A stretch of DNA of 49,547 bases from a virus, in the IMG/VR virus record IMGVR_UViG_3300025030_000025, positions 1-49,547 of that record; one strand, written 5' to 3'. The notes beneath the pieces are model-generated. The model saw only the letters and a program-made list of their open reading frames with translations, searched no databases and was not told where the DNA came from. The number at the start of each line of letters is the position of its first letter. Positions within the stretch are counted from its first letter, which is position 1. Position numbers and translations under genes: made by a program. This document shows positions 1 to 49,547 of the stretch, one piece after another.

Positions 1-127
1 AGTTATCTGCAACAATTTTAACTTCTTCTAAAGATGGTAAATTAGAAGTAGCTTTTTCTGCATCTGGAATTAATTTAGTATTACGTCCTTCTATAAATGC
101 TTGATTATCAGATAAGGTTTCTTTAAC
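1..127. repeat. Left copy of 127-bp terminal overlap
   Basis: These 127 bases are identical to 49421-49547. The reading frame of the large minus-strand gene is continuous across the join. A 127-bp identity is what a de Bruijn assembler with k=127 leaves on a circular contig, so I read it as an assembly overlap showing that the molecule is circular or circularly permuted, not as a true phage terminal repeat. Unique length is therefore about 49420 bp. Confidence 0.9.
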
Positions 128-1150
128 AGCACCTAATCCTTGTTTCTGATATGATAATGGTTCAGTTAATAATGTTTCATTTACACGTTGTTCCATTAAT
201 TTATTTACTGGGGTCTCTTGAGTTAATCCTTCCACTGGGATGTTATTCTCAATAACCGTAGCTCTAATACCTAATTCATCTTCTAATGGTTTAATGCGTT
301 CTTCAAGTTTAGATACATAAGACTTCATAAACTGTTGGTTAGAACCTTTTAGTTCATCTACTGATTTTAATCTTGCATTACGTTCATTATATAAAGATTG
401 TAATTGAGTTTGTTTATCAAGCATATCAGTTGCTTCTTTACCACGTAATTCTTCAGTAACTTTAATATGTGTAACTTTCTCTGGTTTAATTTTATCCAGA
501 CCTTTGAATGCTAATAAAGTAGCACCTAACTGATTAACTTCATTAAGACCTTCACTTATTTCATTTAATCTTCTTTCATCTAAATCTAATAAAGGAGTTA
601 ATACTTTCATCTCTGGACGACCAGTAGCAATTAAATTGGCTATCGTACCTCTGAATATTCCTATCTGAGTTTTAGTATCACCAAACACTTTATTTAATTG
701 TTTAGTACCTTCTTGTACACTAATAGCTGGTAAGTTCATAACATCATCAAATGCTTTACCAGCTTTCTCACCAAAGATAGTTTTATTAGCGGTAGATATA
801 GTAGTTAATAATTGTGGGAATCCGGTTAAACTAAATGCGCCATGAGCTACACCTTGCCCAATATTAATAGCACCAGCAATAGGGTTATCACCTAACTGTT
901 CTAAACCTTTACCGATATAATCTGAAGGTGCAGAATAAATACTTGCCAGTTCTTGTATGCCTTTATATATGGTATCTGGGATTGCTATCTTACGCTGAGA
1001 AGAAACTTGCTGTTCTACCTGTCGTTTATTACGTTCTAATAAATTTGGGTCAACAGTGGTATCTTCTTTAGCAGAAGGTAAAGTGGAATATAGCATTTTA
1101 GAATATTTGCCACCACCAGTATTAGAAACCATTTGAGAATATTTTCCCAT
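1..1150 (-). CDS. Giant internal virion/ejection-like protein, N-terminal part
   Basis: This is the 5' part of a 1349-residue gene that is split only by the contig ends. It starts with ATG at 1150 (MGKYSQMVSNTGG), overlapping the TAA of the upstream gene as TAATG, and runs to base 1. It then continues in the same frame from 49420 down to 46521 (4050 nt in all). This part is mostly helical and charged, with a glycine/alanine-rich patch near residues 85-110, then long coiled-coil-like stretches. Podoviruses carry one very large late protein of this kind that is ejected with the DNA. I recognise no catalytic motif here. The role as internal or ejection protein is inferred from size and position after the tail genes. 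Confidence 0.8.
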   Translation of the reverse strand, partial: MGKYSQMVSNTGGGKYSKMLYSTLPSAKEDTTVDPNLLERNKRQVEQQVSSQRKIAIPDTIYKGIQELASIYSAPSDYIGKGLEQLGDNPIAGAINIGQGVAHGAFSLTGFPQLLTTISTANKTIFGEKAGKAFDDVMNLPAISVQEGTKQLNKVFGDTKTQIGIFRGTIANLIATGRPEMKVLTPLLDLDERRLNEISEGLNEVNQLGATLLAFKGLDKIKPEKVTHIKVTEELRGKEATDMLDKQTQLQSLYNERNARLKSVDELKGSNQQFMKSYVSKLEERIKPLEDELGIRATVIENNIPVEGLTQETPVNKLMEQRVNETLLTEPLSYQKQGLGAVKETLSDNQAFIEGRNTKLIPDAEKATSNLPSLEEVKIVADN

Positions 1151-2118
1151 TATTTCCACAATCCTTGTTGTCTTAACTGTAATAATTCAGCACCAGTTGG
1201 CTTACGTCCTTCTTCCTTTTCAAAATCTGCTATAAATTCTTGCTTAGTCATTATCTTGTTATCATTAGAACCTGGTATAACTACATTACCTTTATCATCT
1301 TTATACCATTTAGCACCACTTAATCCAAGTTTATCAGCTATCTCTTTAGAAGGTACTGTTAATTTTTCAGACTTAACTTTATTTTCTGCATATTTACTTG
1401 CTTGTTCATAAGTCTTTAGATAATTACCATTATCATCAATCCAATAGTTATCGCCAGCTTTTAATCCAGCTTTCTTAAAATCTTCTTTATCAGCTTGTTT
1501 ATCTGTTACTACATAAGGTGTCATATATTGATTATATTTAGCTAAACCAGTTTCATAATACTGTTTTACTTTATTTAAATCTTCTTCAGCTTTACGTTGT
1601 TTTTCAGCTAAAGTTAATTCTTGTATAGCGCCAGTTAATGCATTAAATTCTGATGGTCTATCTATATCCGCTATTATATATTTGCCATTTGCATCTTTCT
1701 TATATTCTCCAGTATCAATATTAAGATAACCTTTTTGTGTAGAACTGCCTGGTAATAAAGCAGTTTTATATGAATCTTTATAATCTTTAGGTGTTGGAGA
1801 ATCAATCATTAATTTACCAGAAGAATCTTTAAGATAATTACCACTTGCACTTACTCTTGTTTTAGTTCCAGATTGATATGGTATAGGTGCATCAACTTGA
1901 TAAGGATAAGTTTCAGGTTCTACTTTACTTATATTAAAGTTAAGTTGTTTTTCCTGACGTATATCATCTCTTTGTCTGAAGAAATTCATTAAACTTTCTT
2001 GACGTTGTATGCGAGACTGTTCTAAATCAAACTGACGTTGCTTTTCATTAAGTTCTCTATTCTGTAAAAAATTACTTAATGATACTTCGCCATAAGTAAA
2101 TCTAAAAGGCTCTGCCAT
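1150..2118 (-). CDS. Putative internal virion protein, 322 aa
   Basis: Lysine-, glutamate- and glutamine-rich protein with a helical N-terminus (residues 10-60) followed by repeated short motifs of the type GNYLKD and GKYIIAD, which look like small beta repeats around residues 90-140 and 235. I chose the ATG at 2118 (MAEPFRFTYGEV), which has a GAGG ribosome binding site, over an in-frame start 33 nt upstream that lies inside the preceding gene. Its stop overlaps the start of the giant protein gene, so the two are probably translationally coupled. It lies between tail genes and the giant protein, where podoviruses encode injected proteins. No family was recognised. Confidence 0.7.
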   Translation of the reverse strand: MAEPFRFTYGEVSLSNFLQNRELNEKQRQFDLEQSRIQRQESLMNFFRQRDDIRQEKQLNFNISKVEPETYPYQVDAPIPYQSGTKTRVSASGNYLKDSSGKLMIDSPTPKDYKDSYKTALLPGSSTQKGYLNIDTGEYKKDANGKYIIADIDRPSEFNALTGAIQELTLAEKQRKAEEDLNKVKQYYETGLAKYNQYMTPYVVTDKQADKEDFKKAGLKAGDNYWIDDNGNYLKTYEQASKYAENKVKSEKLTVPSKEIADKLGLSGAKWYKDDKGNVVIPGSNDNKIMTKQEFIADFEKEEGRKPTGAELLQLRQQGLWK

Positions 2119-2119
2119 A

Positions 2120-2869
2120 TTAACCTCGATTATTCCAATTCCAAGTGCCAACTTTTGTATTATTGCTATTATTAAATATATCTGCTACTTGATTAGGAAG
2201 ATTACCTAATAATATCAAATTCTGATTCCATTTAGAATCTGAACGAGTTTGATTATATTGTGATTGATTCTGATTAAGTTGAGCCATACCAGTTAAGAAA
2301 CTTAACATAGAATTACTGGCGTTAATAGCATTACCAGTGTTAGACAGAAATAGGTCTTTAGTGCTATTAACTACAACATCATTAATTTTACCAAGATTAG
2401 CTTTATTCTGTTCATTAGCTAATAACGCACTCGATTCAGTTCCTAATCCCATACCTCTATTGAATGCTAACAAAGAACTCGTTGAAGTGCCAGCAGATAA
2501 AGTACGTTTTAAGTTATTACTAAAATCAGTATAATATTTAGAATTAGGGTCGCTTAACTGATTAGCAGTATTTGATAATAATTCTTCTGGGGTTTTAGGA
2601 ACTTCTTCTGGAGTATTTGCAGTATTAGTATTAGTTTCACCTTCTTGATACCAAACTGGAAACCAACCTTTATCTTTATAAGGATTATCTTTCCAGTTAA
2701 TATCACCAGCGAACCCTCTGTATGGGTCAAAAGTCCAACCGGAATTGTAATCACCAGCATATACCCAATCTTTTATTTTACCGTAAGTAGATGGCTTTGA
2801 AGTTTTAGTCCCATAATCTTTGGGATTTTCTTTAGCTATTCCATAATTTTTACTTGAGACCCATCCCAT
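2120..2869 (-). CDS. Putative internal virion or tail protein, 249 aa
   Basis: The N-terminal 75 residues are rich in Trp, Tyr, Gly and Asp. The rest is rich in Asn, Ser and Gln, with an alanine/glycine segment (AFNRGMGLGTESSALLA) and a helical C-terminus. Small proteins with a low-complexity, Asn/Ala-rich helical body are typical of the second member of a podoviral ejection-protein set. The stop lies 2 bp before the ATG of the next late gene. Structural role is inferred from position, and I recognise no named family. Confidence 0.65.
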   Translation of the reverse strand: MGWVSSKNYGIAKENPKDYGTKTSKPSTYGKIKDWVYAGDYNSGWTFDPYRGFAGDINWKDNPYKDKGWFPVWYQEGETNTNTANTPEEVPKTPEELLSNTANQLSDPNSKYYTDFSNNLKRTLSAGTSTSSLLAFNRGMGLGTESSALLANEQNKANLGKINDVVVNSTKDLFLSNTGNAINASNSMLSFLTGMAQLNQNQSQYNQTRSDSKWNQNLILLGNLPNQVADIFNNSNNTKVGTWNWNNRG

Positions 2870-2870
2870 C

Positions 2871-3098
2871 TTACACCTCTTTTTTATCTTCTAAAATTGT
2901 AACTTCACCAGTTTGTAAATCTATCGAAGCCCTTTTAATGTCAATTTCATTATCATCACAAAACTTTTGTATAATAAGATCACCATCTAATTGTAATTGG
3001 TTCACCTTATTAGAAATTTCCACTACGTCTCGTTTTAAAGACTTCATTTTCAAATCAATGACTTGTAATTTTAATTGTTCAATCTCTGATAATTTCAT
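2871..3098 (-). CDS. Small coiled-coil protein, 75 aa
   Basis: The first 45 residues form a clear heptad-like coiled coil (leucine, isoleucine and valine spaced in MKLSEIEQLKLQVIDLKMKS), followed by a short acidic beta-like tail ending in EDKKEV. It sits between the fibre-like gene and the internal protein genes with a 1-bp gap to the next gene, so it is part of the late operon. Possible roles are a fibre chaperone or a small virion protein; neither can be shown from sequence. Confidence 0.6.
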   Translation of the reverse strand: MKLSEIEQLKLQVIDLKMKSLKRDVVEISNKVNQLQLDGDLIIQKFCDDNEIDIKRASIDLQTGEVTILEDKKEV

Positions 3099-3123
3099 TT
3101 TGTTTTCTCTGTTTAGTTAATCG

Positions 3124-5361
3124 TTATACTAATTCTAAACTGGTGAGAACAGTATAACCAGTTCCGTTAATTGTTAAAGTACGCCCATAAGCATTTAACG
3201 TACCATCCGATAAAACAACTGTATCTACAAGTCCTTCTGTACCGATACTGACAACAGACTTCCCATTAAACGTATCGTATTCTGTCTTACTTATTAATCC
3301 AGCAGTTACACTTGCAGTTGCCGCCATTGGTATATTTAATGTATGGGTAGATGTCGCTGAACTAAACGCTGGCGCAGTACCACTTGTCCCAACAGCGAAT
3401 GTTTGTGTCGCCACAGTCAAACCACCTAAAGAAGTAATTGCGGCAGTTAAATATCTCCCATCAATATCTACCGTTACAGTACCAGCGTCTTGCTGGGTTA
3501 AAGTTATTATCCCATCACCAGTATTAAACGAAGCAGAAGCTATCATGTTGCTATAAGCCGCATCCCAATTAGAACGGCTACCGGAACCATAATCAGTTAC
3601 CCATTGTGCTGCACTATTCCAAGCAGAAGAATTATCCGTTATCGAAGTTCCCCAAGCACTACCAGTTGATAAAGCTATACCAGCACCTGGATAAACCATA
3701 GAGGCTGGCGCGCTCCAACTTAATATTCCGCCAGTTGCGTTTGAACAAGTTAATACTTGGTTTAATGTTGGAGCCACACTTGGAAATGAATAAGCAACAT
3801 TATTTACTTTAGTTATATTACCACTTGCATCTACATCAAATAAAGTATCAATTTCAAATCCACCTACTGCGAGTAATCTTCCACTACATTGTAATCCATC
3901 TGGGTTGGGTGTAGCACCTTGTACTGCCCCAAGAGACACACTCACGCCAAATCCCGTACTTTCCCAAGACATAATGGGAACTGTACTATTCCACACTTTC
4001 CATAAAAAGTCATCAACTCCGACAGCCCCAGCTTTATATAATATAATTTCATCTTGGTCTATATAAACCCCACCACTTGTAGAAGGTGTAGAATTACCTT
4101 TAATAGTAAACCCGATTAGTTCACCAGCTATAACTTGATTAGCGGCTACTGTGCTTGTATAAACTCCAGTGTTATCAATATAGGTTCCATTAGCACCCAC
4201 CCCATCCCAAGAAGCACCATTCCATCTCTTTAGTTGGTTTACTGTAACTGTAGTATCGAACCATAAATCACCAGGTAATGGAGAAGTTGGCGCAGTAGCA
4301 CTATAAAAACTTTCGACTTGTCTTTCACTAATATCAACCCATGCTGGAGTACCTATTGTTGCATCCCAACGATATAGTTTTTTAAGTGTAGTATTATACC
4401 ATAAATCTCCGTCTAAAGGTGAAGATGGAGCAGAAGAACTTCTCGTTGATATTATCCAATCTGCGCCAATAATATCACTACGACTGCCTATCTGCAACTT
4501 ACCTTTTAGATAAGCATTAGAAGTGTATAGCCCTATTTGGTCAGAACCATATAAAGCGGAAAAATCTGTATCATTTATTGTCCCAAGTAATCCAAGCTGT
4601 GCCGCTGGTACAGCATTAAAATAACCCGAATAAGTGCTTATAACAGTAAGAATCTTAATATAAGGTGCGAAGTTCCTATTCCCAGCACCTAAATCTCTTA
4701 CATCAGAAGTCATCATTACTATGACGCTTCCTCTGTCTGGATTTGTTGCAAGGTCATTATTCCCAAGCCTCACCAGCACATCACCAATTTCGAGAGAACC
4801 AATTTGAGCTGGTATATTGCCACCACTTTCAGAAGATTCTGTATAGGTGATAATATTGCCATTAACAGCAGTAACATCAAGTCTTAATTCTTTTACTACA
4901 GTAGCCCCATCCATATCAAATTTAGCAGTGTAAAGTAAATCTCCTACTTTGAAAGGGCTTAATAATGAATCATTAGAATTTTTAATTTCAAATTCAGTTT
5001 CATTAGCAAATACTACTATGCCGGAATCAGATAAAATTACTGCCCCATTTACAGTTCTGATACTTTGTGCATATACATTTTTAGCATAAAAATTATCTAC
5101 ATCTAATCTTTCAAAATGAGGATAAGGACGAGACTTTGCTGGTTTTTCAGTTAGAAAATCTTGAAAAGTAGTGTACCATCCTCTATCTCCTTTAACTTCA
5201 AGATATGCTTTGTCTCTATCATCGGAAGTTAAACGAATATCTCCACTTTTCCCTTGTCCACCATAGCCAACAGAACGCTCTGATGAATTGACGGCATCTA
5301 TAAGAACGTTAATTTCTCTGGACACTTCTTGAAAAGTTGTAAGATGTTTAGTGCTTTTCAT
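3124..5361 (-). CDS. Tail fibre or appendage protein, 745 aa
   Basis: The N-terminal region (1-110) starts with helix and strand content likely to dock on the tail. Near residues 305-395 there are two copies of a module reading GDLWYNTTLKKLYRWD and GDLWFDTTVTVNQLKRWN, a repeat common in phage fibre and appendage proteins. The rest is beta-rich, with many Ser, Thr, Gly and Ala and no Cys cluster, ending in a short beta segment. The start codon overlaps the stop of the upstream gene by 4 bp (ATGA). I infer receptor binding or a side appendage. No chaperone cleavage motif or depolymerase active site was seen. Confidence 0.75.
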   Translation of the reverse strand: MKSTKHLTTFQEVSREINVLIDAVNSSERSVGYGGQGKSGDIRLTSDDRDKAYLEVKGDRGWYTTFQDFLTEKPAKSRPYPHFERLDVDNFYAKNVYAQSIRTVNGAVILSDSGIVVFANETEFEIKNSNDSLLSPFKVGDLLYTAKFDMDGATVVKELRLDVTAVNGNIITYTESSESGGNIPAQIGSLEIGDVLVRLGNNDLATNPDRGSVIVMMTSDVRDLGAGNRNFAPYIKILTVISTYSGYFNAVPAAQLGLLGTINDTDFSALYGSDQIGLYTSNAYLKGKLQIGSRSDIIGADWIISTRSSSAPSSPLDGDLWYNTTLKKLYRWDATIGTPAWVDISERQVESFYSATAPTSPLPGDLWFDTTVTVNQLKRWNGASWDGVGANGTYIDNTGVYTSTVAANQVIAGELIGFTIKGNSTPSTSGGVYIDQDEIILYKAGAVGVDDFLWKVWNSTVPIMSWESTGFGVSVSLGAVQGATPNPDGLQCSGRLLAVGGFEIDTLFDVDASGNITKVNNVAYSFPSVAPTLNQVLTCSNATGGILSWSAPASMVYPGAGIALSTGSAWGTSITDNSSAWNSAAQWVTDYGSGSRSNWDAAYSNMIASASFNTGDGIITLTQQDAGTVTVDIDGRYLTAAITSLGGLTVATQTFAVGTSGTAPAFSSATSTHTLNIPMAATASVTAGLISKTEYDTFNGKSVVSIGTEGLVDTVVLSDGTLNAYGRTLTINGTGYTVLTSLELV

Positions 5362-7328
5362 AACTCGAAAAATTTCCTTAAAGTAATATCTAATGAATAT
5401 ACAGAATTACCATAACCAGTGGCTTCTGTTATTTTCACTTGTAATAGTTTACCTTCTTCATAATTTCCACCAGATTTAAATTCAGATGACGTCAAAGAAG
5501 TAGTTGGAGTAGCTCTATTCTTGCCATAAGTTATTGTCGGAGCCGCAGTTAATGCTGTGCTATCCATAGTCGGACGATAGAACACTTTGCTTAATGATGG
5601 ATTACCAAAATCCAGTACCTTAGAAACCCAATAGAATGCACGATAAGTTATACTTGAAGTCGCTATATTACCACTTAAAGCATCTAACATTGAAGAACCA
5701 GTGGCAACATAAGTTTCTCCAAATTTACCGACAAATGCACCAAATCCAGTAGAAGTATTGCCACATGCAGTAAATTGTAGCCAACTATCCCACCTTTGTT
5801 TCGTCACATGAAATGTCCAAACATTACTATAACTACCTGTATGGTCGGGTACTATAAACAAAATCAAATTTTTAAGTGAATGAAAAACAACTACTGGGGT
5901 TTTACTTTGTTCGCCTACTGTATAATTTTTAGCAAATCCAGTCCAATCATAAGTGGCAGTTACATCTGTTTTAATAGCATCGCCAATCGTCCTTATCTGC
6001 TCTCCATCATGCCAATAAGCATTTTTATAATCACACCAAAACATCCCATAATCAGTTATTACTATACTGCGCTGGGACAAACAGCCAACACCAACAGTTG
6101 TATCTTCGATATAGAATCCATCAGCATTAATGCGATAAGCATTATTCTCATCGAATGCCCATATCTTACCATTGAACGCTTTCCAAGCTGTAGGTATTGA
6201 TGGTAATTTTAAATAATCACGTGTCCAATCAAACATATCATAACGATATTGTTTAGAACGGAAAGCAAGAAAAGCAGATTCTGGCATCTCAGATTTGTAA
6301 CAACCAGCAACGTAATGGTAAGCATTTAAATCTGTATCTAACGAATAATAAACATCGGAAGTAGTAAGAGTTTCTGGAATACCAGTTTGTTCTTCATAAG
6401 AAGATAATATATCAGTATTATTATCTACATAATCTATGGTCTTATGTGCACCGGATGTCGCCCAAGATATATTAGCACCAGTTCTGTCAACATATCCAAC
6501 CGCACTTGTAACATCTATTGACTGTTGCAATCTCCATAAAGTAGAGTCAGATAAAGAAACCTTACCATAAGTTTCATATCTACGATATATTTTGATACCA
6601 GTTACTCGTGCGTTTAGGTTGGCAATCGTATTTAAAGTTACTGTAAGAGTAAGATAATCAAAATCTTGTCCATGAGCTGGAATAGAATAACTTGCAGTAG
6701 AATTACCAATAGGGCTTTCTTGTATTCCATCATATACTAAAGATATATTATAATAATATTTTTTACTGGAATCGAAAGTAGTAGAACCATTATGCCCTAC
6801 TATATCTATGTCGAAAGTAGCGGAATGGTCAGTAGAATAAGTGGGTCTTGATATGCCAGCATTCCCATATTGCCAAGATTTACTTGCACCACCAAAATGT
6901 CCATAATCACAATTTCCTATCCAAGTGGGAGTAGTTGGGACACCAGTGGTCGTTCCATTAGCTACTCTTACTTCTTCATTATGAACTACCATAGAAGTTG
7001 CTGTTGATGCTATCGCAGTTGCACCAAAATTAGATGCCGGAGAAGCCGCATAAAAATCAGTTACTATATTCAGATAACCAGCATCAGCATAAACTAAATT
7101 CCATTTAGAATCTTTAGTTTTAATCCAATCAAATAATCTGCCAGCGGTAGCGGTAGTCGTACCCATAGTTTTAGCAGTAGAAGTAGGTATAGCTTTTAAT
7201 ATTCCTTCAGCGGCGTCAGCATCTATATTGTTAGAATCTGATGCAGCATTATCAGGAATATCTTCTGAATCTGCTCGTTTAATAATTCCTTTGTCAAAAC
7301 TGACAATAGAAAATCTTTCTTGTGACAT
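5358..7328 (-). CDS. Tail hub/stabilisation protein, P22 gp10-like, 656 aa
   Basis: The N-terminus has FDKGIIKRADSEDIPDNAAS followed by SNNIDADAAEG, a layout seen in the long beta-rich tail proteins of P22-type podoviruses that follow the head-tail adaptor. The rest is beta-rich with many aromatic residues, as expected for beta-propeller-like hub proteins. I chose the ATG at 7328 over an in-frame TTG six bases upstream; it follows the stop of the adaptor gene by 2 bp. Gene order (portal, scaffold, coat, adaptor, this gene, fibre) supports the call. The family match is from remembered patterns and was not searched. Confidence 0.7.
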   Translation of the reverse strand: MSQERFSIVSFDKGIIKRADSEDIPDNAASDSNNIDADAAEGILKAIPTSTAKTMGTTTATAGRLFDWIKTKDSKWNLVYADAGYLNIVTDFYAASPASNFGATAIASTATSMVVHNEEVRVANGTTTGVPTTPTWIGNCDYGHFGGASKSWQYGNAGISRPTYSTDHSATFDIDIVGHNGSTTFDSSKKYYYNISLVYDGIQESPIGNSTASYSIPAHGQDFDYLTLTVTLNTIANLNARVTGIKIYRRYETYGKVSLSDSTLWRLQQSIDVTSAVGYVDRTGANISWATSGAHKTIDYVDNNTDILSSYEEQTGIPETLTTSDVYYSLDTDLNAYHYVAGCYKSEMPESAFLAFRSKQYRYDMFDWTRDYLKLPSIPTAWKAFNGKIWAFDENNAYRINADGFYIEDTTVGVGCLSQRSIVITDYGMFWCDYKNAYWHDGEQIRTIGDAIKTDVTATYDWTGFAKNYTVGEQSKTPVVVFHSLKNLILFIVPDHTGSYSNVWTFHVTKQRWDSWLQFTACGNTSTGFGAFVGKFGETYVATGSSMLDALSGNIATSSITYRAFYWVSKVLDFGNPSLSKVFYRPTMDSTALTAAPTITYGKNRATPTTSLTSSEFKSGGNYEEGKLLQVKITEATGYGNSVYSLDITLRKFFEL

Positions 7329-7330
7329 TA

Positions 7331-7966
7331 TCAATAGCCTGGTGTAAATATTTCTTTTGGTATTGAGGGACTTGAATTAGCAAATCTGATACCTTTATGG
7401 ACACTCTTTTCAAATTCAGTAGCAGATAATTGTAACATTGCAATATCTTTGACCATAGCAGTAGAATTATCTGGAAATACTTTTTGTAATGTAGAATATA
7501 ATTTATACAATCTTTCCATTACTCCACTTCTAATTCCTTCATGAAATTGTGAATCTATTTCAGTTAAAGAGCTGGTAATAGTTTTAGTAGGTGGTACTGC
7601 CACATATTCACAATAAATATAAGCTACTTCTGCTGGTATTTCAGTTATAGCACAATTAAGATAATCATAAAATCTAATCTTCCCATTTTCGATTATGAAT
7701 TTAAGTTCATAAATTGCTTTTGCATATTCACCATCAGAATCTTTGAAAGTAACTTTAGTTAGTTTATCACCATCAATATCAGCAAATTCAGTGAGTAAAG
7801 TATATTCTACCGTATCAGCCACAATAGTTATCGTATCGGTTTTTTTATATATTTCAGTTCGATGTGCAAATTCTTTAATCCTTTCATTAATCAATTCAAG
7901 AATTAAGGTTTGCCCAGCTTGTGGAACTTCAACTTGGCACATTTCAAACATATTGTATATCGTCAT
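7331..7966 (-). CDS. Head-tail adaptor-like protein, 211 aa
   Basis: The N-terminus (MTIYNMFEMCQVEVPQAGQT) has a helix followed by ELINERIKEFAHRTE, then a beta-rich middle and a helical C-terminal third. This helix-beta-helix arrangement is typical of the small proteins that sit between portal and tail hub in podoviruses (T7 gp11 or P22 gp4 type). The gene lies immediately before the hub gene with a 2-bp gap. Function is inferred from size, fold pattern and order. Confidence 0.6.
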   Translation of the reverse strand: MTIYNMFEMCQVEVPQAGQTLILELINERIKEFAHRTEIYKKTDTITIVADTVEYTLLTEFADIDGDKLTKVTFKDSDGEYAKAIYELKFIIENGKIRFYDYLNCAITEIPAEVAYIYCEYVAVPPTKTITSSLTEIDSQFHEGIRSGVMERLYKLYSTLQKVFPDNSTAMVKDIAMLQLSATEFEKSVHKGIRFANSSPSIPKEIFTPGY

Positions 7967-7977
7967 TTAAATCTCCT

Positions 7978-8427
7978 TTAAGAAGTAGCAAACCATTCAA
8001 CAGCAATAGTCCCAGAAGATGCTGTCGTTCCGATACTAAAACTTTTCGCAACAGCGAATGGAAGAATGATTGCTTCACCTGGATTTAGTACTGCTAATAT
8101 AGATTCATCTAATGAAGTATCGCCAATAGTCAAAGTTAAAGTAGTAGCAACTGCAGCACCTAAAGCTGAGCTACTTGAATATGCATAACCAGTATGTTTT
8201 ACATAAATAAATTTACAAGAAGCAACAGCTAAATATCCACCAGAAGATTCATAAACGGGCGACCCTGCAGAATATCCCGAAGTCGTTCCCCAAGTTACAG
8301 TTACGTTTCCATTACCACCAACTGTATGCCCTACATCGGTTGCCATTACATCACTTGCCAACCCTTCTCCAGCGGCATGGGAATAAATTGGTGTAGCTGA
8401 TACTGCAAACTCTACTCTACTCGCCAT
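7978..8427 (-). CDS. Small beta-rich virion protein, 149 aa
   Basis: Composition is Ala, Ser, Thr, Gly and Val rich with alternating hydrophobic residues throughout, suggesting an all-beta fold. There is no signal peptide and few charged residues. The segment LNPGEAIILPF resembles the loop of phage decoration or fibre-cap domains. It lies in the late operon between the long coiled-coil protein and the adaptor. A virion surface role is inferred; no named family was recognised. Confidence 0.6.
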   Translation of the reverse strand: MASRVEFAVSATPIYSHAAGEGLASDVMATDVGHTVGGNGNVTVTWGTTSGYSAGSPVYESSGGYLAVASCKFIYVKHTGYAYSSSSALGAAVATTLTLTIGDTSLDESILAVLNPGEAIILPFAVAKSFSIGTTASSGTIAVEWFATS

Positions 8428-8436
8428 AACAAACTC

Positions 8437-10383
8437 CTATATTAAACTCATAACTAATTGAAATTCTTTTCTGCACTGTTCTATTATACTGTTGAAACTT
8501 TGTATTTGTCCCATTATCTTCTGAATACCCAAAGAGTATTTTTGAGATGCTTTATTAATGTCTTGCCCATACAACCCAACTTGTGCCTGGAACAAATCTA
8601 AATTAGCTTGATATTGGGAAATAGATGTTTCTAATGTTTTTGTCTTATTAACAATATCTATTTCGGCAGCTTTACTTCTATTCTGAATATCAACAACAGC
8701 AGTCTGCTGGTTATTCTGTAATGCCGTTTCGATTGCTTTAGCCGCATTAAATTTATTTAGCTCTACCACTTTAGTTGACTGGTTTATCAATCTTTCTTGG
8801 TCTAATTTAGACTGTTCGATTAATTTCTGTACTCCAGCATTGTAAATTGCCAGTTCTTTATTAAAAGAAGCAATGGAGTTCTGAATATCATTTGAATATA
8901 ATGCTAATTGAGTTTGTCTATCTGTCGTCCATTTTTCTAAATTAGATTTATATTGTGTAACTTCTTTATTGACATTTTCTCTATATGCATCTACAGAAGA
9001 AATATATCTCTGTAAAGAATCTTTATATTCACTTATTAAAGCATTGAGATGTTGCGCTTGGTTCTGTATTGATAAATCAGTGGTCTTATTAGCAGACATC
9101 ATCAATCGTTCTTGGTCAAGTTCAGACTGACGTATGGCTTTTTGTATGTTAGCTCTATATTCTTCTACTTTAGAATTAAAACCATTTGTTTCATTTGTAA
9201 TATTGCTATTATAAAATGCTATCTGTGCCTGCTGATTGCTTATTTCTGTTTGTGCTTTTTCGAGGTCTTGTGATGTTGCTATGTAAGTACCAGTATTAGA
9301 GAAAGCTATCGAATTAGATGACTTAACATAAACTGGTATAGAACCAAAAGAACCTATTGTAGTAGCAGTATAAGTTCCTAATACCGCATCTGAATAAGAA
9401 TATACTGGAGCAGAAGGTGTTGTCGGGACAGTAGAACTTATCGTTAAATCAGAAGGGGCGGTAGTTAATGTGCAAACTGGCATAGTATATACTGGAGAAG
9501 TAGGTAATGAACCAATAGTAGTTGCCGCAGTAATATCAATAGAAGCTGGGACAAAAGTTCCATCCGTATAACTTGCATTTGTATAACTTGCGGTAGAATA
9601 AGTGAAACTTGCCGCATTAGGTGGAGTAGGTGCTGAAACCGCATCCATTGCCAATGATACTAAAGAATCATAAGCTACGTTAGTTTTATACATTAATTCT
9701 TGTATAGCTACATCTAATATGACAGCTTGTTCTAATTCTGATGGGAAGCCACTTATCGAAGTAGAAGAATAAGTAACACCCGATGGATAACCTACTCCGA
9801 TTACAGAACCACCAGAAGGTATCACATAAGCCTTAGTAGCTTCTACATAACATACGGGGTCTGTTGTTGTTGCTTCGTGTATCGAACCAGTAGAAGGAAC
9901 TACATATATCACCAATCCAGTTCCACCAGTAGGTGCTACGGTAGTAGTTTTTAATCCTTGTGTAAAAGCACTGCCAGCATTTAGAATTTCAATCGAAGTT
10001 GGTACTGTTGCAGTTACTCCAGTAATCGTACAAGTTCCAGAAGTACCTTGAGATAAAGTTACTACATCATTAACAACATAACCAGTACCAGCAACAGCAA
10101 TATATACACTTGATAATGCACCCGCTGGGGTTACTTGGGTTTTTAAACCAGCATCAATTAATCTTGCCCGATAGCCACCTTTATGTGCTCTAATAAATCT
10201 TATGGAAGATATATCTAAACCACTACCTGAATCAGTAGAAGTTGAGGCATATTTTTCAATTTTAGATTCTGGAATAGCATTAATAATGCTTTTAATAGAA
10301 GCATTAATTAAGTCGGTCATAGTAGTAGTATCTGCTATCGTCCCAGTATAAAGTTGAATTCGAGTTTGTAATGTGCCAGCCAT
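8437..10383 (-). CDS. Large structural protein with coiled-coil repeats, 648 aa
   Basis: Residues 1-75 are helical. Residues 80-180 contain GTGYVVNDVVTLSQG and related beta motifs of the kind found in fibre modules. Residues 230-350 are Pro/Thr/Ser rich. The C-terminal half (about 370-648) is a long coiled coil with an internal duplication: RQSELDQERLMMSANK and EQSKLDQERLINQSTK head two similar blocks about 110 residues apart. Between the decoration-like gene and the adaptor this could be a tail needle, fibre stalk or head-tail spacer. The repeat is visible directly; the role is inference. Confidence 0.65.
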   Translation of the reverse strand: MAGTLQTRIQLYTGTIADTTTMTDLINASIKSIINAIPESKIEKYASTSTDSGSGLDISSIRFIRAHKGGYRARLIDAGLKTQVTPAGALSSVYIAVAGTGYVVNDVVTLSQGTSGTCTITGVTATVPTSIEILNAGSAFTQGLKTTTVAPTGGTGLVIYVVPSTGSIHEATTTDPVCYVEATKAYVIPSGGSVIGVGYPSGVTYSSTSISGFPSELEQAVILDVAIQELMYKTNVAYDSLVSLAMDAVSAPTPPNAASFTYSTASYTNASYTDGTFVPASIDITAATTIGSLPTSPVYTMPVCTLTTAPSDLTISSTVPTTPSAPVYSYSDAVLGTYTATTIGSFGSIPVYVKSSNSIAFSNTGTYIATSQDLEKAQTEISNQQAQIAFYNSNITNETNGFNSKVEEYRANIQKAIRQSELDQERLMMSANKTTDLSIQNQAQHLNALISEYKDSLQRYISSVDAYRENVNKEVTQYKSNLEKWTTDRQTQLALYSNDIQNSIASFNKELAIYNAGVQKLIEQSKLDQERLINQSTKVVELNKFNAAKAIETALQNNQQTAVVDIQNRSKAAEIDIVNKTKTLETSISQYQANLDLFQAQVGLYGQDINKASQKYSLGIQKIMGQIQSFNSIIEQCRKEFQLVMSLI

Positions 10384-10401
10384 CTTTACCTCTTATAAAG
10401 T

Positions 10402-10421
10402 GGGGAGTGTTTCCACTCCCC
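10402..10421 (-). terminator. Perfect hairpin between decoration-like gene and coiled-coil gene
   Basis: On the minus strand an 8-bp perfect GC-rich stem (GGGGAGTG with CACTCCCC) closes a GAAA tetraloop, 9 bp after the stop of the 165-residue gene. It is followed only by ACTTTAT, not a full T-run. It is therefore a weak terminator, or a 3' stabiliser of the coat and decoration mRNA that lets part of the transcription through. Confidence 0.6.
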
Positions 10422-10429
10422 TGCTCAGT

Positions 10430-10927
10430 TTAGCGTTGTACCTGGATAATAGTGAAGTCAGCATTAGTTGCATTTAATGTTGAACCACCATTAAGATTGA
10501 ATGCGTAATACGGTAGGACAGGAATTCTTACTTTAGCACCAGAACCAATAGCCGCAACAGTAACCACATCTGCAACTGGAAGATTTGGGTCAAAAGTAAA
10601 TTCATAAATTAGAGGAGATACCGCTAATACAACATCATCAAATACTTGTTTAATCTTAACTCCATCTGTGGCGGCTACAGTAGTAGCATCACCCGTCAAT
10701 GCGAATGATGAGGTATAGCCACCCCATAGGTCAAGTGGTAACGCTTGACCGTCAGGCGTTGCAGCACATTTTAATAACAAAGTCCATTGCTTTGTTGGGT
10801 CTAAATCTGCTGGTGTTTTCAATGTATAAGCATCATTTTCCGCAGTAGTAAAAGCTACGTTGCAAGTGATTATCATTGAATTTTTGCTTGACGATTTATT
10901 TGTCCATGCACCTTGAGTTAAAGCCAT
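10430..10927 (-). CDS. Putative head decoration protein, 165 aa
   Basis: A small beta-rich protein with balanced charge and no Cys cluster, encoded directly after the coat protein (14-bp gap). This is the standard place for a decoration or cement protein. The gene ends at a strong hairpin, consistent with high and separately regulated expression of coat and decoration genes. Family not recognised; role from context. Confidence 0.6.
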   Translation of the reverse strand: MALTQGAWTNKSSSKNSMIITCNVAFTTAENDAYTLKTPADLDPTKQWTLLLKCAATPDGQALPLDLWGGYTSSFALTGDATTVAATDGVKIKQVFDDVVLAVSPLIYEFTFDPNLPVADVVTVAAIGSGAKVRIPVLPYYAFNLNGGSTLNATNADFTIIQVQR

Positions 10928-10941
10928 TTTATACTCCTATG

Positions 10942-12282
10942 TTAAATAAATTCATACATGTGTTGAGTTTTGAGCAATTTGAAATACAATCCCTGTTGCC
11001 CTTTAATTATATCTTTTACACCTTCATAATCATTATCAACTTTAACATCATTACGATATTGGTCGGCTCTACGTTCCATGATACCAACATAATCCAAATT
11101 AGGTATTACCATCACTTTAGCGTAAGTACCTCTTAAAGATTTAGTAGGAGTTAAATAGATAATGCCATGAGGGGTTTGCATTTCTCTAACTGCAAATCCA
11201 AGAGTATTCCATTTTTGGTCGCCTAATTCTACTTTGCCTAACCAGCCAAATTTCTTATCAGTAGAAGCAGCTTGTTTGGTCACAATAGACATTACAGAAC
11301 GTCCACAGAATCCAAAGGCTTCCATAGAATCTCTTTTATCGAAAATTACTTCAGTAGTATCTGTCAAAGTTGAGAAGTCAAATGCTGTTTCAGACATCTT
11401 AAAAATGTTAGCATCTGGAGTATCGGCTACAGATGTATATTCAGTTCCCCATCTGCGTAGAATAGGAATATAACCGTAGGTAGTTCTTACAACACCAGAA
11501 TTACCAGCAGAATCAGTCAAGGTTCTGAGAGATGCTTCGGAGAATGTTCCAGAACCATCAAGATTAGTACCAACAGTAGAAACAGATTTTAAGAATGCTT
11601 CTTCTTTAGATACTTTATAGTTCTTAAACATTTCTTCTCTCAAACGAGCCATTTCATTTGAATATCCACGTAAGTAACCTTCGACATCCATATCCTTAGT
11701 TACTTCAGCAGAATCAGAAAAGAATCCAACTGAGTTCCAGATTGTTGATAATTCGTCGTTGCTTCCTTCATGAGCAACAGAACCTTCACCTCTTGCTCTA
11801 TAAAGTACAACAAACACATCACTTGCCGCAGTGGTAATCGAAGTTACGCCAGCCATTTCCTTCACTTTTAAAGTAGAAGTAGAAGTAGCATTCGTAATCA
11901 TTACTTGACCTTTAAGAGTAGCTCTGGTTGTGTCGTAAACTTCACATACAAGACCTTCCCAAGATGAATCTACTGAAGCTGGAAGTCCTACTGGAGTACC
12001 AGTTACTGTTAAAGCATTGGATTCTGCGCCACTTGAATTAATTGTTTCGGAAGCAGTTGAAATTACAAATTCTCTCTTAGCAAATCTGGATTCATGTTCA
12101 AACAATTTGTAAAGAGGGTCTTTAGTTTGTTTCACTTCTAATTGATACATAACAGTCGAGAATGGTGTGATGTCAGAATATAATTCTGCCACTGTATCTG
12201 GTTCTGGATAGAAATCTCTGCGGTCAAGCCACAACTTCGATGCAACACCATTATCGAATAGGGTTTTTGTTACACGTGCCAT
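10942..12282 (-). CDS. Major capsid protein, 446 aa
   Basis: The protein starts MARVTKTLFDNGVASKLWLD and follows the scaffold gene by 12 bp behind a strong AAGGAG site. It has the expected size for an HK97-fold coat protein of a podovirus: an N-arm (1-60), a long E-loop-like beta region (70-170), a helical spine segment with many acidic and aromatic residues (180-230), and a C-terminal domain rich in beta strands. Position between scaffold and decoration genes supports the call. No protease gene lies nearby, so maturation by cleavage is not predicted. Confidence 0.8.
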   Translation of the reverse strand: MARVTKTLFDNGVASKLWLDRRDFYPEPDTVAELYSDITPFSTVMYQLEVKQTKDPLYKLFEHESRFAKREFVISTASETINSSGAESNALTVTGTPVGLPASVDSSWEGLVCEVYDTTRATLKGQVMITNATSTSTLKVKEMAGVTSITTAASDVFVVLYRARGEGSVAHEGSNDELSTIWNSVGFFSDSAEVTKDMDVEGYLRGYSNEMARLREEMFKNYKVSKEEAFLKSVSTVGTNLDGSGTFSEASLRTLTDSAGNSGVVRTTYGYIPILRRWGTEYTSVADTPDANIFKMSETAFDFSTLTDTTEVIFDKRDSMEAFGFCGRSVMSIVTKQAASTDKKFGWLGKVELGDQKWNTLGFAVREMQTPHGIIYLTPTKSLRGTYAKVMVIPNLDYVGIMERRADQYRNDVKVDNDYEGVKDIIKGQQGLYFKLLKTQHMYEFI

Positions 12283-12294
12283 TTATAAATCTCC

Positions 12295-13170
12295 TTAATT
12301 TCGTGGTTCAGTTTTGAATAAACTATGTTTATTACCTTTACGATTTTTTATTTCTTGCATAAAGGTAACTTGTTCATCATTTTCGTTCGTGTTAGTATTC
12401 GATATAGAAAGTGGTGAATGATAATTAATACGTCTATCTGAAGTCAGTTCTCTTTTTTCTGTATTAATTTGTTTGCCATTCTTAGCCATTTCCATTTCAT
12501 ATAATTTGACATACAAAGAAGGGTCATCTTTCACCATAGCTCTTTGCATAAAATCGAATACTTCTGTTGCCTTTTTAATATCTCCACCAGTTGCCTTAGA
12601 CAATCTTGAAATATGTTCAGCTTTACGTCTCGCATATTCCTGAGTTTGTAACTCTTTATTCTTCTGCTCCTCGAATGTTTGAGTTACTGCGCTAATCTGT
12701 TCGTTAATTTGAGATTCTCTAAATTCTTCATAAGCATCTTTTCTTTCATAATATTCTTCCAATGCTGTATCAAATTTAGCAGATTCAGATTCGGGATATG
12801 CTATTGCATCAGCTTTATTATATCCAATAGGACGAGTAGGTTTAACTGGTTTAGCTAATTGTTGCTTTGGCTCAACTTCTGCTGACTTAGGTTTAGTAAC
12901 CAATTCTTCCAGAAGTTTAGCACGTTCTTCTGCACGTATTCTACCTTCAAGTTCTTCACGATATAATCTATCACGTTCAGAAATTTTACGTTGAAGATTC
13001 ACATACGCTTTAGCAGATTTCTCTTTATCCCAACTTTTAATTTCTTCTTCAGTAGGGACAGATTCAATAGGTTCTATTTCATTAAATACTTCTTCAAATT
13101 GATTCTCAGCTGCGGATTCATCAAATTGTTCTGAAGTTTCAAATGGTGTTTTACCAGGTTTTAAAGACAT
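12295..13170 (-). CDS. Scaffolding protein, 291 aa
   Basis: Highly charged and almost entirely helical, with an acidic N-terminus (residues 10-55), a central region rich in Glu, Lys, Gln and Arg, a proline-containing linker (KPVKPTRPIGYNKAD), long heptad stretches at 150-230 and a basic C-terminus. This composition, together with its place between portal and coat genes, is typical of podoviral scaffold proteins that guide capsid assembly and leave the head. A good AGGAG site precedes the ATG. Confidence 0.75.
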   Translation of the reverse strand: MSLKPGKTPFETSEQFDESAAENQFEEVFNEIEPIESVPTEEEIKSWDKEKSAKAYVNLQRKISERDRLYREELEGRIRAEERAKLLEELVTKPKSAEVEPKQQLAKPVKPTRPIGYNKADAIAYPESESAKFDTALEEYYERKDAYEEFRESQINEQISAVTQTFEEQKNKELQTQEYARRKAEHISRLSKATGGDIKKATEVFDFMQRAMVKDDPSLYVKLYEMEMAKNGKQINTEKRELTSDRRINYHSPLSISNTNTNENDEQVTFMQEIKNRKGNKHSLFKTEPRN

Positions 13171-13260
13171 TTTGTTCTCCTATGGTATGCTATGCATTTA
13201 CCATTATTTATTGTTATTAATATGTACCTAAAATTCTCAAGTGAATATTATGGTACCATT

Positions 13261-15423
13261 TTAGTTGTTGCCATTTTTGTTCACCTTCTTGTTTGTATTT
13301 TTTATTAAATCATTCATTCTCATTTTTGTAAGATTGACAGTAGATTTTAAATCATTAACTAATGCTTGTAAATCTGTTTTAGTTTTCATTTCAGAAACTT
13401 TCTGCTCTTTCTGTATGTTCTCTCTCTGCAAAGTTTCGATTAAACCTTGTAACTTTTCATTCTGTTGTTGTAACTGCATGATAGCGTTTTCAGCATTTCT
13501 TATTGTATCTTCATCTTGAAGCACTTCATCAACATTATCAATAGGCAGTTGTTCAATTATAGGAGAAGCATTTTTAATAATACCATTTTGATAAGCCGCA
13601 GTTAAGGTCTGTAAATTTTGCTGTCTATTAGTAGGCAACATAGAGCCAGCTATTACACGAACATCATATTCCATATTTGTAATATTATTTAATAATATTA
13701 TATCACCATTTTGCTCATCTAATGTAGGTTCGTTAAAAGTAATTTGGCTTGCTTGTTTATAATTTGGTTTAATAATGCGAATTTCTTTTTCAGTAGTATA
13801 AACATTAGGTATCAGTTGAGATATTACTTTAGCCATCTGGTTAATAGATGCCTCAATTTTACGTTGTTTGTAAGAGGCTCTACGTTGCATCATTTGGTCT
13901 ATCTGTTGAGTACCACCAAGAGTACGTGGTGCAGAAGTAACTTCCCCATCTTGGAACGAATAAGAACCAATAATTCTCTGTATCTGACGAATAATATTTT
14001 GTTTCTCAGCAAATGCTGCATTAGGCATAGGTGGATATTGTAATGCGAAAGGCGCAGTATCCCCATTTTCAAAATCTACTTCGATGACTGATACACCAGC
14101 TTGCTGTAATGCTTCCTCTACTAAAGTTTTACTTGCAGAATCTTTCTGCATAATAAGTTTGAGATTGGTAATGTTAGATAAATAAGTCATCATCAAATTA
14201 CTTAATTTATCTAACTGTTGCTGCAAAGGAGTAGTAATACGAATATCGCCCATTGGGTAAGGAGTTCTATCGTGGTGCAGCATACATGTGATAATAGGAT
14301 AGTCTCTAATAGGGAGAACTTCATTAGCAATTTCAATACCACCAACAGACAATACTCGCTGGATTCTATCAATTAATGGTTGCTTAACAACAATAACACC
14401 ATTTTTAACCAATTCTCCTTTAGTCACCATACTAACAACAGTAGTCTCTCCAGGTACGGCATAAGGTTCAGATTCTAAACCGGAGACCATTATTGGTGGC
14501 GCAGAAGGATTATTAGGGTCAATGATTAAATGGAATACCATCCCATATTGAGAAACGATTTCATTTAGTTTCTGCAAAGCAACGGGGTCAGTAACATATT
14601 GTTCTCTACCAGCTTTAGTAAGAATAGCTGCTGGTTCTGCTAACCATTCATTAAGTTTATCTTCATTTTCAAATACATTTTCATAATTTGAAGTTAAATC
14701 TTTCACATGGTAACGCTGAATTTTAATTTTAGTGTAACGGTCTATAACTCGGCAATAGTCTCCAGATGTAGTAGTTGGATTTAATATTTGCCCAGTATTA
14801 TCAGCTCCATGTATAGAAAATGTTTCTGGAGATTCTTTTTCAGCTTGAGAAAAATCTGTTGTAGGGTATATGACTTTCAGCTTGTTTATGGATAATACTT
14901 TAGAAACTAATATGTTTTCTCCATCTGTACCATCTTGTTCTTTACTTGAAGGGTCAAGATACAGCTCTTTAATAGGGTCAAGATCGGTAAATAATATTTC
15001 ACCTTTACCATAATCAGCATTAGGGTCAAAATACACTTGTATTCCACTAAGACCAATTTCAATAAAATCTCTGGTAAATTTATCAATCTTAGATTCACCT
15101 TTAGACTGATACCATATCCAATCAAATAATTTAGCTACATTAGAAGAAGTTTTAAAATCAGATTTCTCTGTACCAGTAGCGGAAAAACGAGGTGGATTTT
15201 CTGTAAGTTCAGCTATAATTAAATCAATAGATGGGAGTATCTCGTTAACTGGTATAGCCATTTGTCCACGTGCTTCAAGAACTTTCTGGTGTTCTTTCTT
15301 CCACGCATTAATCTTCACTTCCCTATCTTGGATAGCCAGTTTCTTCCAAGTTTGCCGACTGCCACTGGAATAGTCTCTAAATATCTGCTCAGATAATATA
15401 ACGTCTTTAGTTTTTTCCATCAT
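13261..15423 (-). CDS. Portal protein, 720 aa
   Basis: Size and layout match the large P22-like portal class: an N-terminal helical segment with WKKLAIQDREVKINAWKKEH, a mixed alpha/beta wing and stem (residues 60-500), then a long C-terminal coiled coil (residues about 625-700) of the barrel type. The motif GEVTSAPRTLGGTQQIDQMM near residue 500 resembles the conserved turn in such portals. Encoded after the large terminase and a zinc-ribbon gene and before scaffold and coat, as in podoviruses. The start overlaps the previous stop (TAATG). Confidence 0.85.
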   Translation of the reverse strand: MMEKTKDVILSEQIFRDYSSGSRQTWKKLAIQDREVKINAWKKEHQKVLEARGQMAIPVNEILPSIDLIIAELTENPPRFSATGTEKSDFKTSSNVAKLFDWIWYQSKGESKIDKFTRDFIEIGLSGIQVYFDPNADYGKGEILFTDLDPIKELYLDPSSKEQDGTDGENILVSKVLSINKLKVIYPTTDFSQAEKESPETFSIHGADNTGQILNPTTTSGDYCRVIDRYTKIKIQRYHVKDLTSNYENVFENEDKLNEWLAEPAAILTKAGREQYVTDPVALQKLNEIVSQYGMVFHLIIDPNNPSAPPIMVSGLESEPYAVPGETTVVSMVTKGELVKNGVIVVKQPLIDRIQRVLSVGGIEIANEVLPIRDYPIITCMLHHDRTPYPMGDIRITTPLQQQLDKLSNLMMTYLSNITNLKLIMQKDSASKTLVEEALQQAGVSVIEVDFENGDTAPFALQYPPMPNAAFAEKQNIIRQIQRIIGSYSFQDGEVTSAPRTLGGTQQIDQMMQRRASYKQRKIEASINQMAKVISQLIPNVYTTEKEIRIIKPNYKQASQITFNEPTLDEQNGDIILLNNITNMEYDVRVIAGSMLPTNRQQNLQTLTAAYQNGIIKNASPIIEQLPIDNVDEVLQDEDTIRNAENAIMQLQQQNEKLQGLIETLQRENIQKEQKVSEMKTKTDLQALVNDLKSTVNLTKMRMNDLIKNTNKKVNKNGNN

Positions 15424-15632
15424 TATTCCGCAGAAAAATGTGTTTTGTCATTAAAACCATCGCACATAACTCTTAAAGCATAGCTAATCTGGAATCCTTT
15501 ATCATTAAGTTTAGGAAGCCAGTGAGTAGAAGATTCGCATTTAGGGCATTTAGGATATTCCGCATTAGGATTGATATGAACCTCAAATTCATGCCCACAT
15601 TTATCACATTTTAAATCTTTAAATACTGCCAT
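15423..15632 (-). CDS. Zinc-ribbon protein between terminase and portal, 69 aa
   Basis: CDKCGHEF and CPKCESSTHW form a two-CxxC zinc ribbon. I start at the ATG at 15632 (MAVFKDLK), which overlaps the terminase stop as TAATG; an upstream start would lie inside terminase. The zinc-ribbon pair resembles the small regulator-type ribbons (FmdB-like) found in many phages. A function linked to packaging is possible but only suggested by position. Confidence 0.7.
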   Translation of the reverse strand: MAVFKDLKCDKCGHEFEVHINPNAEYPKCPKCESSTHWLPKLNDKGFQISYALRVMCDGFNDKTHFSAE

Positions 15633-17173
15633 TAGTTTAACATCCAAGAATTGTTATTAGCTCGACCATAACGAATATCTTCATAGTCCATCATTATTTC
15701 TTGTTTAAATAAAGGTGTGGTCTTTATCGCTACTGAATGAGAAGGTGCAATTAACCGTTTAGTAGCTAAATCTAAACCATCTAATGTATCGTCATGCTTA
15801 CCACGTGGGTACATTACCATTTCATCAACAAATTCTGTATGAGATTTTTTAATCCATAATACTCGGTTATAAAGATAGGGATGTAAGCGTTCAAGACGAG
15901 AGGACTTTTCAGTTCGTGGTGTTATCTTAGTTTCCATCCCCATCACAAAAAGGTTTTCTTCTCTAAGACGTTTGCGCAGATAATCACGTAGCATTTCTTG
16001 ATAACCGACGGTTTCTACGTGGACTCTTGTAAATTTATGGTATCTAATGGAATTTATAATTTGCTCTGCATGTACAGTAGGGGTTACACGTTTACGAAAA
16101 TAATCTAACATATAAATATCTTTACCAGTATAAGCAATAGGCATAGACACTGAAAAATCAGCTGTTTGTTTAGTAGAAGAAGCTGGGTCAACACCAAGAA
16201 ATGTATTAACTGGTATAATTTTAGGTGTTATTAGTTCCTCAATGGTATATTCTGTATCCCCTTCGTGGGTAATTTTCATATAAAGAAAGCCATCTAATTC
16301 AGTTAGATGACCATCATACCAGCGAAGATATTCTTTTTTCATCAGTCTATCTTCGTCTCCAACAATTTGGCATAAATATTCTGAATAGAACTTAGATAAT
16401 TTTCCCAGTTCTTCCAGTTCTTTCTTCTTGTTCATCAACCATTCATAAGGATACATCTCATTCCAGAGGCATTCCTTAGTATCTTCATCATATGCTTGGT
16501 AACGTTTAGTAACCCAATTAGTAGCATTTCTTAATCTTTCTACAATGCAACCTTCACGTATAGGTGTACCAATTACTATTACTCTACCATTACGTCTATC
16601 AAGACCAGCAAGACCACCAAGAAAATAATCAAAGTTCTTATCCATTTGTTCTTTAGTAATGGTGTTTAGTTCATCATCTGGGTCATCAAGAAGGTATAGG
16701 GTAATACGGGTATCAGATTCTAATGCACCACGAACGGGTTGCCCAGTACCTAATGCTTTAATAGTAACCCACCAGCGACCTATTTTGACTTTGATTTTAT
16801 CTTCACGCCAAGTTTCAGCTACATTTTCACCAGAATAACCAAATAACTCTCTAAATGGTTGGCTGTAATTAAGCACATCTTTAATTTTAGTAAGGCGGTT
16901 TATAGCTTCAGGACGGGTTTTAGACTGAATAAGCACAAATTTATCACCAATATCGAATATTACATGGTCAAATACAGCCATAACAGCCTTAGATGATTTA
17001 GCAGTACCACGTGGTGCTTCGATTAATGTCTGTATTGAGCTACGGTCAGTAAGATAAAGGTCTAATTCGGAATGAAATGGGGGAGATGGAAGATAATACG
17101 TTTGAGGACTTATGGTTTTACCCAAATAAGTAAGGCTATCTGCGCATTTCTGTATGACTTCAGTTTTGGTCAT
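15632..17173 (-). CDS. terL: Terminase large subunit, 513 aa
   Basis: This is the packaging motor ATPase and nuclease. Walker A is at residues 53-61 (APRGTAKSS), and Walker B at about 158-169 has TLYLLDDPDDE. The C-terminal RNase H-like nuclease shows three acidic positions: D329 in FLGVDPASS, E387 in VETVGYQ and D461/D462 in KHDDTLDG. The length is normal for the family. A late promoter lies 33 bp upstream. No clear small terminase follows the usual order; the 67-, 65- and 192-residue genes upstream are the only candidates. Confidence 0.95.
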   Translation of the reverse strand: MTKTEVIQKCADSLTYLGKTISPQTYYLPSPPFHSELDLYLTDRSSIQTLIEAPRGTAKSSKAVMAVFDHVIFDIGDKFVLIQSKTRPEAINRLTKIKDVLNYSQPFRELFGYSGENVAETWREDKIKVKIGRWWVTIKALGTGQPVRGALESDTRITLYLLDDPDDELNTITKEQMDKNFDYFLGGLAGLDRRNGRVIVIGTPIREGCIVERLRNATNWVTKRYQAYDEDTKECLWNEMYPYEWLMNKKKELEELGKLSKFYSEYLCQIVGDEDRLMKKEYLRWYDGHLTELDGFLYMKITHEGDTEYTIEELITPKIIPVNTFLGVDPASSTKQTADFSVSMPIAYTGKDIYMLDYFRKRVTPTVHAEQIINSIRYHKFTRVHVETVGYQEMLRDYLRKRLREENLFVMGMETKITPRTEKSSRLERLHPYLYNRVLWIKKSHTEFVDEMVMYPRGKHDDTLDGLDLATKRLIAPSHSVAIKTTPLFKQEIMMDYEDIRYGRANNNSWMLN

Positions 17174-17205
17174 TAGCTAAAAACGCCTCACTTTTTAATA
17201 AGGGA

Positions 17206-17235
17206 CAAATATAATAAATATTTTACGAATGTCAA
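17206..17235 (-). promoter_or_regulatory. Late promoter upstream of terminase
   Basis: On the minus strand TTGACA (17235-17230) is followed after 16 bp by TATATTTG (17213-17206). The second box matches TAnnTTTG, the -7 element of Bacteroidota promoters. An identical layout occurs at 40576-40605. It faces the whole head-tail operon. Confidence 0.7.
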
Positions 17236-17309
17236 TAGATGTAATGACGTTTTTTAATGCTCCTTTGCTCACAGAACTACAGTAATCAAAGGTCAAATAT
17301 CCAGATACA

Positions 17310-17513
17310 TTAATTTGGCTGTTCATAGATTGCTCTTTCTATTTGTGTTCGTTCTTCCAGTATCTTTTTAGTTCTTTCTACTGACTTTTCCCACACTTCT
17401 CTCTTAACCAGTACATATTTATCATATTTTACATAGTCCACTGGCTCTTTATCGAGCATATCTTTAGCATCAATAAAGGCTTGGTATTCAGGTAAGCGAC
17501 TTGTACGTGGCAT
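17310..17513 (-). CDS. Small basic helical protein, 67 aa
   Basis: Starts MPRTSRLPEYQAF at an ATG 6 nt after a GAAGAAGGA site; the longer in-frame start has no such site. The body is helical and charged, with many Lys and Glu. It lies between the 65-residue gene and the terminase promoter. A small-terminase role is conceivable but the protein is shorter than usual. No family was recognised. Confidence 0.6.
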   Translation of the reverse strand: MPRTSRLPEYQAFIDAKDMLDKEPVDYVKYDKYVLVKREVWEKSVERTKKILEERTQIERAIYEQPN

Positions 17514-17685
17514 TAGTCCTTCTTCTTTTAGTTTTAGATAACTGTGAATTAATAACATTAATAGTTAATGGTTTACATACCACTAATTCTACTGCTTTAT
17601 ATGGCATATAATATATACCATTAACAGCTAATCCTAATTCATGTAATAAATCATATTGGCGTTGATAGCAGAACCATTTATCCAT
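17488..17685 (-). CDS. Hypothetical protein, 65 aa
   Basis: Starts MDKWFCYQRQYDLLHELG. It has Tyr/Leu-rich helical content and a basic C-terminus (KTKRRR), and overlaps the next gene by 26 bp. No Shine-Dalgarno site is visible, so the start is weakly supported. Location upstream of terminase suggests a packaging or regulatory protein, but I see no motif. Confidence 0.45.
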   Translation of the reverse strand: MDKWFCYQRQYDLLHELGLAVNGIYYMPYKAVELVVCKPLTINVINSQLSKTKRRRTNATYKSLT

Positions 17686-17813
17686 AATTTTTTTTATAAA
17701 AATTTTTAGAATATGTTATTTAAATTTAGCTAAGGTGGTTAATATGTTCATATATTTTATTAGATATTTAATTTAAAATATGTGTATGAACAATAATATA
17801 TGTGAATATGTAA

Positions 17814-17858
17814 AAATATGTTATAAGAATATGATGTATAATCAAAAAATATGTTATA
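17814..17858. repeat. Direct repeats in AT-rich gap next to packaging genes
   Basis: AAATATGTTATA occurs at 17814-17825 and again at 17847-17858, a 33-bp period. Related AATATGTT copies lie near 17709 and 17740. The gap from 17686 to 17924 is otherwise AT-rich with no gene. Iteron-like repeats here could be a replication origin or a packaging recognition site; neither is proven. Confidence 0.4.
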
Positions 17859-17924
17859 GAATTTATTTATGTTAAATTTAATAGATACATATATGTTATG
17901 TTATGTAAAAAATAGGTGTATAAT

Positions 17925-18503
17925 TTATTCTGGTCTCTCCCCTTCCCCCATACCCCCATCCTTATGTCCTGTAGGGGTATCATTTCTATTAGAATTTCCA
18001 TCAGTATTTACATTACCTATTACCTCTTGTTTTATTTCAGTAGGAGTATTAGATTTGAAATTATCAAAACTATCATAAGTCCTTGTTTCTTTTATCTTTG
18101 CAGTATTACCATCATATATTTCTTTATAGAATCTGGCTGTACTTAAGGCATCATTAGTACTTTTAATATTTTCTTCAGCTTTTACTGTAAGTTCTACTAT
18201 TTTATCTAATGGATTTATACCTTTATCTAAGTAATATTGAACTAATCCATTATCTATTTCTTTTTTCACTATTTCATCATTTAGCATAGAATATATCCTC
18301 TTTATATACTTGTTATCATTATTACTGTAAACTCTTACAGCTAAATTTTTTATGTCATTTATATTAATATGCTTAGTATTCTTATATACTATAAGTCTTA
18401 TTACTTCACTAACTAACTTCACCTGCCTTAAATTTATTCTTTTATATTTAGTCCTATGATGTTTATACACTTCTATATTCTTATTAAAATTAATAGCAGG
18501 CAT
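17925..18503 (-). CDS. Hypothetical protein, 192 aa, possible small terminase or initiator
   Basis: Residues 1-110 are basic and helical, with a helix-turn-helix-like stretch near 20-60 (LRQVKLVSEVIRLIV ... INDIKNLAVRVYS). The C-terminus is low complexity, rich in Asn, Gly, Thr and Asp, ending in GGMGEGERPE. It is the first minus-strand gene left of the divergent control region and lies beside the iteron-like repeats. Small terminases and replication initiators both combine a DNA-binding N-terminus with a flexible tail, so either is possible. No Shine-Dalgarno site is visible. I do not assign a function. Confidence 0.5.
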   Translation of the reverse strand: MPAINFNKNIEVYKHHRTKYKRINLRQVKLVSEVIRLIVYKNTKHININDIKNLAVRVYSNNDNKYIKRIYSMLNDEIVKKEIDNGLVQYYLDKGINPLDKIVELTVKAEENIKSTNDALSTARFYKEIYDGNTAKIKETRTYDSFDNFKSNTPTEIKQEVIGNVNTDGNSNRNDTPTGHKDGGMGEGERPE

Positions 18504-18592
18504 ATTTTTATTTTTTTCTATCTATATTATATGTTTAGTAATATATTATATATATAATACTATATATGTTATTATATATATCTTTACAAATT

Positions 18593-18615
18593 CTTTCGGG
18601 GTTGACCCCGCAAAG
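18593..18615. repeat. GC-rich inverted repeat
   Basis: CGGGGT and ACCCCG pair around a TG loop, extended by CTTT and AAAG outside with one bulge. It stands out in a stretch that is otherwise almost pure A and T. There is no T-run on either side, so an operator or structural element is more likely than a terminator. Confidence 0.5.
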
Positions 18616-18731
18616 GTAAGCCTAAATTTTAATTCTGTCAATACGTGTAAACTAATAAATAAACCCCTATTTAGTAAATTTTACCTGTAACTAAGAAATT
18701 ATTACCTCTCTATTTGATACAATAGCATCTA

Positions 18732-18754
18732 TTTTGTATTATATCAATACAAAA
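18732..18754. promoter_or_regulatory. Perfect palindrome, operator-like
   Basis: Arms TTTTGTATT and AATACAAAA pair perfectly around a 5-bp spacer. The size and symmetry fit a dimeric repressor site upstream of the first early gene. Confidence 0.5.
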
Positions 18755-18771
18755 ATATACCTATATTGTAT

Positions 18772-18798
18772 TACTTTGGTACTTTTATACTTTGGTAC
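18772..18798. repeat. Tandem 11-bp repeat
   Basis: TACTTTGGTAC occurs at 18772-18782 and 18788-18798 with a period of 16 bp. Tandem direct repeats next to an early promoter may bind a regulator or replication initiator. Confidence 0.5.
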
Positions 18799-18843
18799 AC
18801 CGTTTGATTCTATTTAACCATTGTACCGTTGTTTACATATTGA

Positions 18844-18872
18844 TTGACAAACTTACAAAGTTTAGTTTGGGG
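18844..18872 (+). promoter_or_regulatory. Candidate early promoter, weak -10
   Basis: TTGACAAACT at 18844 is the same -35 start seen at 25429. The downstream box is poor: TAGTTTG at 18863 has one base too few for TAnnTTTG. A -35-like element upstream of the first plus-strand gene is clear, but the start point is not. Confidence 0.35.
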
Positions 18873-19474
18873 CAGTTAGTCTAAAACTAACGGAGATATT
18901 ATGATGAACTTATTATCATATGAACTACTAAGCGCAAAAATTGCAGAATACAAAAGCAATTTTGAACTAAATAAAACCTTAGCTGTCGAGCAGCTTATCG
19001 AAGCTAAACAATTAAAAATGCTTGAAATTAAAGACTTATCAGACTTTACTGCTATTCAAGCTAAAATTACAGAAATTACTGAACTTGATACAGAAATCCA
19101 AGCTATTAAAAAAGAAACTCCAGATTCTATTCAACCTAAGCAAATATTCCTATTCAATGGCGAATTATTTGAAGGACGAAAGAACGTTGTCGGTGTTGTA
19201 AAAAATAGCAGAAAAGACAAGTTTGCTGATGGTGACTTGGTGAAATTATCTTATAAAGGCATTGAATCAGAAACTTATCGAGTTTCCCAAATTGAAGGCA
19301 AAAACCCAGTAGTTATTAACAACCTAACCAATACACCTTATTCGCCAAGTACATTAACTCTTAAATTTCATACTGAGCAATTAGGCAAGCCTGCGCCACC
19401 AAATGGACATGGAATGGCTGGACTTTCTCACCCATATTGGGTAAAAGCAAACTGAATTATAACTGCCCCAAACT
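18864..19474. repeat. 15-bp perfect inverted repeat flanking one gene
   Basis: AGTTTGGGGCAGTTA at 18864-18878 is the exact reverse complement of 19460-19474. Between them lies exactly one gene (18901-19455). TAAAACTAAC follows both arms in direct orientation. The pair could form a long-range mRNA stem or mark the ends of a small mobile cassette. Confidence 0.6.
18901..19455 (+). CDS. First early protein, 184 aa
   Basis: The N-terminal half (1-80) is a long charged helix or coiled coil. The second half has a beta-rich domain with FLFNGELFEGRKNVVGVV and a run of small beta motifs ending in PPNGHGMAGLSHPYWVKAN, which could be a metal-binding or nucleotide-binding loop (several Gly and His). It starts at ATG behind CGGAGATATT. 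It is the first gene of the early operon and is enclosed by the 15-bp inverted repeat. No family was recognised; early host takeover is a guess. Confidence 0.65.
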   Translation: MMNLLSYELLSAKIAEYKSNFELNKTLAVEQLIEAKQLKMLEIKDLSDFTAIQAKITEITELDTEIQAIKKETPDSIQPKQIFLFNGELFEGRKNVVGVVKNSRKDKFADGDLVKLSYKGIESETYRVSQIEGKNPVVINNLTNTPYSPSTLTLKFHTEQLGKPAPPNGHGMAGLSHPYWVKAN

Positions 19475-19622
19475 TTACTATTTTATTAAAACTAACCTAA
19501 GCTGGTTACAAGTCCAGTTGAAAAATAGCGAGTAGATAAACTTCTCATTTAGTCAGAGGTGGCAGTTATTCAGCCTTAATAGTGTTTACACATAGCCTCT
19601 GATTATTTTTACTGCATCTGTA

Positions 19623-19747
19623 TCAATTTGAGAAAATCAATTTGAGCCTCTACAAGACGTTCTATTTAATCGGACGGGTATTTTATCGTTTTTGCTAAAT
19701 AAACGTCACCTTGAGGCTATATAAAAGAAATTAGCCTATTTCTAAAC
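19623..19747 (+). ncRNA. Structured leader with repeated element
   Basis: The 19456-19752 gap has no gene. It holds a direct repeat (TCAATTTGAG at 19623 and 19637), a stem of GACGTT-TATTTA with TAAATA-ACGTC around 19657-19710, and CCTTGAGGCTATA at 19711 followed by a hairpin (AGGCTA with TAGCCT). Upstream, CAGAGG and CCTCTG near 19557 and 19604 also pair. CCTTGAGGCTATA recurs at 39115. It is probably an mRNA leader; function unknown. Confidence 0.4.
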
Positions 19748-19752
19748 TATAC

Positions 19753-20001
19753 TTGGAATCAAAATTGAAGAAATTAGAAGCCAAATCCGAAAAACAAATT
19801 TTTTACCTTACACCGGATAATCGAGTGTACACTAAATTCGATGAACTGGGGAACAAAGAATTTGAAGTTTGCTATGGTATGCTCGATTTAGTATGCACAG
19901 TATTGTTATCTGATAAAAATACAACTATTTTAGGTAAGGTACTCATATTATTTACTGTGATAGCTATTTTGTACTTTGTCTATATAGCATTATTCAATTA
20001 A
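19753..20001 (+). CDS. Small membrane protein, 82 aa, TTG start
   Basis: The soluble N-terminal part (1-55) has LTPDNRVYTKFDELGN. The C-terminus (about 58-82) is one hydrophobic segment (ILGKVLILFTVIAILYFVYI), so it is tail-anchored in the inner membrane. The only start that keeps the N-terminus is TTG at 19753, with no clear Shine-Dalgarno site. It follows the structured leader. No family recognised. Confidence 0.5.
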   Translation: MESKLKKLEAKSEKQIFYLTPDNRVYTKFDELGNKEFEVCYGMLDLVCTVLLSDKNTTILGKVLILFTVIAILYFVYIALFN

Positions 20002-20018
20002 CAAAAAACGGAGATAAT

Positions 20019-20417
20019 ATGGAGCGCGGGATCCCATATCCAACATCTGCTGAAATAAAAGAAGTTATGGAAAAACATCCTTCTATTACTTCAGTTTTAG
20101 GTGAAAAATCAAATGTGATAGCTTCTGATGAAGCTATTATTCTACTGGCTCAAGACCGTCTGCCAGAACCAACTGAAGTTGAAACAAACATCTATCAAAA
20201 ATTTGCTGATGAGTTCAAAACTACATTAGCAGAAATTGGGCTAAACGAAACTGAAATCAACATTGTTTTACGTCAGTTGGTTATGAAATTTATGTTGTTT
20301 CTCTCAGTGAAAATACTAACTCGCGGATTAAAAAAGGCATTAGATAAATGCGGATGTGAAGATTGTAAATGTGAAAAATCTTCTACAATGGTTGATAAAG
20401 ATGGTAATTTAATATGA
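20019..20417 (+). CDS. Hypothetical early protein, 132 aa
   Basis: ATG behind ACGGAGATAAT, a good ribosome binding site. Largely helical, with a C-terminal Cys cluster (CGCEDCKC, residues 111-118) that may bind metal, then a charged tail. The stop overlaps the next ORF as ATGA. No family recognised. Confidence 0.6.
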   Translation: MERGIPYPTSAEIKEVMEKHPSITSVLGEKSNVIASDEAIILLAQDRLPEPTEVETNIYQKFADEFKTTLAEIGLNETEINIVLRQLVMKFMLFLSVKILTRGLKKALDKCGCEDCKCEKSSTMVDKDGNLI

Positions 20418-20479
20418 GATTAATATATAATATTATACTGGCTATTTGTCTCATCGGTCTTATATTGCTTGGGTGCTAA
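20414..20479 (+). CDS. 21-aa membrane peptide
   Basis: MRLIYNIILAICLIGLILLGC. Nearly all hydrophobic, ending in Cys, overlapping the preceding stop as ATGA, so probably coupled to it. A short hydrophobic peptide of this kind may be a tiny membrane toxin, a signal-like peptide or a lipoprotein-like product; no partner can be named. Confidence 0.5.
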   Translation: MRLIYNIILAICLIGLILLGC

Positions 20480-20503
20480 CATCCAAGCATATCTCCGTGA
20501 AGT

Positions 20504-20536
20504 CCACCCACAGCAATGTGGGTGGTTTATTTTAAT
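20504..20536 (+). terminator. Rho-independent terminator
   Basis: A perfect 9-bp stem (CCACCCACA with TGTGGGTGG) closes a GCAA tetraloop and is followed by TTTATTTT. It ends the first early transcript after the 21-residue ORF. Confidence 0.85.
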
Positions 20537-20542
20537 TAGAAA

Positions 20543-20715
20543 CTGGCATAGCGAATGGTCGCCACTTATTATGTTAATAGAACTCACGCGAGCACGTCAT
20601 CCCGTAGCACTTAGGTAGTAATCTGCTCAAAGATGAATTCGATAGCCATACGGTCAAGTCAACGCAGGTACTAATATTATCATATAACTGTTAGGTTCGA
20701 TTCCTTTTATGCCAG
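20543..20715 (+). ncRNA. Candidate structured RNA with tRNA-like ends
   Basis: CTGGCATA at 20543 pairs perfectly over 8 bp with TATGCCAG at 20708. A T-arm-like GGTTCGATTCC lies just before the 3' arm, and GCGAATGGTCGC near the 5' end could be a short D-like stem. The 173-nt span is too long for a plain tRNA. No anticodon stem was found, and the T-stem pairs poorly beyond three bases. It could be a degenerate or intron-bearing tRNA, or another folded RNA. Confidence 0.35.
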
Positions 20716-20757
20716 CTAAAAATAATTTAGATGTGAAAACATTAAGGAGATGATAAA

Positions 20758-21237
20758 ATTCAAACTTTCATGCCTTATCCAGATTTTGTTAAATCAGCAC
20801 AATGCTTAGATAATAAGCGTTTAGGTAAACAACGTGTTGAATGTTTGCAGATACTTAAAGCATTAACCATACCAGATTATGGATGGAAGAATCATCCAAT
20901 AGTTAAGATGTGGAAGGGTTATGAAAGTTTATTATGTATTTATGGTATCAAAATGTCGGAAGAATGGATTAAACGTGGTTATAGAGACACAATGCTAAAT
21001 AGATATAATTCTCCATTAATTACGAATGAAGAAGTGATCGTTTTATCTAAGCATATTGAACCATATCCCGTTTTATATCCATTTTGGTTTGGCAACAAAT
21101 CATTCCATTTATCTCATCAATCCAATTTGTTGCGTAAAGATTATGCTCATTATTCAAAGTTTTTTATAGATGTACCTAATGATTTACCATATCAATGGTA
21201 TAATCCAGAAACTAAATTATTTTACACTACAAAATAA
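20758..21237 (+). CDS. MSMEG_6728-family DNA repair-like protein, 159 aa, ATT start
   Basis: Residues LDNKRLGKQRVECLQILKAL, GWKNHPIVKMWKGYE, EEWIKRGYRDT and SHQSNLLRKD match, from memory, the conserved features of the MSMEG_6728/pyrimidine-dimer-glycosylase-like family. Members usually begin with QTFxPYPDF. Here CAAACTTTCATGCCTTATCC encodes QTFMPYP, and an AAGGAG site lies 8 nt before ATT, so initiation at ATT is more likely than at the internal ATG at 20770. A role in repair of phage DNA is plausible; activity is not shown. Confidence 0.75.
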   Translation: MQTFMPYPDFVKSAQCLDNKRLGKQRVECLQILKALTIPDYGWKNHPIVKMWKGYESLLCIYGIKMSEEWIKRGYRDTMLNRYNSPLITNEEVIVLSKHIEPYPVLYPFWFGNKSFHLSHQSNLLRKDYAHYSKFFIDVPNDLPYQWYNPETKLFYTTK

Positions 21238-21248
21238 TTGGATTGATT

Positions 21249-21404
21249 ATGAACTGTAAAAAATGTCAATATTTGCAGAAGATCACTGGTAATTCTAAAG
21301 CAAGATGTATGTCTCATGGATTAGAAGTATTACTTCGCAGATTTGAAAAACAGCAGATAGCTAATGCTAAAGCTGAATTAAGAGAATTACGCAAATTAAA
21401 ATGA
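21249..21404 (+). CDS. Small Cys-containing helical protein, 51 aa
   Basis: MNCKKCQYLQ and a later CMSH give a CxxC plus Cys/His set that may bind zinc. The C-terminal half is a charged helix (AKAELRELRKLK). The stop overlaps the next start as ATGA. No family recognised. Confidence 0.55.
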   Translation: MNCKKCQYLQKITGNSKARCMSHGLEVLLRRFEKQQIANAKAELRELRKLK

Positions 21405-21496
21405 AATTGCATTCAACATATTTATATAACTTGTTTATGATTATCGTATTAATCATTGCAATATTAATTGCCCTGCGGAATAAGGGCATCATCTAA
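21401..21496 (+). CDS. 31-aa single-pass membrane peptide
   Basis: A short N-terminus is followed by a hydrophobic stretch (LFMIIVLIIAILIAL) and a basic tail. It overlaps the preceding stop by 4 bp (ATGA), matching the other tiny coupled membrane peptides in this genome. Function unknown. Confidence 0.5.
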   Translation: MKLHSTYLYNLFMIIVLIIAILIALRNKGII

Positions 21497-21519
21497 TAAC
21501 TAACTAAGGAGCCAGTATA

Positions 21520-21786
21520 ATGGCAAAGAAAAGCACAAGCACTTTAACCAGTGCGAAGAAAACTGTAAAAAAGACTGAAAAAGTTGAAACTGTTTCAGTT
21601 AAATTACAATTACCTGGTCAACTTGCTGAAACAGCAAAGGTAAGACCAACTGTCGCAGAATTAATTGAAGACAGAAATCTTGCTAAGTATGAAGTTTCTG
21701 TTAATGGACAAAAAGTTGCAGCTGACTATAAGTTCGCTAAGAACGACATAGTTCGTGTTGGTATTCCAACTAAATCTGCTAACTAA
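21520..21786 (+). CDS. Ubiquitin-like beta-grasp protein, 88 aa
   Basis: After a lysine-rich flexible N-terminus (1-25), VSVKLQLPGQLAETAKV starts a ThiS/MoaD-like beta-grasp: a strand, a helix near TVAELIEDRN, then YEVSVNGQKVAADYKF and NDIVRVGIPTKS. The C-terminus is TKSAN, not GG. Together with the E1-like protein at 23459 and the JAMM protease at 24220 this fits a ubiquitin-like modifier set. The modifier may need trimming or another end chemistry. Fold assignment is by pattern, not by search. Confidence 0.7.
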   Translation: MAKKSTSTLTSAKKTVKKTEKVETVSVKLQLPGQLAETAKVRPTVAELIEDRNLAKYEVSVNGQKVAADYKFAKNDIVRVGIPTKSAN

Positions 21787-21799
21787 TTTCTGCAATTCA

Positions 21800-21834
21800 C
21801 GGAGATAATCAGTAAAATGGTTATCTCCCGTTTT
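21800..21834 (+). terminator. Weak terminator/attenuator after the Ubl gene
   Basis: GGAGATAA at 21801-21808 pairs with TTATCTCC at 21821-21828, followed by CG and TTTT. It lies between the Ubl and zinc-ribbon genes and could make more Ubl than downstream products. Confidence 0.55.
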
Positions 21835-21855
21835 ATATGCAAAACGGAGAGAGAA

Positions 21856-23457
21856 ATGAAAATTGAAACATTCCAATATGAAATTAAATTTCGTATTGTG
21901 ATGATTTTAAATCAGATAACGAAAGAATCTCCATCAGCAATTAGAAAAAATCTATCAAATATTTATGAATACGCATATTTATCAGATGCGAAATATTTGT
22001 TGATGGAAGGATTCACTAACTACGAATTATCGAATGAAATTTTTTATAAAGATGATGTAGCTTATATTGCCAACCATTCAGAAAAGTTAGTTATTGACGC
22101 TTATCTACTTGTTACTGGACGTGGAAGTGAAATTAAAGATGTGCGTAAATGGCTTGAAGATAGAGAACACATATTTAGAGATATTGATTATCGAGTGTCG
22201 CAGATAAGAAATACAGAATATGAAATTTATAAAAATATCCAGAAAATATCGTCTTATATTCCATTTAGTTGGGAATCAGCTATTAAAATAGCCAAACAAA
22301 TGAAAATTAAATGTTATCATAAAGATTCTGCTGCTGATACATTATCATTCGAACTTGGTAAAATTAAATGCGGTGATGATGAAGAAGGATATATCAATTA
22401 TCAGAATATAATCATCGAACTAAATAAAAAGATGAAGTTATGCAATATTATATACCATTTTAATAAATGGAAATATAATGTTCAATGGGGTTGGTTTGAA
22501 GATCGGCTACATCCTCATGTGGATAATACACATCTATGCGAAGGCAATAGACAAGAAGATATGATTATCTACCGGATGCAGTCTGACTGGGGATTTTTAT
22601 TATCAACTTATCGTGAATGTTTCGCAAGTTATGATTCAACATCAACTTATGCTAAAATTAAAGAAATTGCACCGATATTACGTGGCATGGCTAAAATAGC
22701 AGATGATATAGAATATCCAGAAGATATATCTGATTCGGATTTATCTTATAAAATATTCAAAAAAATGCAAGCGCAAAAGAGAAGATGCAGAACATGTGAT
22801 AATATATATTATGGAGAAGAATGTGATAGAGAAAATTGTATTGGAAATCCATTGACTAAAAAATTATGCGCACATTGTGATAGAGAAATGACTTGGAAAT
22901 CTCATTTACATCGAATAACTTGCGATAACTGTTACCATTGCCCACATTGCGAAGTTATTTCTCCTAATTCTACCGAGTGTTTAAATATTGCATGCAGTAA
23001 ATGCAAAAATTATGTAACAAGATGCGAATATTGTTATGGCATTAAATCTTATATTGGTGGACAATTATATTGTGATAATCCTAAATGCAAAAATCATAAA
23101 GATTATATTACCCCAATAGCACCAATCAGTGAATCTCCAGTATGCTTGATATGTCATAATAATAATTTAAGACAAAATGGTTCATTAGAATGGTGGTGTG
23201 ATAATGGGAATCATTCAATTAGCCAATATGATAAATACGGCGCACCAGTAGGACGTAATTATCATTATTTTAATTATTTGCGTGGTTTTCTGGGTGAAAT
23301 TCGTTTAGAACGGGTGCAGCAGATATCTGGATACGAAGGAGTCCCAATCCCAGTATATGGGGAGAATAATAAATTAATAGGTATCAAATGTGGAGAAGAA
23401 GTAATTGCATCAATAGAGTATATTGAAGAAGATAAACCAACAATAAACTGGAGATAA
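21856..23457 (+). CDS. Multi-zinc-ribbon protein in the Ubl operon, 533 aa
   Basis: Starts at ATG behind GGAGAGAGAA (MKIETFQYEIKF); the longer in-frame start at 21817 lies in the hairpin region. The N-terminal 300 residues are helical, with no motif known to me. Residues about 310-450 have at least four Cys sets: CRTCD/CDRENC, CAHCD/CDNCYHCPHC, CSKCK/CEYC and CLICH/CDNGNH. The order is zinc ribbons with Cys/His knuckles, and the C-terminus is beta-rich. Lying between Ubl and E1-like genes it may act as an E2/E3-like factor or target adaptor. That is inference; no RING is certain. Confidence 0.75.
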   Translation: MKIETFQYEIKFRIVMILNQITKESPSAIRKNLSNIYEYAYLSDAKYLLMEGFTNYELSNEIFYKDDVAYIANHSEKLVIDAYLLVTGRGSEIKDVRKWLEDREHIFRDIDYRVSQIRNTEYEIYKNIQKISSYIPFSWESAIKIAKQMKIKCYHKDSAADTLSFELGKIKCGDDEEGYINYQNIIIELNKKMKLCNIIYHFNKWKYNVQWGWFEDRLHPHVDNTHLCEGNRQEDMIIYRMQSDWGFLLSTYRECFASYDSTSTYAKIKEIAPILRGMAKIADDIEYPEDISDSDLSYKIFKKMQAQKRRCRTCDNIYYGEECDRENCIGNPLTKKLCAHCDREMTWKSHLHRITCDNCYHCPHCEVISPNSTECLNIACSKCKNYVTRCEYCYGIKSYIGGQLYCDNPKCKNHKDYITPIAPISESPVCLICHNNNLRQNGSLEWWCDNGNHSISQYDKYGAPVGRNYHYFNYLRGFLGEIRLERVQQISGYEGVPIPVYGENNKLIGIKCGEEVIASIEYIEEDKPTINWR

Positions 23458-23458
23458 A

Positions 23459-24220
23459 ATGAAAAAAATAATTGCTGACCATTGGCGTGGTCTTGATTTT
23501 TACTCACCTAAACTGGACAAAAATCCACATGTTATCATAGTCGGGTGTGGTGCTATTGGAAGTTATACTGCATTTGGCTTAGCACGTTTAGGTGTAAAGA
23601 AATTAACATTAATTGATTTTGATACAGTTGAAGGGCATAACTTACCAAATCAATTTTTTGCTGAATCATTAAATATACCAACTGGCATGTTTAAAGTGTC
23701 TGTTCTTGCTTCTACGATTAAGCTAATCGTACCATCAGTTGAAATAATTACTATCCCAATGAAGTTCGAACAAGTAGATGTAAAAACATTATATCCGGCT
23801 TCAGCTATTATTACTACTGTAGATTGTATGGAAGTTAGAAAAAATATCTATGCTTCAGTTAAAGATTCGGGTCTGCTATTGCTCGATGCTCGTATTGGTG
23901 GATTATTCGCTAACATATATGATATCCCGTTGTCAAATCCAAAAGCATCAGAATATTATAAATCCAGTCTTTATTCTAATGGTACTGTCCAAGCATTACC
24001 TTGTACTGGTCAAAGTGTTTGTGATGTTAGTATGACGGTAGCTGGTGAACTTGTAGGACGTTACAGAAATTTTGCTATGGGAAAACAATATCCTTCTTTC
24101 CACACGTTCCATGATTATAAAATTGGGCAAATGTGGATTCAAGAACTAAATCCAGATTTTAGCATCGAGGATAATCCTTTTACTACAGATGCAGAATCAT
24201 TAGCGAAAGTAGGCATGTAA
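23459..24220 (+). CDS. E1-like ThiF/MoeB-fold adenylyltransferase, 253 aa
   Basis: The nucleotide loop GCGAIG is at residues 29-34, followed by LIDFDTVEGHN (D53, D55). The R of the usual NLxRQ motif is replaced (NLPNQFF). K79 follows in GMFKV, and D122 lies in TTVDC. C182 in ALPCTGQSV is the best candidate catalytic cysteine, as in phage ThiF proteins with PCT motifs. Smaller than eukaryotic E1 and lacking an extra domain. Starts 1 bp after the previous stop behind GGAGAT. It would adenylate the Ubl C-terminus. Confidence 0.85.
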   Translation: MKKIIADHWRGLDFYSPKLDKNPHVIIVGCGAIGSYTAFGLARLGVKKLTLIDFDTVEGHNLPNQFFAESLNIPTGMFKVSVLASTIKLIVPSVEIITIPMKFEQVDVKTLYPASAIITTVDCMEVRKNIYASVKDSGLLLLDARIGGLFANIYDIPLSNPKASEYYKSSLYSNGTVQALPCTGQSVCDVSMTVAGELVGRYRNFAMGKQYPSFHTFHDYKIGQMWIQELNPDFSIEDNPFTTDAESLAKVGM

Positions 24221-25200
24221 TGACTAAAATACAAATGCCAATAGATGCTGGAGTTTTATTTGGTATGTACCAATATGCTGGCTATGCTAAACATTTCCAT
24301 AAATCTGAAATAGCTGGCTGGGCACATTATAGTCAAAATAGAGGCATCTACAAATTAGCACCATTAGTTGAACAAGAAATTACTGCAGCAACTGCCGATA
24401 CTTCAAGCGCATCAATTATTAATGATGTTGAATACGATATATCCGATATGATTGTACATTGGCATTCTCATGTTGATATGATGCCATCACCTTCTTCGAC
24501 TGATTTAGAGCAGATAAAAGATACGCTTGGATTGTTTCCTATGTTAATTTCCATTATAGTAAACTGTAAAAACCAGTATTCTGCAAGATTAGATGTTAAT
24601 TCTATTGGCAATAAAAAATGTTTTTATAAATTGCCTATCGCAGAAACTTATGAAGTTGAACTTGTGCCTTATTATAATGATAAGGTAGTAGCCAAAGAAA
24701 TACAGAAAAAACTAAAGAAACCGAAACAACCGCTTGTACCAGTAGCATATAAATATACTGGTGCCTATTATTACAATGGGCGTTCAGAAGATTTTGTTGG
24801 TGAATTATTTGATATAGTGGATTATATACCACCAACGGATAAAAAGGAAACCATTTCTTCAACAGTATCAGAAATAGAAAAAGAATTAAAACTGCAAGAC
24901 CAGTTTGATGCTCTTGCGGCATTGGACGAATTGGCAAAACTGAATGGAGTTATGAAAACTTATTTCCCTTCTGGAAATGAAAAAAGCATAAAAGGATTTT
25001 TGGTAACTGGTAAAACTGCACCTTACACTTTAGCAGTGAGATTCCTTAATGAAGTTAAAGGCGATAAAGCTATTATTTTCAGATTTAATGGAGAAGAAAT
25101 ATCACCATTAGAGGGTGTTGGAAAAGTAGCTTTAATGTTAAAACAATATAGAGATATAACAGAAAACGAATATGATAGAATTGTAACTTTATTAGGCTAA
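24220..25200 (+). CDS. JAMM/JAB metalloprotease with C-terminal extension, 326 aa
   Basis: The JAMM motif is intact: E30 in HKSEIAGWAHY, then H82 and H84 in HWHSHVDMMPSPSSTD, with S92 and D95 (HxH-x7-SxxD). Such enzymes cleave ubiquitin-like proteins from targets or trim their ends. Residues 200-326 form a charged helical extension with a possible second domain. The gene overlaps the E1-like gene by one base (TAATG), implying coupling. Possible roles are deconjugation or Ubl processing. Confidence 0.85.
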   Translation: MTKIQMPIDAGVLFGMYQYAGYAKHFHKSEIAGWAHYSQNRGIYKLAPLVEQEITAATADTSSASIINDVEYDISDMIVHWHSHVDMMPSPSSTDLEQIKDTLGLFPMLISIIVNCKNQYSARLDVNSIGNKKCFYKLPIAETYEVELVPYYNDKVVAKEIQKKLKKPKQPLVPVAYKYTGAYYYNGRSEDFVGELFDIVDYIPPTDKKETISSTVSEIEKELKLQDQFDALAALDELAKLNGVMKTYFPSGNEKSIKGFLVTGKTAPYTLAVRFLNEVKGDKAIIFRFNGEEISPLEGVGKVALMLKQYRDITENEYDRIVTLLG

Positions 25201-25205
25201 ATGAT

Positions 25206-25400
25206 ATGATAAAAATAATTCAAATACTTAGCAATGGTTCTGCCCGTCTTATTGATGAAGATGGATTAATTGAATCAGTAGATTTAGTTAAACCACTAAT
25301 TGACAAACTGAAAGAAGAAAGGAGGATAGATGAAAAAACAGTAATAAATTCAACACTTGGTTTTGACGTACCAATTACAAGTTGGTACAGTCTTTTGTGA
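25206..25400 (+). CDS. Small protein at the end of the Ubl operon, 64 aa
   Basis: MIKIIQILSNGSARLIDEDGLI begins a short alpha/beta protein with no known motif. It follows the JAMM gene by 5 bp. It might be a small accessory to the Ubl system. No family recognised. Confidence 0.5.
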   Translation: MIKIIQILSNGSARLIDEDGLIESVDLVKPLIDKLKEERRIDEKTVINSTLGFDVPITSWYSLL

Positions 25401-25428
25401 TAAAAGTAAGATTTATTTTAAACAGGTA

Positions 25429-25457
25429 TTGACAAACTATTGAAATACCCCTATTTT
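25429..25457 (+). promoter_or_regulatory. Promoter for the 160-aa gene
   Basis: TTGACA at 25429-25434, 17 bp, then TATTTT at 25452-25457, continuing as TATTTTTA, close to TAnnTTTG. It shares ATTGACAAACT with 18843. It drives a gene that is closed by its own terminator. Confidence 0.65.
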
Positions 25458-25509
25458 TATCTTAGCTTTTTTAATTAATTATAAATAATCAATATAAGGT
25501 ATTAGTCAA

Positions 25510-25992
25510 ATGGCTAAACGAGAAAAAAGAACCAGTAGGTTTTCACAACTAAAAACCTATTATGATATGTATGAACAAGGCATGTTAACAGAAGAAACTG
25601 CCAAAACTCATATCCAGTTTGCGAAAGAAAATAATGGCACTGTCATTTTTGAATCTGAATTTGAAAAATTTGCTGAAGAATACAAAGATGATGTTGCATC
25701 TGGTAAATTAGACATTGAAAAGTTTAAAAACTTCTGTACCGCAACTGGCGCTTTAAAGAAATCTGGTAGAAAAGAATCTACAGTAGATGGAAGTAAAAAA
25801 GATGCGCTCGCCACAACAGAAAATGCAGTTAGAAAAGGATGTACCGACCCAACAAAATATGTCGCATTAGTAACTGCAATCAAAAATAATATTTCTGAAT
25901 TAAGAAATATCATGCCTAAAGATATTAAAATTGTGTTTTCTGTTTATACTGGCAAAACCCTTCCACAAGAACAAGTTGTTGAAATTCCATAA
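25510..25992 (+). CDS. Monocistronic early protein, 160 aa
   Basis: Basic N-terminus, mostly helical, with a Lys/Ser linker near residues 80-105 and a C-terminal helical domain. It has its own promoter (25429) and terminator (26017), an arrangement used for a highly expressed early gene. No family recognised. Confidence 0.6.
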   Translation: MAKREKRTSRFSQLKTYYDMYEQGMLTEETAKTHIQFAKENNGTVIFESEFEKFAEEYKDDVASGKLDIEKFKNFCTATGALKKSGRKESTVDGSKKDALATTENAVRKGCTDPTKYVALVTAIKNNISELRNIMPKDIKIVFSVYTGKTLPQEQVVEIP

Positions 25993-26081
25993 CAAACTCC
26001 AGCACGTTATGTAACTAAAGGCAGTTTAACGACTGCCTTTTTTATCTATTCAATTAATTAGTTCATCTTTACTGGAGTTTG
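25993..26081 (+). promoter_or_regulatory. Long-range stem that can hide a ribosome binding site
   Basis: CAAACTCCAG at 25993-26002 is the exact complement of CTGGAGTTTG at 26072-26081, whose GGAG is the Shine-Dalgarno site of the gene starting at 26083. The terminator hairpin at 26017 lies in the loop. Transcripts that read through would carry a masked site; transcripts starting inside the loop would not. Confidence 0.5.
26017..26043 (+). terminator. Rho-independent terminator
   Basis: AAAGGCAGT and ACTGCCTTT pair around TTAACG, followed by TTT. A textbook terminator 24 bp after the stop of the 160-residue gene. Confidence 0.85.
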
Positions 26082-26082
26082 G

Positions 26083-26712
26083 ATGATTACCCAAGAAATT
26101 GAAAGCACTTTCTATAAAGTGAAAGTCGCTCATGTTTATGCACATCTCAATAAACAGCAATACTTTGCTGGCTATTCATTAGTAATTAAAGACCAAGCTG
26201 TAGGATTCTGGGAAGAATTCCCTATCGTTTATGATAACGAAACCATTGTAAATGATATAGCAAAAATCTATGGATTAAAGCCAGAATTTGCATTTAATTC
26301 TAAATTATTTACCATCTTCTATTGCCCTTCCCAACCATTCGATATTAATGGCACGAGAATCCAGCCTTACTTAGAAGTGATAAACAGTTTTAATGGTCAT
26401 GTCTCCAATAAGAACTGTATAGCATTTAAAATTGGACAATCTATGTTTTATACAGATTTAGTATGTTCTAATATGGTAATGCTAATTGACGAAACTAACT
26501 GGATTAGTAAACTATTTTCTACTAATTATAATGATAACCGTTTCAGATTTACTTATCCTGCTAAATTAAAATACCTACTACCCACTTGGTCTGCTACAGA
26601 CAATCTCTCACAAATTAAAGAATTTCTTCCTCTAATAAATGAATGGAGTAAAACCTCATTTATGGAAGCAAGAAAATTATCCATTAAGTTATTTAATCAT
26701 TTAGGAAAATGA
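26083..26712 (+). CDS. Hypothetical early protein, 209 aa
   Basis: Alpha/beta composition with many aromatic residues; no Cys cluster, membrane segment or catalytic motif I can name. It starts directly after the masked ribosome binding site and is followed at once by the 87-residue gene, forming the head of the replication operon. Confidence 0.6.
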   Translation: MITQEIESTFYKVKVAHVYAHLNKQQYFAGYSLVIKDQAVGFWEEFPIVYDNETIVNDIAKIYGLKPEFAFNSKLFTIFYCPSQPFDINGTRIQPYLEVINSFNGHVSNKNCIAFKIGQSMFYTDLVCSNMVMLIDETNWISKLFSTNYNDNRFRFTYPAKLKYLLPTWSATDNLSQIKEFLPLINEWSKTSFMEARKLSIKLFNHLGK

Positions 26713-26713
26713 A

Positions 26714-26977
26714 ATGAAAATAATTAAAATAGCTACTAAAGCTGATAACTGCAACATTATCTCCGTTGACAATGGAGAACTAAAATTATTTGAAATGCAA
26801 AAAGCGAAGAAAGTAAAAAACGCAGTTCAGAAATCTATACAGAATATGTTACAAATAAATAATGAACTTGTATCTGCGCTTAAATCAGCTACACAATATC
26901 ATAACTTAGCTTACAGAAATAAAATCGAATTAACTTATACTGAAGTTGCACTTAAACCAAAAGGAAAGAAGAAATGA
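26714..26977 (+). CDS. Small helical protein, 87 aa
   Basis: A short beta N-terminus is followed by a long basic helix (AKKVKNAVQKSIQNMLQ) and a Lys-rich tail (KPKGKKK). It overlaps the next gene by 4 bp, so is coupled to the exonuclease. Nucleic-acid binding is possible from charge alone. Confidence 0.55.
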   Translation: MKIIKIATKADNCNIISVDNGELKLFEMQKAKKVKNAVQKSIQNMLQINNELVSALKSATQYHNLAYRNKIELTYTEVALKPKGKKK

Positions 26978-27648
26978 TGTGTTTAGATATTGAAAGCTAT
27001 CGTGACCAGTTAGACGATAGATATATGAATTGGAAAATGGGTGATATTAAAGCACCAGCTAACTATCAAGACCAAGAAAAGATTGATGCTCATATAGCTT
27101 CAGCTAAAGTAGAAGCACTTGATAAACTTGCTTTATCACCATTAACTGGTAAAATCATCTTAATAGGTTTAATGTTCGACAGAGAACCTAAATTTGAGCA
27201 TACAAAATATTCTATCGGGATGAAAGATGTGTTCCATGTAGCTCTGCAAGGTGAAGAAATAGATATACTAAATAATTTCTGGATGTTGTTTAGCATTTAT
27301 ACTCTTAATGATGTAGATGTTGTTTCTTATAATGGTAAAGCATTCGACTTACCATTTATAATGAATCGTAGTATCATCAACAAAATCAAAATGCCTCGTA
27401 AAATAAGTATGTCAGATTATCTATCTAAATATAGACATACACCACACTTTGATGTGTATAACTGGCTTGGTACTGGGTCACTTGTCGAATGGTCTTACAG
27501 ATTTGGCTTGACAGATTCATTACAAAGAGATGGTAATAAAATTGGTACTTGGTATGAAACTGGACAAATGCAATTAATCATTGATAAAAATTTAATTGAC
27601 ATTACGCAAACAACATTACTATACCAACAAATTAAGGATATGATATGA
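26974..27648 (+). CDS. 3'-5' exonuclease of the DnaQ-like fold, 224 aa
   Basis: CLDIES at residues 3-8 supplies the first acidic pair (exo I). VVSYNGKAFDLPFI near 114-127 is exo II (Asn, Asp). The C-terminal third with IDITQTTLLYQQI is the exo III region, where a tyrosine or histidine and Asp are expected. Resembles the predicted PolB-associated exonuclease family. No polymerase gene is present, so it probably acts with the host replisome or in recombination. Confidence 0.75.
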   Translation: MMCLDIESYRDQLDDRYMNWKMGDIKAPANYQDQEKIDAHIASAKVEALDKLALSPLTGKIILIGLMFDREPKFEHTKYSIGMKDVFHVALQGEEIDILNNFWMLFSIYTLNDVDVVSYNGKAFDLPFIMNRSIINKIKMPRKISMSDYLSKYRHTPHFDVYNWLGTGSLVEWSYRFGLTDSLQRDGNKIGTWYETGQMQLIIDKNLIDITQTTLLYQQIKDMI

Positions 27649-27881
27649 CATTAATAACTCTTAAAGGTGGCGCACAAGTTAGTATGCGACCACAAGATAT
27701 ATCTATTGAATTGCAGAAATTTGAGAAATTAAAAAGTACAGCAAGAAAGATACGAGAACAAATGAAAAGATTAGATGGGAATACTATCACGTATGAATCT
27801 TTTGAAATTTTAAATGATGTATTAAAAAAAGTAAATGAATTATTTATCAGTCCTGAAATTGATTTAATGACAAGGGGTTAA
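27645..27881 (+). CDS. Small helical protein, 78 aa
   Basis: Beta start, then two helices with LKSTARKIREQMKRLDGN and NDVLKKVNELF. Overlaps the exonuclease stop by 4 bp. No motif known. Confidence 0.55.
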   Translation: MTLITLKGGAQVSMRPQDISIELQKFEKLKSTARKIREQMKRLDGNTITYESFEILNDVLKKVNELFISPEIDLMTRG

Positions 27882-27882
27882 T

Positions 27883-28140
27883 ATGGACATTAATAAAATA
27901 TTAAGTAAACTGCAAGATAACTTTGCAGATAAAGAAACACGTAAGAATGCTGTTGAAGATTTTACCAGAGAATCTGGAATACCTTTATATGATGACATCA
28001 TTGATTTTGCAGAAGAAATAGCCAATGATATAGCACCCGCTGATATAATAGGTAATTTAGATGAAGAAGATATGGACAAAATCATTCTTTGCGTTAAACA
28101 ATTATTTAATAATGAAATAAAGGAATCTGAAAATGGCTGA
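27883..28140 (+). CDS. Small acidic protein, 85 aa
   Basis: Acidic and helical, starting MDINKILSKLQDNFADKE; acidic patches (GNLDEEDMDK) resemble DNA mimics or recombination accessory proteins, but nothing specific was recognised. Overlaps the next gene by 8 bp. Confidence 0.55.
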   Translation: MDINKILSKLQDNFADKETRKNAVEDFTRESGIPLYDDIIDFAEEIANDIAPADIIGNLDEEDMDKIILCVKQLFNNEIKESENG

Positions 28141-28432
28141 TAAAAAAATCATCTACGAAGTGATTGGCTCTACTGGTACTTTTGATGATTATAAGCATTG
28201 GTCTGTTTGTGCCTTTACAAATAAAGCACAAGCAGAATATCATTCTCTTAAATGTAAAGATGAATCTGATAGGATAATCAACAAGATACACGAATTAAGA
28301 GAACCTACATTTATGTATGATAATCTTGTAACTCTTAATAAAGTTGAACCACATGCTCTGGATAAATCATTTAAGTGTGAAGATTCTCTGACAAATTATA
28401 GTGTCGTACCTGTCGAATTAGTAGGAGAATAA
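28133..28432 (+). CDS. Hypothetical protein, 99 aa
   Basis: Has GSTGTFDDYKHWSVCAFTNKAQAEYHSLKCKDE, a layout often seen in small phage proteins that precede recombination genes. One base separates it from the ERF gene. Two Cys, no metal set. Function unknown. Confidence 0.55.
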   Translation: MADKKIIYEVIGSTGTFDDYKHWSVCAFTNKAQAEYHSLKCKDESDRIINKIHELREPTFMYDNLVTLNKVEPHALDKSFKCEDSLTNYSVVPVELVGE

Positions 28433-28433
28433 A

Positions 28434-29306
28434 ATGGCAGAAAGTGATAAAATAGAAGAAGTCAAAGTGGAGGAAATGCCAGCTAATCTTATGGTACAAG
28501 AAACTTCTCCTGCAAGTTTGATGCAACTTGCTTTACAAAATAATGCAAGTATTGATGTTATTGAAAGGATGATGGCATTATATGAACGATGGGAAGCCAA
28601 TCAAGCACGTAAGGCTTACATAAAAGCTATGAGTGATTTCCAATCTAAATGTCCTATCATCAAGCGTAAGAAAGAAGGTGGTAAAACTAAAGAAGGTGTG
28701 GTTGCATATAAGTATGCACCTATTGAAGATTTAGTGGAACAAACTAAAGAACTCATATCTGAATGTGGATTTAGTTATTCTCTCAACACACCTTTAAAAA
28801 TAGAAAGAGAAGGAGTAACTGGTGTCGAAGTAGTAATGATAATATCACATATTGCTGGGCATTCAGAAACATACACCCAATTTATGCCATTTGTAACTAA
28901 GACAGGAGTAATGTCTGAACCACAAGTATTAGGTGCTACTCAATCATATGCTAAAAGATATGTATTCCAAAATGGATTTGGTATAATGACTGGAGAAGAT
29001 GATACTGATGCGGTGGGTAATGATTTAATAGAATCATTAGAGGCATATTATAAAAATCTACCACAACGAGTTCAGTTATTTCTGAAATCAGAAGCATCTA
29101 AAATATCAAGTAAAAGGGTATTTGAAGAATGGCTGATGAAGTTACCTACTGAAAGTCATGTTCAAGAACTACAAAAAGTATTACCCAAAATTCATCCATC
29201 TAAACAAGATGAATTATGGATAACATTCATCAAACAAAATACAGATACAGTGGGAAAGTTTTTAACTAATTTAACACAATCACTAACACAAGGAGCAACA
29301 AAGTAA
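28434..29306 (+). CDS. ERF-family single-strand annealing protein, 290 aa
   Basis: Residues 70-190 have the ERF pattern: EANQARKAYIKAMSDFQSKCPII, then GVVAYKYAPIEDLVE, GFSYSLNT and GATQSYAKRYVFQNGFGI with GEDDTDAV. ERF proteins anneal complementary single strands in phage recombination. The N-terminal 35 residues are acidic and flexible. The stop overlaps the next ATG by one base, and that gene is SSB-like, which fits. Confidence 0.85.
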   Translation: MAESDKIEEVKVEEMPANLMVQETSPASLMQLALQNNASIDVIERMMALYERWEANQARKAYIKAMSDFQSKCPIIKRKKEGGKTKEGVVAYKYAPIEDLVEQTKELISECGFSYSLNTPLKIEREGVTGVEVVMIISHIAGHSETYTQFMPFVTKTGVMSEPQVLGATQSYAKRYVFQNGFGIMTGEDDTDAVGNDLIESLEAYYKNLPQRVQLFLKSEASKISSKRVFEEWLMKLPTESHVQELQKVLPKIHPSKQDELWITFIKQNTDTVGKFLTNLTQSLTQGATK

Positions 29307-30079
29307 TGGCAGAAGAACGTAATTTTTATGAAGAAACTGGTTTCACAATGCCCGAAGGTGTAGGGGCAATACCAGCAGAAGGTGGTTTTGATTATTATAA
29401 ACATCCTTCAGGAACTTATCGTGCTATCTTCGGTAAAATGAAAGCATTATACAAAGACCCAACTGGCAAATCTTGTGAACAAACTGATATTGGTGCTTCA
29501 GTATATAGTTTCATAAACTATTTGTGGATAACACAATATCTTGGTACATCCACACATCCAGAAAAGAAAGACGTACTTGTAGTAAAAGAAAATGAAATAA
29601 CAATTCCACGAGTTGAAAGAACTGATGAATTATATTTCGCTAATTTCATTTCTTATCTGCCTAAAGACCAGTGGATGGTACAAAAGAAATTTGAAAATTT
29701 TATGATACCTGGTCATGAAAAACTTCGGATAGTACACCCAGACCCATCAAACCCATCTCGCAAAATGACTAACTTTAATCATTTCCCTCATTACTATGGT
29801 TTTACTGTTGAGTTTAATTTAGCGTTAAGTGCTAAAAATAATACTTATATTGATAGCATCAAATTGCTCACAGACAAACCAAAAGTCACTAATGAAGTGG
29901 TAAGGGAACTTGAAACTAATGTTGACGCTCTCATCAAAAATGAAATAGAAGCACGTAAAGCTAAAAAGGATGAAGGTTATAAGCCATCAGCACCACCAGA
30001 AGTAACTGATTTTTCTTCCTTTACTACTGGCTCGGAAGCCCCTTCTAATGATGGATTAGATGAGTTCTTAAATGGCTAA
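29306..30079 (+). CDS. Putative single-stranded DNA-binding protein, 257 aa
   Basis: A beta-rich core with many aromatic residues is followed by a helical segment and an acidic flexible tail ending SSFTTGSEAPSNDGLDEFLNG, an arrangement typical of phage SSB-like proteins with an acidic C-terminus. It directly follows the ERF gene and overlaps the next by 8 bp. Larger than host SSB. Role is inferred from tail and context. Confidence 0.6.
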   Translation: MAEERNFYEETGFTMPEGVGAIPAEGGFDYYKHPSGTYRAIFGKMKALYKDPTGKSCEQTDIGASVYSFINYLWITQYLGTSTHPEKKDVLVVKENEITIPRVERTDELYFANFISYLPKDQWMVQKKFENFMIPGHEKLRIVHPDPSNPSRKMTNFNHFPHYYGFTVEFNLALSAKNNTYIDSIKLLTDKPKVTNEVVRELETNVDALIKNEIEARKAKKDEGYKPSAPPEVTDFSSFTTGSEAPSNDGLDEFLNG

Positions 30080-30290
30080 TCCTAAAATGATAAAACTTTC
30101 ATTTGATAAAATATTTTCAATATGGAAGATTTGTTATTTAGAAAATCCAGCAGAGAGAGTGAAGTTGGATAAACTGGACACTTTAATAACTAAACGTATG
30201 TTAGTTAATTTCAGTGAGGGAAGCCAGTTTGTCCAGCTCACTCAATCTGAAATATTATATATAAAAAATTTATATGAAACGCTCATATAA
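30072..30290 (+). CDS. Small protein, 72 aa
   Basis: Mixed alpha/beta, starting MANPKMIKLSFDKIFSIW; no Cys, no membrane segment. It overlaps the SSB-like stop by 8 bp. No family recognised. Confidence 0.5.
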   Translation: MANPKMIKLSFDKIFSIWKICYLENPAERVKLDKLDTLITKRMLVNFSEGSQFVQLTQSEILYIKNLYETLI

Positions 30291-30305
30291 AGAATGGAGA
30301 TTAAG

Positions 30306-30659
30306 ATGCCTCTTGACAATAAGAATCTTACTCCAGAAATGCAAGAATTATTGATAGGATTACCTCTTGATGAAGAGTGCTGGAGAAAAAGTTATGAGTT
30401 ACCACATTTTACTAAGGTAACTATGTACGATACTAAATGTGTCAACTGCGGTTTCAAAAGATTGATGGTGGGTAATATGAAAATGGAGACTTTACCCGAA
30501 GCAATTAATGTTGCCCAAGCATTAGGTGAAGATTTGATACGTTCTTGTGAATATCCTGGAGATTTACAAATAGTAAATGGCAAAGAAGTATATCCAACAT
30601 TAACAGAAATAGTAATTAATGGTTGTAGATTTTGGGATGCTAAAAATATAGAGGATTAA
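30306..30659 (+). CDS. Hypothetical replication-block protein, 117 aa
   Basis: I start at the ATG at 30306 (MPLDNKNL), behind GGAGATTAAG; another ATG lies 12 nt upstream. CVNCGF gives a CxxC and further Cys lie at the end (SCEYPG, NGCRFW), so a zinc site is possible. It overlaps the helicase start by one base. Could be a helicase loader partner by position only. Confidence 0.55.
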   Translation: MPLDNKNLTPEMQELLIGLPLDEECWRKSYELPHFTKVTMYDTKCVNCGFKRLMVGNMKMETLPEAINVAQALGEDLIRSCEYPGDLQIVNGKEVYPTLTEIVINGCRFWDAKNIED

Positions 30660-32059
30660 TGGCGAAGCAATACCCCAATTCAGATTTGCTTGAAAGGGCA
30701 TACGTTGTATGGATGTTCCATAATAAAGAGTTAAGGAATAAACATTTAATGAGTACCTTACCAGGCATATTTCTTGACCCGAATAAAAGATTGCTTATGT
30801 TCATAATGCAGTCAATGAATGAAGCAGATGTAGAAATAACAATACCAAATATGACAATGTATTTACAATCTCAAAATGCTTCTATCACTGCATTTCATAA
30901 AAAACATAAAACAAAAACATTAAATGAGGAGCAAATAACTAATTTAGTCATGGATATGGAGATAACGAGTAAGACCGACTTATTCGATACAGCTTATTCT
31001 TATCTCCATACGTATGCTTTTGCTCGTTTTGTAGAAGATAGATTGGAGAATATGAAATATTGGAACTCATATCCAGGTGAATATAATGCTGCTATCATAG
31101 CATCTGCTAAAGCTATCCCTAAAATACATGACATATTAAAAGGTAAAACTGGTTCTCGTCAGAGCCAACTTGAAGAAACAATGCAGATGGTCAATTCAAC
31201 AGAAGAATATATATCTACATCATCTACTGAATTAAATCGTAATATTGGGGGGTTCACTCGTGGTTATGTAGCTACTTTGATAGCTAAGTCTGGACATGGT
31301 AAATCATCATGGACAGATTATAATGTAGTCCATACGTTACTCAAAAAGAAAATAGCTTCAGTAGTTATTATATCTCCAGAGGAATCTTCGATAACTCGAT
31401 GGCGTAGGATTATTGCAATGTTATGCGATATACCTACTACGCAAATGAGACAAAAATCAGCTCGTATTACTAAAGAGCATATTGACAGAGTAAGTGATTT
31501 ATTACAAGACAGATTGAAAATCTATGATAATGTTTTTAAATATAAAGATATAATAGATTTAATGCAATCAGTTAAATGTGATAAAATAGTATTAGACCAC
31601 ATGCAAGCAATAGAATATCCTGGTACTGGAGATTTTATGGCTCGTATGATAGGCAACATACCTGGATTAATAGACACAGAAAAGAAAATAGCTAAACAGA
31701 AGAATAATGTAATACTGAATTTATCACAAGTTAATGATAAAGATATACAGCGTTCTGATAGACTGATAAAAGCACCACGCTATTGGGATGCTTATGGTTC
31801 CTCAGTATTATATCAAGCATCAAGAGAATTTTTAGCTCTATGGTATCCGGTGAAAGATGAAGAAGAGGGCAGTATGGTAACTGGTAAATGGACGATTAAT
31901 GATATGATAATGAATGTAGAAAAAGCATCTTTTGGTGGTACTGGGAAAATTAATTTACACTTTGACCCAGATAAGAATACATTCACAGATAGAGCTAAAA
32001 CTAAAAATGTTAAATATGATTATGAACCAGCAAAAGAAAAAGGACTATTCGGTGTATAA
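30659..32059 (+). CDS. DnaB-like replicative helicase, 466 aa
   Basis: Walker A is at residues 209-217 (AKSGHGKSS) and the Walker B-like stretch near 300 reads KIVLDHMQAIEY. The N-terminal 150 residues are helical, as in DnaB. RecA-type core motifs follow in order, with SQVNDKD near residue 358 and a C-terminal YDYEPAKEKGLFGV. It unwinds DNA ahead of the fork. The gene ends in GGTGTATAA, and its stop codon is also the left end of the cassette array (see attC0). Confidence 0.85.
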   Translation: MAKQYPNSDLLERAYVVWMFHNKELRNKHLMSTLPGIFLDPNKRLLMFIMQSMNEADVEITIPNMTMYLQSQNASITAFHKKHKTKTLNEEQITNLVMDMEITSKTDLFDTAYSYLHTYAFARFVEDRLENMKYWNSYPGEYNAAIIASAKAIPKIHDILKGKTGSRQSQLEETMQMVNSTEEYISTSSTELNRNIGGFTRGYVATLIAKSGHGKSSWTDYNVVHTLLKKKIASVVIISPEESSITRWRRIIAMLCDIPTTQMRQKSARITKEHIDRVSDLLQDRLKIYDNVFKYKDIIDLMQSVKCDKIVLDHMQAIEYPGTGDFMARMIGNIPGLIDTEKKIAKQKNNVILNLSQVNDKDIQRSDRLIKAPRYWDAYGSSVLYQASREFLALWYPVKDEEEGSMVTGKWTINDMIMNVEKASFGGTGKINLHFDPDKNTFTDRAKTKNVKYDYEPAKEKGLFGV

Positions 32060-32219
32060 TGATGTGGAAACTAAAGCGTGAGCGACAATGGAAACAATTT
32101 TAATAATTATAACAGTATTGGTATTTGCAAGACTGATTTTATACCCAGAATTAATCACTTGGTATTATGACAGGGAGGAAAAGCGATGATAGCGAATCGC
32201 TTTGAGTTTTTAGTTATAA
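32054..32219. repeat. attC0
   Basis: Left core GTATAAT is the end of the helicase gene with C changed to T. 2L AAACTAAAGCG (32066 on) pairs with 2R CGCTTTGAGTTT, with unpaired T and G on the 2R arm. Right core GTTATAA at 32213. The loop holds a 33-residue ORF. Confidence 0.65.
32088..32189 (+). CDS. 33-aa membrane peptide in attC0 loop
   Basis: METILIIITVLVFARLILYP and a charged tail (YYDREEKR). One hydrophobic helix of a length to span the membrane. It lies wholly in the loop of attC0, just after the helicase gene, with GAGCGACA upstream instead of a clear ribosome binding site. Like the other tiny membrane peptides here, function is unknown. Confidence 0.4.
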   Translation: METILIIITVLVFARLILYPELITWYYDREEKR

Positions 32220-32243
32220 TTTTTTTGGCAGAAGGAGAATAAA

Positions 32244-32402
32244 ATGAAAAAATATGAAGGGATTATTCAGTTTGTTGTATTGACAGTAAAAGTTACTGCA
32301 AAGAATAAAACAGAAGCAAAAAAGAAAATTAAAAAAGTATTGAGCGAAAAGATTGCATCTAAATTAATTGATAAACAGAACTTCTTTATTGAAAAATGTT
32401 AG
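32244..32402 (+). CDS. Cassette 1 ORF, 52 aa
   Basis: MKKYEGIIQFVVLTVKVTAKNK: a beta strand, then a basic helix and a C-terminal Cys. A strong GAAGGAG site precedes ATG. Unlike cassettes 2-11 it starts after the 1R core, so no attC-coded extension is added. The cassette ends pair: GTTATAATTTTTTTGGC at 32213 with 32402-32422. No family known. Confidence 0.6.
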   Translation: MKKYEGIIQFVVLTVKVTAKNKTEAKKKIKKVLSEKIASKLIDKQNFFIEKC

Positions 32403-32415
32403 CCAAAAAAAACAA

Positions 32416-32604
32416 TTATAACAGCGCGGCGCATAAGCAGTTGCGGTAACAACAATTTAACAAAATAGGAGATAAATATTATGGGATATGCCGAAGAACA
32501 AATTAAAGACTATATGGATAATTTAGACCAAAATTATGCCGAACATTACGAAAAAGAAAACTTGCCAGAAGATGAAAGCAATCTGCTTGATGCGCAAGTT
32601 ATAA
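32416..32604. repeat. attC1
   Basis: Left core TTATAAC at 32416, 2L AGCGCGGCGCATAAGCAG, 2R CTGCTTGATGCGC with T and G unpaired, right core GTTATAA at 32598. The long loop contains AGGAG and the ATG of the next ORF. Confidence 0.8.
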
Positions 32605-32861
32605 AGTTGCTTGCGGACAGGCATATAAATATTATTGAATTAAAACATCTTATGAATAAAGTTAAGCGTGTTAAAATAAAAGATGACCTTGAACGAATAC
32701 TAATAAAAGATTTGGGCGAAAGTTACGACAGAATTGAAGATAAAAATTTTATAAACAAATATGCTGGTAAAATAGCGAACATTTATGAGTGGTGCGGGGA
32801 TTGGTGGATATTAGAAGATGACAATTATATTATTACAGAAAATTGCTTTGCGAAAATTTAG
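32481..32861 (+). CDS. Cassette 2 ORF, 126 aa
   Basis: ATG lies in the attC1 loop behind AGGAGATAAATATT. The first 39 residues (acidic, ending QVIKLL at the 1R core) are coded by attC DNA; the rest is alpha/beta with WCGDWWILEDDNYII near the end. The 1R core is in frame (GTT = Val). The ends pair: GTTATAAAGTTGCTTGC at 32598 with 32861-32878, one base different in length. Function unknown. Confidence 0.65.
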   Translation: MGYAEEQIKDYMDNLDQNYAEHYEKENLPEDESNLLDAQVIKLLADRHINIIELKHLMNKVKRVKIKDDLERILIKDLGESYDRIEDKNFINKYAGKIANIYEWCGDWWILEDDNYIITENCFAKI

Positions 32862-32871
32862 CAAGCAATCT

Positions 32872-33004
32872 TTATAACAGAGTGGCTGGTAACTTGCCGA
32901 GCGTAAATTTTATAAATAAAAATAAGGATTAAGAACTATGAGTGAAGAAAAAACCCAAATTGACCGAGCGAGTAGCGAGGTCAATGTTGACCAGCAAGTT
33001 AGGC
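32872..33004. repeat. attC2
   Basis: Left core TTATAAC; 2L GCTGGTAACTTG pairs with 2R CAATGTTGACCAGC with T and G unpaired; right core GTTAGGC at 32998. The loop holds a GACCGAGCGAG/CGAGGTC hairpin motif and the next ATG. Confidence 0.8.
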
Positions 33005-33270
33005 GGAAATTTCTTCCGGGTGATTGGATAAGTATGTTCTATGGATTTGACAGAGAAATATTTTATGTGCTGAAATATAATTCCGAAACCGGGATCGTTA
33101 TTATTGGTAATCCGAAATGGTGCGTAAGCGATTCTAAAACGATAGGGATAGAAGAACTACTTAGTAGAAAAGCAAAATATGTTTGTAGCACACGGCGGAA
33201 CATTTTGAGATATATATTTTTCCCGGTGAGGAATTTGATATGCCCGTTTTATAAACCATTTTCCGCCTAA
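32938..33270 (+). CDS. Cassette 3 ORF, 110 aa
   Basis: ATG in the attC2 loop. The first 20 residues (MSEEKTQIDRASSEVNVDQQ) come from attC; the core begins VRRKFLPGDWISMFYGF, a beta-barrel-like opening with PGDW. The stop TAA is part of the GCCTAAC core at 33265. The ends pair over 12 bases (GTTAGGCGGAAA with TTTCCGCCTAAC). No named family. Confidence 0.65.
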   Translation: MSEEKTQIDRASSEVNVDQQVRRKFLPGDWISMFYGFDREIFYVLKYNSETGIVIIGNPKWCVSDSKTIGIEELLSRKAKYVCSTRRNILRYIFFPVRNLICPFYKPFSA

Positions 33271-33457
33271 CGGTGCGGTTTTTAACAAGCCGCGACAAAA
33301 CAAAATAAGGAATTAGAGTTATGAAACCAGAAATTTTATTAGCAACACAAAGAGCAATGGAAGAATATTATTCCGATCCTCAATTGATGAACGACATGAC
33401 GGTTGAACAACATATAGCTGATTGTATTAGCGGTCTTGTTGAAAAACTTAGTTATGC
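33265..33457. repeat. attC3
   Basis: Left core GCCTAAC; 2L GGTTTTTAACAAGCCGC pairs with 2R GCGGTCTTGTTGAAAAAC with T and G unpaired; right core GTTATGC at 33451. Confidence 0.8.
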
Positions 33458-33653
33458 AAGCCCAGCTTCATCGGGCGTCCAAAACGGCGGACAATATATA
33501 CCTAACTTGAAAAATATTTGGCAAGTAAGACAGATAAAATGCGGTAATGATAATATAACAATGATAGTGGACACCACAACACCTAATGATGAAATTTGGT
33601 TTGTTGATGCAGATGGACATACACAAAAATTTAAGATGACCCAAACACCATAG
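33321..33653 (+). CDS. Cassette 4 ORF, 110 aa
   Basis: ATG in the attC3 loop behind AAGGAATTAGAGTT. About the first 43 residues precede the 1R core, which is in another frame here (TAT). The core has NIWQVRQIKCGNDNITMIVD, beta-rich. The cassette ends pair with an extra 20-nt stem-loop (AGCCC ... GGGCG) inserted beside 1R. Function unknown. Confidence 0.6.
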   Translation: MKPEILLATQRAMEEYYSDPQLMNDMTVEQHIADCISGLVEKLSYASPASSGVQNGGQYIPNLKNIWQVRQIKCGNDNITMIVDTTTPNDEIWFVDADGHTQKFKMTQTP

Positions 33654-33663
33654 CCGTTTTGGT

Positions 33664-33868
33664 GTATAACGGATCAGCGACAACCCGCCGAGCGGGAATG
33701 TAAACTAAAATAGGAATTGAGAAATGAACGAAGGAATATTAAAATTTATTTGTGCGATTACTGGACATGACGAAGTAACAATTAAACAAATGTTCAACGA
33801 TTGGTTAAAATCCCCTTCATCAAAGACCGACCGAGCAAGTGAGGACGGAGTTGGTTGCGTAGTTAGTT
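33664..33868. repeat. attC4
   Basis: Left core GTATAAC; 2L GCGACAACCCGCC pairs with 2R GGACGGAGTTGGTTGCG, with A and G unpaired and G-T pairs; right core GTTAGTT at 33862. The loop holds GACCGAGCAAGTGAGG. Confidence 0.7.
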
Positions 33869-34047
33869 TGCCGAGCAAAGGAAATAAGTGTTGCGAACTT
33901 TGTAAACATTGTAAGGTTGATAATGATATTACTTCTGCATCAAGAGGCGATCACCTTTGTTTTAACAGCAAATCTGATTGCTACTATTTAGGCGAGTTAA
34001 GAAATATAAAGTCTTTTTATTGTTCTGAATTTGCGAGGTCAAACTAA
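33724..34047 (+). CDS. Cassette 5 ORF, Cys-rich, 107 aa
   Basis: ATG in the attC4 loop. The first 46 residues come from attC, then VSLPSKGNKCCELCKHCKVD starts a Cys-rich domain with CCELCKHC, C near LCFNSKSDC and YCSEF, likely zinc binding. The stop TAA lies in AACTAAC. It resembles cassette 9 in Cys spacing (CxxC early, CC..C later). The shared layout suggests related cassettes. Function unknown. Confidence 0.65.
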   Translation: MNEGILKFICAITGHDEVTIKQMFNDWLKSPSSKTDRASEDGVGCVVSLPSKGNKCCELCKHCKVDNDITSASRGDHLCFNSKSDCYYLGELRNIKSFYCSEFARSN

Positions 34048-34243
34048 CGTAGTTGCGTTTGTGCCGTTGCGGAAACATTTTATAAAACTAAATAGGAGTA
34101 GAAAATGGATATTGGAATTTTATTTGCCAAATACTGCGATGTGAAAGATTTACAAGAACCACATCAAAACGCATTGAGCCAAGATGCTTTAGTGAAATTA
34201 ATTGAAGAATATGAAAGCAATCGGCACGAAACGCGAGTTAGCC
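34042..34243. repeat. attC5
   Basis: Left core AACTAAC; 2L GTAGTTGCGTTTGTGCCGTTG pairs with 2R CAATCGGCACGAAACGC with T and G unpaired six bases apart; right core GTTAGCC at 34237. The clearest of the set. Confidence 0.85.
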
Positions 34244-34473
34244 AGAAAAATGCACCAGGGGGTGGGACACAATTATATTTTATCAGTTATAGTTTCTGGC
34301 AATATACTTATGACGATAGCAAACTTGAAGGGGACACAGTGGAAGGTTTTGAGAATACCGTTGAAGATTGCCATATAGAACGATTTGAGGACGTTGAAGC
34401 GTTAGAAGATAAATTGAGAAAACGGTTAGGATATGACGGACTGACCATAATTAATTACATTAAAATTAACTAA
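34105..34473 (+). CDS. Cassette 6 ORF, 122 aa
   Basis: ATG in the attC5 loop behind AGGAGTAGAAA. The first 44 residues are attC-coded; the core begins VSQKNAPGGGTQLYFISYSF and goes on with WQYTYDDSKLEGD, alpha/beta and acidic. The cassette ends pair (GTTAGCCAGAAAAATGC with 34474-34491). The 1R core is in frame. Function unknown. Confidence 0.65.
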   Translation: MDIGILFAKYCDVKDLQEPHQNALSQDALVKLIEEYESNRHETRVSQKNAPGGGTQLYFISYSFWQYTYDDSKLEGDTVEGFENTVEDCHIERFEDVEALEDKLRKRLGYDGLTIINYIKIN

Positions 34474-34484
34474 GCATTTTTTCG

Positions 34485-34617
34485 GGCTAACGAAGTTGCC
34501 ACTAAACTGCAAACGGACATAAAAGGAAGAACTATTATGGAAAATAATTCAGAGACTACTAATAAAACTCAAATTGCAACAAACGAAAGTTTGTCAGATT
34601 TGAGTGGCTTGTTAGCT
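34485..34617. repeat. attC6
   Basis: Left core GGCTAAC; 2L GCCACTAAACTGCAAAC pairs with 2R GTTTGTCAGATTTGAGTGGC with T, A and G unpaired; right core GTTAGCT at 34611. Confidence 0.8.
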
Positions 34618-34908
34618 GGCGACCGTATTTGGTTTGATGAAGAAAAAAGACCATATACGATTAAAGCAGCGAACAAGCGATTTAAGGTTTGCACAAAACC
34701 ATACAACATTAAACACACTGTAATTTATACAATCGTTGACTTGGACAGACAGATTAGAGGAACTGAAAACTTAGTTTTTTGTATGGGGTTTGAGAACATA
34801 AAGTTATGCAAAGAAGCATTAAAAAGATTAGAGAATGGCGAAAGCGAAGTGAGCAGTAGGAATAATATCCCATTAAAAATATCTAAAACGGAAAGGTCGT
34901 CCAGCTAA
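34537..34908 (+). CDS. Cassette 7 ORF, widespread small family, 123 aa
   Basis: The core after 1R reads AGDRIWFDEEKRPYTIKAAN, CTKPYNIKHTVIYTIVDLD and RGTENLVFCMGF, which resembles a small uncharacterised family I remember from phages and other mobile DNA. Such proteins normally begin near GDRIWF, so the first 24 residues (MENNSETTNKTQIATNESLS...) are an extension coded by the attC loop. The ends pair (GTTAGCTGGCGACC with GGTCGTCCAGCTAAC). The stop TAA lies in AGCTAAC. Confidence 0.7.
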   Translation: MENNSETTNKTQIATNESLSDLSGLLAGDRIWFDEEKRPYTIKAANKRFKVCTKPYNIKHTVIYTIVDLDRQIRGTENLVFCMGFENIKLCKEALKRLENGESEVSSRNNIPLKISKTERSSS

Positions 34909-35095
34909 CGGTGTGGCGTTTCACCGGATTGCGAAAACAAAAAAAATATAAGAAGGAAAATAAAATGGGAAATGTGAATAAAATTTTAGTTGATATAATA
35001 AATAACATTGACAAATACGAGAAGCCATTTATAGCAGAACAATTATTTGTCGTCGTGAGAGAACTCAGCAATTCCGGTGCAAACGTATGTTATAG
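34903..35095. repeat. attC7
   Basis: Left core AGCTAAC; 2L GTGGCGTTTCACCGGATTGC pairs with 2R GCAATTCCGGTGCAAACG with T and C unpaired; right core GTTATAG at 35089. Confidence 0.8.
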
Positions 35096-35354
35096 CGAGG
35101 GCGCAGTTCAGCCCGGTGCGGTTGCGGAAGAGAAGTTAATTTTTGATTGGAAAGAGGGCGAGTTGATAAGCGGAGACCCATTATTTTATTTGGATGATTG
35201 TCATGGAGTATCGGTGGACAATTATGTTGACCACATAGATATTAAATTTTATCAACGCATAAAAGAGAATGGGAAAACTTATTGCCGGGTTACAAAAAAA
35301 CATACTCTTGATGTAGCCAAATTAGCAGAGGCACTTAAACTTTTAGAAGAATGA
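34965..35354 (+). CDS. Cassette 8 ORF, 129 aa
   Basis: I start at the ATG at 34965 (MGNVNKILVD), behind AGAAGGAAAATAAA; an in-frame ATG at 34911 lies inside the 2L arm. About 42 residues precede 1R. The core EEKLIFDWKEGELISGDPLF is followed by a beta-rich domain and a helical end (LDVAKLAEALKLLEE). The ends pair (GTTATAGCGA with TCGCTATAAC). Function unknown. Confidence 0.65.
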   Translation: MGNVNKILVDIINNIDKYEKPFIAEQLFVVVRELSNSGANVCYSEGAVQPGAVAEEKLIFDWKEGELISGDPLFYLDDCHGVSVDNYVDHIDIKFYQRIKENGKTYCRVTKKHTLDVAKLAEALKLLEE

Positions 35355-35368
35355 CAGCAACCGCATCG

Positions 35369-35622
35369 CTATAACGAAGCTCCGGCTTACCCGCCGAGCG
35401 ACATTAAAAACTAAAATAGGAATTGGAAAATGAACGCACAAAAAATAGTTGATCATGCAATAAAGAAAGGTTACTTGGTTGAGTGCTGCGGTGGATGTGG
35501 CAAAACATATAAAGCGGATTACGATTGTGGTTGCCCCGCTGGTTCAAGTTATAAATGGAATCCAAATTTGATTTTTTTGCCGACCGAGCAAGCGAGGTCG
35601 GTTGTAGAGCCGGAAGTTAAAC
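35369..35622. repeat. attC8
   Basis: Left core CTATAAC; 2L CTCCGGCTTACCC pairs with 2R GGTTGTAGAGCCGG with extra unpaired bases, including a G; right core GTTAAAC at 35616. The loop holds a GACCGAGCAAGCGAGGTC stem. Confidence 0.7.
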
Positions 35623-35807
35623 CGACTTGCGTAAATTGTTTCTATGCAACCACTATAAAGAATGATGACGTAATTTCTTCTATATGCCATTGTCAGATAA
35701 GTCCTATTTGTTGGATGCAAGAAAAAGAAATTAAATACGGAATACCTATTACCAGAATGCGAGAATGCGATGGATGCAATCATTTTAAGAAAGCAAGTTC
35801 GGTTTAA
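35430..35807 (+). CDS. Cassette 9 ORF, Cys-rich, 125 aa
   Basis: The attC-coded part itself has CCGGCGKTY and CGCPAG, so this N-terminal zinc-ribbon-like piece spans the loop. After 1R, VKPTCVNCFYATTIKND, CHCQISPICWM and MRECDGCNHF give a second Cys-rich domain, like cassette 5. The stop TAA is in GTTTAAC. The ends pair (GTTAAACCGACTTGC with 35793-35808, one base longer). Probably two zinc sites; function unknown. Confidence 0.65.
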   Translation: MNAQKIVDHAIKKGYLVECCGGCGKTYKADYDCGCPAGSSYKWNPNLIFLPTEQARSVVEPEVKPTCVNCFYATTIKNDDVISSICHCQISPICWMQEKEIKYGIPITRMRECDGCNHFKKASSV

Positions 35808-36000
35808 CATATAGCGGGCTAACTTGTCTGCGGAAAGGATATTATGAGTTTTGCAATACATAAAAAACTTGGCACAATAAAAGAAATACCAAAACACGCA
35901 GAGGGATGGATGAATAACGAATGGGCTGTATATGACAAATTTCCCACAGAAGAAAATTATTTTGAGGCAATAGCAGGTCAAGTTGAGCCCGTAGTTATTG
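35802..36000. repeat. attC9
   Basis: Left core GTTTAAC; 2L CGGGCTAACTTGTCTG pairs with 2R CAGGTCAAGTTGAGCCCG with T and G unpaired six bases apart; right core GTTATTG at 35994. Confidence 0.8.
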
Positions 36001-36179
36001 TGAAAACGGCGGGGAGGACATTATTAGACTACGCAAAATCGTGGGCTCAAAGATATAATAAGGATGGTAAAGAAAAGGAAGAATTAAAGATAAGTTTTGT
36101 AATAATAGCTAAACATCTATTCGCTTTAACCGATAAAGAATTATTAAGGTTAAAACACAATAGCCGTTTTTCAGAATAA
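35844..36179 (+). CDS. Cassette 10 ORF, 111 aa
   Basis: ATG behind GAAAGGATATT in the attC9 loop. The first 50 residues contain AEGWMNNEWAVYDKFPTEEN; after 1R the core VIVKTAGRTLLDYAKSWAQR is a helical region. The stop TAA is in GAATAAC. The ends pair (GTTATTGTGAAAACGG with 36164-36180, one mismatch and one bulge). Function unknown. Confidence 0.65.
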   Translation: MSFAIHKKLGTIKEIPKHAEGWMNNEWAVYDKFPTEENYFEAIAGQVEPVVIVKTAGRTLLDYAKSWAQRYNKDGKEKEELKISFVIIAKHLFALTDKELLRLKHNSRFSE

Positions 36180-36426
36180 CAGAGTGGCGGTTGTGCTTTT
36201 GCGGAACAGTTTTATAATAACAAATAGAGGTTTAACATGACACACGAAGATTTTGAAGAAATACTTAATTGTAGCGAATGTAGCACTGCTTTAACTGATA
36301 ATGATTGGAGCGAAACTTATTCGGTTCCTCTTTCAATGACAATTAAAGAGATAAAGAGTTTGAGCCAAACATTAAAAACACATGAAACGTTGCTTAACAG
36401 CAACAAGCACGAACCGCAAGTTAAAC
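36174..36426. repeat. attC10
   Basis: Left core GAATAAC; 2L GGCGGTTGTGCTTTTGC pairs with 2R GCAACAAGCACGAACCGC with C and G unpaired six bases apart; right core GTTAAAC at 36420. Confidence 0.8.
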
Positions 36427-36617
36427 GGATTTTGGCGGATGTGGAGAACCAAAAAACAATATTGAAACTATTTAGTTGCCAATGTGGCGAAACTTTACTG
36501 ATAGGCAAACCACATACTAAAATTGTTAATAACCATAATGAACTTGATTACCTTGAATGTAAATGCCCCGATTGCGAGATGGGGTGGAAAGTAAAAATAA
36601 GTTTTACGGAAATATAA
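36237..36617 (+). CDS. Cassette 11 ORF, zinc-ribbon, 126 aa
   Basis: ATG in the attC10 loop. The N-terminal 61 residues include CSECSTALTDND; after 1R (VKRILADVENQK) the C-terminus has CQCGETLLIGK and CKCPDCEMGWK, so a split zinc ribbon is likely. The ends pair over 17-18 bases (36420-36436 with 36618-36635). It is the last cassette, and the array stops at GTTTAAC. Function unknown. Confidence 0.65.
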   Translation: MTHEDFEEILNCSECSTALTDNDWSETYSVPLSMTIKEIKSLSQTLKTHETLLNSNKHEPQVKRILADVENQKTILKLFSCQCGETLLIGKPHTKIVNNHNELDYLECKCPDCEMGWKVKISFTEI

Positions 36618-36671
36618 GCCAAAATTCCGTTTAACTATCTACTAAGAGGCTATTAAGCCTAAGTTGTTTAT

Positions 36672-36705
36672 TTATAATAAATTATAAGTAACTTTAATAT
36701 TAAAG
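36672..36705. promoter_or_regulatory. Two palindromes upstream of the RHH gene
   Basis: TTATAAT-AA-ATTATAA at 36672-36687 and the perfect 14-mer CTTTAATATTAAAG at 36692-36705, just ahead of the RHH gene at 36716. Such sites often bind ribbon-helix-helix repressors, suggesting autoregulation. Confidence 0.55.
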
Positions 36706-36715
36706 AGTATATATA

Positions 36716-36925
36716 ATGGGCAAACGTAAACAAATAGGTATTAAGTTACCAATTATGCTAATAAGTATTATTGATGAAATATCTATCCAGCAGGCAAAAT
36801 CAAGAACTACTTTTATTGAAGAAGCAGTAAGAGAAAAATTGAATCAGCTTAAAGTGAAGATTCCAACTAAGTATAAAGAGCCAATATATTATAATTCAGT
36901 TGAAGATATACCATTTGAGGAGTAA
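36716..36925 (+). CDS. Ribbon-helix-helix regulator, 69 aa
   Basis: QIGIKLPIMLISIIDEISIQ followed by KSRTTFIEEAVREKLNQL fits the CopG/Arc-type fold: a short strand then two helices, with a polar turn (AKSRTTF). It lies directly after two palindromes and starts the next early block. Regulates itself or the block by inference. Confidence 0.75.
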   Translation: MGKRKQIGIKLPIMLISIIDEISIQQAKSRTTFIEEAVREKLNQLKVKIPTKYKEPIYYNSVEDIPFEE

Positions 36926-36926
36926 T

Positions 36927-37154
36927 ATGAAATGTACTGCTTGTAAAAAAGAGATAGTATTCTGCTTAACTAAAAATGGTAACCGTATTCCAGTTGATGC
37001 TGAAACGCTAAGCGAAGAAGACAAATTATGGTTAATTAACAGACCAAAAGAAAACTATAATGAGCTGCTACCATTTAGATATGGAGAACATATTGCTCAT
37101 TTCGCAACTTGCACTAATCCAGATTATTTTAGAAAGGAGAAAAATGATAAATAA
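36927..37154 (+). CDS. Small Cys-containing protein, 75 aa
   Basis: I take the ATG at 36927 (MKCTACKKEIVFC), behind GAGGAGTAAT. CTACKKEIVFC and a later HFATC may form a zinc site. It overlaps the next gene by 11 bp. No family recognised. Confidence 0.55.
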   Translation: MKCTACKKEIVFCLTKNGNRIPVDAETLSEEDKLWLINRPKENYNELLPFRYGEHIAHFATCTNPDYFRKEKNDK

Positions 37155-37401
37155 TATTAAAAAGATTCTTGAAGAAGTGGAACAAGAATATAATCGTGCA
37201 TTAGAATTACATGGTAATTTCAATTCTTATCACGAAGGTTATGCAGTTATACTCGAAGAACTTGAAGAACTTTGGGATGAAATAAAAAAACGTATTCCGA
37301 GTAAAACAGAACTACGTGAAGAAGCTATTCAATTAACTGCAATGGGATTAAAATTTATTACATTAATAGATGGAATTAAAAATGTTACACCTAATAAGTA
37401 A
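37144..37401 (+). CDS. MazG-like pyrophosphohydrolase, 85 aa
   Basis: GNFNSYHEGYAVILEELEEL and REEAIQLTAMGLKFI match the helical MazG-like pattern (acidic EExxE cluster, then a second helix with E). ATG at 37144 behind AGGAGAAAA. Such proteins hydrolyse nucleoside triphosphates and may shape the nucleotide pool. The overlap with the next gene suggests coupling. Confidence 0.7.
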   Translation: MINNIKKILEEVEQEYNRALELHGNFNSYHEGYAVILEELEELWDEIKKRIPSKTELREEAIQLTAMGLKFITLIDGIKNVTPNK

Positions 37402-37636
37402 AAAAGACCCAACCAAAATGATGTTAGTAGCATTATCAGAAGAAGATTATGATACTATGAAGATTTTATGGGATAAAGGAATATTATTTGGTGCATATTC
37501 TTTCCAACATCTTAATAAGATGGAATCTAATAATCCTAATTGGGATAAATATAAAACACTCATAGAAAAATTTCCTTCTGCTAAAGGCATATTACATGTG
37601 AATATAGTAACTGGTTTCGCTAAAGGTGTCCAATGA
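37382..37636 (+). CDS. Hypothetical protein, 84 aa
   Basis: Alpha/beta protein with LSEEDYDTMKILWDKGILFG and no Cys set. Another in-frame ATG at 37370 is possible. It overlaps the methyltransferase start by 4 bp (ATGA). Function unknown. Confidence 0.5.
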   Translation: MLHLISKKDPTKMMLVALSEEDYDTMKILWDKGILFGAYSFQHLNKMESNNPNWDKYKTLIEKFPSAKGILHVNIVTGFAKGVQ

Positions 37637-38322
37637 AATTATACTATAAGGAAGAAGGGATAAGAGTATATAATGGCGATTGCAAAAATATGTTTAAAAA
37701 TTTGCCAGATAAATCTATTAGACTAATATTCGCAGACCCACCTTATGGGATTAATTTAGAATACGATTCTCCATTTATAGACACTCCAGAATATTATTTG
37801 GATATGACCAATTTATTATTGACCGAAGGATTACGAGTAGCTGAAACAATGGTAATAACACCTGGTGGTTATACTAATGTTGAAATTTGGAAACAAATAT
37901 GTAGAGAGAAAAAGATAGACTGGTTTAGATTTTGTTGGTATAAAGGTGCTATGCCGCATAGAAGTAAGGTTGGATTCGCACATTGGGAAGAAGTTCTTAT
38001 ATTTGGGAAGATGTATGCTGGAATCCCCGATTATCTATATATTGCGCCGGAGGGGAATAAACAAGGTCATGCTTGTCCTAAACCAGTAGGGTTACCAATG
38101 TTTTTTATAGATGCATATACTAAGGAAAATGATTTAGTATATGACCCATTCTTAGGTAGCGGTACGACATTAATAGCATGTAAAATGAACAATAGAAAGG
38201 GGATAGGCACGGAATTATCGCTAACATATTCAGAAATATGCGCTAAACGTATATCTGAAACTATGAGATTTGGTAAAGATAATGATGAAATTTTTAATCA
38301 AACAGATTTATTTAGGAGTTAA
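37633..38322 (+). CDS. DNA methyltransferase, beta-class layout, 229 aa
   Basis: DPPY is at residues 35-38 (FADPPYGINLEY) and the AdoMet loop DPFLGSGTTL lies near 171-180, with NNRKGIGTELS after it. The DPPY motif comes before the FxGxG motif, the beta-class order of N4-cytosine or N6-adenine methylases. It could protect phage DNA from host enzymes. No restriction gene is near. Confidence 0.85.
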   Translation: MKLYYKEEGIRVYNGDCKNMFKNLPDKSIRLIFADPPYGINLEYDSPFIDTPEYYLDMTNLLLTEGLRVAETMVITPGGYTNVEIWKQICREKKIDWFRFCWYKGAMPHRSKVGFAHWEEVLIFGKMYAGIPDYLYIAPEGNKQGHACPKPVGLPMFFIDAYTKENDLVYDPFLGSGTTLIACKMNNRKGIGTELSLTYSEICAKRISETMRFGKDNDEIFNQTDLFRS

Positions 38323-38378
38323 TATGGACAAACAAACAATGGATAAATGTTATAGTTAGCATATTATTAATAATAGCT

Positions 38379-38543
38379 ATGCTGGTAACAATATATTATT
38401 ATAAATATAAAAATATTGAAAAATATATTTGTTTATGCATATGTGCAGTGCTTGGTTGTGCATTAATTATTACCACTTTATTTGGCATTCTTTATTTAAC
38501 TAATCCAGAGTATTATGCATTTAAATCTTTAATAGGAAAGTAA
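38379..38543 (+). CDS. Two-segment membrane protein, 54 aa, possibly longer
   Basis: From ATG 38379 the protein is mostly hydrophobic with two membrane segments. The frame stays open to ATA at 38322 and would add MWTNKQWINVIVSILLIIA, which looks like a real N-terminus. The ribosome binding site AGGAG fits the ATG at 38324, which is in another frame. A frameshift, sequence error or ATA start would explain this. Confidence 0.45.
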   Translation: MLVTIYYYKYKNIEKYICLCICAVLGCALIITTLFGILYLTNPEYYAFKSLIGK

Positions 38544-38544
38544 T

Positions 38545-39015
38545 ATGGAAATTAAAATTACAATACTCGGTGAACCTTATGTAAAGAAGAATGGCGTAAG
38601 ACATTCTATGTTTTATAAAGATAGAAATGGACGTAAAGTTCCAAGAGAACATCCGGTCACATATTATTCTGAACCATATAAAGAATGGGCTAAGAAAGCT
38701 ATCATAGCTTGTGGAGACTTTAAAACTAAACATCATGCAGAATATGAATTTCCTTTAGATGGCAAATACAATCTTAAATGTTTATTCTATCTGGACAAAG
38801 ACAAGAAAGTAGATTTAACTAATCTAATGGAAGGTATCCAAGATGTATTAGCTGGTAATCCAGGTATAGATGTAGCTGATAAATCTTATTATCAAATATT
38901 GGCAGATGATTCTACAAGATTCATTGGCTCAATAGATGGCAGTAGAGTTATTTGTTTACCTTCCGAACCAGCAAGAGTAGAAGTAACTATAACTGATTTT
39001 AAATGGACTATATAA
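38545..39015 (+). CDS. rusA: RusA-type Holliday junction resolvase, 156 aa
   Basis: KKVDLTNLMEGIQDVL places D90 and D100 as in the RusA catalytic set, followed by YYQILADDS with D121/D122. The N-terminus (ITILGEPYVKKNGVRHSMF) and length fit the family. RusA cuts four-way junctions made in replication and recombination. ATG 2 bp after the membrane ORF stop. Confidence 0.85.
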   Translation: MEIKITILGEPYVKKNGVRHSMFYKDRNGRKVPREHPVTYYSEPYKEWAKKAIIACGDFKTKHHAEYEFPLDGKYNLKCLFYLDKDKKVDLTNLMEGIQDVLAGNPGIDVADKSYYQILADDSTRFIGSIDGSRVICLPSEPARVEVTITDFKWTI

Positions 39016-39024
39016 TATGCTCCT

Positions 39025-39147
39025 ATTTCTTCCCCGAAAACGGCTTCCAAATTTGACTTATACGGGTTTAGTTTATCAAGTCAATACTTATATCAAGGTA
39101 GGCAAACAAATTGAGCCTTGAGGCTATACGGAAGAAATTAAGGCAAT
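39025..39147. repeat. Dispersed repeat, noncoding copy
   Basis: ATTTCTTCCCCGAAAACGG at 39025 is exact at 49240. About 90 bases on, CCTTGAGGCTATACGGAAGA resembles 49333 and the leader at 19711. Between them a shared CAATACTT lies at matching distance. This copy precedes the 76-residue gene. Confidence 0.5.
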
Positions 39148-39172
39148 TTTGATAATATACCCAAGAGATTTT

Positions 39173-39403
39173 ATGAGCACTGATACAAATAAGTCTTTTA
39201 TCGTAACTAAGTTACTTACACATATAGGTAAGGACATTAGGACTACCACAAGCAAAGTGTTTAGAGTGGGTGAAATAGTAACCAAAGATGTATTGTATAA
39301 ATATTCTGCTGATAAAGGAATGATTATAGAATTACACCCAAATATAATATTTATCATGGACAATAAAAAAATAATCCATCTAATAGCTAAGGAAAAGAAA
39401 TGA
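39173..39403 (+). CDS. Small protein, 76 aa
   Basis: ATG at 39173 (MSTDTNKSF) behind AAGAGATTTT; a TTG further upstream is also open. Beta-rich, with a hydrophobic C-terminal half (IIFIMDNKKIIHLI). Its leader carries the dispersed repeat. No family recognised. Confidence 0.55.
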   Translation: MSTDTNKSFIVTKLLTHIGKDIRTTTSKVFRVGEIVTKDVLYKYSADKGMIIELHPNIIFIMDNKKIIHLIAKEKK

Positions 39404-39483
39404 GAACTAACTGGAAAATAATATTATTATTAATCATCATAGGAACATTACAATATTTTTTAATTAGATGGATATTCAATTAG
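39400..39483 (+). CDS. 27-aa membrane peptide
   Basis: One membrane helix (IILLLIIIGTLQYFLI) between charged ends, overlapping the previous stop by 4 bp (ATGA). It belongs to the set of tiny coupled membrane peptides. Function unknown. Confidence 0.5.
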   Translation: MRTNWKIILLLIIIGTLQYFLIRWIFN

Positions 39484-39492
39484 GAGAATGAA

Positions 39493-39750
39493 ATGAATTT
39501 AGAAAATGAAATGTTTGAAGCAAGGATTAAAGATGATGATATGTCAACAGAATCTATAATCAATCTGCATGATGCCATCCGCATTGCTAAAGAGTATGCA
39601 GAAAAAAGATATAATCAAGCACAATATGATTTAATTATAATGATAATCCAAGATATGTTTAATGCTTGTTCATTAAATCTTCCTCTTGAATATGTGGGCA
39701 ATCTAAAAAAGCAATTAAAATCTAAACTTGCAACGGAGACAGAGAAATGA
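39493..39750 (+). CDS. Small helical protein, 85 aa
   Basis: Acidic, helical; NLHDAIRIAKEYAEKR and QYDLIIMIIQDMFNA suggest a two-helix protein. Overlaps the next gene by 4 bp. AGGAGAATGAA precedes the ATG. No family recognised. Confidence 0.55.
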   Translation: MNLENEMFEARIKDDDMSTESIINLHDAIRIAKEYAEKRYNQAQYDLIIMIIQDMFNACSLNLPLEYVGNLKKQLKSKLATETEK

Positions 39751-40067
39751 AAGAACTGAAAGAAAAGTTTATGAAACAATTTAATTTATGGACAAAATTA
39801 GAATTTGAAGGTGAAGAAAGTTTTACTACTTGTGATGAAAATGTTTGGCAATTCATCGAACAAAACTTCATATCCAAAAATGAATTTATCGCAATAGACC
39901 AACATCAGTTTATTGTGAATGATTTAGAGAAGCAATTCTCCGAAGCGAAAAAACAAATCAACACAATACAAGCAAACCTTATACGAAGAGTTGATATAAT
40001 ATTAAGTGAACCAGATGGGATAGTAAGAGAAATAATGATAAACAATTTATTAACAAATTTATTTTAA
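39747..40067 (+). CDS. Small protein, 106 aa
   Basis: Mixed alpha/beta with FMKQFNLWTKLEFEGEESFT and a coiled middle (LEKQFSEAKKQINTIQ). ATGA overlap with the previous gene. Function unknown. Confidence 0.55.
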   Translation: MKELKEKFMKQFNLWTKLEFEGEESFTTCDENVWQFIEQNFISKNEFIAIDQHQFIVNDLEKQFSEAKKQINTIQANLIRRVDIILSEPDGIVREIMINNLLTNLF

Positions 40068-40087
40068 TTAATCCAGAAGGAGAAAGT

Positions 40088-40186
40088 ATGAAATTACCAA
40101 CATACGAAGAACTAAGAAAAATGATTTTATTAATGACATCTAAAAATGCAAAGATGAATGATGAATTAGAAAAACAGAAAAAGTGA
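40088..40186 (+). CDS. 32-aa charged helical peptide
   Basis: MKLPTYEELRKMILLMTSKN and a Lys-rich end. Strong AAGGAGAAAGT precedes the ATG, so translation is likely. Last gene of the rightward transcript. Function unknown. Confidence 0.45.
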   Translation: MKLPTYEELRKMILLMTSKNAKMNDELEKQKK

Positions 40187-40249
40187 ATAAAGTGAATAAA
40201 TAGAACCTATCCGATGTTCAATATTTTTGATCATAACCCCCTCTATAAA

Positions 40250-40343
40250 CCTCTAAGTAAGAGAGACTGGTACGAACAGTCAATCAGAACTTAGAGGCAA
40301 TGAGGGTAGAACCACCTTAAAATAAAGGTGCGCCCGTCTATCC
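40250..40343 (+). ncRNA. Structured RNA candidate, two stem-loops
   Basis: CCTCTAAGT (40250) and ACTTAGAGG (40289) form a 9-bp stem that encloses GACTG/CAGTC. Then GGGTAGA (40304) pairs with TCTATCC (40337), one G-T pair, enclosing CACCTT/AAGGTG. It lies between the rightward early genes and the leftward late terminator. The strand is uncertain. Confidence 0.5.
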
Positions 40344-40571
40344 TATATGCAATGAAACACTTCGTAAACCTTTCAGAGAATCAAATCTGTTTTGGAAACC
40401 TTGTTGATGGGTGTGATTAAACTTAGAGGTCGCACTTATTGATGGGGACAGTTTGGGTGCATTTTTTACATCAACATTTTCATTACTATCCACTTTATTT
40501 TCTTCACTTCTGGGCGGAGAAGTTTGCGGTATAAAGTTGTTTCTAAGACCGTATTTATTTTTAATAAACAT
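40338..40571 (-). CDS. Possible leaderless 77-aa ORF
   Basis: Low-complexity and basic, no known motif. The -7 box TATATTTG ends only 5 bp before its ATG, so a transcript would start at or very near the ATG. Possible leaderless gene, or the promoter makes a small RNA instead. Overlaps the structured RNA region. Confidence 0.3.
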   Translation of the reverse strand: MFIKNKYGLRNNFIPQTSPPRSEENKVDSNENVDVKNAPKLSPSISATSKFNHTHQQGFQNRFDSLKGLRSVSLHIG

Positions 40572-40575
40572 ATTG

Positions 40576-40605
40576 CAAATATAATATTGAATTTCAATTT
40601 GTCAA
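40576..40605 (-). promoter_or_regulatory. Promoter TTGACA-N16-TATATTTG, minus strand
   Basis: TTGACA at 40605-40600 and TATATTTG at 40583-40576, 16 bp apart, the same layout as upstream of terminase. It points away from the late genes, toward 40571. Confidence 0.65.
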
Positions 40606-40612
40606 TAGGTGC

Positions 40613-40650
40613 ATATAAAAAAAATAGCCACTCTGTTTAGAAGTGGCTAT
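40613..40650 (-). terminator. Terminator of the late operon
   Basis: On the minus strand ATAGCCACT (40650-40642) pairs with AGTGGCTAT (40632-40624), a 9-bp stem with a 9-nt loop, followed by a run of T (40623-40617). It is 48 bp downstream of the last late gene. Confidence 0.85.
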
Positions 40651-40697
40651 CTCTACAATAGATTCAGTTTATAGTCAAGAAGTTATCCCAACAGAAT

Positions 40698-41141
40698 CTA
40701 TTTAGGTTCATCAACTATTTTGATTTCCACTTTCTCCTTATTAATTAATATGGAATTAACAACTGCTACATATACTTTAAGATATGCTTCTGTAGAATTA
40801 ATTAACTTAAAGTCTTGTTCTTGTTTCCCTAACAAAATACAGCCGGATGTGTCTTCGTCAGTATTACCAATATGGATATAGATAAACTGGAAATTAGGAA
40901 CATTCTGCAACCAAAGCATACCTTCATGAATACCAGGAAATTTCTTAGCATACTTCTTGGTCATTTCTCCATTCTTCTGCAACTTAATTTCATAAGTTCC
41001 AGCCGGAATACGAGTTTCGTGCATTACTTTTACTTCTCTTTTCTCGTCCTCTAATGTAAAACACAACTTATTACCATTGATATACAACTCGCCTACTGTC
41101 GCATCTTCATTAGATTTTCTACGGAATAATTCTAATAACAT
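40698..41141 (-). CDS. DUF5675 putative lysis enzyme, 147 aa
   Basis: GELYINGNKLCFTLEDEKRE, IPAGTYEIKL, GMLWLQNVPNFQFIYIH and IGNTDEDTSGCILLG match, from memory, DUF5675: a phage family with a conserved His and Cys near the C-terminus, fold related to L,D-transpeptidases. It sits next to holin- and spanin-like genes, so peptidoglycan attack is likely. No signal peptide, so a holin would be needed. Last late gene before the terminator. Confidence 0.75.
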   Translation of the reverse strand: MLLELFRRKSNEDATVGELYINGNKLCFTLEDEKREVKVMHETRIPAGTYEIKLQKNGEMTKKYAKKFPGIHEGMLWLQNVPNFQFIYIHIGNTDEDTSGCILLGKQEQDFKLINSTEAYLKVYVAVVNSILINKEKVEIKIVDEPK

Positions 41142-41149
41142 TTATTACC

Positions 41150-41650
41150 TCACCAGAGAATATAGCTGATACCAACACCTAAATACCAACCGAGTTTAAA
41201 CTGTTTATCTGTATAAACCGCACCACCACCTAACTGTATAGCTGGTCTAATACGTCTCCAACCTTCAATCGGTTGTGGTACATATTTAATCACTTCTTTA
41301 TCTTGATAAACTGTATTAGTAATTTCTTTAGTTTTAATATCAGCTTGAATATCAAAGATATCATAAGGCGAATAGAAATATGAAACCGCTATACTATTGC
41401 CATCTTTGTCTAAATGAGTAGTATCTGAAGAAACAACATAAATATTATTACCACCAATATGCAAAGTATCGTGCTTAATAACAGGTACTCGTATCTTGAT
41501 AATGGTAGGCACTTCTTTAATGGTTGTTTCAGTAACGACAACTGGCTTAGTAGATTCATATTTAGGCACTTGTAATTTAAATGATAAAATTATAATAACT
41601 GAAACTAATAATATGTTAAGCAACCAAGAAACTACTTCAGATAGCTTCAT
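41150..41650 (-). CDS. Membrane-anchored lysis-block protein, 166 aa
   Basis: One N-terminal membrane segment (residues 8-25), then a charged periplasmic stretch with VVTETTIKEVPTIIKIRVPV and a beta C-terminus. Topology fits an inner-membrane spanin-like protein of Bacteroidota phages. No lipobox. It overlaps the holin-like stop by one base. Confidence 0.55.
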   Translation of the reverse strand: MKLSEVVSWLLNILLVSVIIILSFKLQVPKYESTKPVVVTETTIKEVPTIIKIRVPVIKHDTLHIGGNNIYVVSSDTTHLDKDGNSIAVSYFYSPYDIFDIQADIKTKEITNTVYQDKEVIKYVPQPIEGWRRIRPAIQLGGGAVYTDKQFKLGWYLGVGISYILW

Positions 41651-41880
41651 TATTTTACCTCTGTTTTACCTAATTCATTATTAGAATTAGTGAAGAAGTT
41701 CTTTAGCAGATAAGCTACGCCAGCACCTAAACCAGCTAATCCCAATGTACCTAATTCAGCAAGAGTAGGTAGCTTACCAGACTGTAATGAAGTACCAAGT
41801 CCAGTGATGACAACTGTTAATACTGCTACTAAGAAACCTTTTGCTACATCTTTCCAATTAAGTGAAAATAAATTGCTCAT
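41650..41880 (-). CDS. Holin-like protein, 76 aa
   Basis: A short charged N-terminus, then two hydrophobic helices (FLVAVLTVVITGLG and LAGLGAGVAYLL) joined by a polar turn, and a charged tail. Size and topology fit a class II holin. Clustered with DUF5675 and spanin-like genes. Confidence 0.7.
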   Translation of the reverse strand: MSNLFSLNWKDVAKGFLVAVLTVVITGLGTSLQSGKLPTLAELGTLGLAGLGAGVAYLLKNFFTNSNNELGKTEVK

Positions 41881-41891
41881 AACATCTCCTT

Positions 41892-42188
41892 TTATTGTTT
41901 ATGAAATAAGGCAATCAATATGCCTATAATCGTTAATAAATTTAATAGTGGCAACAATAAATTACCTAATTTTTGCCATACTTTACCAGGTGTTTCTCTT
42001 TGTTCTTTAAGTTTTTTCATATCAACATAGAGTTCACCTATTAGTTCAGATGCTTTACGATGTTCTGTTTTACCGTTAATAACAGGTACAGTAAAATCAT
42101 TACCACGTTCAAGCAAAACTCGTAATGATGATTCAATTTTTTTAAGACGGTCTTCGTGCAATGCACAAGTTATTGGTTGTTCTCCCAT
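41892..42188 (-). CDS. Coiled-coil protein with C-terminal anchor, 98 aa
   Basis: Charged coiled coil (DRLKKIESSLRVLLERG, LYVDMKKLKEQRETP), then a membrane segment (LLLPLLNLLTIIGILIALF). Layout resembles haemolysin-type (XhlA-like) lysis partners. Adjacent to the holin-like gene. Confidence 0.6.
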   Translation of the reverse strand: MGEQPITCALHEDRLKKIESSLRVLLERGNDFTVPVINGKTEHRKASELIGELYVDMKKLKEQRETPGKVWQKLGNLLLPLLNLLTIIGILIALFHKQ

Positions 42189-42205
42189 TACAAATCTCCC
42201 ATCAA

Positions 42206-42757
42206 TTATATTCCATTTATCTGCTCGATTAGTTTACTTACATTTATTTCTTCTGTATAATACCAAACATCTTTCCCGTTTTGTCTCGCCCATTCATTCA
42301 GTTTTTTACTCTGTCCAAACTTTATCCAAACAATTAGAAATTTATTCAAGTAAGATTTTTGAATGTGTTTCCAAGTGGATAACTGATTAGTGAATGGTAT
42401 CTGTATCCTAAAACCAAAAATATTCCATATCTTCCGATAGCACGTATAGGTTATTGGGTTGCTTAGTTTGTCAAAAGCATCGTCTGTTAATTCACCAACT
42501 ACACAGTTGTATTTCTTATACATCACTTTCCAAACTTCTGGCGTGCTTATAGGCTCGTCTTCATAAAGAGTCAATTCCGGCGCTTGTTTGTAAAAAGATT
42601 CTATTTCGGTCATACTGCCCGACAATTTCTCTCTATGCAATAAATAAAAATCAAAGTCATGCTGGTCTCGAATAAGTATTCTTAATTCTTTGTCCAAGAT
42701 TGCTCTCTGAATACGCGAATCACCAATTAATCCTCTATTTATGCAAGCACCTATCAT
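42206..42757 (-). CDS. Hypothetical protein, 183 aa
   Basis: Aromatic-rich alpha/beta protein with HDFDFYLLHREKL and WKHIQKSYLNKFLIVW. No signal peptide. The start overlaps the previous stop as ATGA. It lies between exported and lysis genes. No motif or family recognised; an accessory (superinfection or host-directed) role is possible but unsupported. Confidence 0.55.
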   Translation of the reverse strand: MIGACINRGLIGDSRIQRAILDKELRILIRDQHDFDFYLLHREKLSGSMTEIESFYKQAPELTLYEDEPISTPEVWKVMYKKYNCVVGELTDDAFDKLSNPITYTCYRKIWNIFGFRIQIPFTNQLSTWKHIQKSYLNKFLIVWIKFGQSKKLNEWARQNGKDVWYYTEEINVSKLIEQINGI

Positions 42758-43065
42758 TTCTGTTCTTCCTTCTTAGGTTCAATCTTTCCAGCTTCATCAT
42801 ATTTTTGGTCATAAATCTTTTTCAATTCAAGCGCTTGTCTGTTATACTGTTTCCACAAGTCCGCAATACGTTCATCTATATCATACTTTTGGGCTTTGAA
42901 TGGTATAACCAAGTCAACCGTCTTTTGATAGAGTTTTTGTGCTTCCTTCTCAAACGCCAACTGTATCTGTGCTTGTTTCTCGTTTGGCTTTACTTCTTGC
43001 CCAAACACGTGGGTTGAGCTAATCAAGATGGCTACTGCGATTAATAAAATAATTCTTAGCTTCAT
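42754..43065 (-). CDS. Exported coiled-coil protein, 103 aa
   Basis: Signal peptide MKLRIILLIAVAILISS with cleavage expected after HVFG, then a long helix rich in Lys, Glu and Gln. Periplasmic coiled coil, perhaps an outer spanin-like or chaperone; no lipobox. Overlaps the next gene. Confidence 0.6.
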   Translation of the reverse strand: MKLRIILLIAVAILISSTHVFGQEVKPNEKQAQIQLAFEKEAQKLYQKTVDLVIPFKAQKYDIDERIADLWKQYNRQALELKKIYDQKYDEAGKIEPKKEEQK

Positions 43066-43313
43066 TGCTTATCCTTTTTATAGTTGAAAAACCCTTCTAA
43101 TAATTTATCTGCTTCTTTACTATCATCTGCCCCATCATAAAACATATTTTTATTTTTTAAGAAAGTGAATCCAGCATCAAACCTTCCGGTTTCATCAAAA
43201 GCATCCAGCCCTTTGCTCATTAGATAATCTGTAATCTTTGAATCTTGTTCAGTCAACTTCTTCCCAAGTTCAAGCAGTTCTTCTCTACTTTTACCACTTA
43301 TTTCGTTTGGCAT
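43062..43313 (-). CDS. Small acidic protein, 83 aa
   Basis: Helical and acidic (SREELLELGKKLTEQDSK), FLKNKNMFYDGADDSKEAD near the end. No membrane segment. ATGA-type overlap with the exported protein. Function unknown. Confidence 0.5.
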   Translation of the reverse strand: MPNEISGKSREELLELGKKLTEQDSKITDYLMSKGLDAFDETGRFDAGFTFLKNKNMFYDGADDSKEADKLLEGFFNYKKDKQ

Positions 43314-43324
43314 TCTTTACTCCT

Positions 43325-43411
43325 TTAAAATAATTTCTTAACACCATTGATATAAATGATTATCGCAATTATTGCAAGAATCACTACGCCTACTAATATT
43401 TTCCAAAACAT
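43325..43411 (-). CDS. 28-aa membrane peptide
   Basis: MFWKILVGVVILAIIAIIIY, one membrane segment and a basic end. AGAGGTGA precedes the ATG, a strong site. One more of the tiny membrane peptides. Could be a holin partner; unproven. Confidence 0.55.
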   Translation of the reverse strand: MFWKILVGVVILAIIAIIIYINGVKKLF

Positions 43412-43424
43412 GTTATCACCTCTA

Positions 43425-45053
43425 TTATTTTCTTTGTCTCGTCCATGTGTAAGAAGCGGCGCTTGTAGTCCCGTCTGACCTCGTTGCTATAAATCCAGTC
43501 GCGGTTGCCGTTACGCTTAAAACTGCTTCTGCTGCCGTTACGGCTGTTATGTAAGTAAGTGTGTAGATGTCATTTACAGTTGCGCCGCTTACGGTTACTG
43601 TGTCTGTCGTTGCGGTAGTTGTAAAGGCATCTGTACCACTCATTTGCGCGCTACCCCATAGAGAAGCACCAACCTTAAAATCATTATCTACATCAAATCT
43701 ATCTTCATCTTCCATGTAGGTGATAGTGCCTTGATTGGTTTCTCCTTGCAAGTAAATATCATAATCAACACCAGCAGCACTTGAACCTATTACTACTCTT
43801 TGGTCTTTCAAATCCATTATTGCGGTAGCGGTTCCAGCATCATTTGGCGCACTAAGTCTTAAATAAGGATCAGCACCGTTATTAACTTGGATAGTACCAT
43901 ATTGCGGTGTGGTTGCGTTATCCGCCGTTAAAGTTATTACGTAAGAATTAGCAGACGTGCCTGGGTCAAGCAAAGAAAGATTTCCCGCTAATCCCGTTGT
44001 TCCGGTTACTGTAAATTTATTCCCCGTGCCCGGGTCGGTTGTAGAGCCAACAAAGAACGAACCGTTCTCAGTGTTGAAATAACTATTTTGTCCTTTTCGT
44101 GTTTCTAAATTCCATCTTATATTGCCATCCACGTTTTTGTAATATGTCTGGACACCGCCGGTCGTAGCCGTTCCATCATAATACATTCCGCCTCTTGAAT
44201 TGCCGGCTAAATCCTCAAATTGTAACCAACTCTTGCCACTCTTTACTCTTGAAAGAACTTGCCCAAATTCATCAATCGAGTACATCAGTGTATCGCCATG
44301 ATTGTAAAATCGCAACATATCTTCCAAGCTTCCAGTCGCTTGTCTTCCAGAATATATAGAACCAGTGAAAATATCCGATAATACATTTATCATGGCTGGC
44401 GCTGGTACGGACGGTTCTGCAAAAGGGTATTTATCTGTGCCATACACTACTAAGTAATCATTTATTCGCATTCCTAACCCACCCGCTCCACCTATCCGTG
44501 CTACTTGCGTCCAATCATTAAAAATTCCAATCGGCTTTTCCCAAAGAGCTAATCCGTCGCCGGAAAAATCTAACATAAAATCACGTCCACTTGTAGTATC
44601 TCTCCACCAATGACCTCTCGCGTTTCCTAATAAAGATTTGAAAGCCGCAACTGAATCGGCGGACATGTTAAAATTAAAATCTTGCACCGATGCAACTCCA
44701 GTCAACGCTGGTGCGATTGAATATACCAAATTCCCCGTTCCGGTAGTACCGGTAGCACCGCCAAGATAATTAAGTTGTGTTCCGGTAGCAGTAATTGCAA
44801 CGCTATTAAACGTCCATGTCGTATTGGCTAAGTGGTTGGTAATTGTTGTATCGGTATAAAGGAAATTCCACCGATTAGCAGTAGCACCTAAATTACCTAA
44901 CTGATTCCCGAAAGGGTAAATGTTGTACTGAGCCTTCGGTGTCGCCACTCCCGAACCTAAGTCAATCCACAACGGATGTCTTTTAATCTCATCTTGAGCA
45001 AGTAAGAAAGATGAAATAAACAGAAGTAATAAGAATATTTTTTTCATTTTCAT
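43425..45053 (-). CDS. Exported fibre-like protein with signal peptide, 542 aa
   Basis: N-terminal signal peptide (MKMKKIFLLLLFISSFLLAQ) with likely cleavage after LLAQ. The rest is Gly, Thr and Ser rich with beta repeats, including GNSRGGMYYDGTATTGGV and a C-terminal VTVSGATVNDIYTLTY segment, like tail fibre tips. A virion tail protein should not need a signal peptide, so it could act outside the cell or in the envelope. It directly follows the 480-residue gene (4-bp gap). Confidence 0.65.
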   Translation of the reverse strand: MKMKKIFLLLLFISSFLLAQDEIKRHPLWIDLGSGVATPKAQYNIYPFGNQLGNLGATANRWNFLYTDTTITNHLANTTWTFNSVAITATGTQLNYLGGATGTTGTGNLVYSIAPALTGVASVQDFNFNMSADSVAAFKSLLGNARGHWWRDTTSGRDFMLDFSGDGLALWEKPIGIFNDWTQVARIGGAGGLGMRINDYLVVYGTDKYPFAEPSVPAPAMINVLSDIFTGSIYSGRQATGSLEDMLRFYNHGDTLMYSIDEFGQVLSRVKSGKSWLQFEDLAGNSRGGMYYDGTATTGGVQTYYKNVDGNIRWNLETRKGQNSYFNTENGSFFVGSTTDPGTGNKFTVTGTTGLAGNLSLLDPGTSANSYVITLTADNATTPQYGTIQVNNGADPYLRLSAPNDAGTATAIMDLKDQRVVIGSSAAGVDYDIYLQGETNQGTITYMEDEDRFDVDNDFKVGASLWGSAQMSGTDAFTTTATTDTVTVSGATVNDIYTLTYITAVTAAEAVLSVTATATGFIATRSDGTTSAASYTWTRQRK

Positions 45054-45057
45054 CTCC

Positions 45058-46500
45058 TTAATAATTGTAATAAGTTACTCTAACATCAGTCGTAGCAGAG
45101 TCAGAGATTAAATAGACTTTGTTGAGATTAGTAACGTATATGGTAGCGGTATCTAAGTAGCCCAATGCGCCTTGTCCATTAGCGGTTGTTACACTTCCGT
45201 CAAAACCATAATAAAGTACCTTACCCGCACTTGCGTTCATTATCGTTACCTTTATACAAGCCACCGAAGTACCAGAAAGTGTGTCGGCGGCAACTCCAGC
45301 CGTGAATGTTGAGTAACTTGGCAATGAATAAGAAACTGACCTTGAAGTTTGTGTGCCATTAGTCTGATTAGCTTTAACATCAACCTGAGTTGCTTCTAAC
45401 GAAAGAGCCGATGTATTCAAGTTCGTCCCAGCATTAGCTGTTACTGTTCCATCAGTTCCTATGTAAACTTTATTGGTTGTGCCTGGAGTGGTTTGGTCTA
45501 TCCCAACTTGACCGATTATTGCTGTCCCACTTGGCAGACTTTCACCAAATTTAATATCACCTATATAAGTTGCGTCGGTTATGTCTGTTGCTGGTGTTAC
45601 TGAGAGAGAAGCTGATGATAGTTGCTGTCCTAAATTCCCCGCAGGCAAGGAAACAATATCCACGTTGCCTATGTTGTTATTACCGGTTGGCAGTGCATCA
45701 ACAATACCCTTAACAGTTACGGTGTCTGTTGGAGAAAGTGTAACTGAAATCGTGGGTTGGTCTGTAGCGAGAACTACTCTTTGAGTTGTAGCGTCTGCAT
45801 TACCAGTATTTGCAGAAACATCTGCCCCAGCAATATTATTATTAACATTTAAGTAATTCCCATCTACTGCGTTATCTAAGAGGGCTAATGAAACCGCACT
45901 CTTAGTTATTTCATCTACTATTGAATCAGCATCCGCCTCAATATTATCCAAAGACGTGTTCATTAATGTTACCATATCAACGGTAGAATCTGCTTCTGCT
46001 ATTTGTGTGGTTTGATTTGCCGCAGTAGCTGCACCAGAAGGTAAAGCAGATAATATAACATTAGTTTTCAGATACCCATTATCATCAAGTGTAAGTTGTT
46101 GCCCTATATGAAGTAAAGTAACTAAACTAAATGTAGTCTGTGCAGTTGTAGTATTAGTATATTTAACTTTAAAATACGGTGCTATAATGGGTAATGTTAG
46201 TTTAAATATAGTACCTGTCGTATAAGTGGTAGTAACGGAATCCATTGTTCTATAAGCTCCAGTGGTTACACCTTTATCAGCCCAATAGATTTTTACCCCA
46301 GATGATGCCGAACTTTGGTTACTAAGAATTGATAATGTAATGGAATTATATCCCGTTGCATTACGCCAAGATGTAGGTAAGAATATTCCAGCGGAATCCA
46401 ATACTACATCAGTAGAATTAACTACATCCTTTGTACTTACTGATTGTCCATATGTTATACCAGCAAATACTAATAAAAACAACAACATCAGTTTTTTCAT
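45058..46500 (-). CDS. Second exported structural-like protein, 480 aa
   Basis: Signal peptide MKKLMLLFLLVFAGITYGQ, then a low-charge beta-rich body full of Thr, Ser, Gly and Asp with NTSLDNIEADADSI and LPAGNLGQQLSSASLS. Resembles phage tail or host-surface-like proteins. It follows the giant protein gene by 20 bp. Role unknown; two exported virion-like proteins in a row is unusual. Confidence 0.65.
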   Translation of the reverse strand: MKKLMLLFLLVFAGITYGQSVSTKDVVNSTDVVLDSAGIFLPTSWRNATGYNSITLSILSNQSSASSGVKIYWADKGVTTGAYRTMDSVTTTYTTGTIFKLTLPIIAPYFKVKYTNTTTAQTTFSLVTLLHIGQQLTLDDNGYLKTNVILSALPSGAATAANQTTQIAEADSTVDMVTLMNTSLDNIEADADSIVDEITKSAVSLALLDNAVDGNYLNVNNNIAGADVSANTGNADATTQRVVLATDQPTISVTLSPTDTVTVKGIVDALPTGNNNIGNVDIVSLPAGNLGQQLSSASLSVTPATDITDATYIGDIKFGESLPSGTAIIGQVGIDQTTPGTTNKVYIGTDGTVTANAGTNLNTSALSLEATQVDVKANQTNGTQTSRSVSYSLPSYSTFTAGVAADTLSGTSVACIKVTIMNASAGKVLYYGFDGSVTTANGQGALGYLDTATIYVTNLNKVYLISDSATTDVRVTYYNY

Positions 46501-46520
46501 TTCTTCTCCTTAATTAATTA

Positions 46521-49500
46521 TCATTTACCTAAATATTTATTCCTAATGGATTGCTCTCTTTGATTTTGTATTTGTTTAATAATATATGAAGGACTTTTCT
46601 TTTTAGCTATTTCTAATTGTATCTCTGCTACTTTTAATTCACCTCTTAAAGATACATCACCATCCATTACTAATTTTTTCAAATCATTAACTTCTTTCTG
46701 TAACTCTCTTATTTCTATTATATCTTCATCTATTTCCTCTTTAACTAAAGGTTTAATAACAGTAGGTGCTAATCTCTTTAATGTACCAATAGCCTTAGAT
46801 TCACCTTTTTTACCATAATCAGAATCTTGTTCATATACGCTACCAGAACCTGCTTCTGATAAAGCTATTGATAATTCAGTTACAGTTTGTGCGGCTGGTA
46901 TTAAATTTTGTGTTTGTCTTGCCCAATATTCACCCTTCATAAATCCATAAGCATTACTTAAAGCATCTGATAAAAACTTCTTAGTATCATCTGGTAACTC
47001 ATTCAGTATCAACACAGCAGAACCTAATGTAGTTATTTCTTTTAATGATGCTTTAAGATTAGCTTTATCTTTCATAGTAATATTGTTCTTACCCTTCCAA
47101 ACACTTTCTACTAATCTACCAGCAGATATAATCTTCTGTACTTTACTTTCTAATACTGCAGGAACCCATAATCTAAACTTCATTGCTGATTTACCTAATG
47201 TAGTTCTTACTATGCTTGGACGCATACCTCTATGATAACCACCTTGAGCTGCAGCCTTACCTTCAAGTATTTGTCTATCTCGTGATGCACTAATAATCTT
47301 AGTTCTAAATTCTTCTGGTGTAAGTTTACCTAAATAAAACTGTCCTTGTATGATTTGTTCACCAGCAGAATAGAACTGATAAGGTGATGCTACTGCCTTA
47401 GCTAAATCCGTTCCACTTCTTTTCATATCCTTAGCAGTTAAAGTCTTATCTAATAAAGGTACATCTACTATACCACGTTCAGTTAATATATCAAATCCTT
47501 GCCCAGTACCTAATCTTTTAGTACCTATTGCAAGTTCTTTAGCTGTTATATCTTTACTTGTAACATTCTGTAATACACCACCTATCAAGTTACCTAAACC
47601 ACCAGTAGGATTATATGAAAGGTATCTAATACTTGCTACATTATTCAATATATTCATTGCAGTTTTAAATTGTTTATTACCTTGCATACCCGTATTAAAA
47701 TCTTCACCAAATAATTCTTTCAGATAATTCTTAGACCAAGTTGTATTATTAATTAATCCAGCATTATACATTGCAGTTTCTAATCTTCTAACAATAGGGA
47801 CTACAGGTTCTAAATGTTTTTGTAATGTGAATATATCTATGTAACCTTCTAATCTCTGCAGTATATCCATCGTTGGATTTTCAGTTCTACCGAAACGTGT
47901 TAAACTGTTAGGGTCAAACATCTTATCTGAACCAAAATTATTAACCATATTATTAACTTCTTCTGGGTCAGCTTTCTTCATCTTCTCTTTCAATGCATCC
48001 AATAAACCAGACTTTCTGTATGCTTCAACTAAACCTCTTGGTTTATGTGGTAAATCATAATTACTTTTAATCTTCTCTTTAAACTGTTTAGCTTCATTAA
48101 TAAAGTCTTTCAGTACACCTACAAATTTTTCTTCAGCAGAAGTTAAAGTAACCTTCTCACCAGATAATGCTTTGATAATATTATCATCATATCTACTACC
48201 AGTTGACCTTCTTGATTCTTCGGCTAATGTAGTAAAATTATTAGTTAGTTTAATCTTCTCTATTTCAGCAGTTCTACCAGCTTCAAAATATGTTTGATAT
48301 ATAGCTTTTAATATAGGCACTTCTTCAACTACTTGGAATGGTATTCTAACATTATTAATTACACTGGACTTTAATCCACCTTGTGATTGTTTCTTTAGAT
48401 TCTTATATTCAATTAGTTCATCAGTATTTAATATCTTTCTACCAGTTTTAGATTCTTGTATCTTCTTATTATGCAATTCTTCAAATCTATTCTGTTGTTC
48501 TGGTGAATCAAACATAGTCTGCTTAACTGCTTTATTAAAATCTTCTTGTGATGCTTTCTTATTGATCATCTCTCTAATATTAGCAGTAGCATTCTCTACC
48601 ATTAATTCTCTACCAGCACGTGTAAACTTACTTGGTATAATATTCTTTTCAGAAGCATACTTTAATAAATCTTGTCCAAACTGGTTTCTATCATCTTTAG
48701 CTAAACCTTGTGTCTGTAACCATACTCTTTGTAGATGTGGTTGTATAGCATCGCCATATAACTTACTCATTTGTGCAGACCAATCTTTAAAATCACGAGT
48801 ACCTTCATATACTAATCTTGCACCTTGTGAAAGTACATTCTTAATAGTTTCAGTATTCTCTGTGAAATTAGATTTCATATTCTTTAATGAAAAATCTGCT
48901 GGTAATAATGTAGCACCAAAAGTAGTTTCTTCTGGTGCGGCATCAGTAGGTTTGACTTCTTCTACTGGTTTTATTTCTTCCTTTTTATTCAACGACTTCC
49001 AGTTACCTTGTTCATCTAATACAGATATACGTCCTTCTGCGAATGCTTTGCTAACTTCACCAGCACCTAATTGTTCTACAGCTTTATCCCAAGATTGTTT
49101 ATGATTAATAGCCTCTGGTGCTGAATAAACCTTATCATCAATCTTAATAGATTTCTGTGCAATATTTATTGGTTTATCGTTTAATTCGGTAGATGCTTCT
49201 TTGATAATATCAGTAGTATTAAGTTTAGTCTCAGTTGGAATTTCTTCCCCGAAAACGGACGAATTAGAGGGCTTAGGTTGTTCGGTTATACTTGAACCAA
49301 TACTTTCTATTGGCTTAGGGACTATCTCTTTACCTTGAAGCTCTGTGGAAGAAATCGGGCTATTATTAGGCTTTATCTCGGTAGTAACTTTCCCGCTTTT
49401 TATAGCTTGCCCTAAATTTGAGTTATCTGCAACAATTTTAACTTCTTCTAAAGATGGTAAATTAGAAGTAGCTTTTTCTGCATCTGGAATTAATTTAGTA

Positions 49501-49547
49501 TTACGTCCTTCTATAAATGCTTGATTATCAGATAAGGTTTCTTTAAC
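46521..49547 (-). CDS. Giant internal virion/ejection-like protein, C-terminal part
   Basis: Continues from 1-1150 across the circle; bases 49421-49547 repeat 1-127. There is no stop from 49547 to 46521, so the annotated start is the ATG at 1150. This part begins with a Pro/Ser/Thr-rich linker (49200-49420), contains the dispersed repeat at 49240, then is mainly helical. A Gly-rich LSYNPTGGLGNLIGGV stretch near residue 985 may be a membrane-active or channel segment. The C-terminus is a charged coiled coil ending in RNKYLGK. Fits a DNA-ejection protein. Confidence 0.85.
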   Translation of the reverse strand, partial: VKETLSDNQAFIEGRNTKLIPDAEKATSNLPSLEEVKIVADNSNLGQAIKSGKVTTEIKPNNSPISSTELQGKEIVPKPIESIGSSITEQPKPSNSSVFGEEIPTETKLNTTDIIKEASTELNDKPINIAQKSIKIDDKVYSAPEAINHKQSWDKAVEQLGAGEVSKAFAEGRISVLDEQGNWKSLNKKEEIKPVEEVKPTDAAPEETTFGATLLPADFSLKNMKSNFTENTETIKNVLSQGARLVYEGTRDFKDWSAQMSKLYGDAIQPHLQRVWLQTQGLAKDDRNQFGQDLLKYASEKNIIPSKFTRAGRELMVENATANIREMINKKASQEDFNKAVKQTMFDSPEQQNRFEELHNKKIQESKTGRKILNTDELIEYKNLKKQSQGGLKSSVINNVRIPFQVVEEVPILKAIYQTYFEAGRTAEIEKIKLTNNFTTLAEESRRSTGSRYDDNIIKALSGEKVTLTSAEEKFVGVLKDFINEAKQFKEKIKSNYDLPHKPRGLVEAYRKSGLLDALKEKMKKADPEEVNNMVNNFGSDKMFDPNSLTRFGRTENPTMDILQRLEGYIDIFTLQKHLEPVVPIVRRLETAMYNAGLINNTTWSKNYLKELFGEDFNTGMQGNKQFKTAMNILNNVASIRYLSYNPTGGLGNLIGGVLQNVTSKDITAKELAIGTKRLGTGQGFDILTERGIVDVPLLDKTLTAKDMKRSGTDLAKAVASPYQFYSAGEQIIQGQFYLGKLTPEEFRTKIISASRDRQILEGKAAAQGGYHRGMRPSIVRTTLGKSAMKFRLWVPAVLESKVQKIISAGRLVESVWKGKNNITMKDKANLKASLKEITTLGSAVLILNELPDDTKKFLSDALSNAYGFMKGEYWARQTQNLIPAAQTVTELSIALSEAGSGSVYEQDSDYGKKGESKAIGTLKRLAPTVIKPLVKEEIDEDIIEIRELQKEVNDLKKLVMDGDVSLRGELKVAEIQLEIAKKKSPSYIIKQIQNQREQSIRNKYLGK
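49240..49357. repeat. Dispersed repeat, copy in coding linker
   Basis: ATTTCTTCCCCGAAAACGG at 49240-49258 is identical to 39025-39043. CCTTGAAGCTCTGTGGAAGA at 49333 matches the second module of that copy in most positions. In this copy it encodes part of a Ser/Pro-rich linker of the giant protein. Confidence 0.5.
49421..49547. repeat. Right copy of 127-bp terminal overlap
   Basis: Exact copy of 1-127. It should be removed once when the molecule is closed. Confidence 0.9.

Follow-up and report, generated by a model that had tools for sequence, protein, structure and literature searches.

Four adjacent genes of a tailed phage probably encode a reversible ubiquitin-like protein-conjugation pathway of the phage's own, with a modifier, an E1-like enzyme, an E2-like protein that carries zinc ribbons and a JAMM protease. 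The genes lie in a 49,547-nt virus record of IMG/VR (IMGVR_UViG_3300025030_000025), the whole of which is called the window here. It encodes a P22-like portal (5.5e-39), an ERF protein and DnaB, and has terminase-like matches in many phages, which identify it as a tailed phage. In bacteria, conjugation of this kind has mostly been described as a defence against phages. A full pathway carried by phages, if true, reverses this picture, with the tagging used by the virus.

The cassette consists of four plus-strand open reading frames at 21520-25200, in the order ubiquitin-like modifier (Ubl), E2-like zinc-ribbon protein, E1 and JAMM (Table 1). A single nucleotide separates the stop codon of the E2-like gene from the start of the E1 gene, and the E1 and JAMM genes overlap (TAATG). 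The preliminary description of this DNA had placed a tight operon of four genes here, and its coordinates, residue counts, C182 and H82/H84 all proved correct. The 533 residues that it gave for the zinc-ribbon protein hold with the likely ATG at 21856, behind ACGGAG; the longest ORF starts at 21817 and has 546 aa. When IMG/VR was searched with the E1, 15 distinct loci were obtained on contigs of 13-175 kb, most of them with recognisable Ubl, E2-like and JAMM neighbours. Two of these relatives, L002 and L003, keep the gene order of the window, with E1s that are 53% and 43% identical to its own, respectively, showing that the cassette is not due to chance. A terminator-like hairpin follows the Ubl gene in the window, and different but equivalent hairpins are found 3' of the Ubl stop codon in L002, there with a T run, and in L003, which suggests that the modifier would be more abundant than the enzymes. 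In L003, an additional ORF of 104 aa (5990-6304) sits between the Ubl and E2-like genes. Elsewhere in the window, a row of ORFs of 107-147 aa at 32481-36617 was considered as a set of paralogues, and discarded as such since they are not similar to each other.

Table 1. Features of the cassette and its 3' flank, in window coordinates.
Feature	Position	Strand	Remarks
Ubl modifier, 88 aa	21520..21786	+	Basic N-terminal tail and beta-grasp domain; C-terminus GIPTKSAN
Terminator/attenuator-like hairpin	21801..21828	+	Between the Ubl and E2-like genes
E2-like protein with C-terminal zinc ribbons, 533 aa	21856..23457	+	Operon position and motif in homologues; profile matches to E2s; AF2/VIA
Putative E2 active site, HPHVDNTHLC	22510..22539	+	Candidate catalytic Cys228 (Cys241 in 546-aa numbering)
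About five zinc ribbons (8 CxxC pairs)	22786..23214	+	Read directly from sequence
E1-like (ThiF fold) activating enzyme, 253 aa	23459..24220	+	Pfam ThiF 4.5e-25
Candidate catalytic C182 of E1 (PCT cysteine)	24002-24004	+	
JAMM/MPN+ metalloprotease, 326 aa	24220..25200	+	Prok-JAB 4.1e-7; also a C-terminal region beyond JAMM
64-aa ORF	25206..25400	+	Directly 3' of JAMM; without family; no counterpart noted in L002; cassette membership doubtful

Searched alone, the window Ubl gave nothing significant in Pfam, PHROGs, NCBIfam or PADLOC. A family profile of this protein and the relatives' modifiers matched SAMP2 (3e-8), PF1061 (5e-8), ubiquitin entries and MoaD (1e-5). Some designed repeat proteins were also among the matches, and the fold is therefore better evidence than the profile. 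The AlphaFold (AF2) model (13 sequences, pLDDT 85) matched ubiquitin, SUMO, ISG15 and MoaD with a Foldseek probability of 1.00, and VIA aligned it with ThiS and TtuB at Z 8.3. Judged from profile and model, which agree with the beta-grasp Ubl first described, the window modifier is a genuine ubiquitin/ThiS-type beta-grasp protein.

The modifiers of most relatives end in a Gly-containing motif, often GG, and a short tail. GG-type ends are MKGG-K, VKGG-R, IKGG-TL, VSGG-C, VQGG, VEGG-AR and ASGG (a hyphen precedes the tail); other Gly-containing ends are LKGA-R, MKAG-LVA, LKHG-R and IKQG-KK. Such ends have the form that a JAMM protease would process. C-terminal Gly is absent from the clade of the window, where the Ubls read ..PTKSAN (window), ..KTKNN (L002) and ..KTKNA (L003); going by these sequences, the modifier of this clade has lost its glycines.

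The key residues of the E1-like enzyme are R10, GxGxxG at 29-34, D53/D55, N61/N64/Q65, K79, D122 and the candidate catalytic C182. All of these, with G29, G31 and G34 standing for the GxGxxG motif, are invariant over eight E1 sequences at 27-53% identity, and the ThiF match together with C182 confirms the earlier reading of a ThiF protein with a PCT cysteine. The best solved matches of the E1 profile were UBA5, UBA7 and UBA6 (8e-20 to 6e-19), all protein-conjugating E1s; ThiF and MoeB ranked lower and MccB was also among the matches. Membership of the ThiF family, together with a Ubl model that matches ThiS, TtuB and MoaD as well as ubiquitin, would also suit a sulphur-carrier relay, in which the E1 makes a thiocarboxylate of a ThiS/MoaD-like Ubl to serve tRNA thiolation or the making of a small sulphur compound. 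We consider this improbable because neither the cassette nor its neighbours, in the window or in the relatives examined, showed a recognisable rhodanese, desulfurase, ThiG, MoaE or TtuA, because the set includes a conserved E2-like protein and a conserved JAMM protease, and because the terminal glycine is gone from the Ubl of the window clade. The E1 sequence, moreover, has no paired CxxC zinc site, which also speaks against a sulphur carrier. An Asn-terminated modifier raises one more alternative, MccB-like peptide chemistry: the E1 would adenylate the Asn with which the Ubl ends (..SAN, ..KNN), giving a modified peptide or nucleotide adduct and not a protein conjugate. The MccB substrate ends in Asn. 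Asn is likewise the last residue in the Ubls of two of three close relatives, and MccB figures in the E1 profile matches; however, the L003 Ubl ends in Ala, those of most relatives end in a Gly-containing motif, and there is no place in such chemistry for E2-like and JAMM partners, so that we give it hardly any credence.

The third enzyme of the proposed conjugation pathway, the JAMM protease, is intact, as had been stated. Its residues E30, H82, S83, H84, S92 and D95 (the Glu...HxH...S..D zinc site) are invariant in nine homologues, and RPN11, COP9 subunit 5 (CSN5) and JAMM1 are the best matches of its profile. In Flavobacterium phage Fpv2 (L028, 2689-4978), the JAMM gene is interrupted by an endonuclease gene (3205-3954, minus strand), which is consistent with an intron or homing element.

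The large zinc protein had been noted to sit where an E2 or E3 would be expected. Its position was borne out, but an E2-like domain (HPHV...C-x-G, with a model that resembles E2s) had been overlooked. Direct searches with the 546-aa protein were empty, both as a DNA-pattern scan and by tblastn in phages, so homologues were reached by way of the E1. At the equivalent operon position, relatives encode proteins of 213-892 aa which have little in common besides a motif, HPH[IVM]-x(n)-C-[WLYEM]-G, behind which come helices and a second motif resembling S-Y-N-x-x-D. The second His, the Cys and the following Gly are invariant in 20/20 divergent homologues, and in relatives from metagenome-assembled genomes (MAGs) the motif reads HPHVSSDGVPCWGN, close to the HPN..G.ICL of E2s. 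No Pfam family was found for any of the 20 proteins, and the window protein gave nothing significant against PHROGs, NCBIfam or PADLOC.

A blind search of the PDB with a profile of the E2-like cores returned mostly E2s among the named matches, at sub-threshold E-values (UBE2A 0.05, archaeal UBC 0.11, UBE2D2 0.11). In the alignments, HPHV..C fell on HPN..C and the Cys on the catalytic Cys. When the active-site motif was masked in the profile, the E2 matches were gone; what the sequence supports by itself is therefore a common active-site motif, and nothing beyond it. For the core of the window protein, an AlphaFold model (14 sequences, pLDDT 80, pTM 0.74) gave weak Foldseek matches, the best (0.065) to a UEV domain. 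Upon re-alignment with VIA, the best 50 rows were all E2 or UEV proteins, mostly over 100-125 residues, with Z scores of 7.0-5.7, the top value of Z 7 falling below the comfort level of Z 8 set by the tool itself. The missing family match, the loss of E2 matches upon masking and the middling fold scores could also be read as signs of a zinc protein unrelated to E2s, in which HPH..C arose by chance, conjugation then depending on the E1 only as in archaeal SAMP systems. This is rather unlikely, given that 20 proteins otherwise little alike carry the invariant motif at the equivalent operon position and that the 50 best structural rows are made up entirely of E2/UEV. Taking motif, position and fold together, we conclude that the zinc-ribbon protein is likely to be an E2, with some five zinc ribbons fused to it. 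The E2-like proteins of crAss-like phages have HSH in place of HPH, which makes the assignment more tentative in that branch, and show no significant alignment with the other E2-like proteins. A 797-aa protein encoded at L009 (6246-8639) combines a YYHSHRG..DYCFGN motif with an E1-like domain at its C-terminus, and may represent a phage protein in which E2 and E1 are naturally fused.

Past residue 228, the window E2-like protein contains 22 Cys, with 8 CxxC. A RING finger was rejected for this Cys-rich region, which is covered by three sequences only: by eye, it consists of consecutive C-x2-C...C-x2-C/C-x4-C ribbons and does not follow the C3HC4 order. Cys-rich C-termini are also found behind the E2 core in L002, L003, L010, L020, L021, L023 and L029, and are absent from L004, L005, L007, L015 and L039-L041. 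On this distribution, the ribbons are an optional module that was repeatedly attached, which would fit a substrate-binding or E3-like role.

All together, the gene set and its order, the invariant catalytic residues and the Ubl fold support well the phage-coded conjugation block of the preliminary description. In the pathway that we propose, the JAMM protease would trim the tail of the modifier where one is present, and the E1-like enzyme would spend ATP to activate the modifier C-terminus. Cys228 of the E2-like enzyme would then receive the modifier, via C182 or straight from the adenylate, and the ribbons fused to this enzyme would bring or orient the substrate in place of an E3. Later, the JAMM protease would take the modifier off its targets. 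We infer the E2 activity, the thioester relay, the E3-like role of the ribbons and the choice of targets.

The set recurs across phages. All four genes were found in L002, L003, L004, L005, L007 and more. Incomplete sets also occur, with no JAMM beside the E1 in L029 and no separate E2 in L008; relatives of the exonuclease adjacent to the window cassette (L033-L035) were found without E1, and may be fragments. Four contigs from bacterial or CPR MAGs (L039-L042) have E2-like, JAMM, E1 and Ubl-like ORFs near each other, and at least some of these contigs may be prophage. More beta-grasp-like ORFs, which show apparent repeats, lie 3' of the E1 on two of the CPR/MAG contigs (L039, 6757-7758; L040, 5208-5801 and 6651-7238).

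The crAss E2-like protein has matches in 74 records of named phages (29 from Bacteroides, 29 from Flavobacterium, 12 uncultured, and others). In crAss001 the order is gp79 (Ubl, KKIKSG-AM), gp78 (E2-like, YMHSHV...C-x-G), gp77 (JAMM) and gp76 (E1), genes annotated only as metalloprotease and thiamine biosynthesis. The set is also present in DAC15, other crAss-like phages and Flavobacterium phages, and the crAss-like phages of the Steigviridae retain it widely; the catalytic residues are invariant across the crAss/Flavobacterium sets compared. The Xanthomonas jumbo phage PhiXhv-12 encodes a Ubl (..ASGG), an E2-like protein of 892 aa whose tail is Cys-rich, and an E1, with no JAMM seen in the stretch examined. 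Many other phages thus carry the four-gene set without its having been recognised, among them gut crAss-like phages that are grown in the laboratory. A review of jumbo phages (PMC7824862) makes no mention of JAB, ThiF or Ubl, its two occurrences of 'ubiquitin' concerning eukaryotic viruses and a reference, and two crAss papers (PMC7886860, PMC10172136) contain neither 'ubiquitin' nor any of the genes sought; subscription papers or preprints could still describe phage versions.

In the loci examined, the set is located among genes of DNA replication, repair and nucleotide metabolism, and not among recognised counter-defence genes. The neighbours in the window are a pyrimidine-dimer glycosylase, a PolB-type exonuclease, ERF and DnaB; the first of these, a member of the DNA glycosylase family PF03013 (20770-21237, 1.4e-21), lies just upstream of the cassette. 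The crAss001 set is flanked by a primase and a uracil-DNA glycosylase, the PhiXhv-12 set has topoisomerases nearby, and L015 an Mre11-like phosphoesterase and a Rad50-type ATPase; the neighbours include a ribonucleotide reductase in L004 and a DHH protein in L008. Such neighbours are a lead and not a test that the pathway acts near replication or repair. From this setting, our tentative guess is that phage or host proteins of DNA metabolism are the likeliest substrates. The broadest proposal is more speculative and, on present evidence, somewhat unlikely: a ubiquitin/SUMO-like code borne by viruses (private modifier, E1, E2 with a zinc-ribbon substrate reader, deconjugase) and shared by tailed phages that are not related to one another (crAss-like, Flavobacterium, Xanthomonas jumbo, podovirus-like), which would regulate replication and repair proteins during infection, one clade conjugating through a non-glycine C-terminus.

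The same surroundings bear on a role in counter-defence, which the preliminary description had put forward, beside the tagging of host proteins, as something that the set could do. Bacteria use such systems against phages (PMC10097602; Bil and Bub as cited in PMC13373217). A phage JAMM could cut host conjugates, stripping the tags of Bil, CBASS type II or Bub, or the set could compete for E1/E2 partners. A JAMM serving that purpose would not, however, need an E1, an E2 and a Ubl of its own, and a setting of replication and repair genes with wide retention in Steigviridae crAss-like phages is more housekeeping-like than expected of a patchy anti-defence gene. We thus regard counter-defence as unlikely, and retain a conjugation pathway of the phage itself.

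Bil (BilA-BilB-BilC-BilD) is a four-part operon of Ubl, E2, E1 and JAMM. All four are encoded together here as well, the E2 by motif and model. Bil is a bacterial antiphage defence, whereas the present set is carried by a tailed-phage genome, its putative E2 fused to zinc ribbons and its Ubl without terminal Gly. With PADLOC 2023, the window set gave generic E1-E2/JAB matches only, and no defence family of PADLOC or NCBIfam matched the Ubl or the E2-like protein. Archaeal SAMP/UbaA/JAMM1 is another relation, SAMP2 being among the best matches of the Ubl profile and JAMM1 among those of the JAMM profile; an E2 is not known from the SAMP system in its usual description. The E1 and JAB domains of CBASS type II (Cap2/Cap3) and 6A-MBL are distantly related to those of the window. 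Their E2 and E1 form one fused protein, whereas these are separate ORFs here; in CBASS as described, the CD-NTase is tagged by its own C-terminus, whereas the block contains no CD-NTase or MBL gene.

Besides Bil, the architecture is closest to the operons that Iyer et al. 2006 (PMC1779556) classed as type 6d (PRTRC), which likewise combine a Ubl, a JAB, a ThiF-type E1 and an E2-like protein. The window-family and PRTRC E1s are related (hhalign 7.6e-14). Membership of PRTRC was nevertheless rejected: the PRTRC ThiF model scored 25.1 bits against a curated cut-off of 144.75, and the E2s share no profile similarity (E=0.43 versus PRTRC B). The 6d E2-like proteins have no upstream His (PMC1779556) and carry a His after the Cys, whereas the upstream HPH is conserved here. 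That study linked phages only to tail-assembly Ubl and JAB domains (PMC1779556). The lambda/T1 proteins TAPI/TAPK share these two domains with our set; they lie in tail operons without E1/E2 (PMC1779556), whereas the present genes form part of a replication/repair block.

Direct testing is possible since the set occurs in cultured phages: the Bacteroides phages crAss001 and DAC15 and the Flavobacterium Fpv phages, where the genes are labelled 'metalloprotease' or 'thiamine biosynthesis', or are unannotated. With the pathway would come a putative E2 family with zinc ribbons built in, recognised by none of the libraries searched, which would bear on how E2/E3 systems arose.

Variant arrangements of the modifier gene were seen in two phages. 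One (L010) has two Ubl genes in tandem (5030-5612), and its JAMM and E2-like proteins have additional Cys-rich N-terminal regions. In crAss-like phage cr106_1 (L045, 2687-3890), an annotated HNH endonuclease directly follows the KKIKSG processing point of the Ubl ORF, and what is left of the tail may lie in the ORF that comes next.

Follow-up and report, generated by a model that had tools for sequence, protein, structure and literature searches.

In the usual view, an integron relies on a promoter outside its cassettes, and the polarity of an attC site sets the direction of the cassette gene; the common relative direction of the two is a usual, not a defining, property of cassettes. Clusters of attC sites without an integrase (CALINs) have been described in phages: 17 were reported, some of them in virulent phages, together with IntI1 activity tests, and the virulent carriers include Tetrasphaera phage TJE1, Polaribacter phage P12002L, and Pseudoalteromonas phage PH101 (Qi et al. 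2023; PMC9892861). The category of a phage CALIN is thus already published, so the array analyzed here, originally predicted as an integrase-less cassette array in a phage, is not new as it had been stated.

The window, i.e., the whole stretch of 49,547 nt that was analyzed, turned out to be a complete phage genome with a direct terminal overlap, recognized from its first 25 nt, which occur again at 49421, and its last 20 nt, which occur again at 108. The putative assignment to a lytic podovirus, with the array in an early region, draws on matches to terminase, portal, and helicase and on the absence of an integrase. The helicase stop codon adjoins the left end of an array of 11 integron-type cassettes (Table 1). 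Neither a tyrosine nor a serine recombinase (PF00589 and PF00239) was found in the complete genome, in agreement with the predicted absence of an integrase, and no attI was identified, so the array is not a complete integron (intI plus attI). Having 10 to 11 attC sites, where at least two suffice, and no neighboring integron integrase, it is a CALIN. The array had no match among Rfam families, the cassette ORFs gave no Pfam match above the cut-off that would indicate a function, and a PHROG search with them yielded one match, to a PHROG of unknown function.

The original prediction of an integron-like array at this place was borne out by stem scans and pairing permutations, with 10 clear sites and 1 degenerate one. 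The location, predicted as 32054-36635, held, with the right end now placed at 36634/36635; that eleven attC sites separate eleven ORFs was right as to the number of ORFs, but it is the ORFs themselves that contain the attC 3' arms. The degenerate eleventh site (~32055-32219) has its first core directly past the helicase stop; the ends of cassette 1 (GTTA 32213 and TAAC 32419) pair, and its core-site region matches a related phage, G004, at 89% across 47 nt. The right end of the array is flush at TAA/C (TAAC 36632-36635), and no attC arms were found past 36635.

Table 1. Positions of the array, its cassettes, and neighboring features in the window; ranges given for attC1 to attC10 run from the TAAC position to the GTTA position of the 10 clear sites
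Feature	Position	Strand	Description
Direct terminal overlap, 127 bp	1..127 vs 49421-49547		Complete genome of ~49,420 bp
DnaB-like replicative helicase	30659..32059	+	PF03796, 8e-14; PHROG primase/helicase
Whole array in attC polarity	32060..36634	-	CALIN in canonical order, genes antisense
Cassette 1	32060..32421	+	First attC, 5' core degenerate (TATAAT); then ORF 32244-32402
33-aa ORF in cassette 1 attC loop	32088-32189		Additional to the 11 cassette ORFs
Cassette 2	32422..32877	+	attC1 (32419-32598) and ORF 32481-32861; extrahelical bases T-N6-G
Cassette 3	32878..33270	+	attC2 (32875-32998) and ORF 32938-33270
Cassette 4	33271..33669	+	attC3 (33268-33451) and ORF 33321-33653; ends pair poorly
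Cassette 5	33670..34047	+	attC4 (33667-33862) and ORF 33724-34047; core small, Cys-rich
Cassette 6	34048..34490	+	attC5 (34045-34237) and ORF 34105-34473; top-scoring site of the window
Cassette 7	34491..34908	+	attC6 (34488-34611) and ORF 34537-34908; core homologous to Gordonia phage gp57
Cassette 8	34909..35374	+	attC7 (34906-35089) and ORF 34965-35354
Cassette 9	35375..35807	+	attC8 (35372-35616) and ORF 35430-35807; core small, Cys-rich
Cassette 10	35808..36179	+	attC9 (35805-35994) and ORF 35844-36179
Cassette 11	36180..36634	+	attC10 (36177-36420) and ORF 36237-36617

The attC sites stand out clearly from chance. In an unbiased scan of the 49.5-kb window for TAAC..GTTA stems, the top eight scores all fell inside the array. 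With a fixed template, 6 sites scored at least 26, while 30 resampled windows never exceeded 22, and with a template of canonical attC geometry, 5 array sites scored 38.5 to 42, against at most 26 in 60 resampled windows; the latter template gave no match on the other strand. The array sites are thus far above background on one strand, whereas background scores on both were to have been the end of the original prediction. In the window and G004 together, 144 of 180 L-arm positions formed Watson-Crick pairs (permuted mean of 77 and maximum of 113 in 20,000), and most of the 12 columns stay paired through three to four pair types; the weakest L stem is that of attC4, with 4/12 pairs in fixed register. 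The predicted pairing of each cassette's own ends also held (mean score of 15 versus 2.95 for other combinations, with 0/50,000 permutations as good), except that the left end of the cassette at 33451 matches poorly.

In their recombination geometry, the attC sites of the array are canonical. Core triplets AAC...GTT with R''/R' complementarity are present at all 15 sites tested in the window and G004 (TAAC, with CAAC once, and GTTA, with GTTG once), while the full 7-bp RYYYAAC/GTTRRRY consensus is found at few core sites (e.g., GTTAGGC and GTTAAAC), most reading GTTANNN. There is a second inverted repeat (L''/L'), with an unpaired spacer between it and R, and the sites span 120 to 250 nt. Recombination by IntI is presumed; the spacer is asymmetric, measuring 12 nt on one arm and 8 on the other up to the level of the outer extrahelical base, whereas the class 1 site is nearly symmetric, and it is therefore uncertain whether any particular IntI would recognize the sites.

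The extrahelical bases gave the polarity of the sites. The outer one is G in 13/15 sites and C in 2/15 and in most cases precedes GTT by 8 nt, and two such bases lie 6 nt apart in 10/15 sites (T-N6-G in 7, T-N6-C in 2, and C-N6-G in 1); five sites (attC2, attC4, attC6, attC8, and g3) deviate. The bottom strand of R100 aadA1 has the same geometry, and both T-N6-G and the protruding G that determines the strand have been described for attC (PMC3518468). In both the window and G004, the T-N6-G-N8-GTT signature was found only on the gene-sense strand, making the plus strand the predicted recombining strand in the window. In the controls, namely R100, phage TJE1, and two bacterial integrons, it lay opposite the genes; an integrase-based genome scan, which gave 80 loci, mostly from Proteobacteria, was of use only for polarity controls, and phage P12002L was left out as polarity evidence, its single site having too ambiguous a bulge. 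The cassette genes of the window and G004 are therefore antisense to their attC sites, and the usual relative direction is found in neither. Read on the minus strand, a cassette starts with G/TTA at 36635, and the last attC is flush with the helicase stop.

The attC loops hold a Shine-Dalgarno motif, a start codon, and 20 to 62 in-frame leader codons, and the leader runs in frame into a core gene whose start coincides with the recombination site. No stop was found among the 593 leader codons, compared with 9.4% of codons in other frames, and Shine-Dalgarno-like motifs precede 12 of the 13 checkable starts. The ORF7 core has a viral protein homolog (64%) that begins, with its native Met, opposite the GTTA site in the alignment, and the core would appear to be a whole native gene. 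The predicted fold of ORF7 has a disordered leader and a folded core (core confidence of ~70 to 80), with no convincing match in a comparison with the PDB. The reversal of attC relative to the genes and the starts and N-terminal leaders in the attC loops had been missed in the first reading of this DNA.

G004, whose terminase is ~60% identical, has the same array architecture and wholly different cassettes, including a methyltransferase; one of its sites shares its arms with attC9. A related phage with other cassettes had been the suggested check, and relatives keeping the same ORFs without repeats the proposed counterevidence; the ORFs of G004 differ. In the sole other sample that covers the array, the sequence is 100% identical; cassette movement was not seen between these two assemblies, nor was an empty or rearranged site. 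Neither a host nor a matching bacterial integron was found, with 0 matches in a scan of genomes with the attC-loop pattern and mostly Proteobacteria in the integrase-based scan; no relatives of the helicase were found among viral contigs, and the array DNA had no match among phage records. In viral sequences, the attC patterns were confined to the window phage and G004, apart from chance matches without arrays, and the terminase relatives L005 and L015-L017 had no array in the portion examined.

We consider it quite probable that the locus is a CALIN of reversed polarity, with 11 cassettes placed in the phage replication-gene operon at the helicase stop and presumably filled and shuffled by the integron integrases of infected hosts. 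The cassette unit would consist of an attC of 120 to 250 nt, carrying the ribosome-binding site, start codon, and leader, followed by a core gene. A phage transcript would express the cassettes, with translation starting in the attC loop and proceeding through the attC 3' arm and the core site into the core gene, so that the leader-core fusion would be the product made. Cassettes may enter during infection, when a host IntI would recombine folded single strands. The original interpretation is partly supported, namely as regards an integrase-less array in a phage and a related phage with different cassettes; that host integrases move the cassettes is plausible.

The array could also be a relic, in which cassettes captured long ago have become fixed as phage genes and recombination at the sites has ceased, a possible but rather unlikely state. 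It would fit the lack of an integrase, the identical array in two assemblies, and the degeneration of some sites (the first attC, attC4, and attC8); against it, most stems are near perfect, the ends are cassette specific, and the extrahelical bases are conserved, even though the arms lie in coding sequence, and the G004 cassettes are entirely different. Our initial reading, which now seems improbable, was that the cassettes are normally oriented, with GTTA at the gene start and attC downstream, each attC giving a start and leader to the next gene and exchange making new leader-core fusions. Core genes do begin exactly at GTTA, nearly as in normal cassettes, and GTTA is read in phase 0 at 7 of the 10 window sites, but the core sites of ORFs 4, 7, and 8 are in phases 1 and 2 and would break the frame on exchange. 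Moreover, attC4 and attC8 are related (76% identity across 78 nt), and the genes 3' of them (ORFs 5 and 9) both have small, Cys-rich cores, as they would if an attC moved together with the gene that follows it. This reading was dropped on the extrahelical-base polarity, which is opposite, and on the array boundaries, since the array would begin with an orphan attC and finish with a cassette lacking one.

A different recombinase system using bulged hairpins, such as Xer/pdif modules or an HUH/IS605-like element, is a very doubtful candidate. Along the array, junctions that resemble sites occur in alternating, opposite polarities, and in 9/16 cassette-end stems there is an additional conserved bulge, 5 nt before TAAC, which is not known from attC; yet the arms differ in sequence from site to site, unlike Xer arms, the AAC/GTT cores and T-N6-G-N8 match integron attC, and neither a serine nor a tyrosine recombinase is encoded in the genome. 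Phage replication regions often hold small hypothetical ORFs, but a reading as ordinary tandem phage genes, in which inverted repeats or terminators would be incidental, is refuted by template scores and pairing permutations far above chance, by the covariation, and by the position-specific bulges.

Taken as a CALIN of reversed polarity, the array, with all cassettes reversed and carrying their own translation start in attC, represents another build of the expression-ready cassette, and turns cassette direction into a trait that can be tested instead of one taken for granted. With one architecture and no common cassettes in two related phages, it becomes plausible that phages carry such arrays in the long term and renew their cassette sets. 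More speculatively, and with considerable doubt, the cassettes could belong to a separate integron lineage, so far unseen in bacteria, with genes antisense to attC and a translation start and N-terminal leader in the attC loop; recombination within ORFs could then, when in phase, build new leader-core fusions, and phages would be the carriers.

Like the phage CALINs of Qi et al. (2023), the present array is an attC cluster without an integrase, and DNA methyltransferases occur among the cassettes (here in G004). It differs in its 11 cassettes as opposed to few sites (3 in TJE1), thus extending that report to a large array in a replication-gene region, and in attC spans that enclose start codons and leaders; in TJE1, moreover, genes and attC are in the normal relative direction. 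Canonical cassettes (class 1 aadA1 and Vibrio-type arrays) share the AAC/GTT cores, the paired R and L arms, the extrahelical T-N6-G on one strand, and the cassette-specific complementary ends, but in them the gene runs the other way with respect to the recombining strand, and here the end stems are extended to 9 to 18 nt with an extra bulge and the spacer is asymmetric. Treponema integrons (PMC3607928) also have unusual orientation relations, with attC of 63 to 132 bp, but there the integrase gene is flipped, and intI and the cassette genes are codirectional. Virus Rctr41k (KX853513) is likewise a phage with integron-like cassettes, including a methyltransferase, but it has a gene for a relative of IntI (45% identity to IntI1), and its attC-like sites appear to be in the normal orientation, the start codons following GTT. 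Finally, in ORF-11 and ORF-18 of attI1 (reviewed in PMC8876359), a recombination site also supplies a Shine-Dalgarno motif and a start codon that aid translation of a cassette gene; there a single attI aids the first cassette, whereas here nearly every attC has its own, fused in frame to the core.

We compared the cassette repeats with chance in four ways, all of which place the cassette/attC structure above it. Scans for stems across the whole window ranked the array first; 144 of 180 arm positions paired, against 77 of 180 when arms were permuted among sites (no permutation exceeded 113); and cassette ends were complementary to their own partners, not to those of neighbors. A template based solely on canonical geometry, with extrahelical bases placed 8 nt before GTT and 6 nt further in, scored 38.5 to 42 at five array sites, 32.5 at a sixth, and 30 at a single site elsewhere in the window, while resampled windows reached at most 26 and the minus strand gave no match. 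The attC-like array and the pairing of each cassette's own ends, both put forward in the original prediction, thus hold.

On the plus strand, every ORF terminates at or near xxxTAAC, which is followed by a six-base unpaired spacer, a G/C-richer arm, and an A/T-rich stretch with a Shine-Dalgarno (SD)-like motif and an ATG. A leader of 20 to 62 codons then runs into the second arm, two bases, and a GTTAxxx lying within the ORF, the remainder of which (the core) continues to its own xxxTAAC. Since the two arms of a site are complementary to each other, as are the two xxx ends of a core, one strand of a circular cassette would form a single long stem with two loops, one holding the leader and the other the core gene. 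The first cassettes of the window and of G004, a related phage, share their attC arms and differ in their loops, each of which carries a complete ORF (33 aa, membrane-like, and 57 aa, respectively) in place of a leader; a second ORF begins inside the core.

The 593 leader codons contain no stop, against 9.4% stop codons in the other two frames, and an SD-like motif precedes 12 of 13 checkable leader starts. The ORF7 core is a known phage protein (PHROG 14402; 52 to 54% to Gordonia phages), and the GTTA site lines up with the native Met of L107, a viral relative (64%); in a structure model the core is folded and the leader disordered. The methyltransferase core of G004 also begins at the site, with GTG directly after GTTAT.

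In integrons, the recombining (bottom) strand is the one with the protruding G, and easily excised attC sites have T-N6-G as their two extrahelical bases (PMC3518468). The template fired opposite the gene strand, as expected, in R100 aadA1, phage TJE1, and two bacterial integrons. In the window and G004 it fired on the gene-sense strand alone. Read on the plus strand, the array would open with an orphan attC and close with an attC-less cassette; read on the minus strand, it begins at G|TTA (36635) and its last attC adjoins the helicase stop. Because template strand and array boundaries agree, the cassette order appears ordinary and the genes antisense to attC. What precedes each gene would then be the attC of the same cassette, which would account for the ribosome-binding site, start codon, and leader lying inside the attC loop.

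In 9 of the 16 cassette-end stems, which are extended R stems, one base (T, or C in two) bulges out precisely 5 nt before TAAC; no other position on that side is bulged in the 16 cassettes. The canonical attC R box has 7 bp, and we know of no counterpart of this bulge in canonical sites.

Positions of features in the window and related stretches
Feature	Stretch	Position	Strand
Cassette array	window	32060-36634	
33-aa ORF, first attC loop	window	32088-32189	
57-aa ORF, first attC loop	L004 (G004)	374-547	
ORF7	window	34537-34908	
Cassette-end stems	window	32213-36635	
Cassette-end stems	L004 (G004)	137-2722	
Pyrimidine-dimer glycosylase	window	20770-21237	
Four-gene group	window	21520-25200	+
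N6_N4 DNA methyltransferase	window	37633-38322	
Sister contig end	L006 (G003)	1-681	
Integrase relative and following genes	L025 (KX853513)	4680-10842	

The two termini of the window overlap by 127 bp, the opening bases being repeated at 49421 and the closing ones at 108, so the phage genome is complete. Its genes include those for a terminase, a portal, a DnaB-like helicase, and an ERF recombinase. Four adjacent genes for ThiF/E1-like, JAB-domain, 88-aa, and 546-aa proteins (the last without a Pfam or PHROG match) look like a phage ubiquitin-like conjugation/deconjugation set. The genome also carries a pyrimidine-dimer glycosylase and, close downstream of the array, an N6_N4 DNA methyltransferase, neither flanked by attC. 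The species also turns up as fragments in three further metagenome assemblies (99.98 to 100% identity). The sister contig G003, from one of these, is identical to the window across the array from 32319 onward; within cassette 1, its end passes from phage sequence to a bacterial gene, seryl-tRNA synthetase-like and on the opposite strand, and is probably an assembly chimera.

In line with the predicted lack of an integrase, searches of the complete genome and of the relatives examined turned up neither a tyrosine nor a serine recombinase. The proposal that phages pick up and move cassettes stood in part: G004 (terminase 58% by tblastn, 61% over the alignment) carries other cassettes in its array, which lies at a contig end, while no exchange within the species was seen between the window and G003, so that turnover is evident only at the window-G004 distance. 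Host integrase action would be the natural explanation, because virulent-phage attC sites are IntI1 substrates in the laboratory (PMC9892861). Scans of genomes by attC pattern and by integrase found neither the host nor the donor integron.

Virus Rctr41k (KX853513), a phage, encodes a relative of integron integrases (45% to IntI1), and the genes after it have attC-like sites that, unlike those of the window, appear to have normal polarity; the 2023 survey of phage integrons (PMC9892861), which left out partial genomes, does not name this virus in its text. Seventeen phage-borne CALINs (attC clusters without an integrase) were already known (PMC9892861), as was a start codon inside a recombination site, that of attI1 ORF-11 (PMC8876359), and the literature searched, which included part of the subscription literature, yielded no report of an entire array whose genes are reversed and whose attC sites encode in-frame leaders. 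Judged against this literature and the bacterial arrays surveyed, which were mainly proteobacterial, the array is therefore a putative variation on the known phage CALINs.
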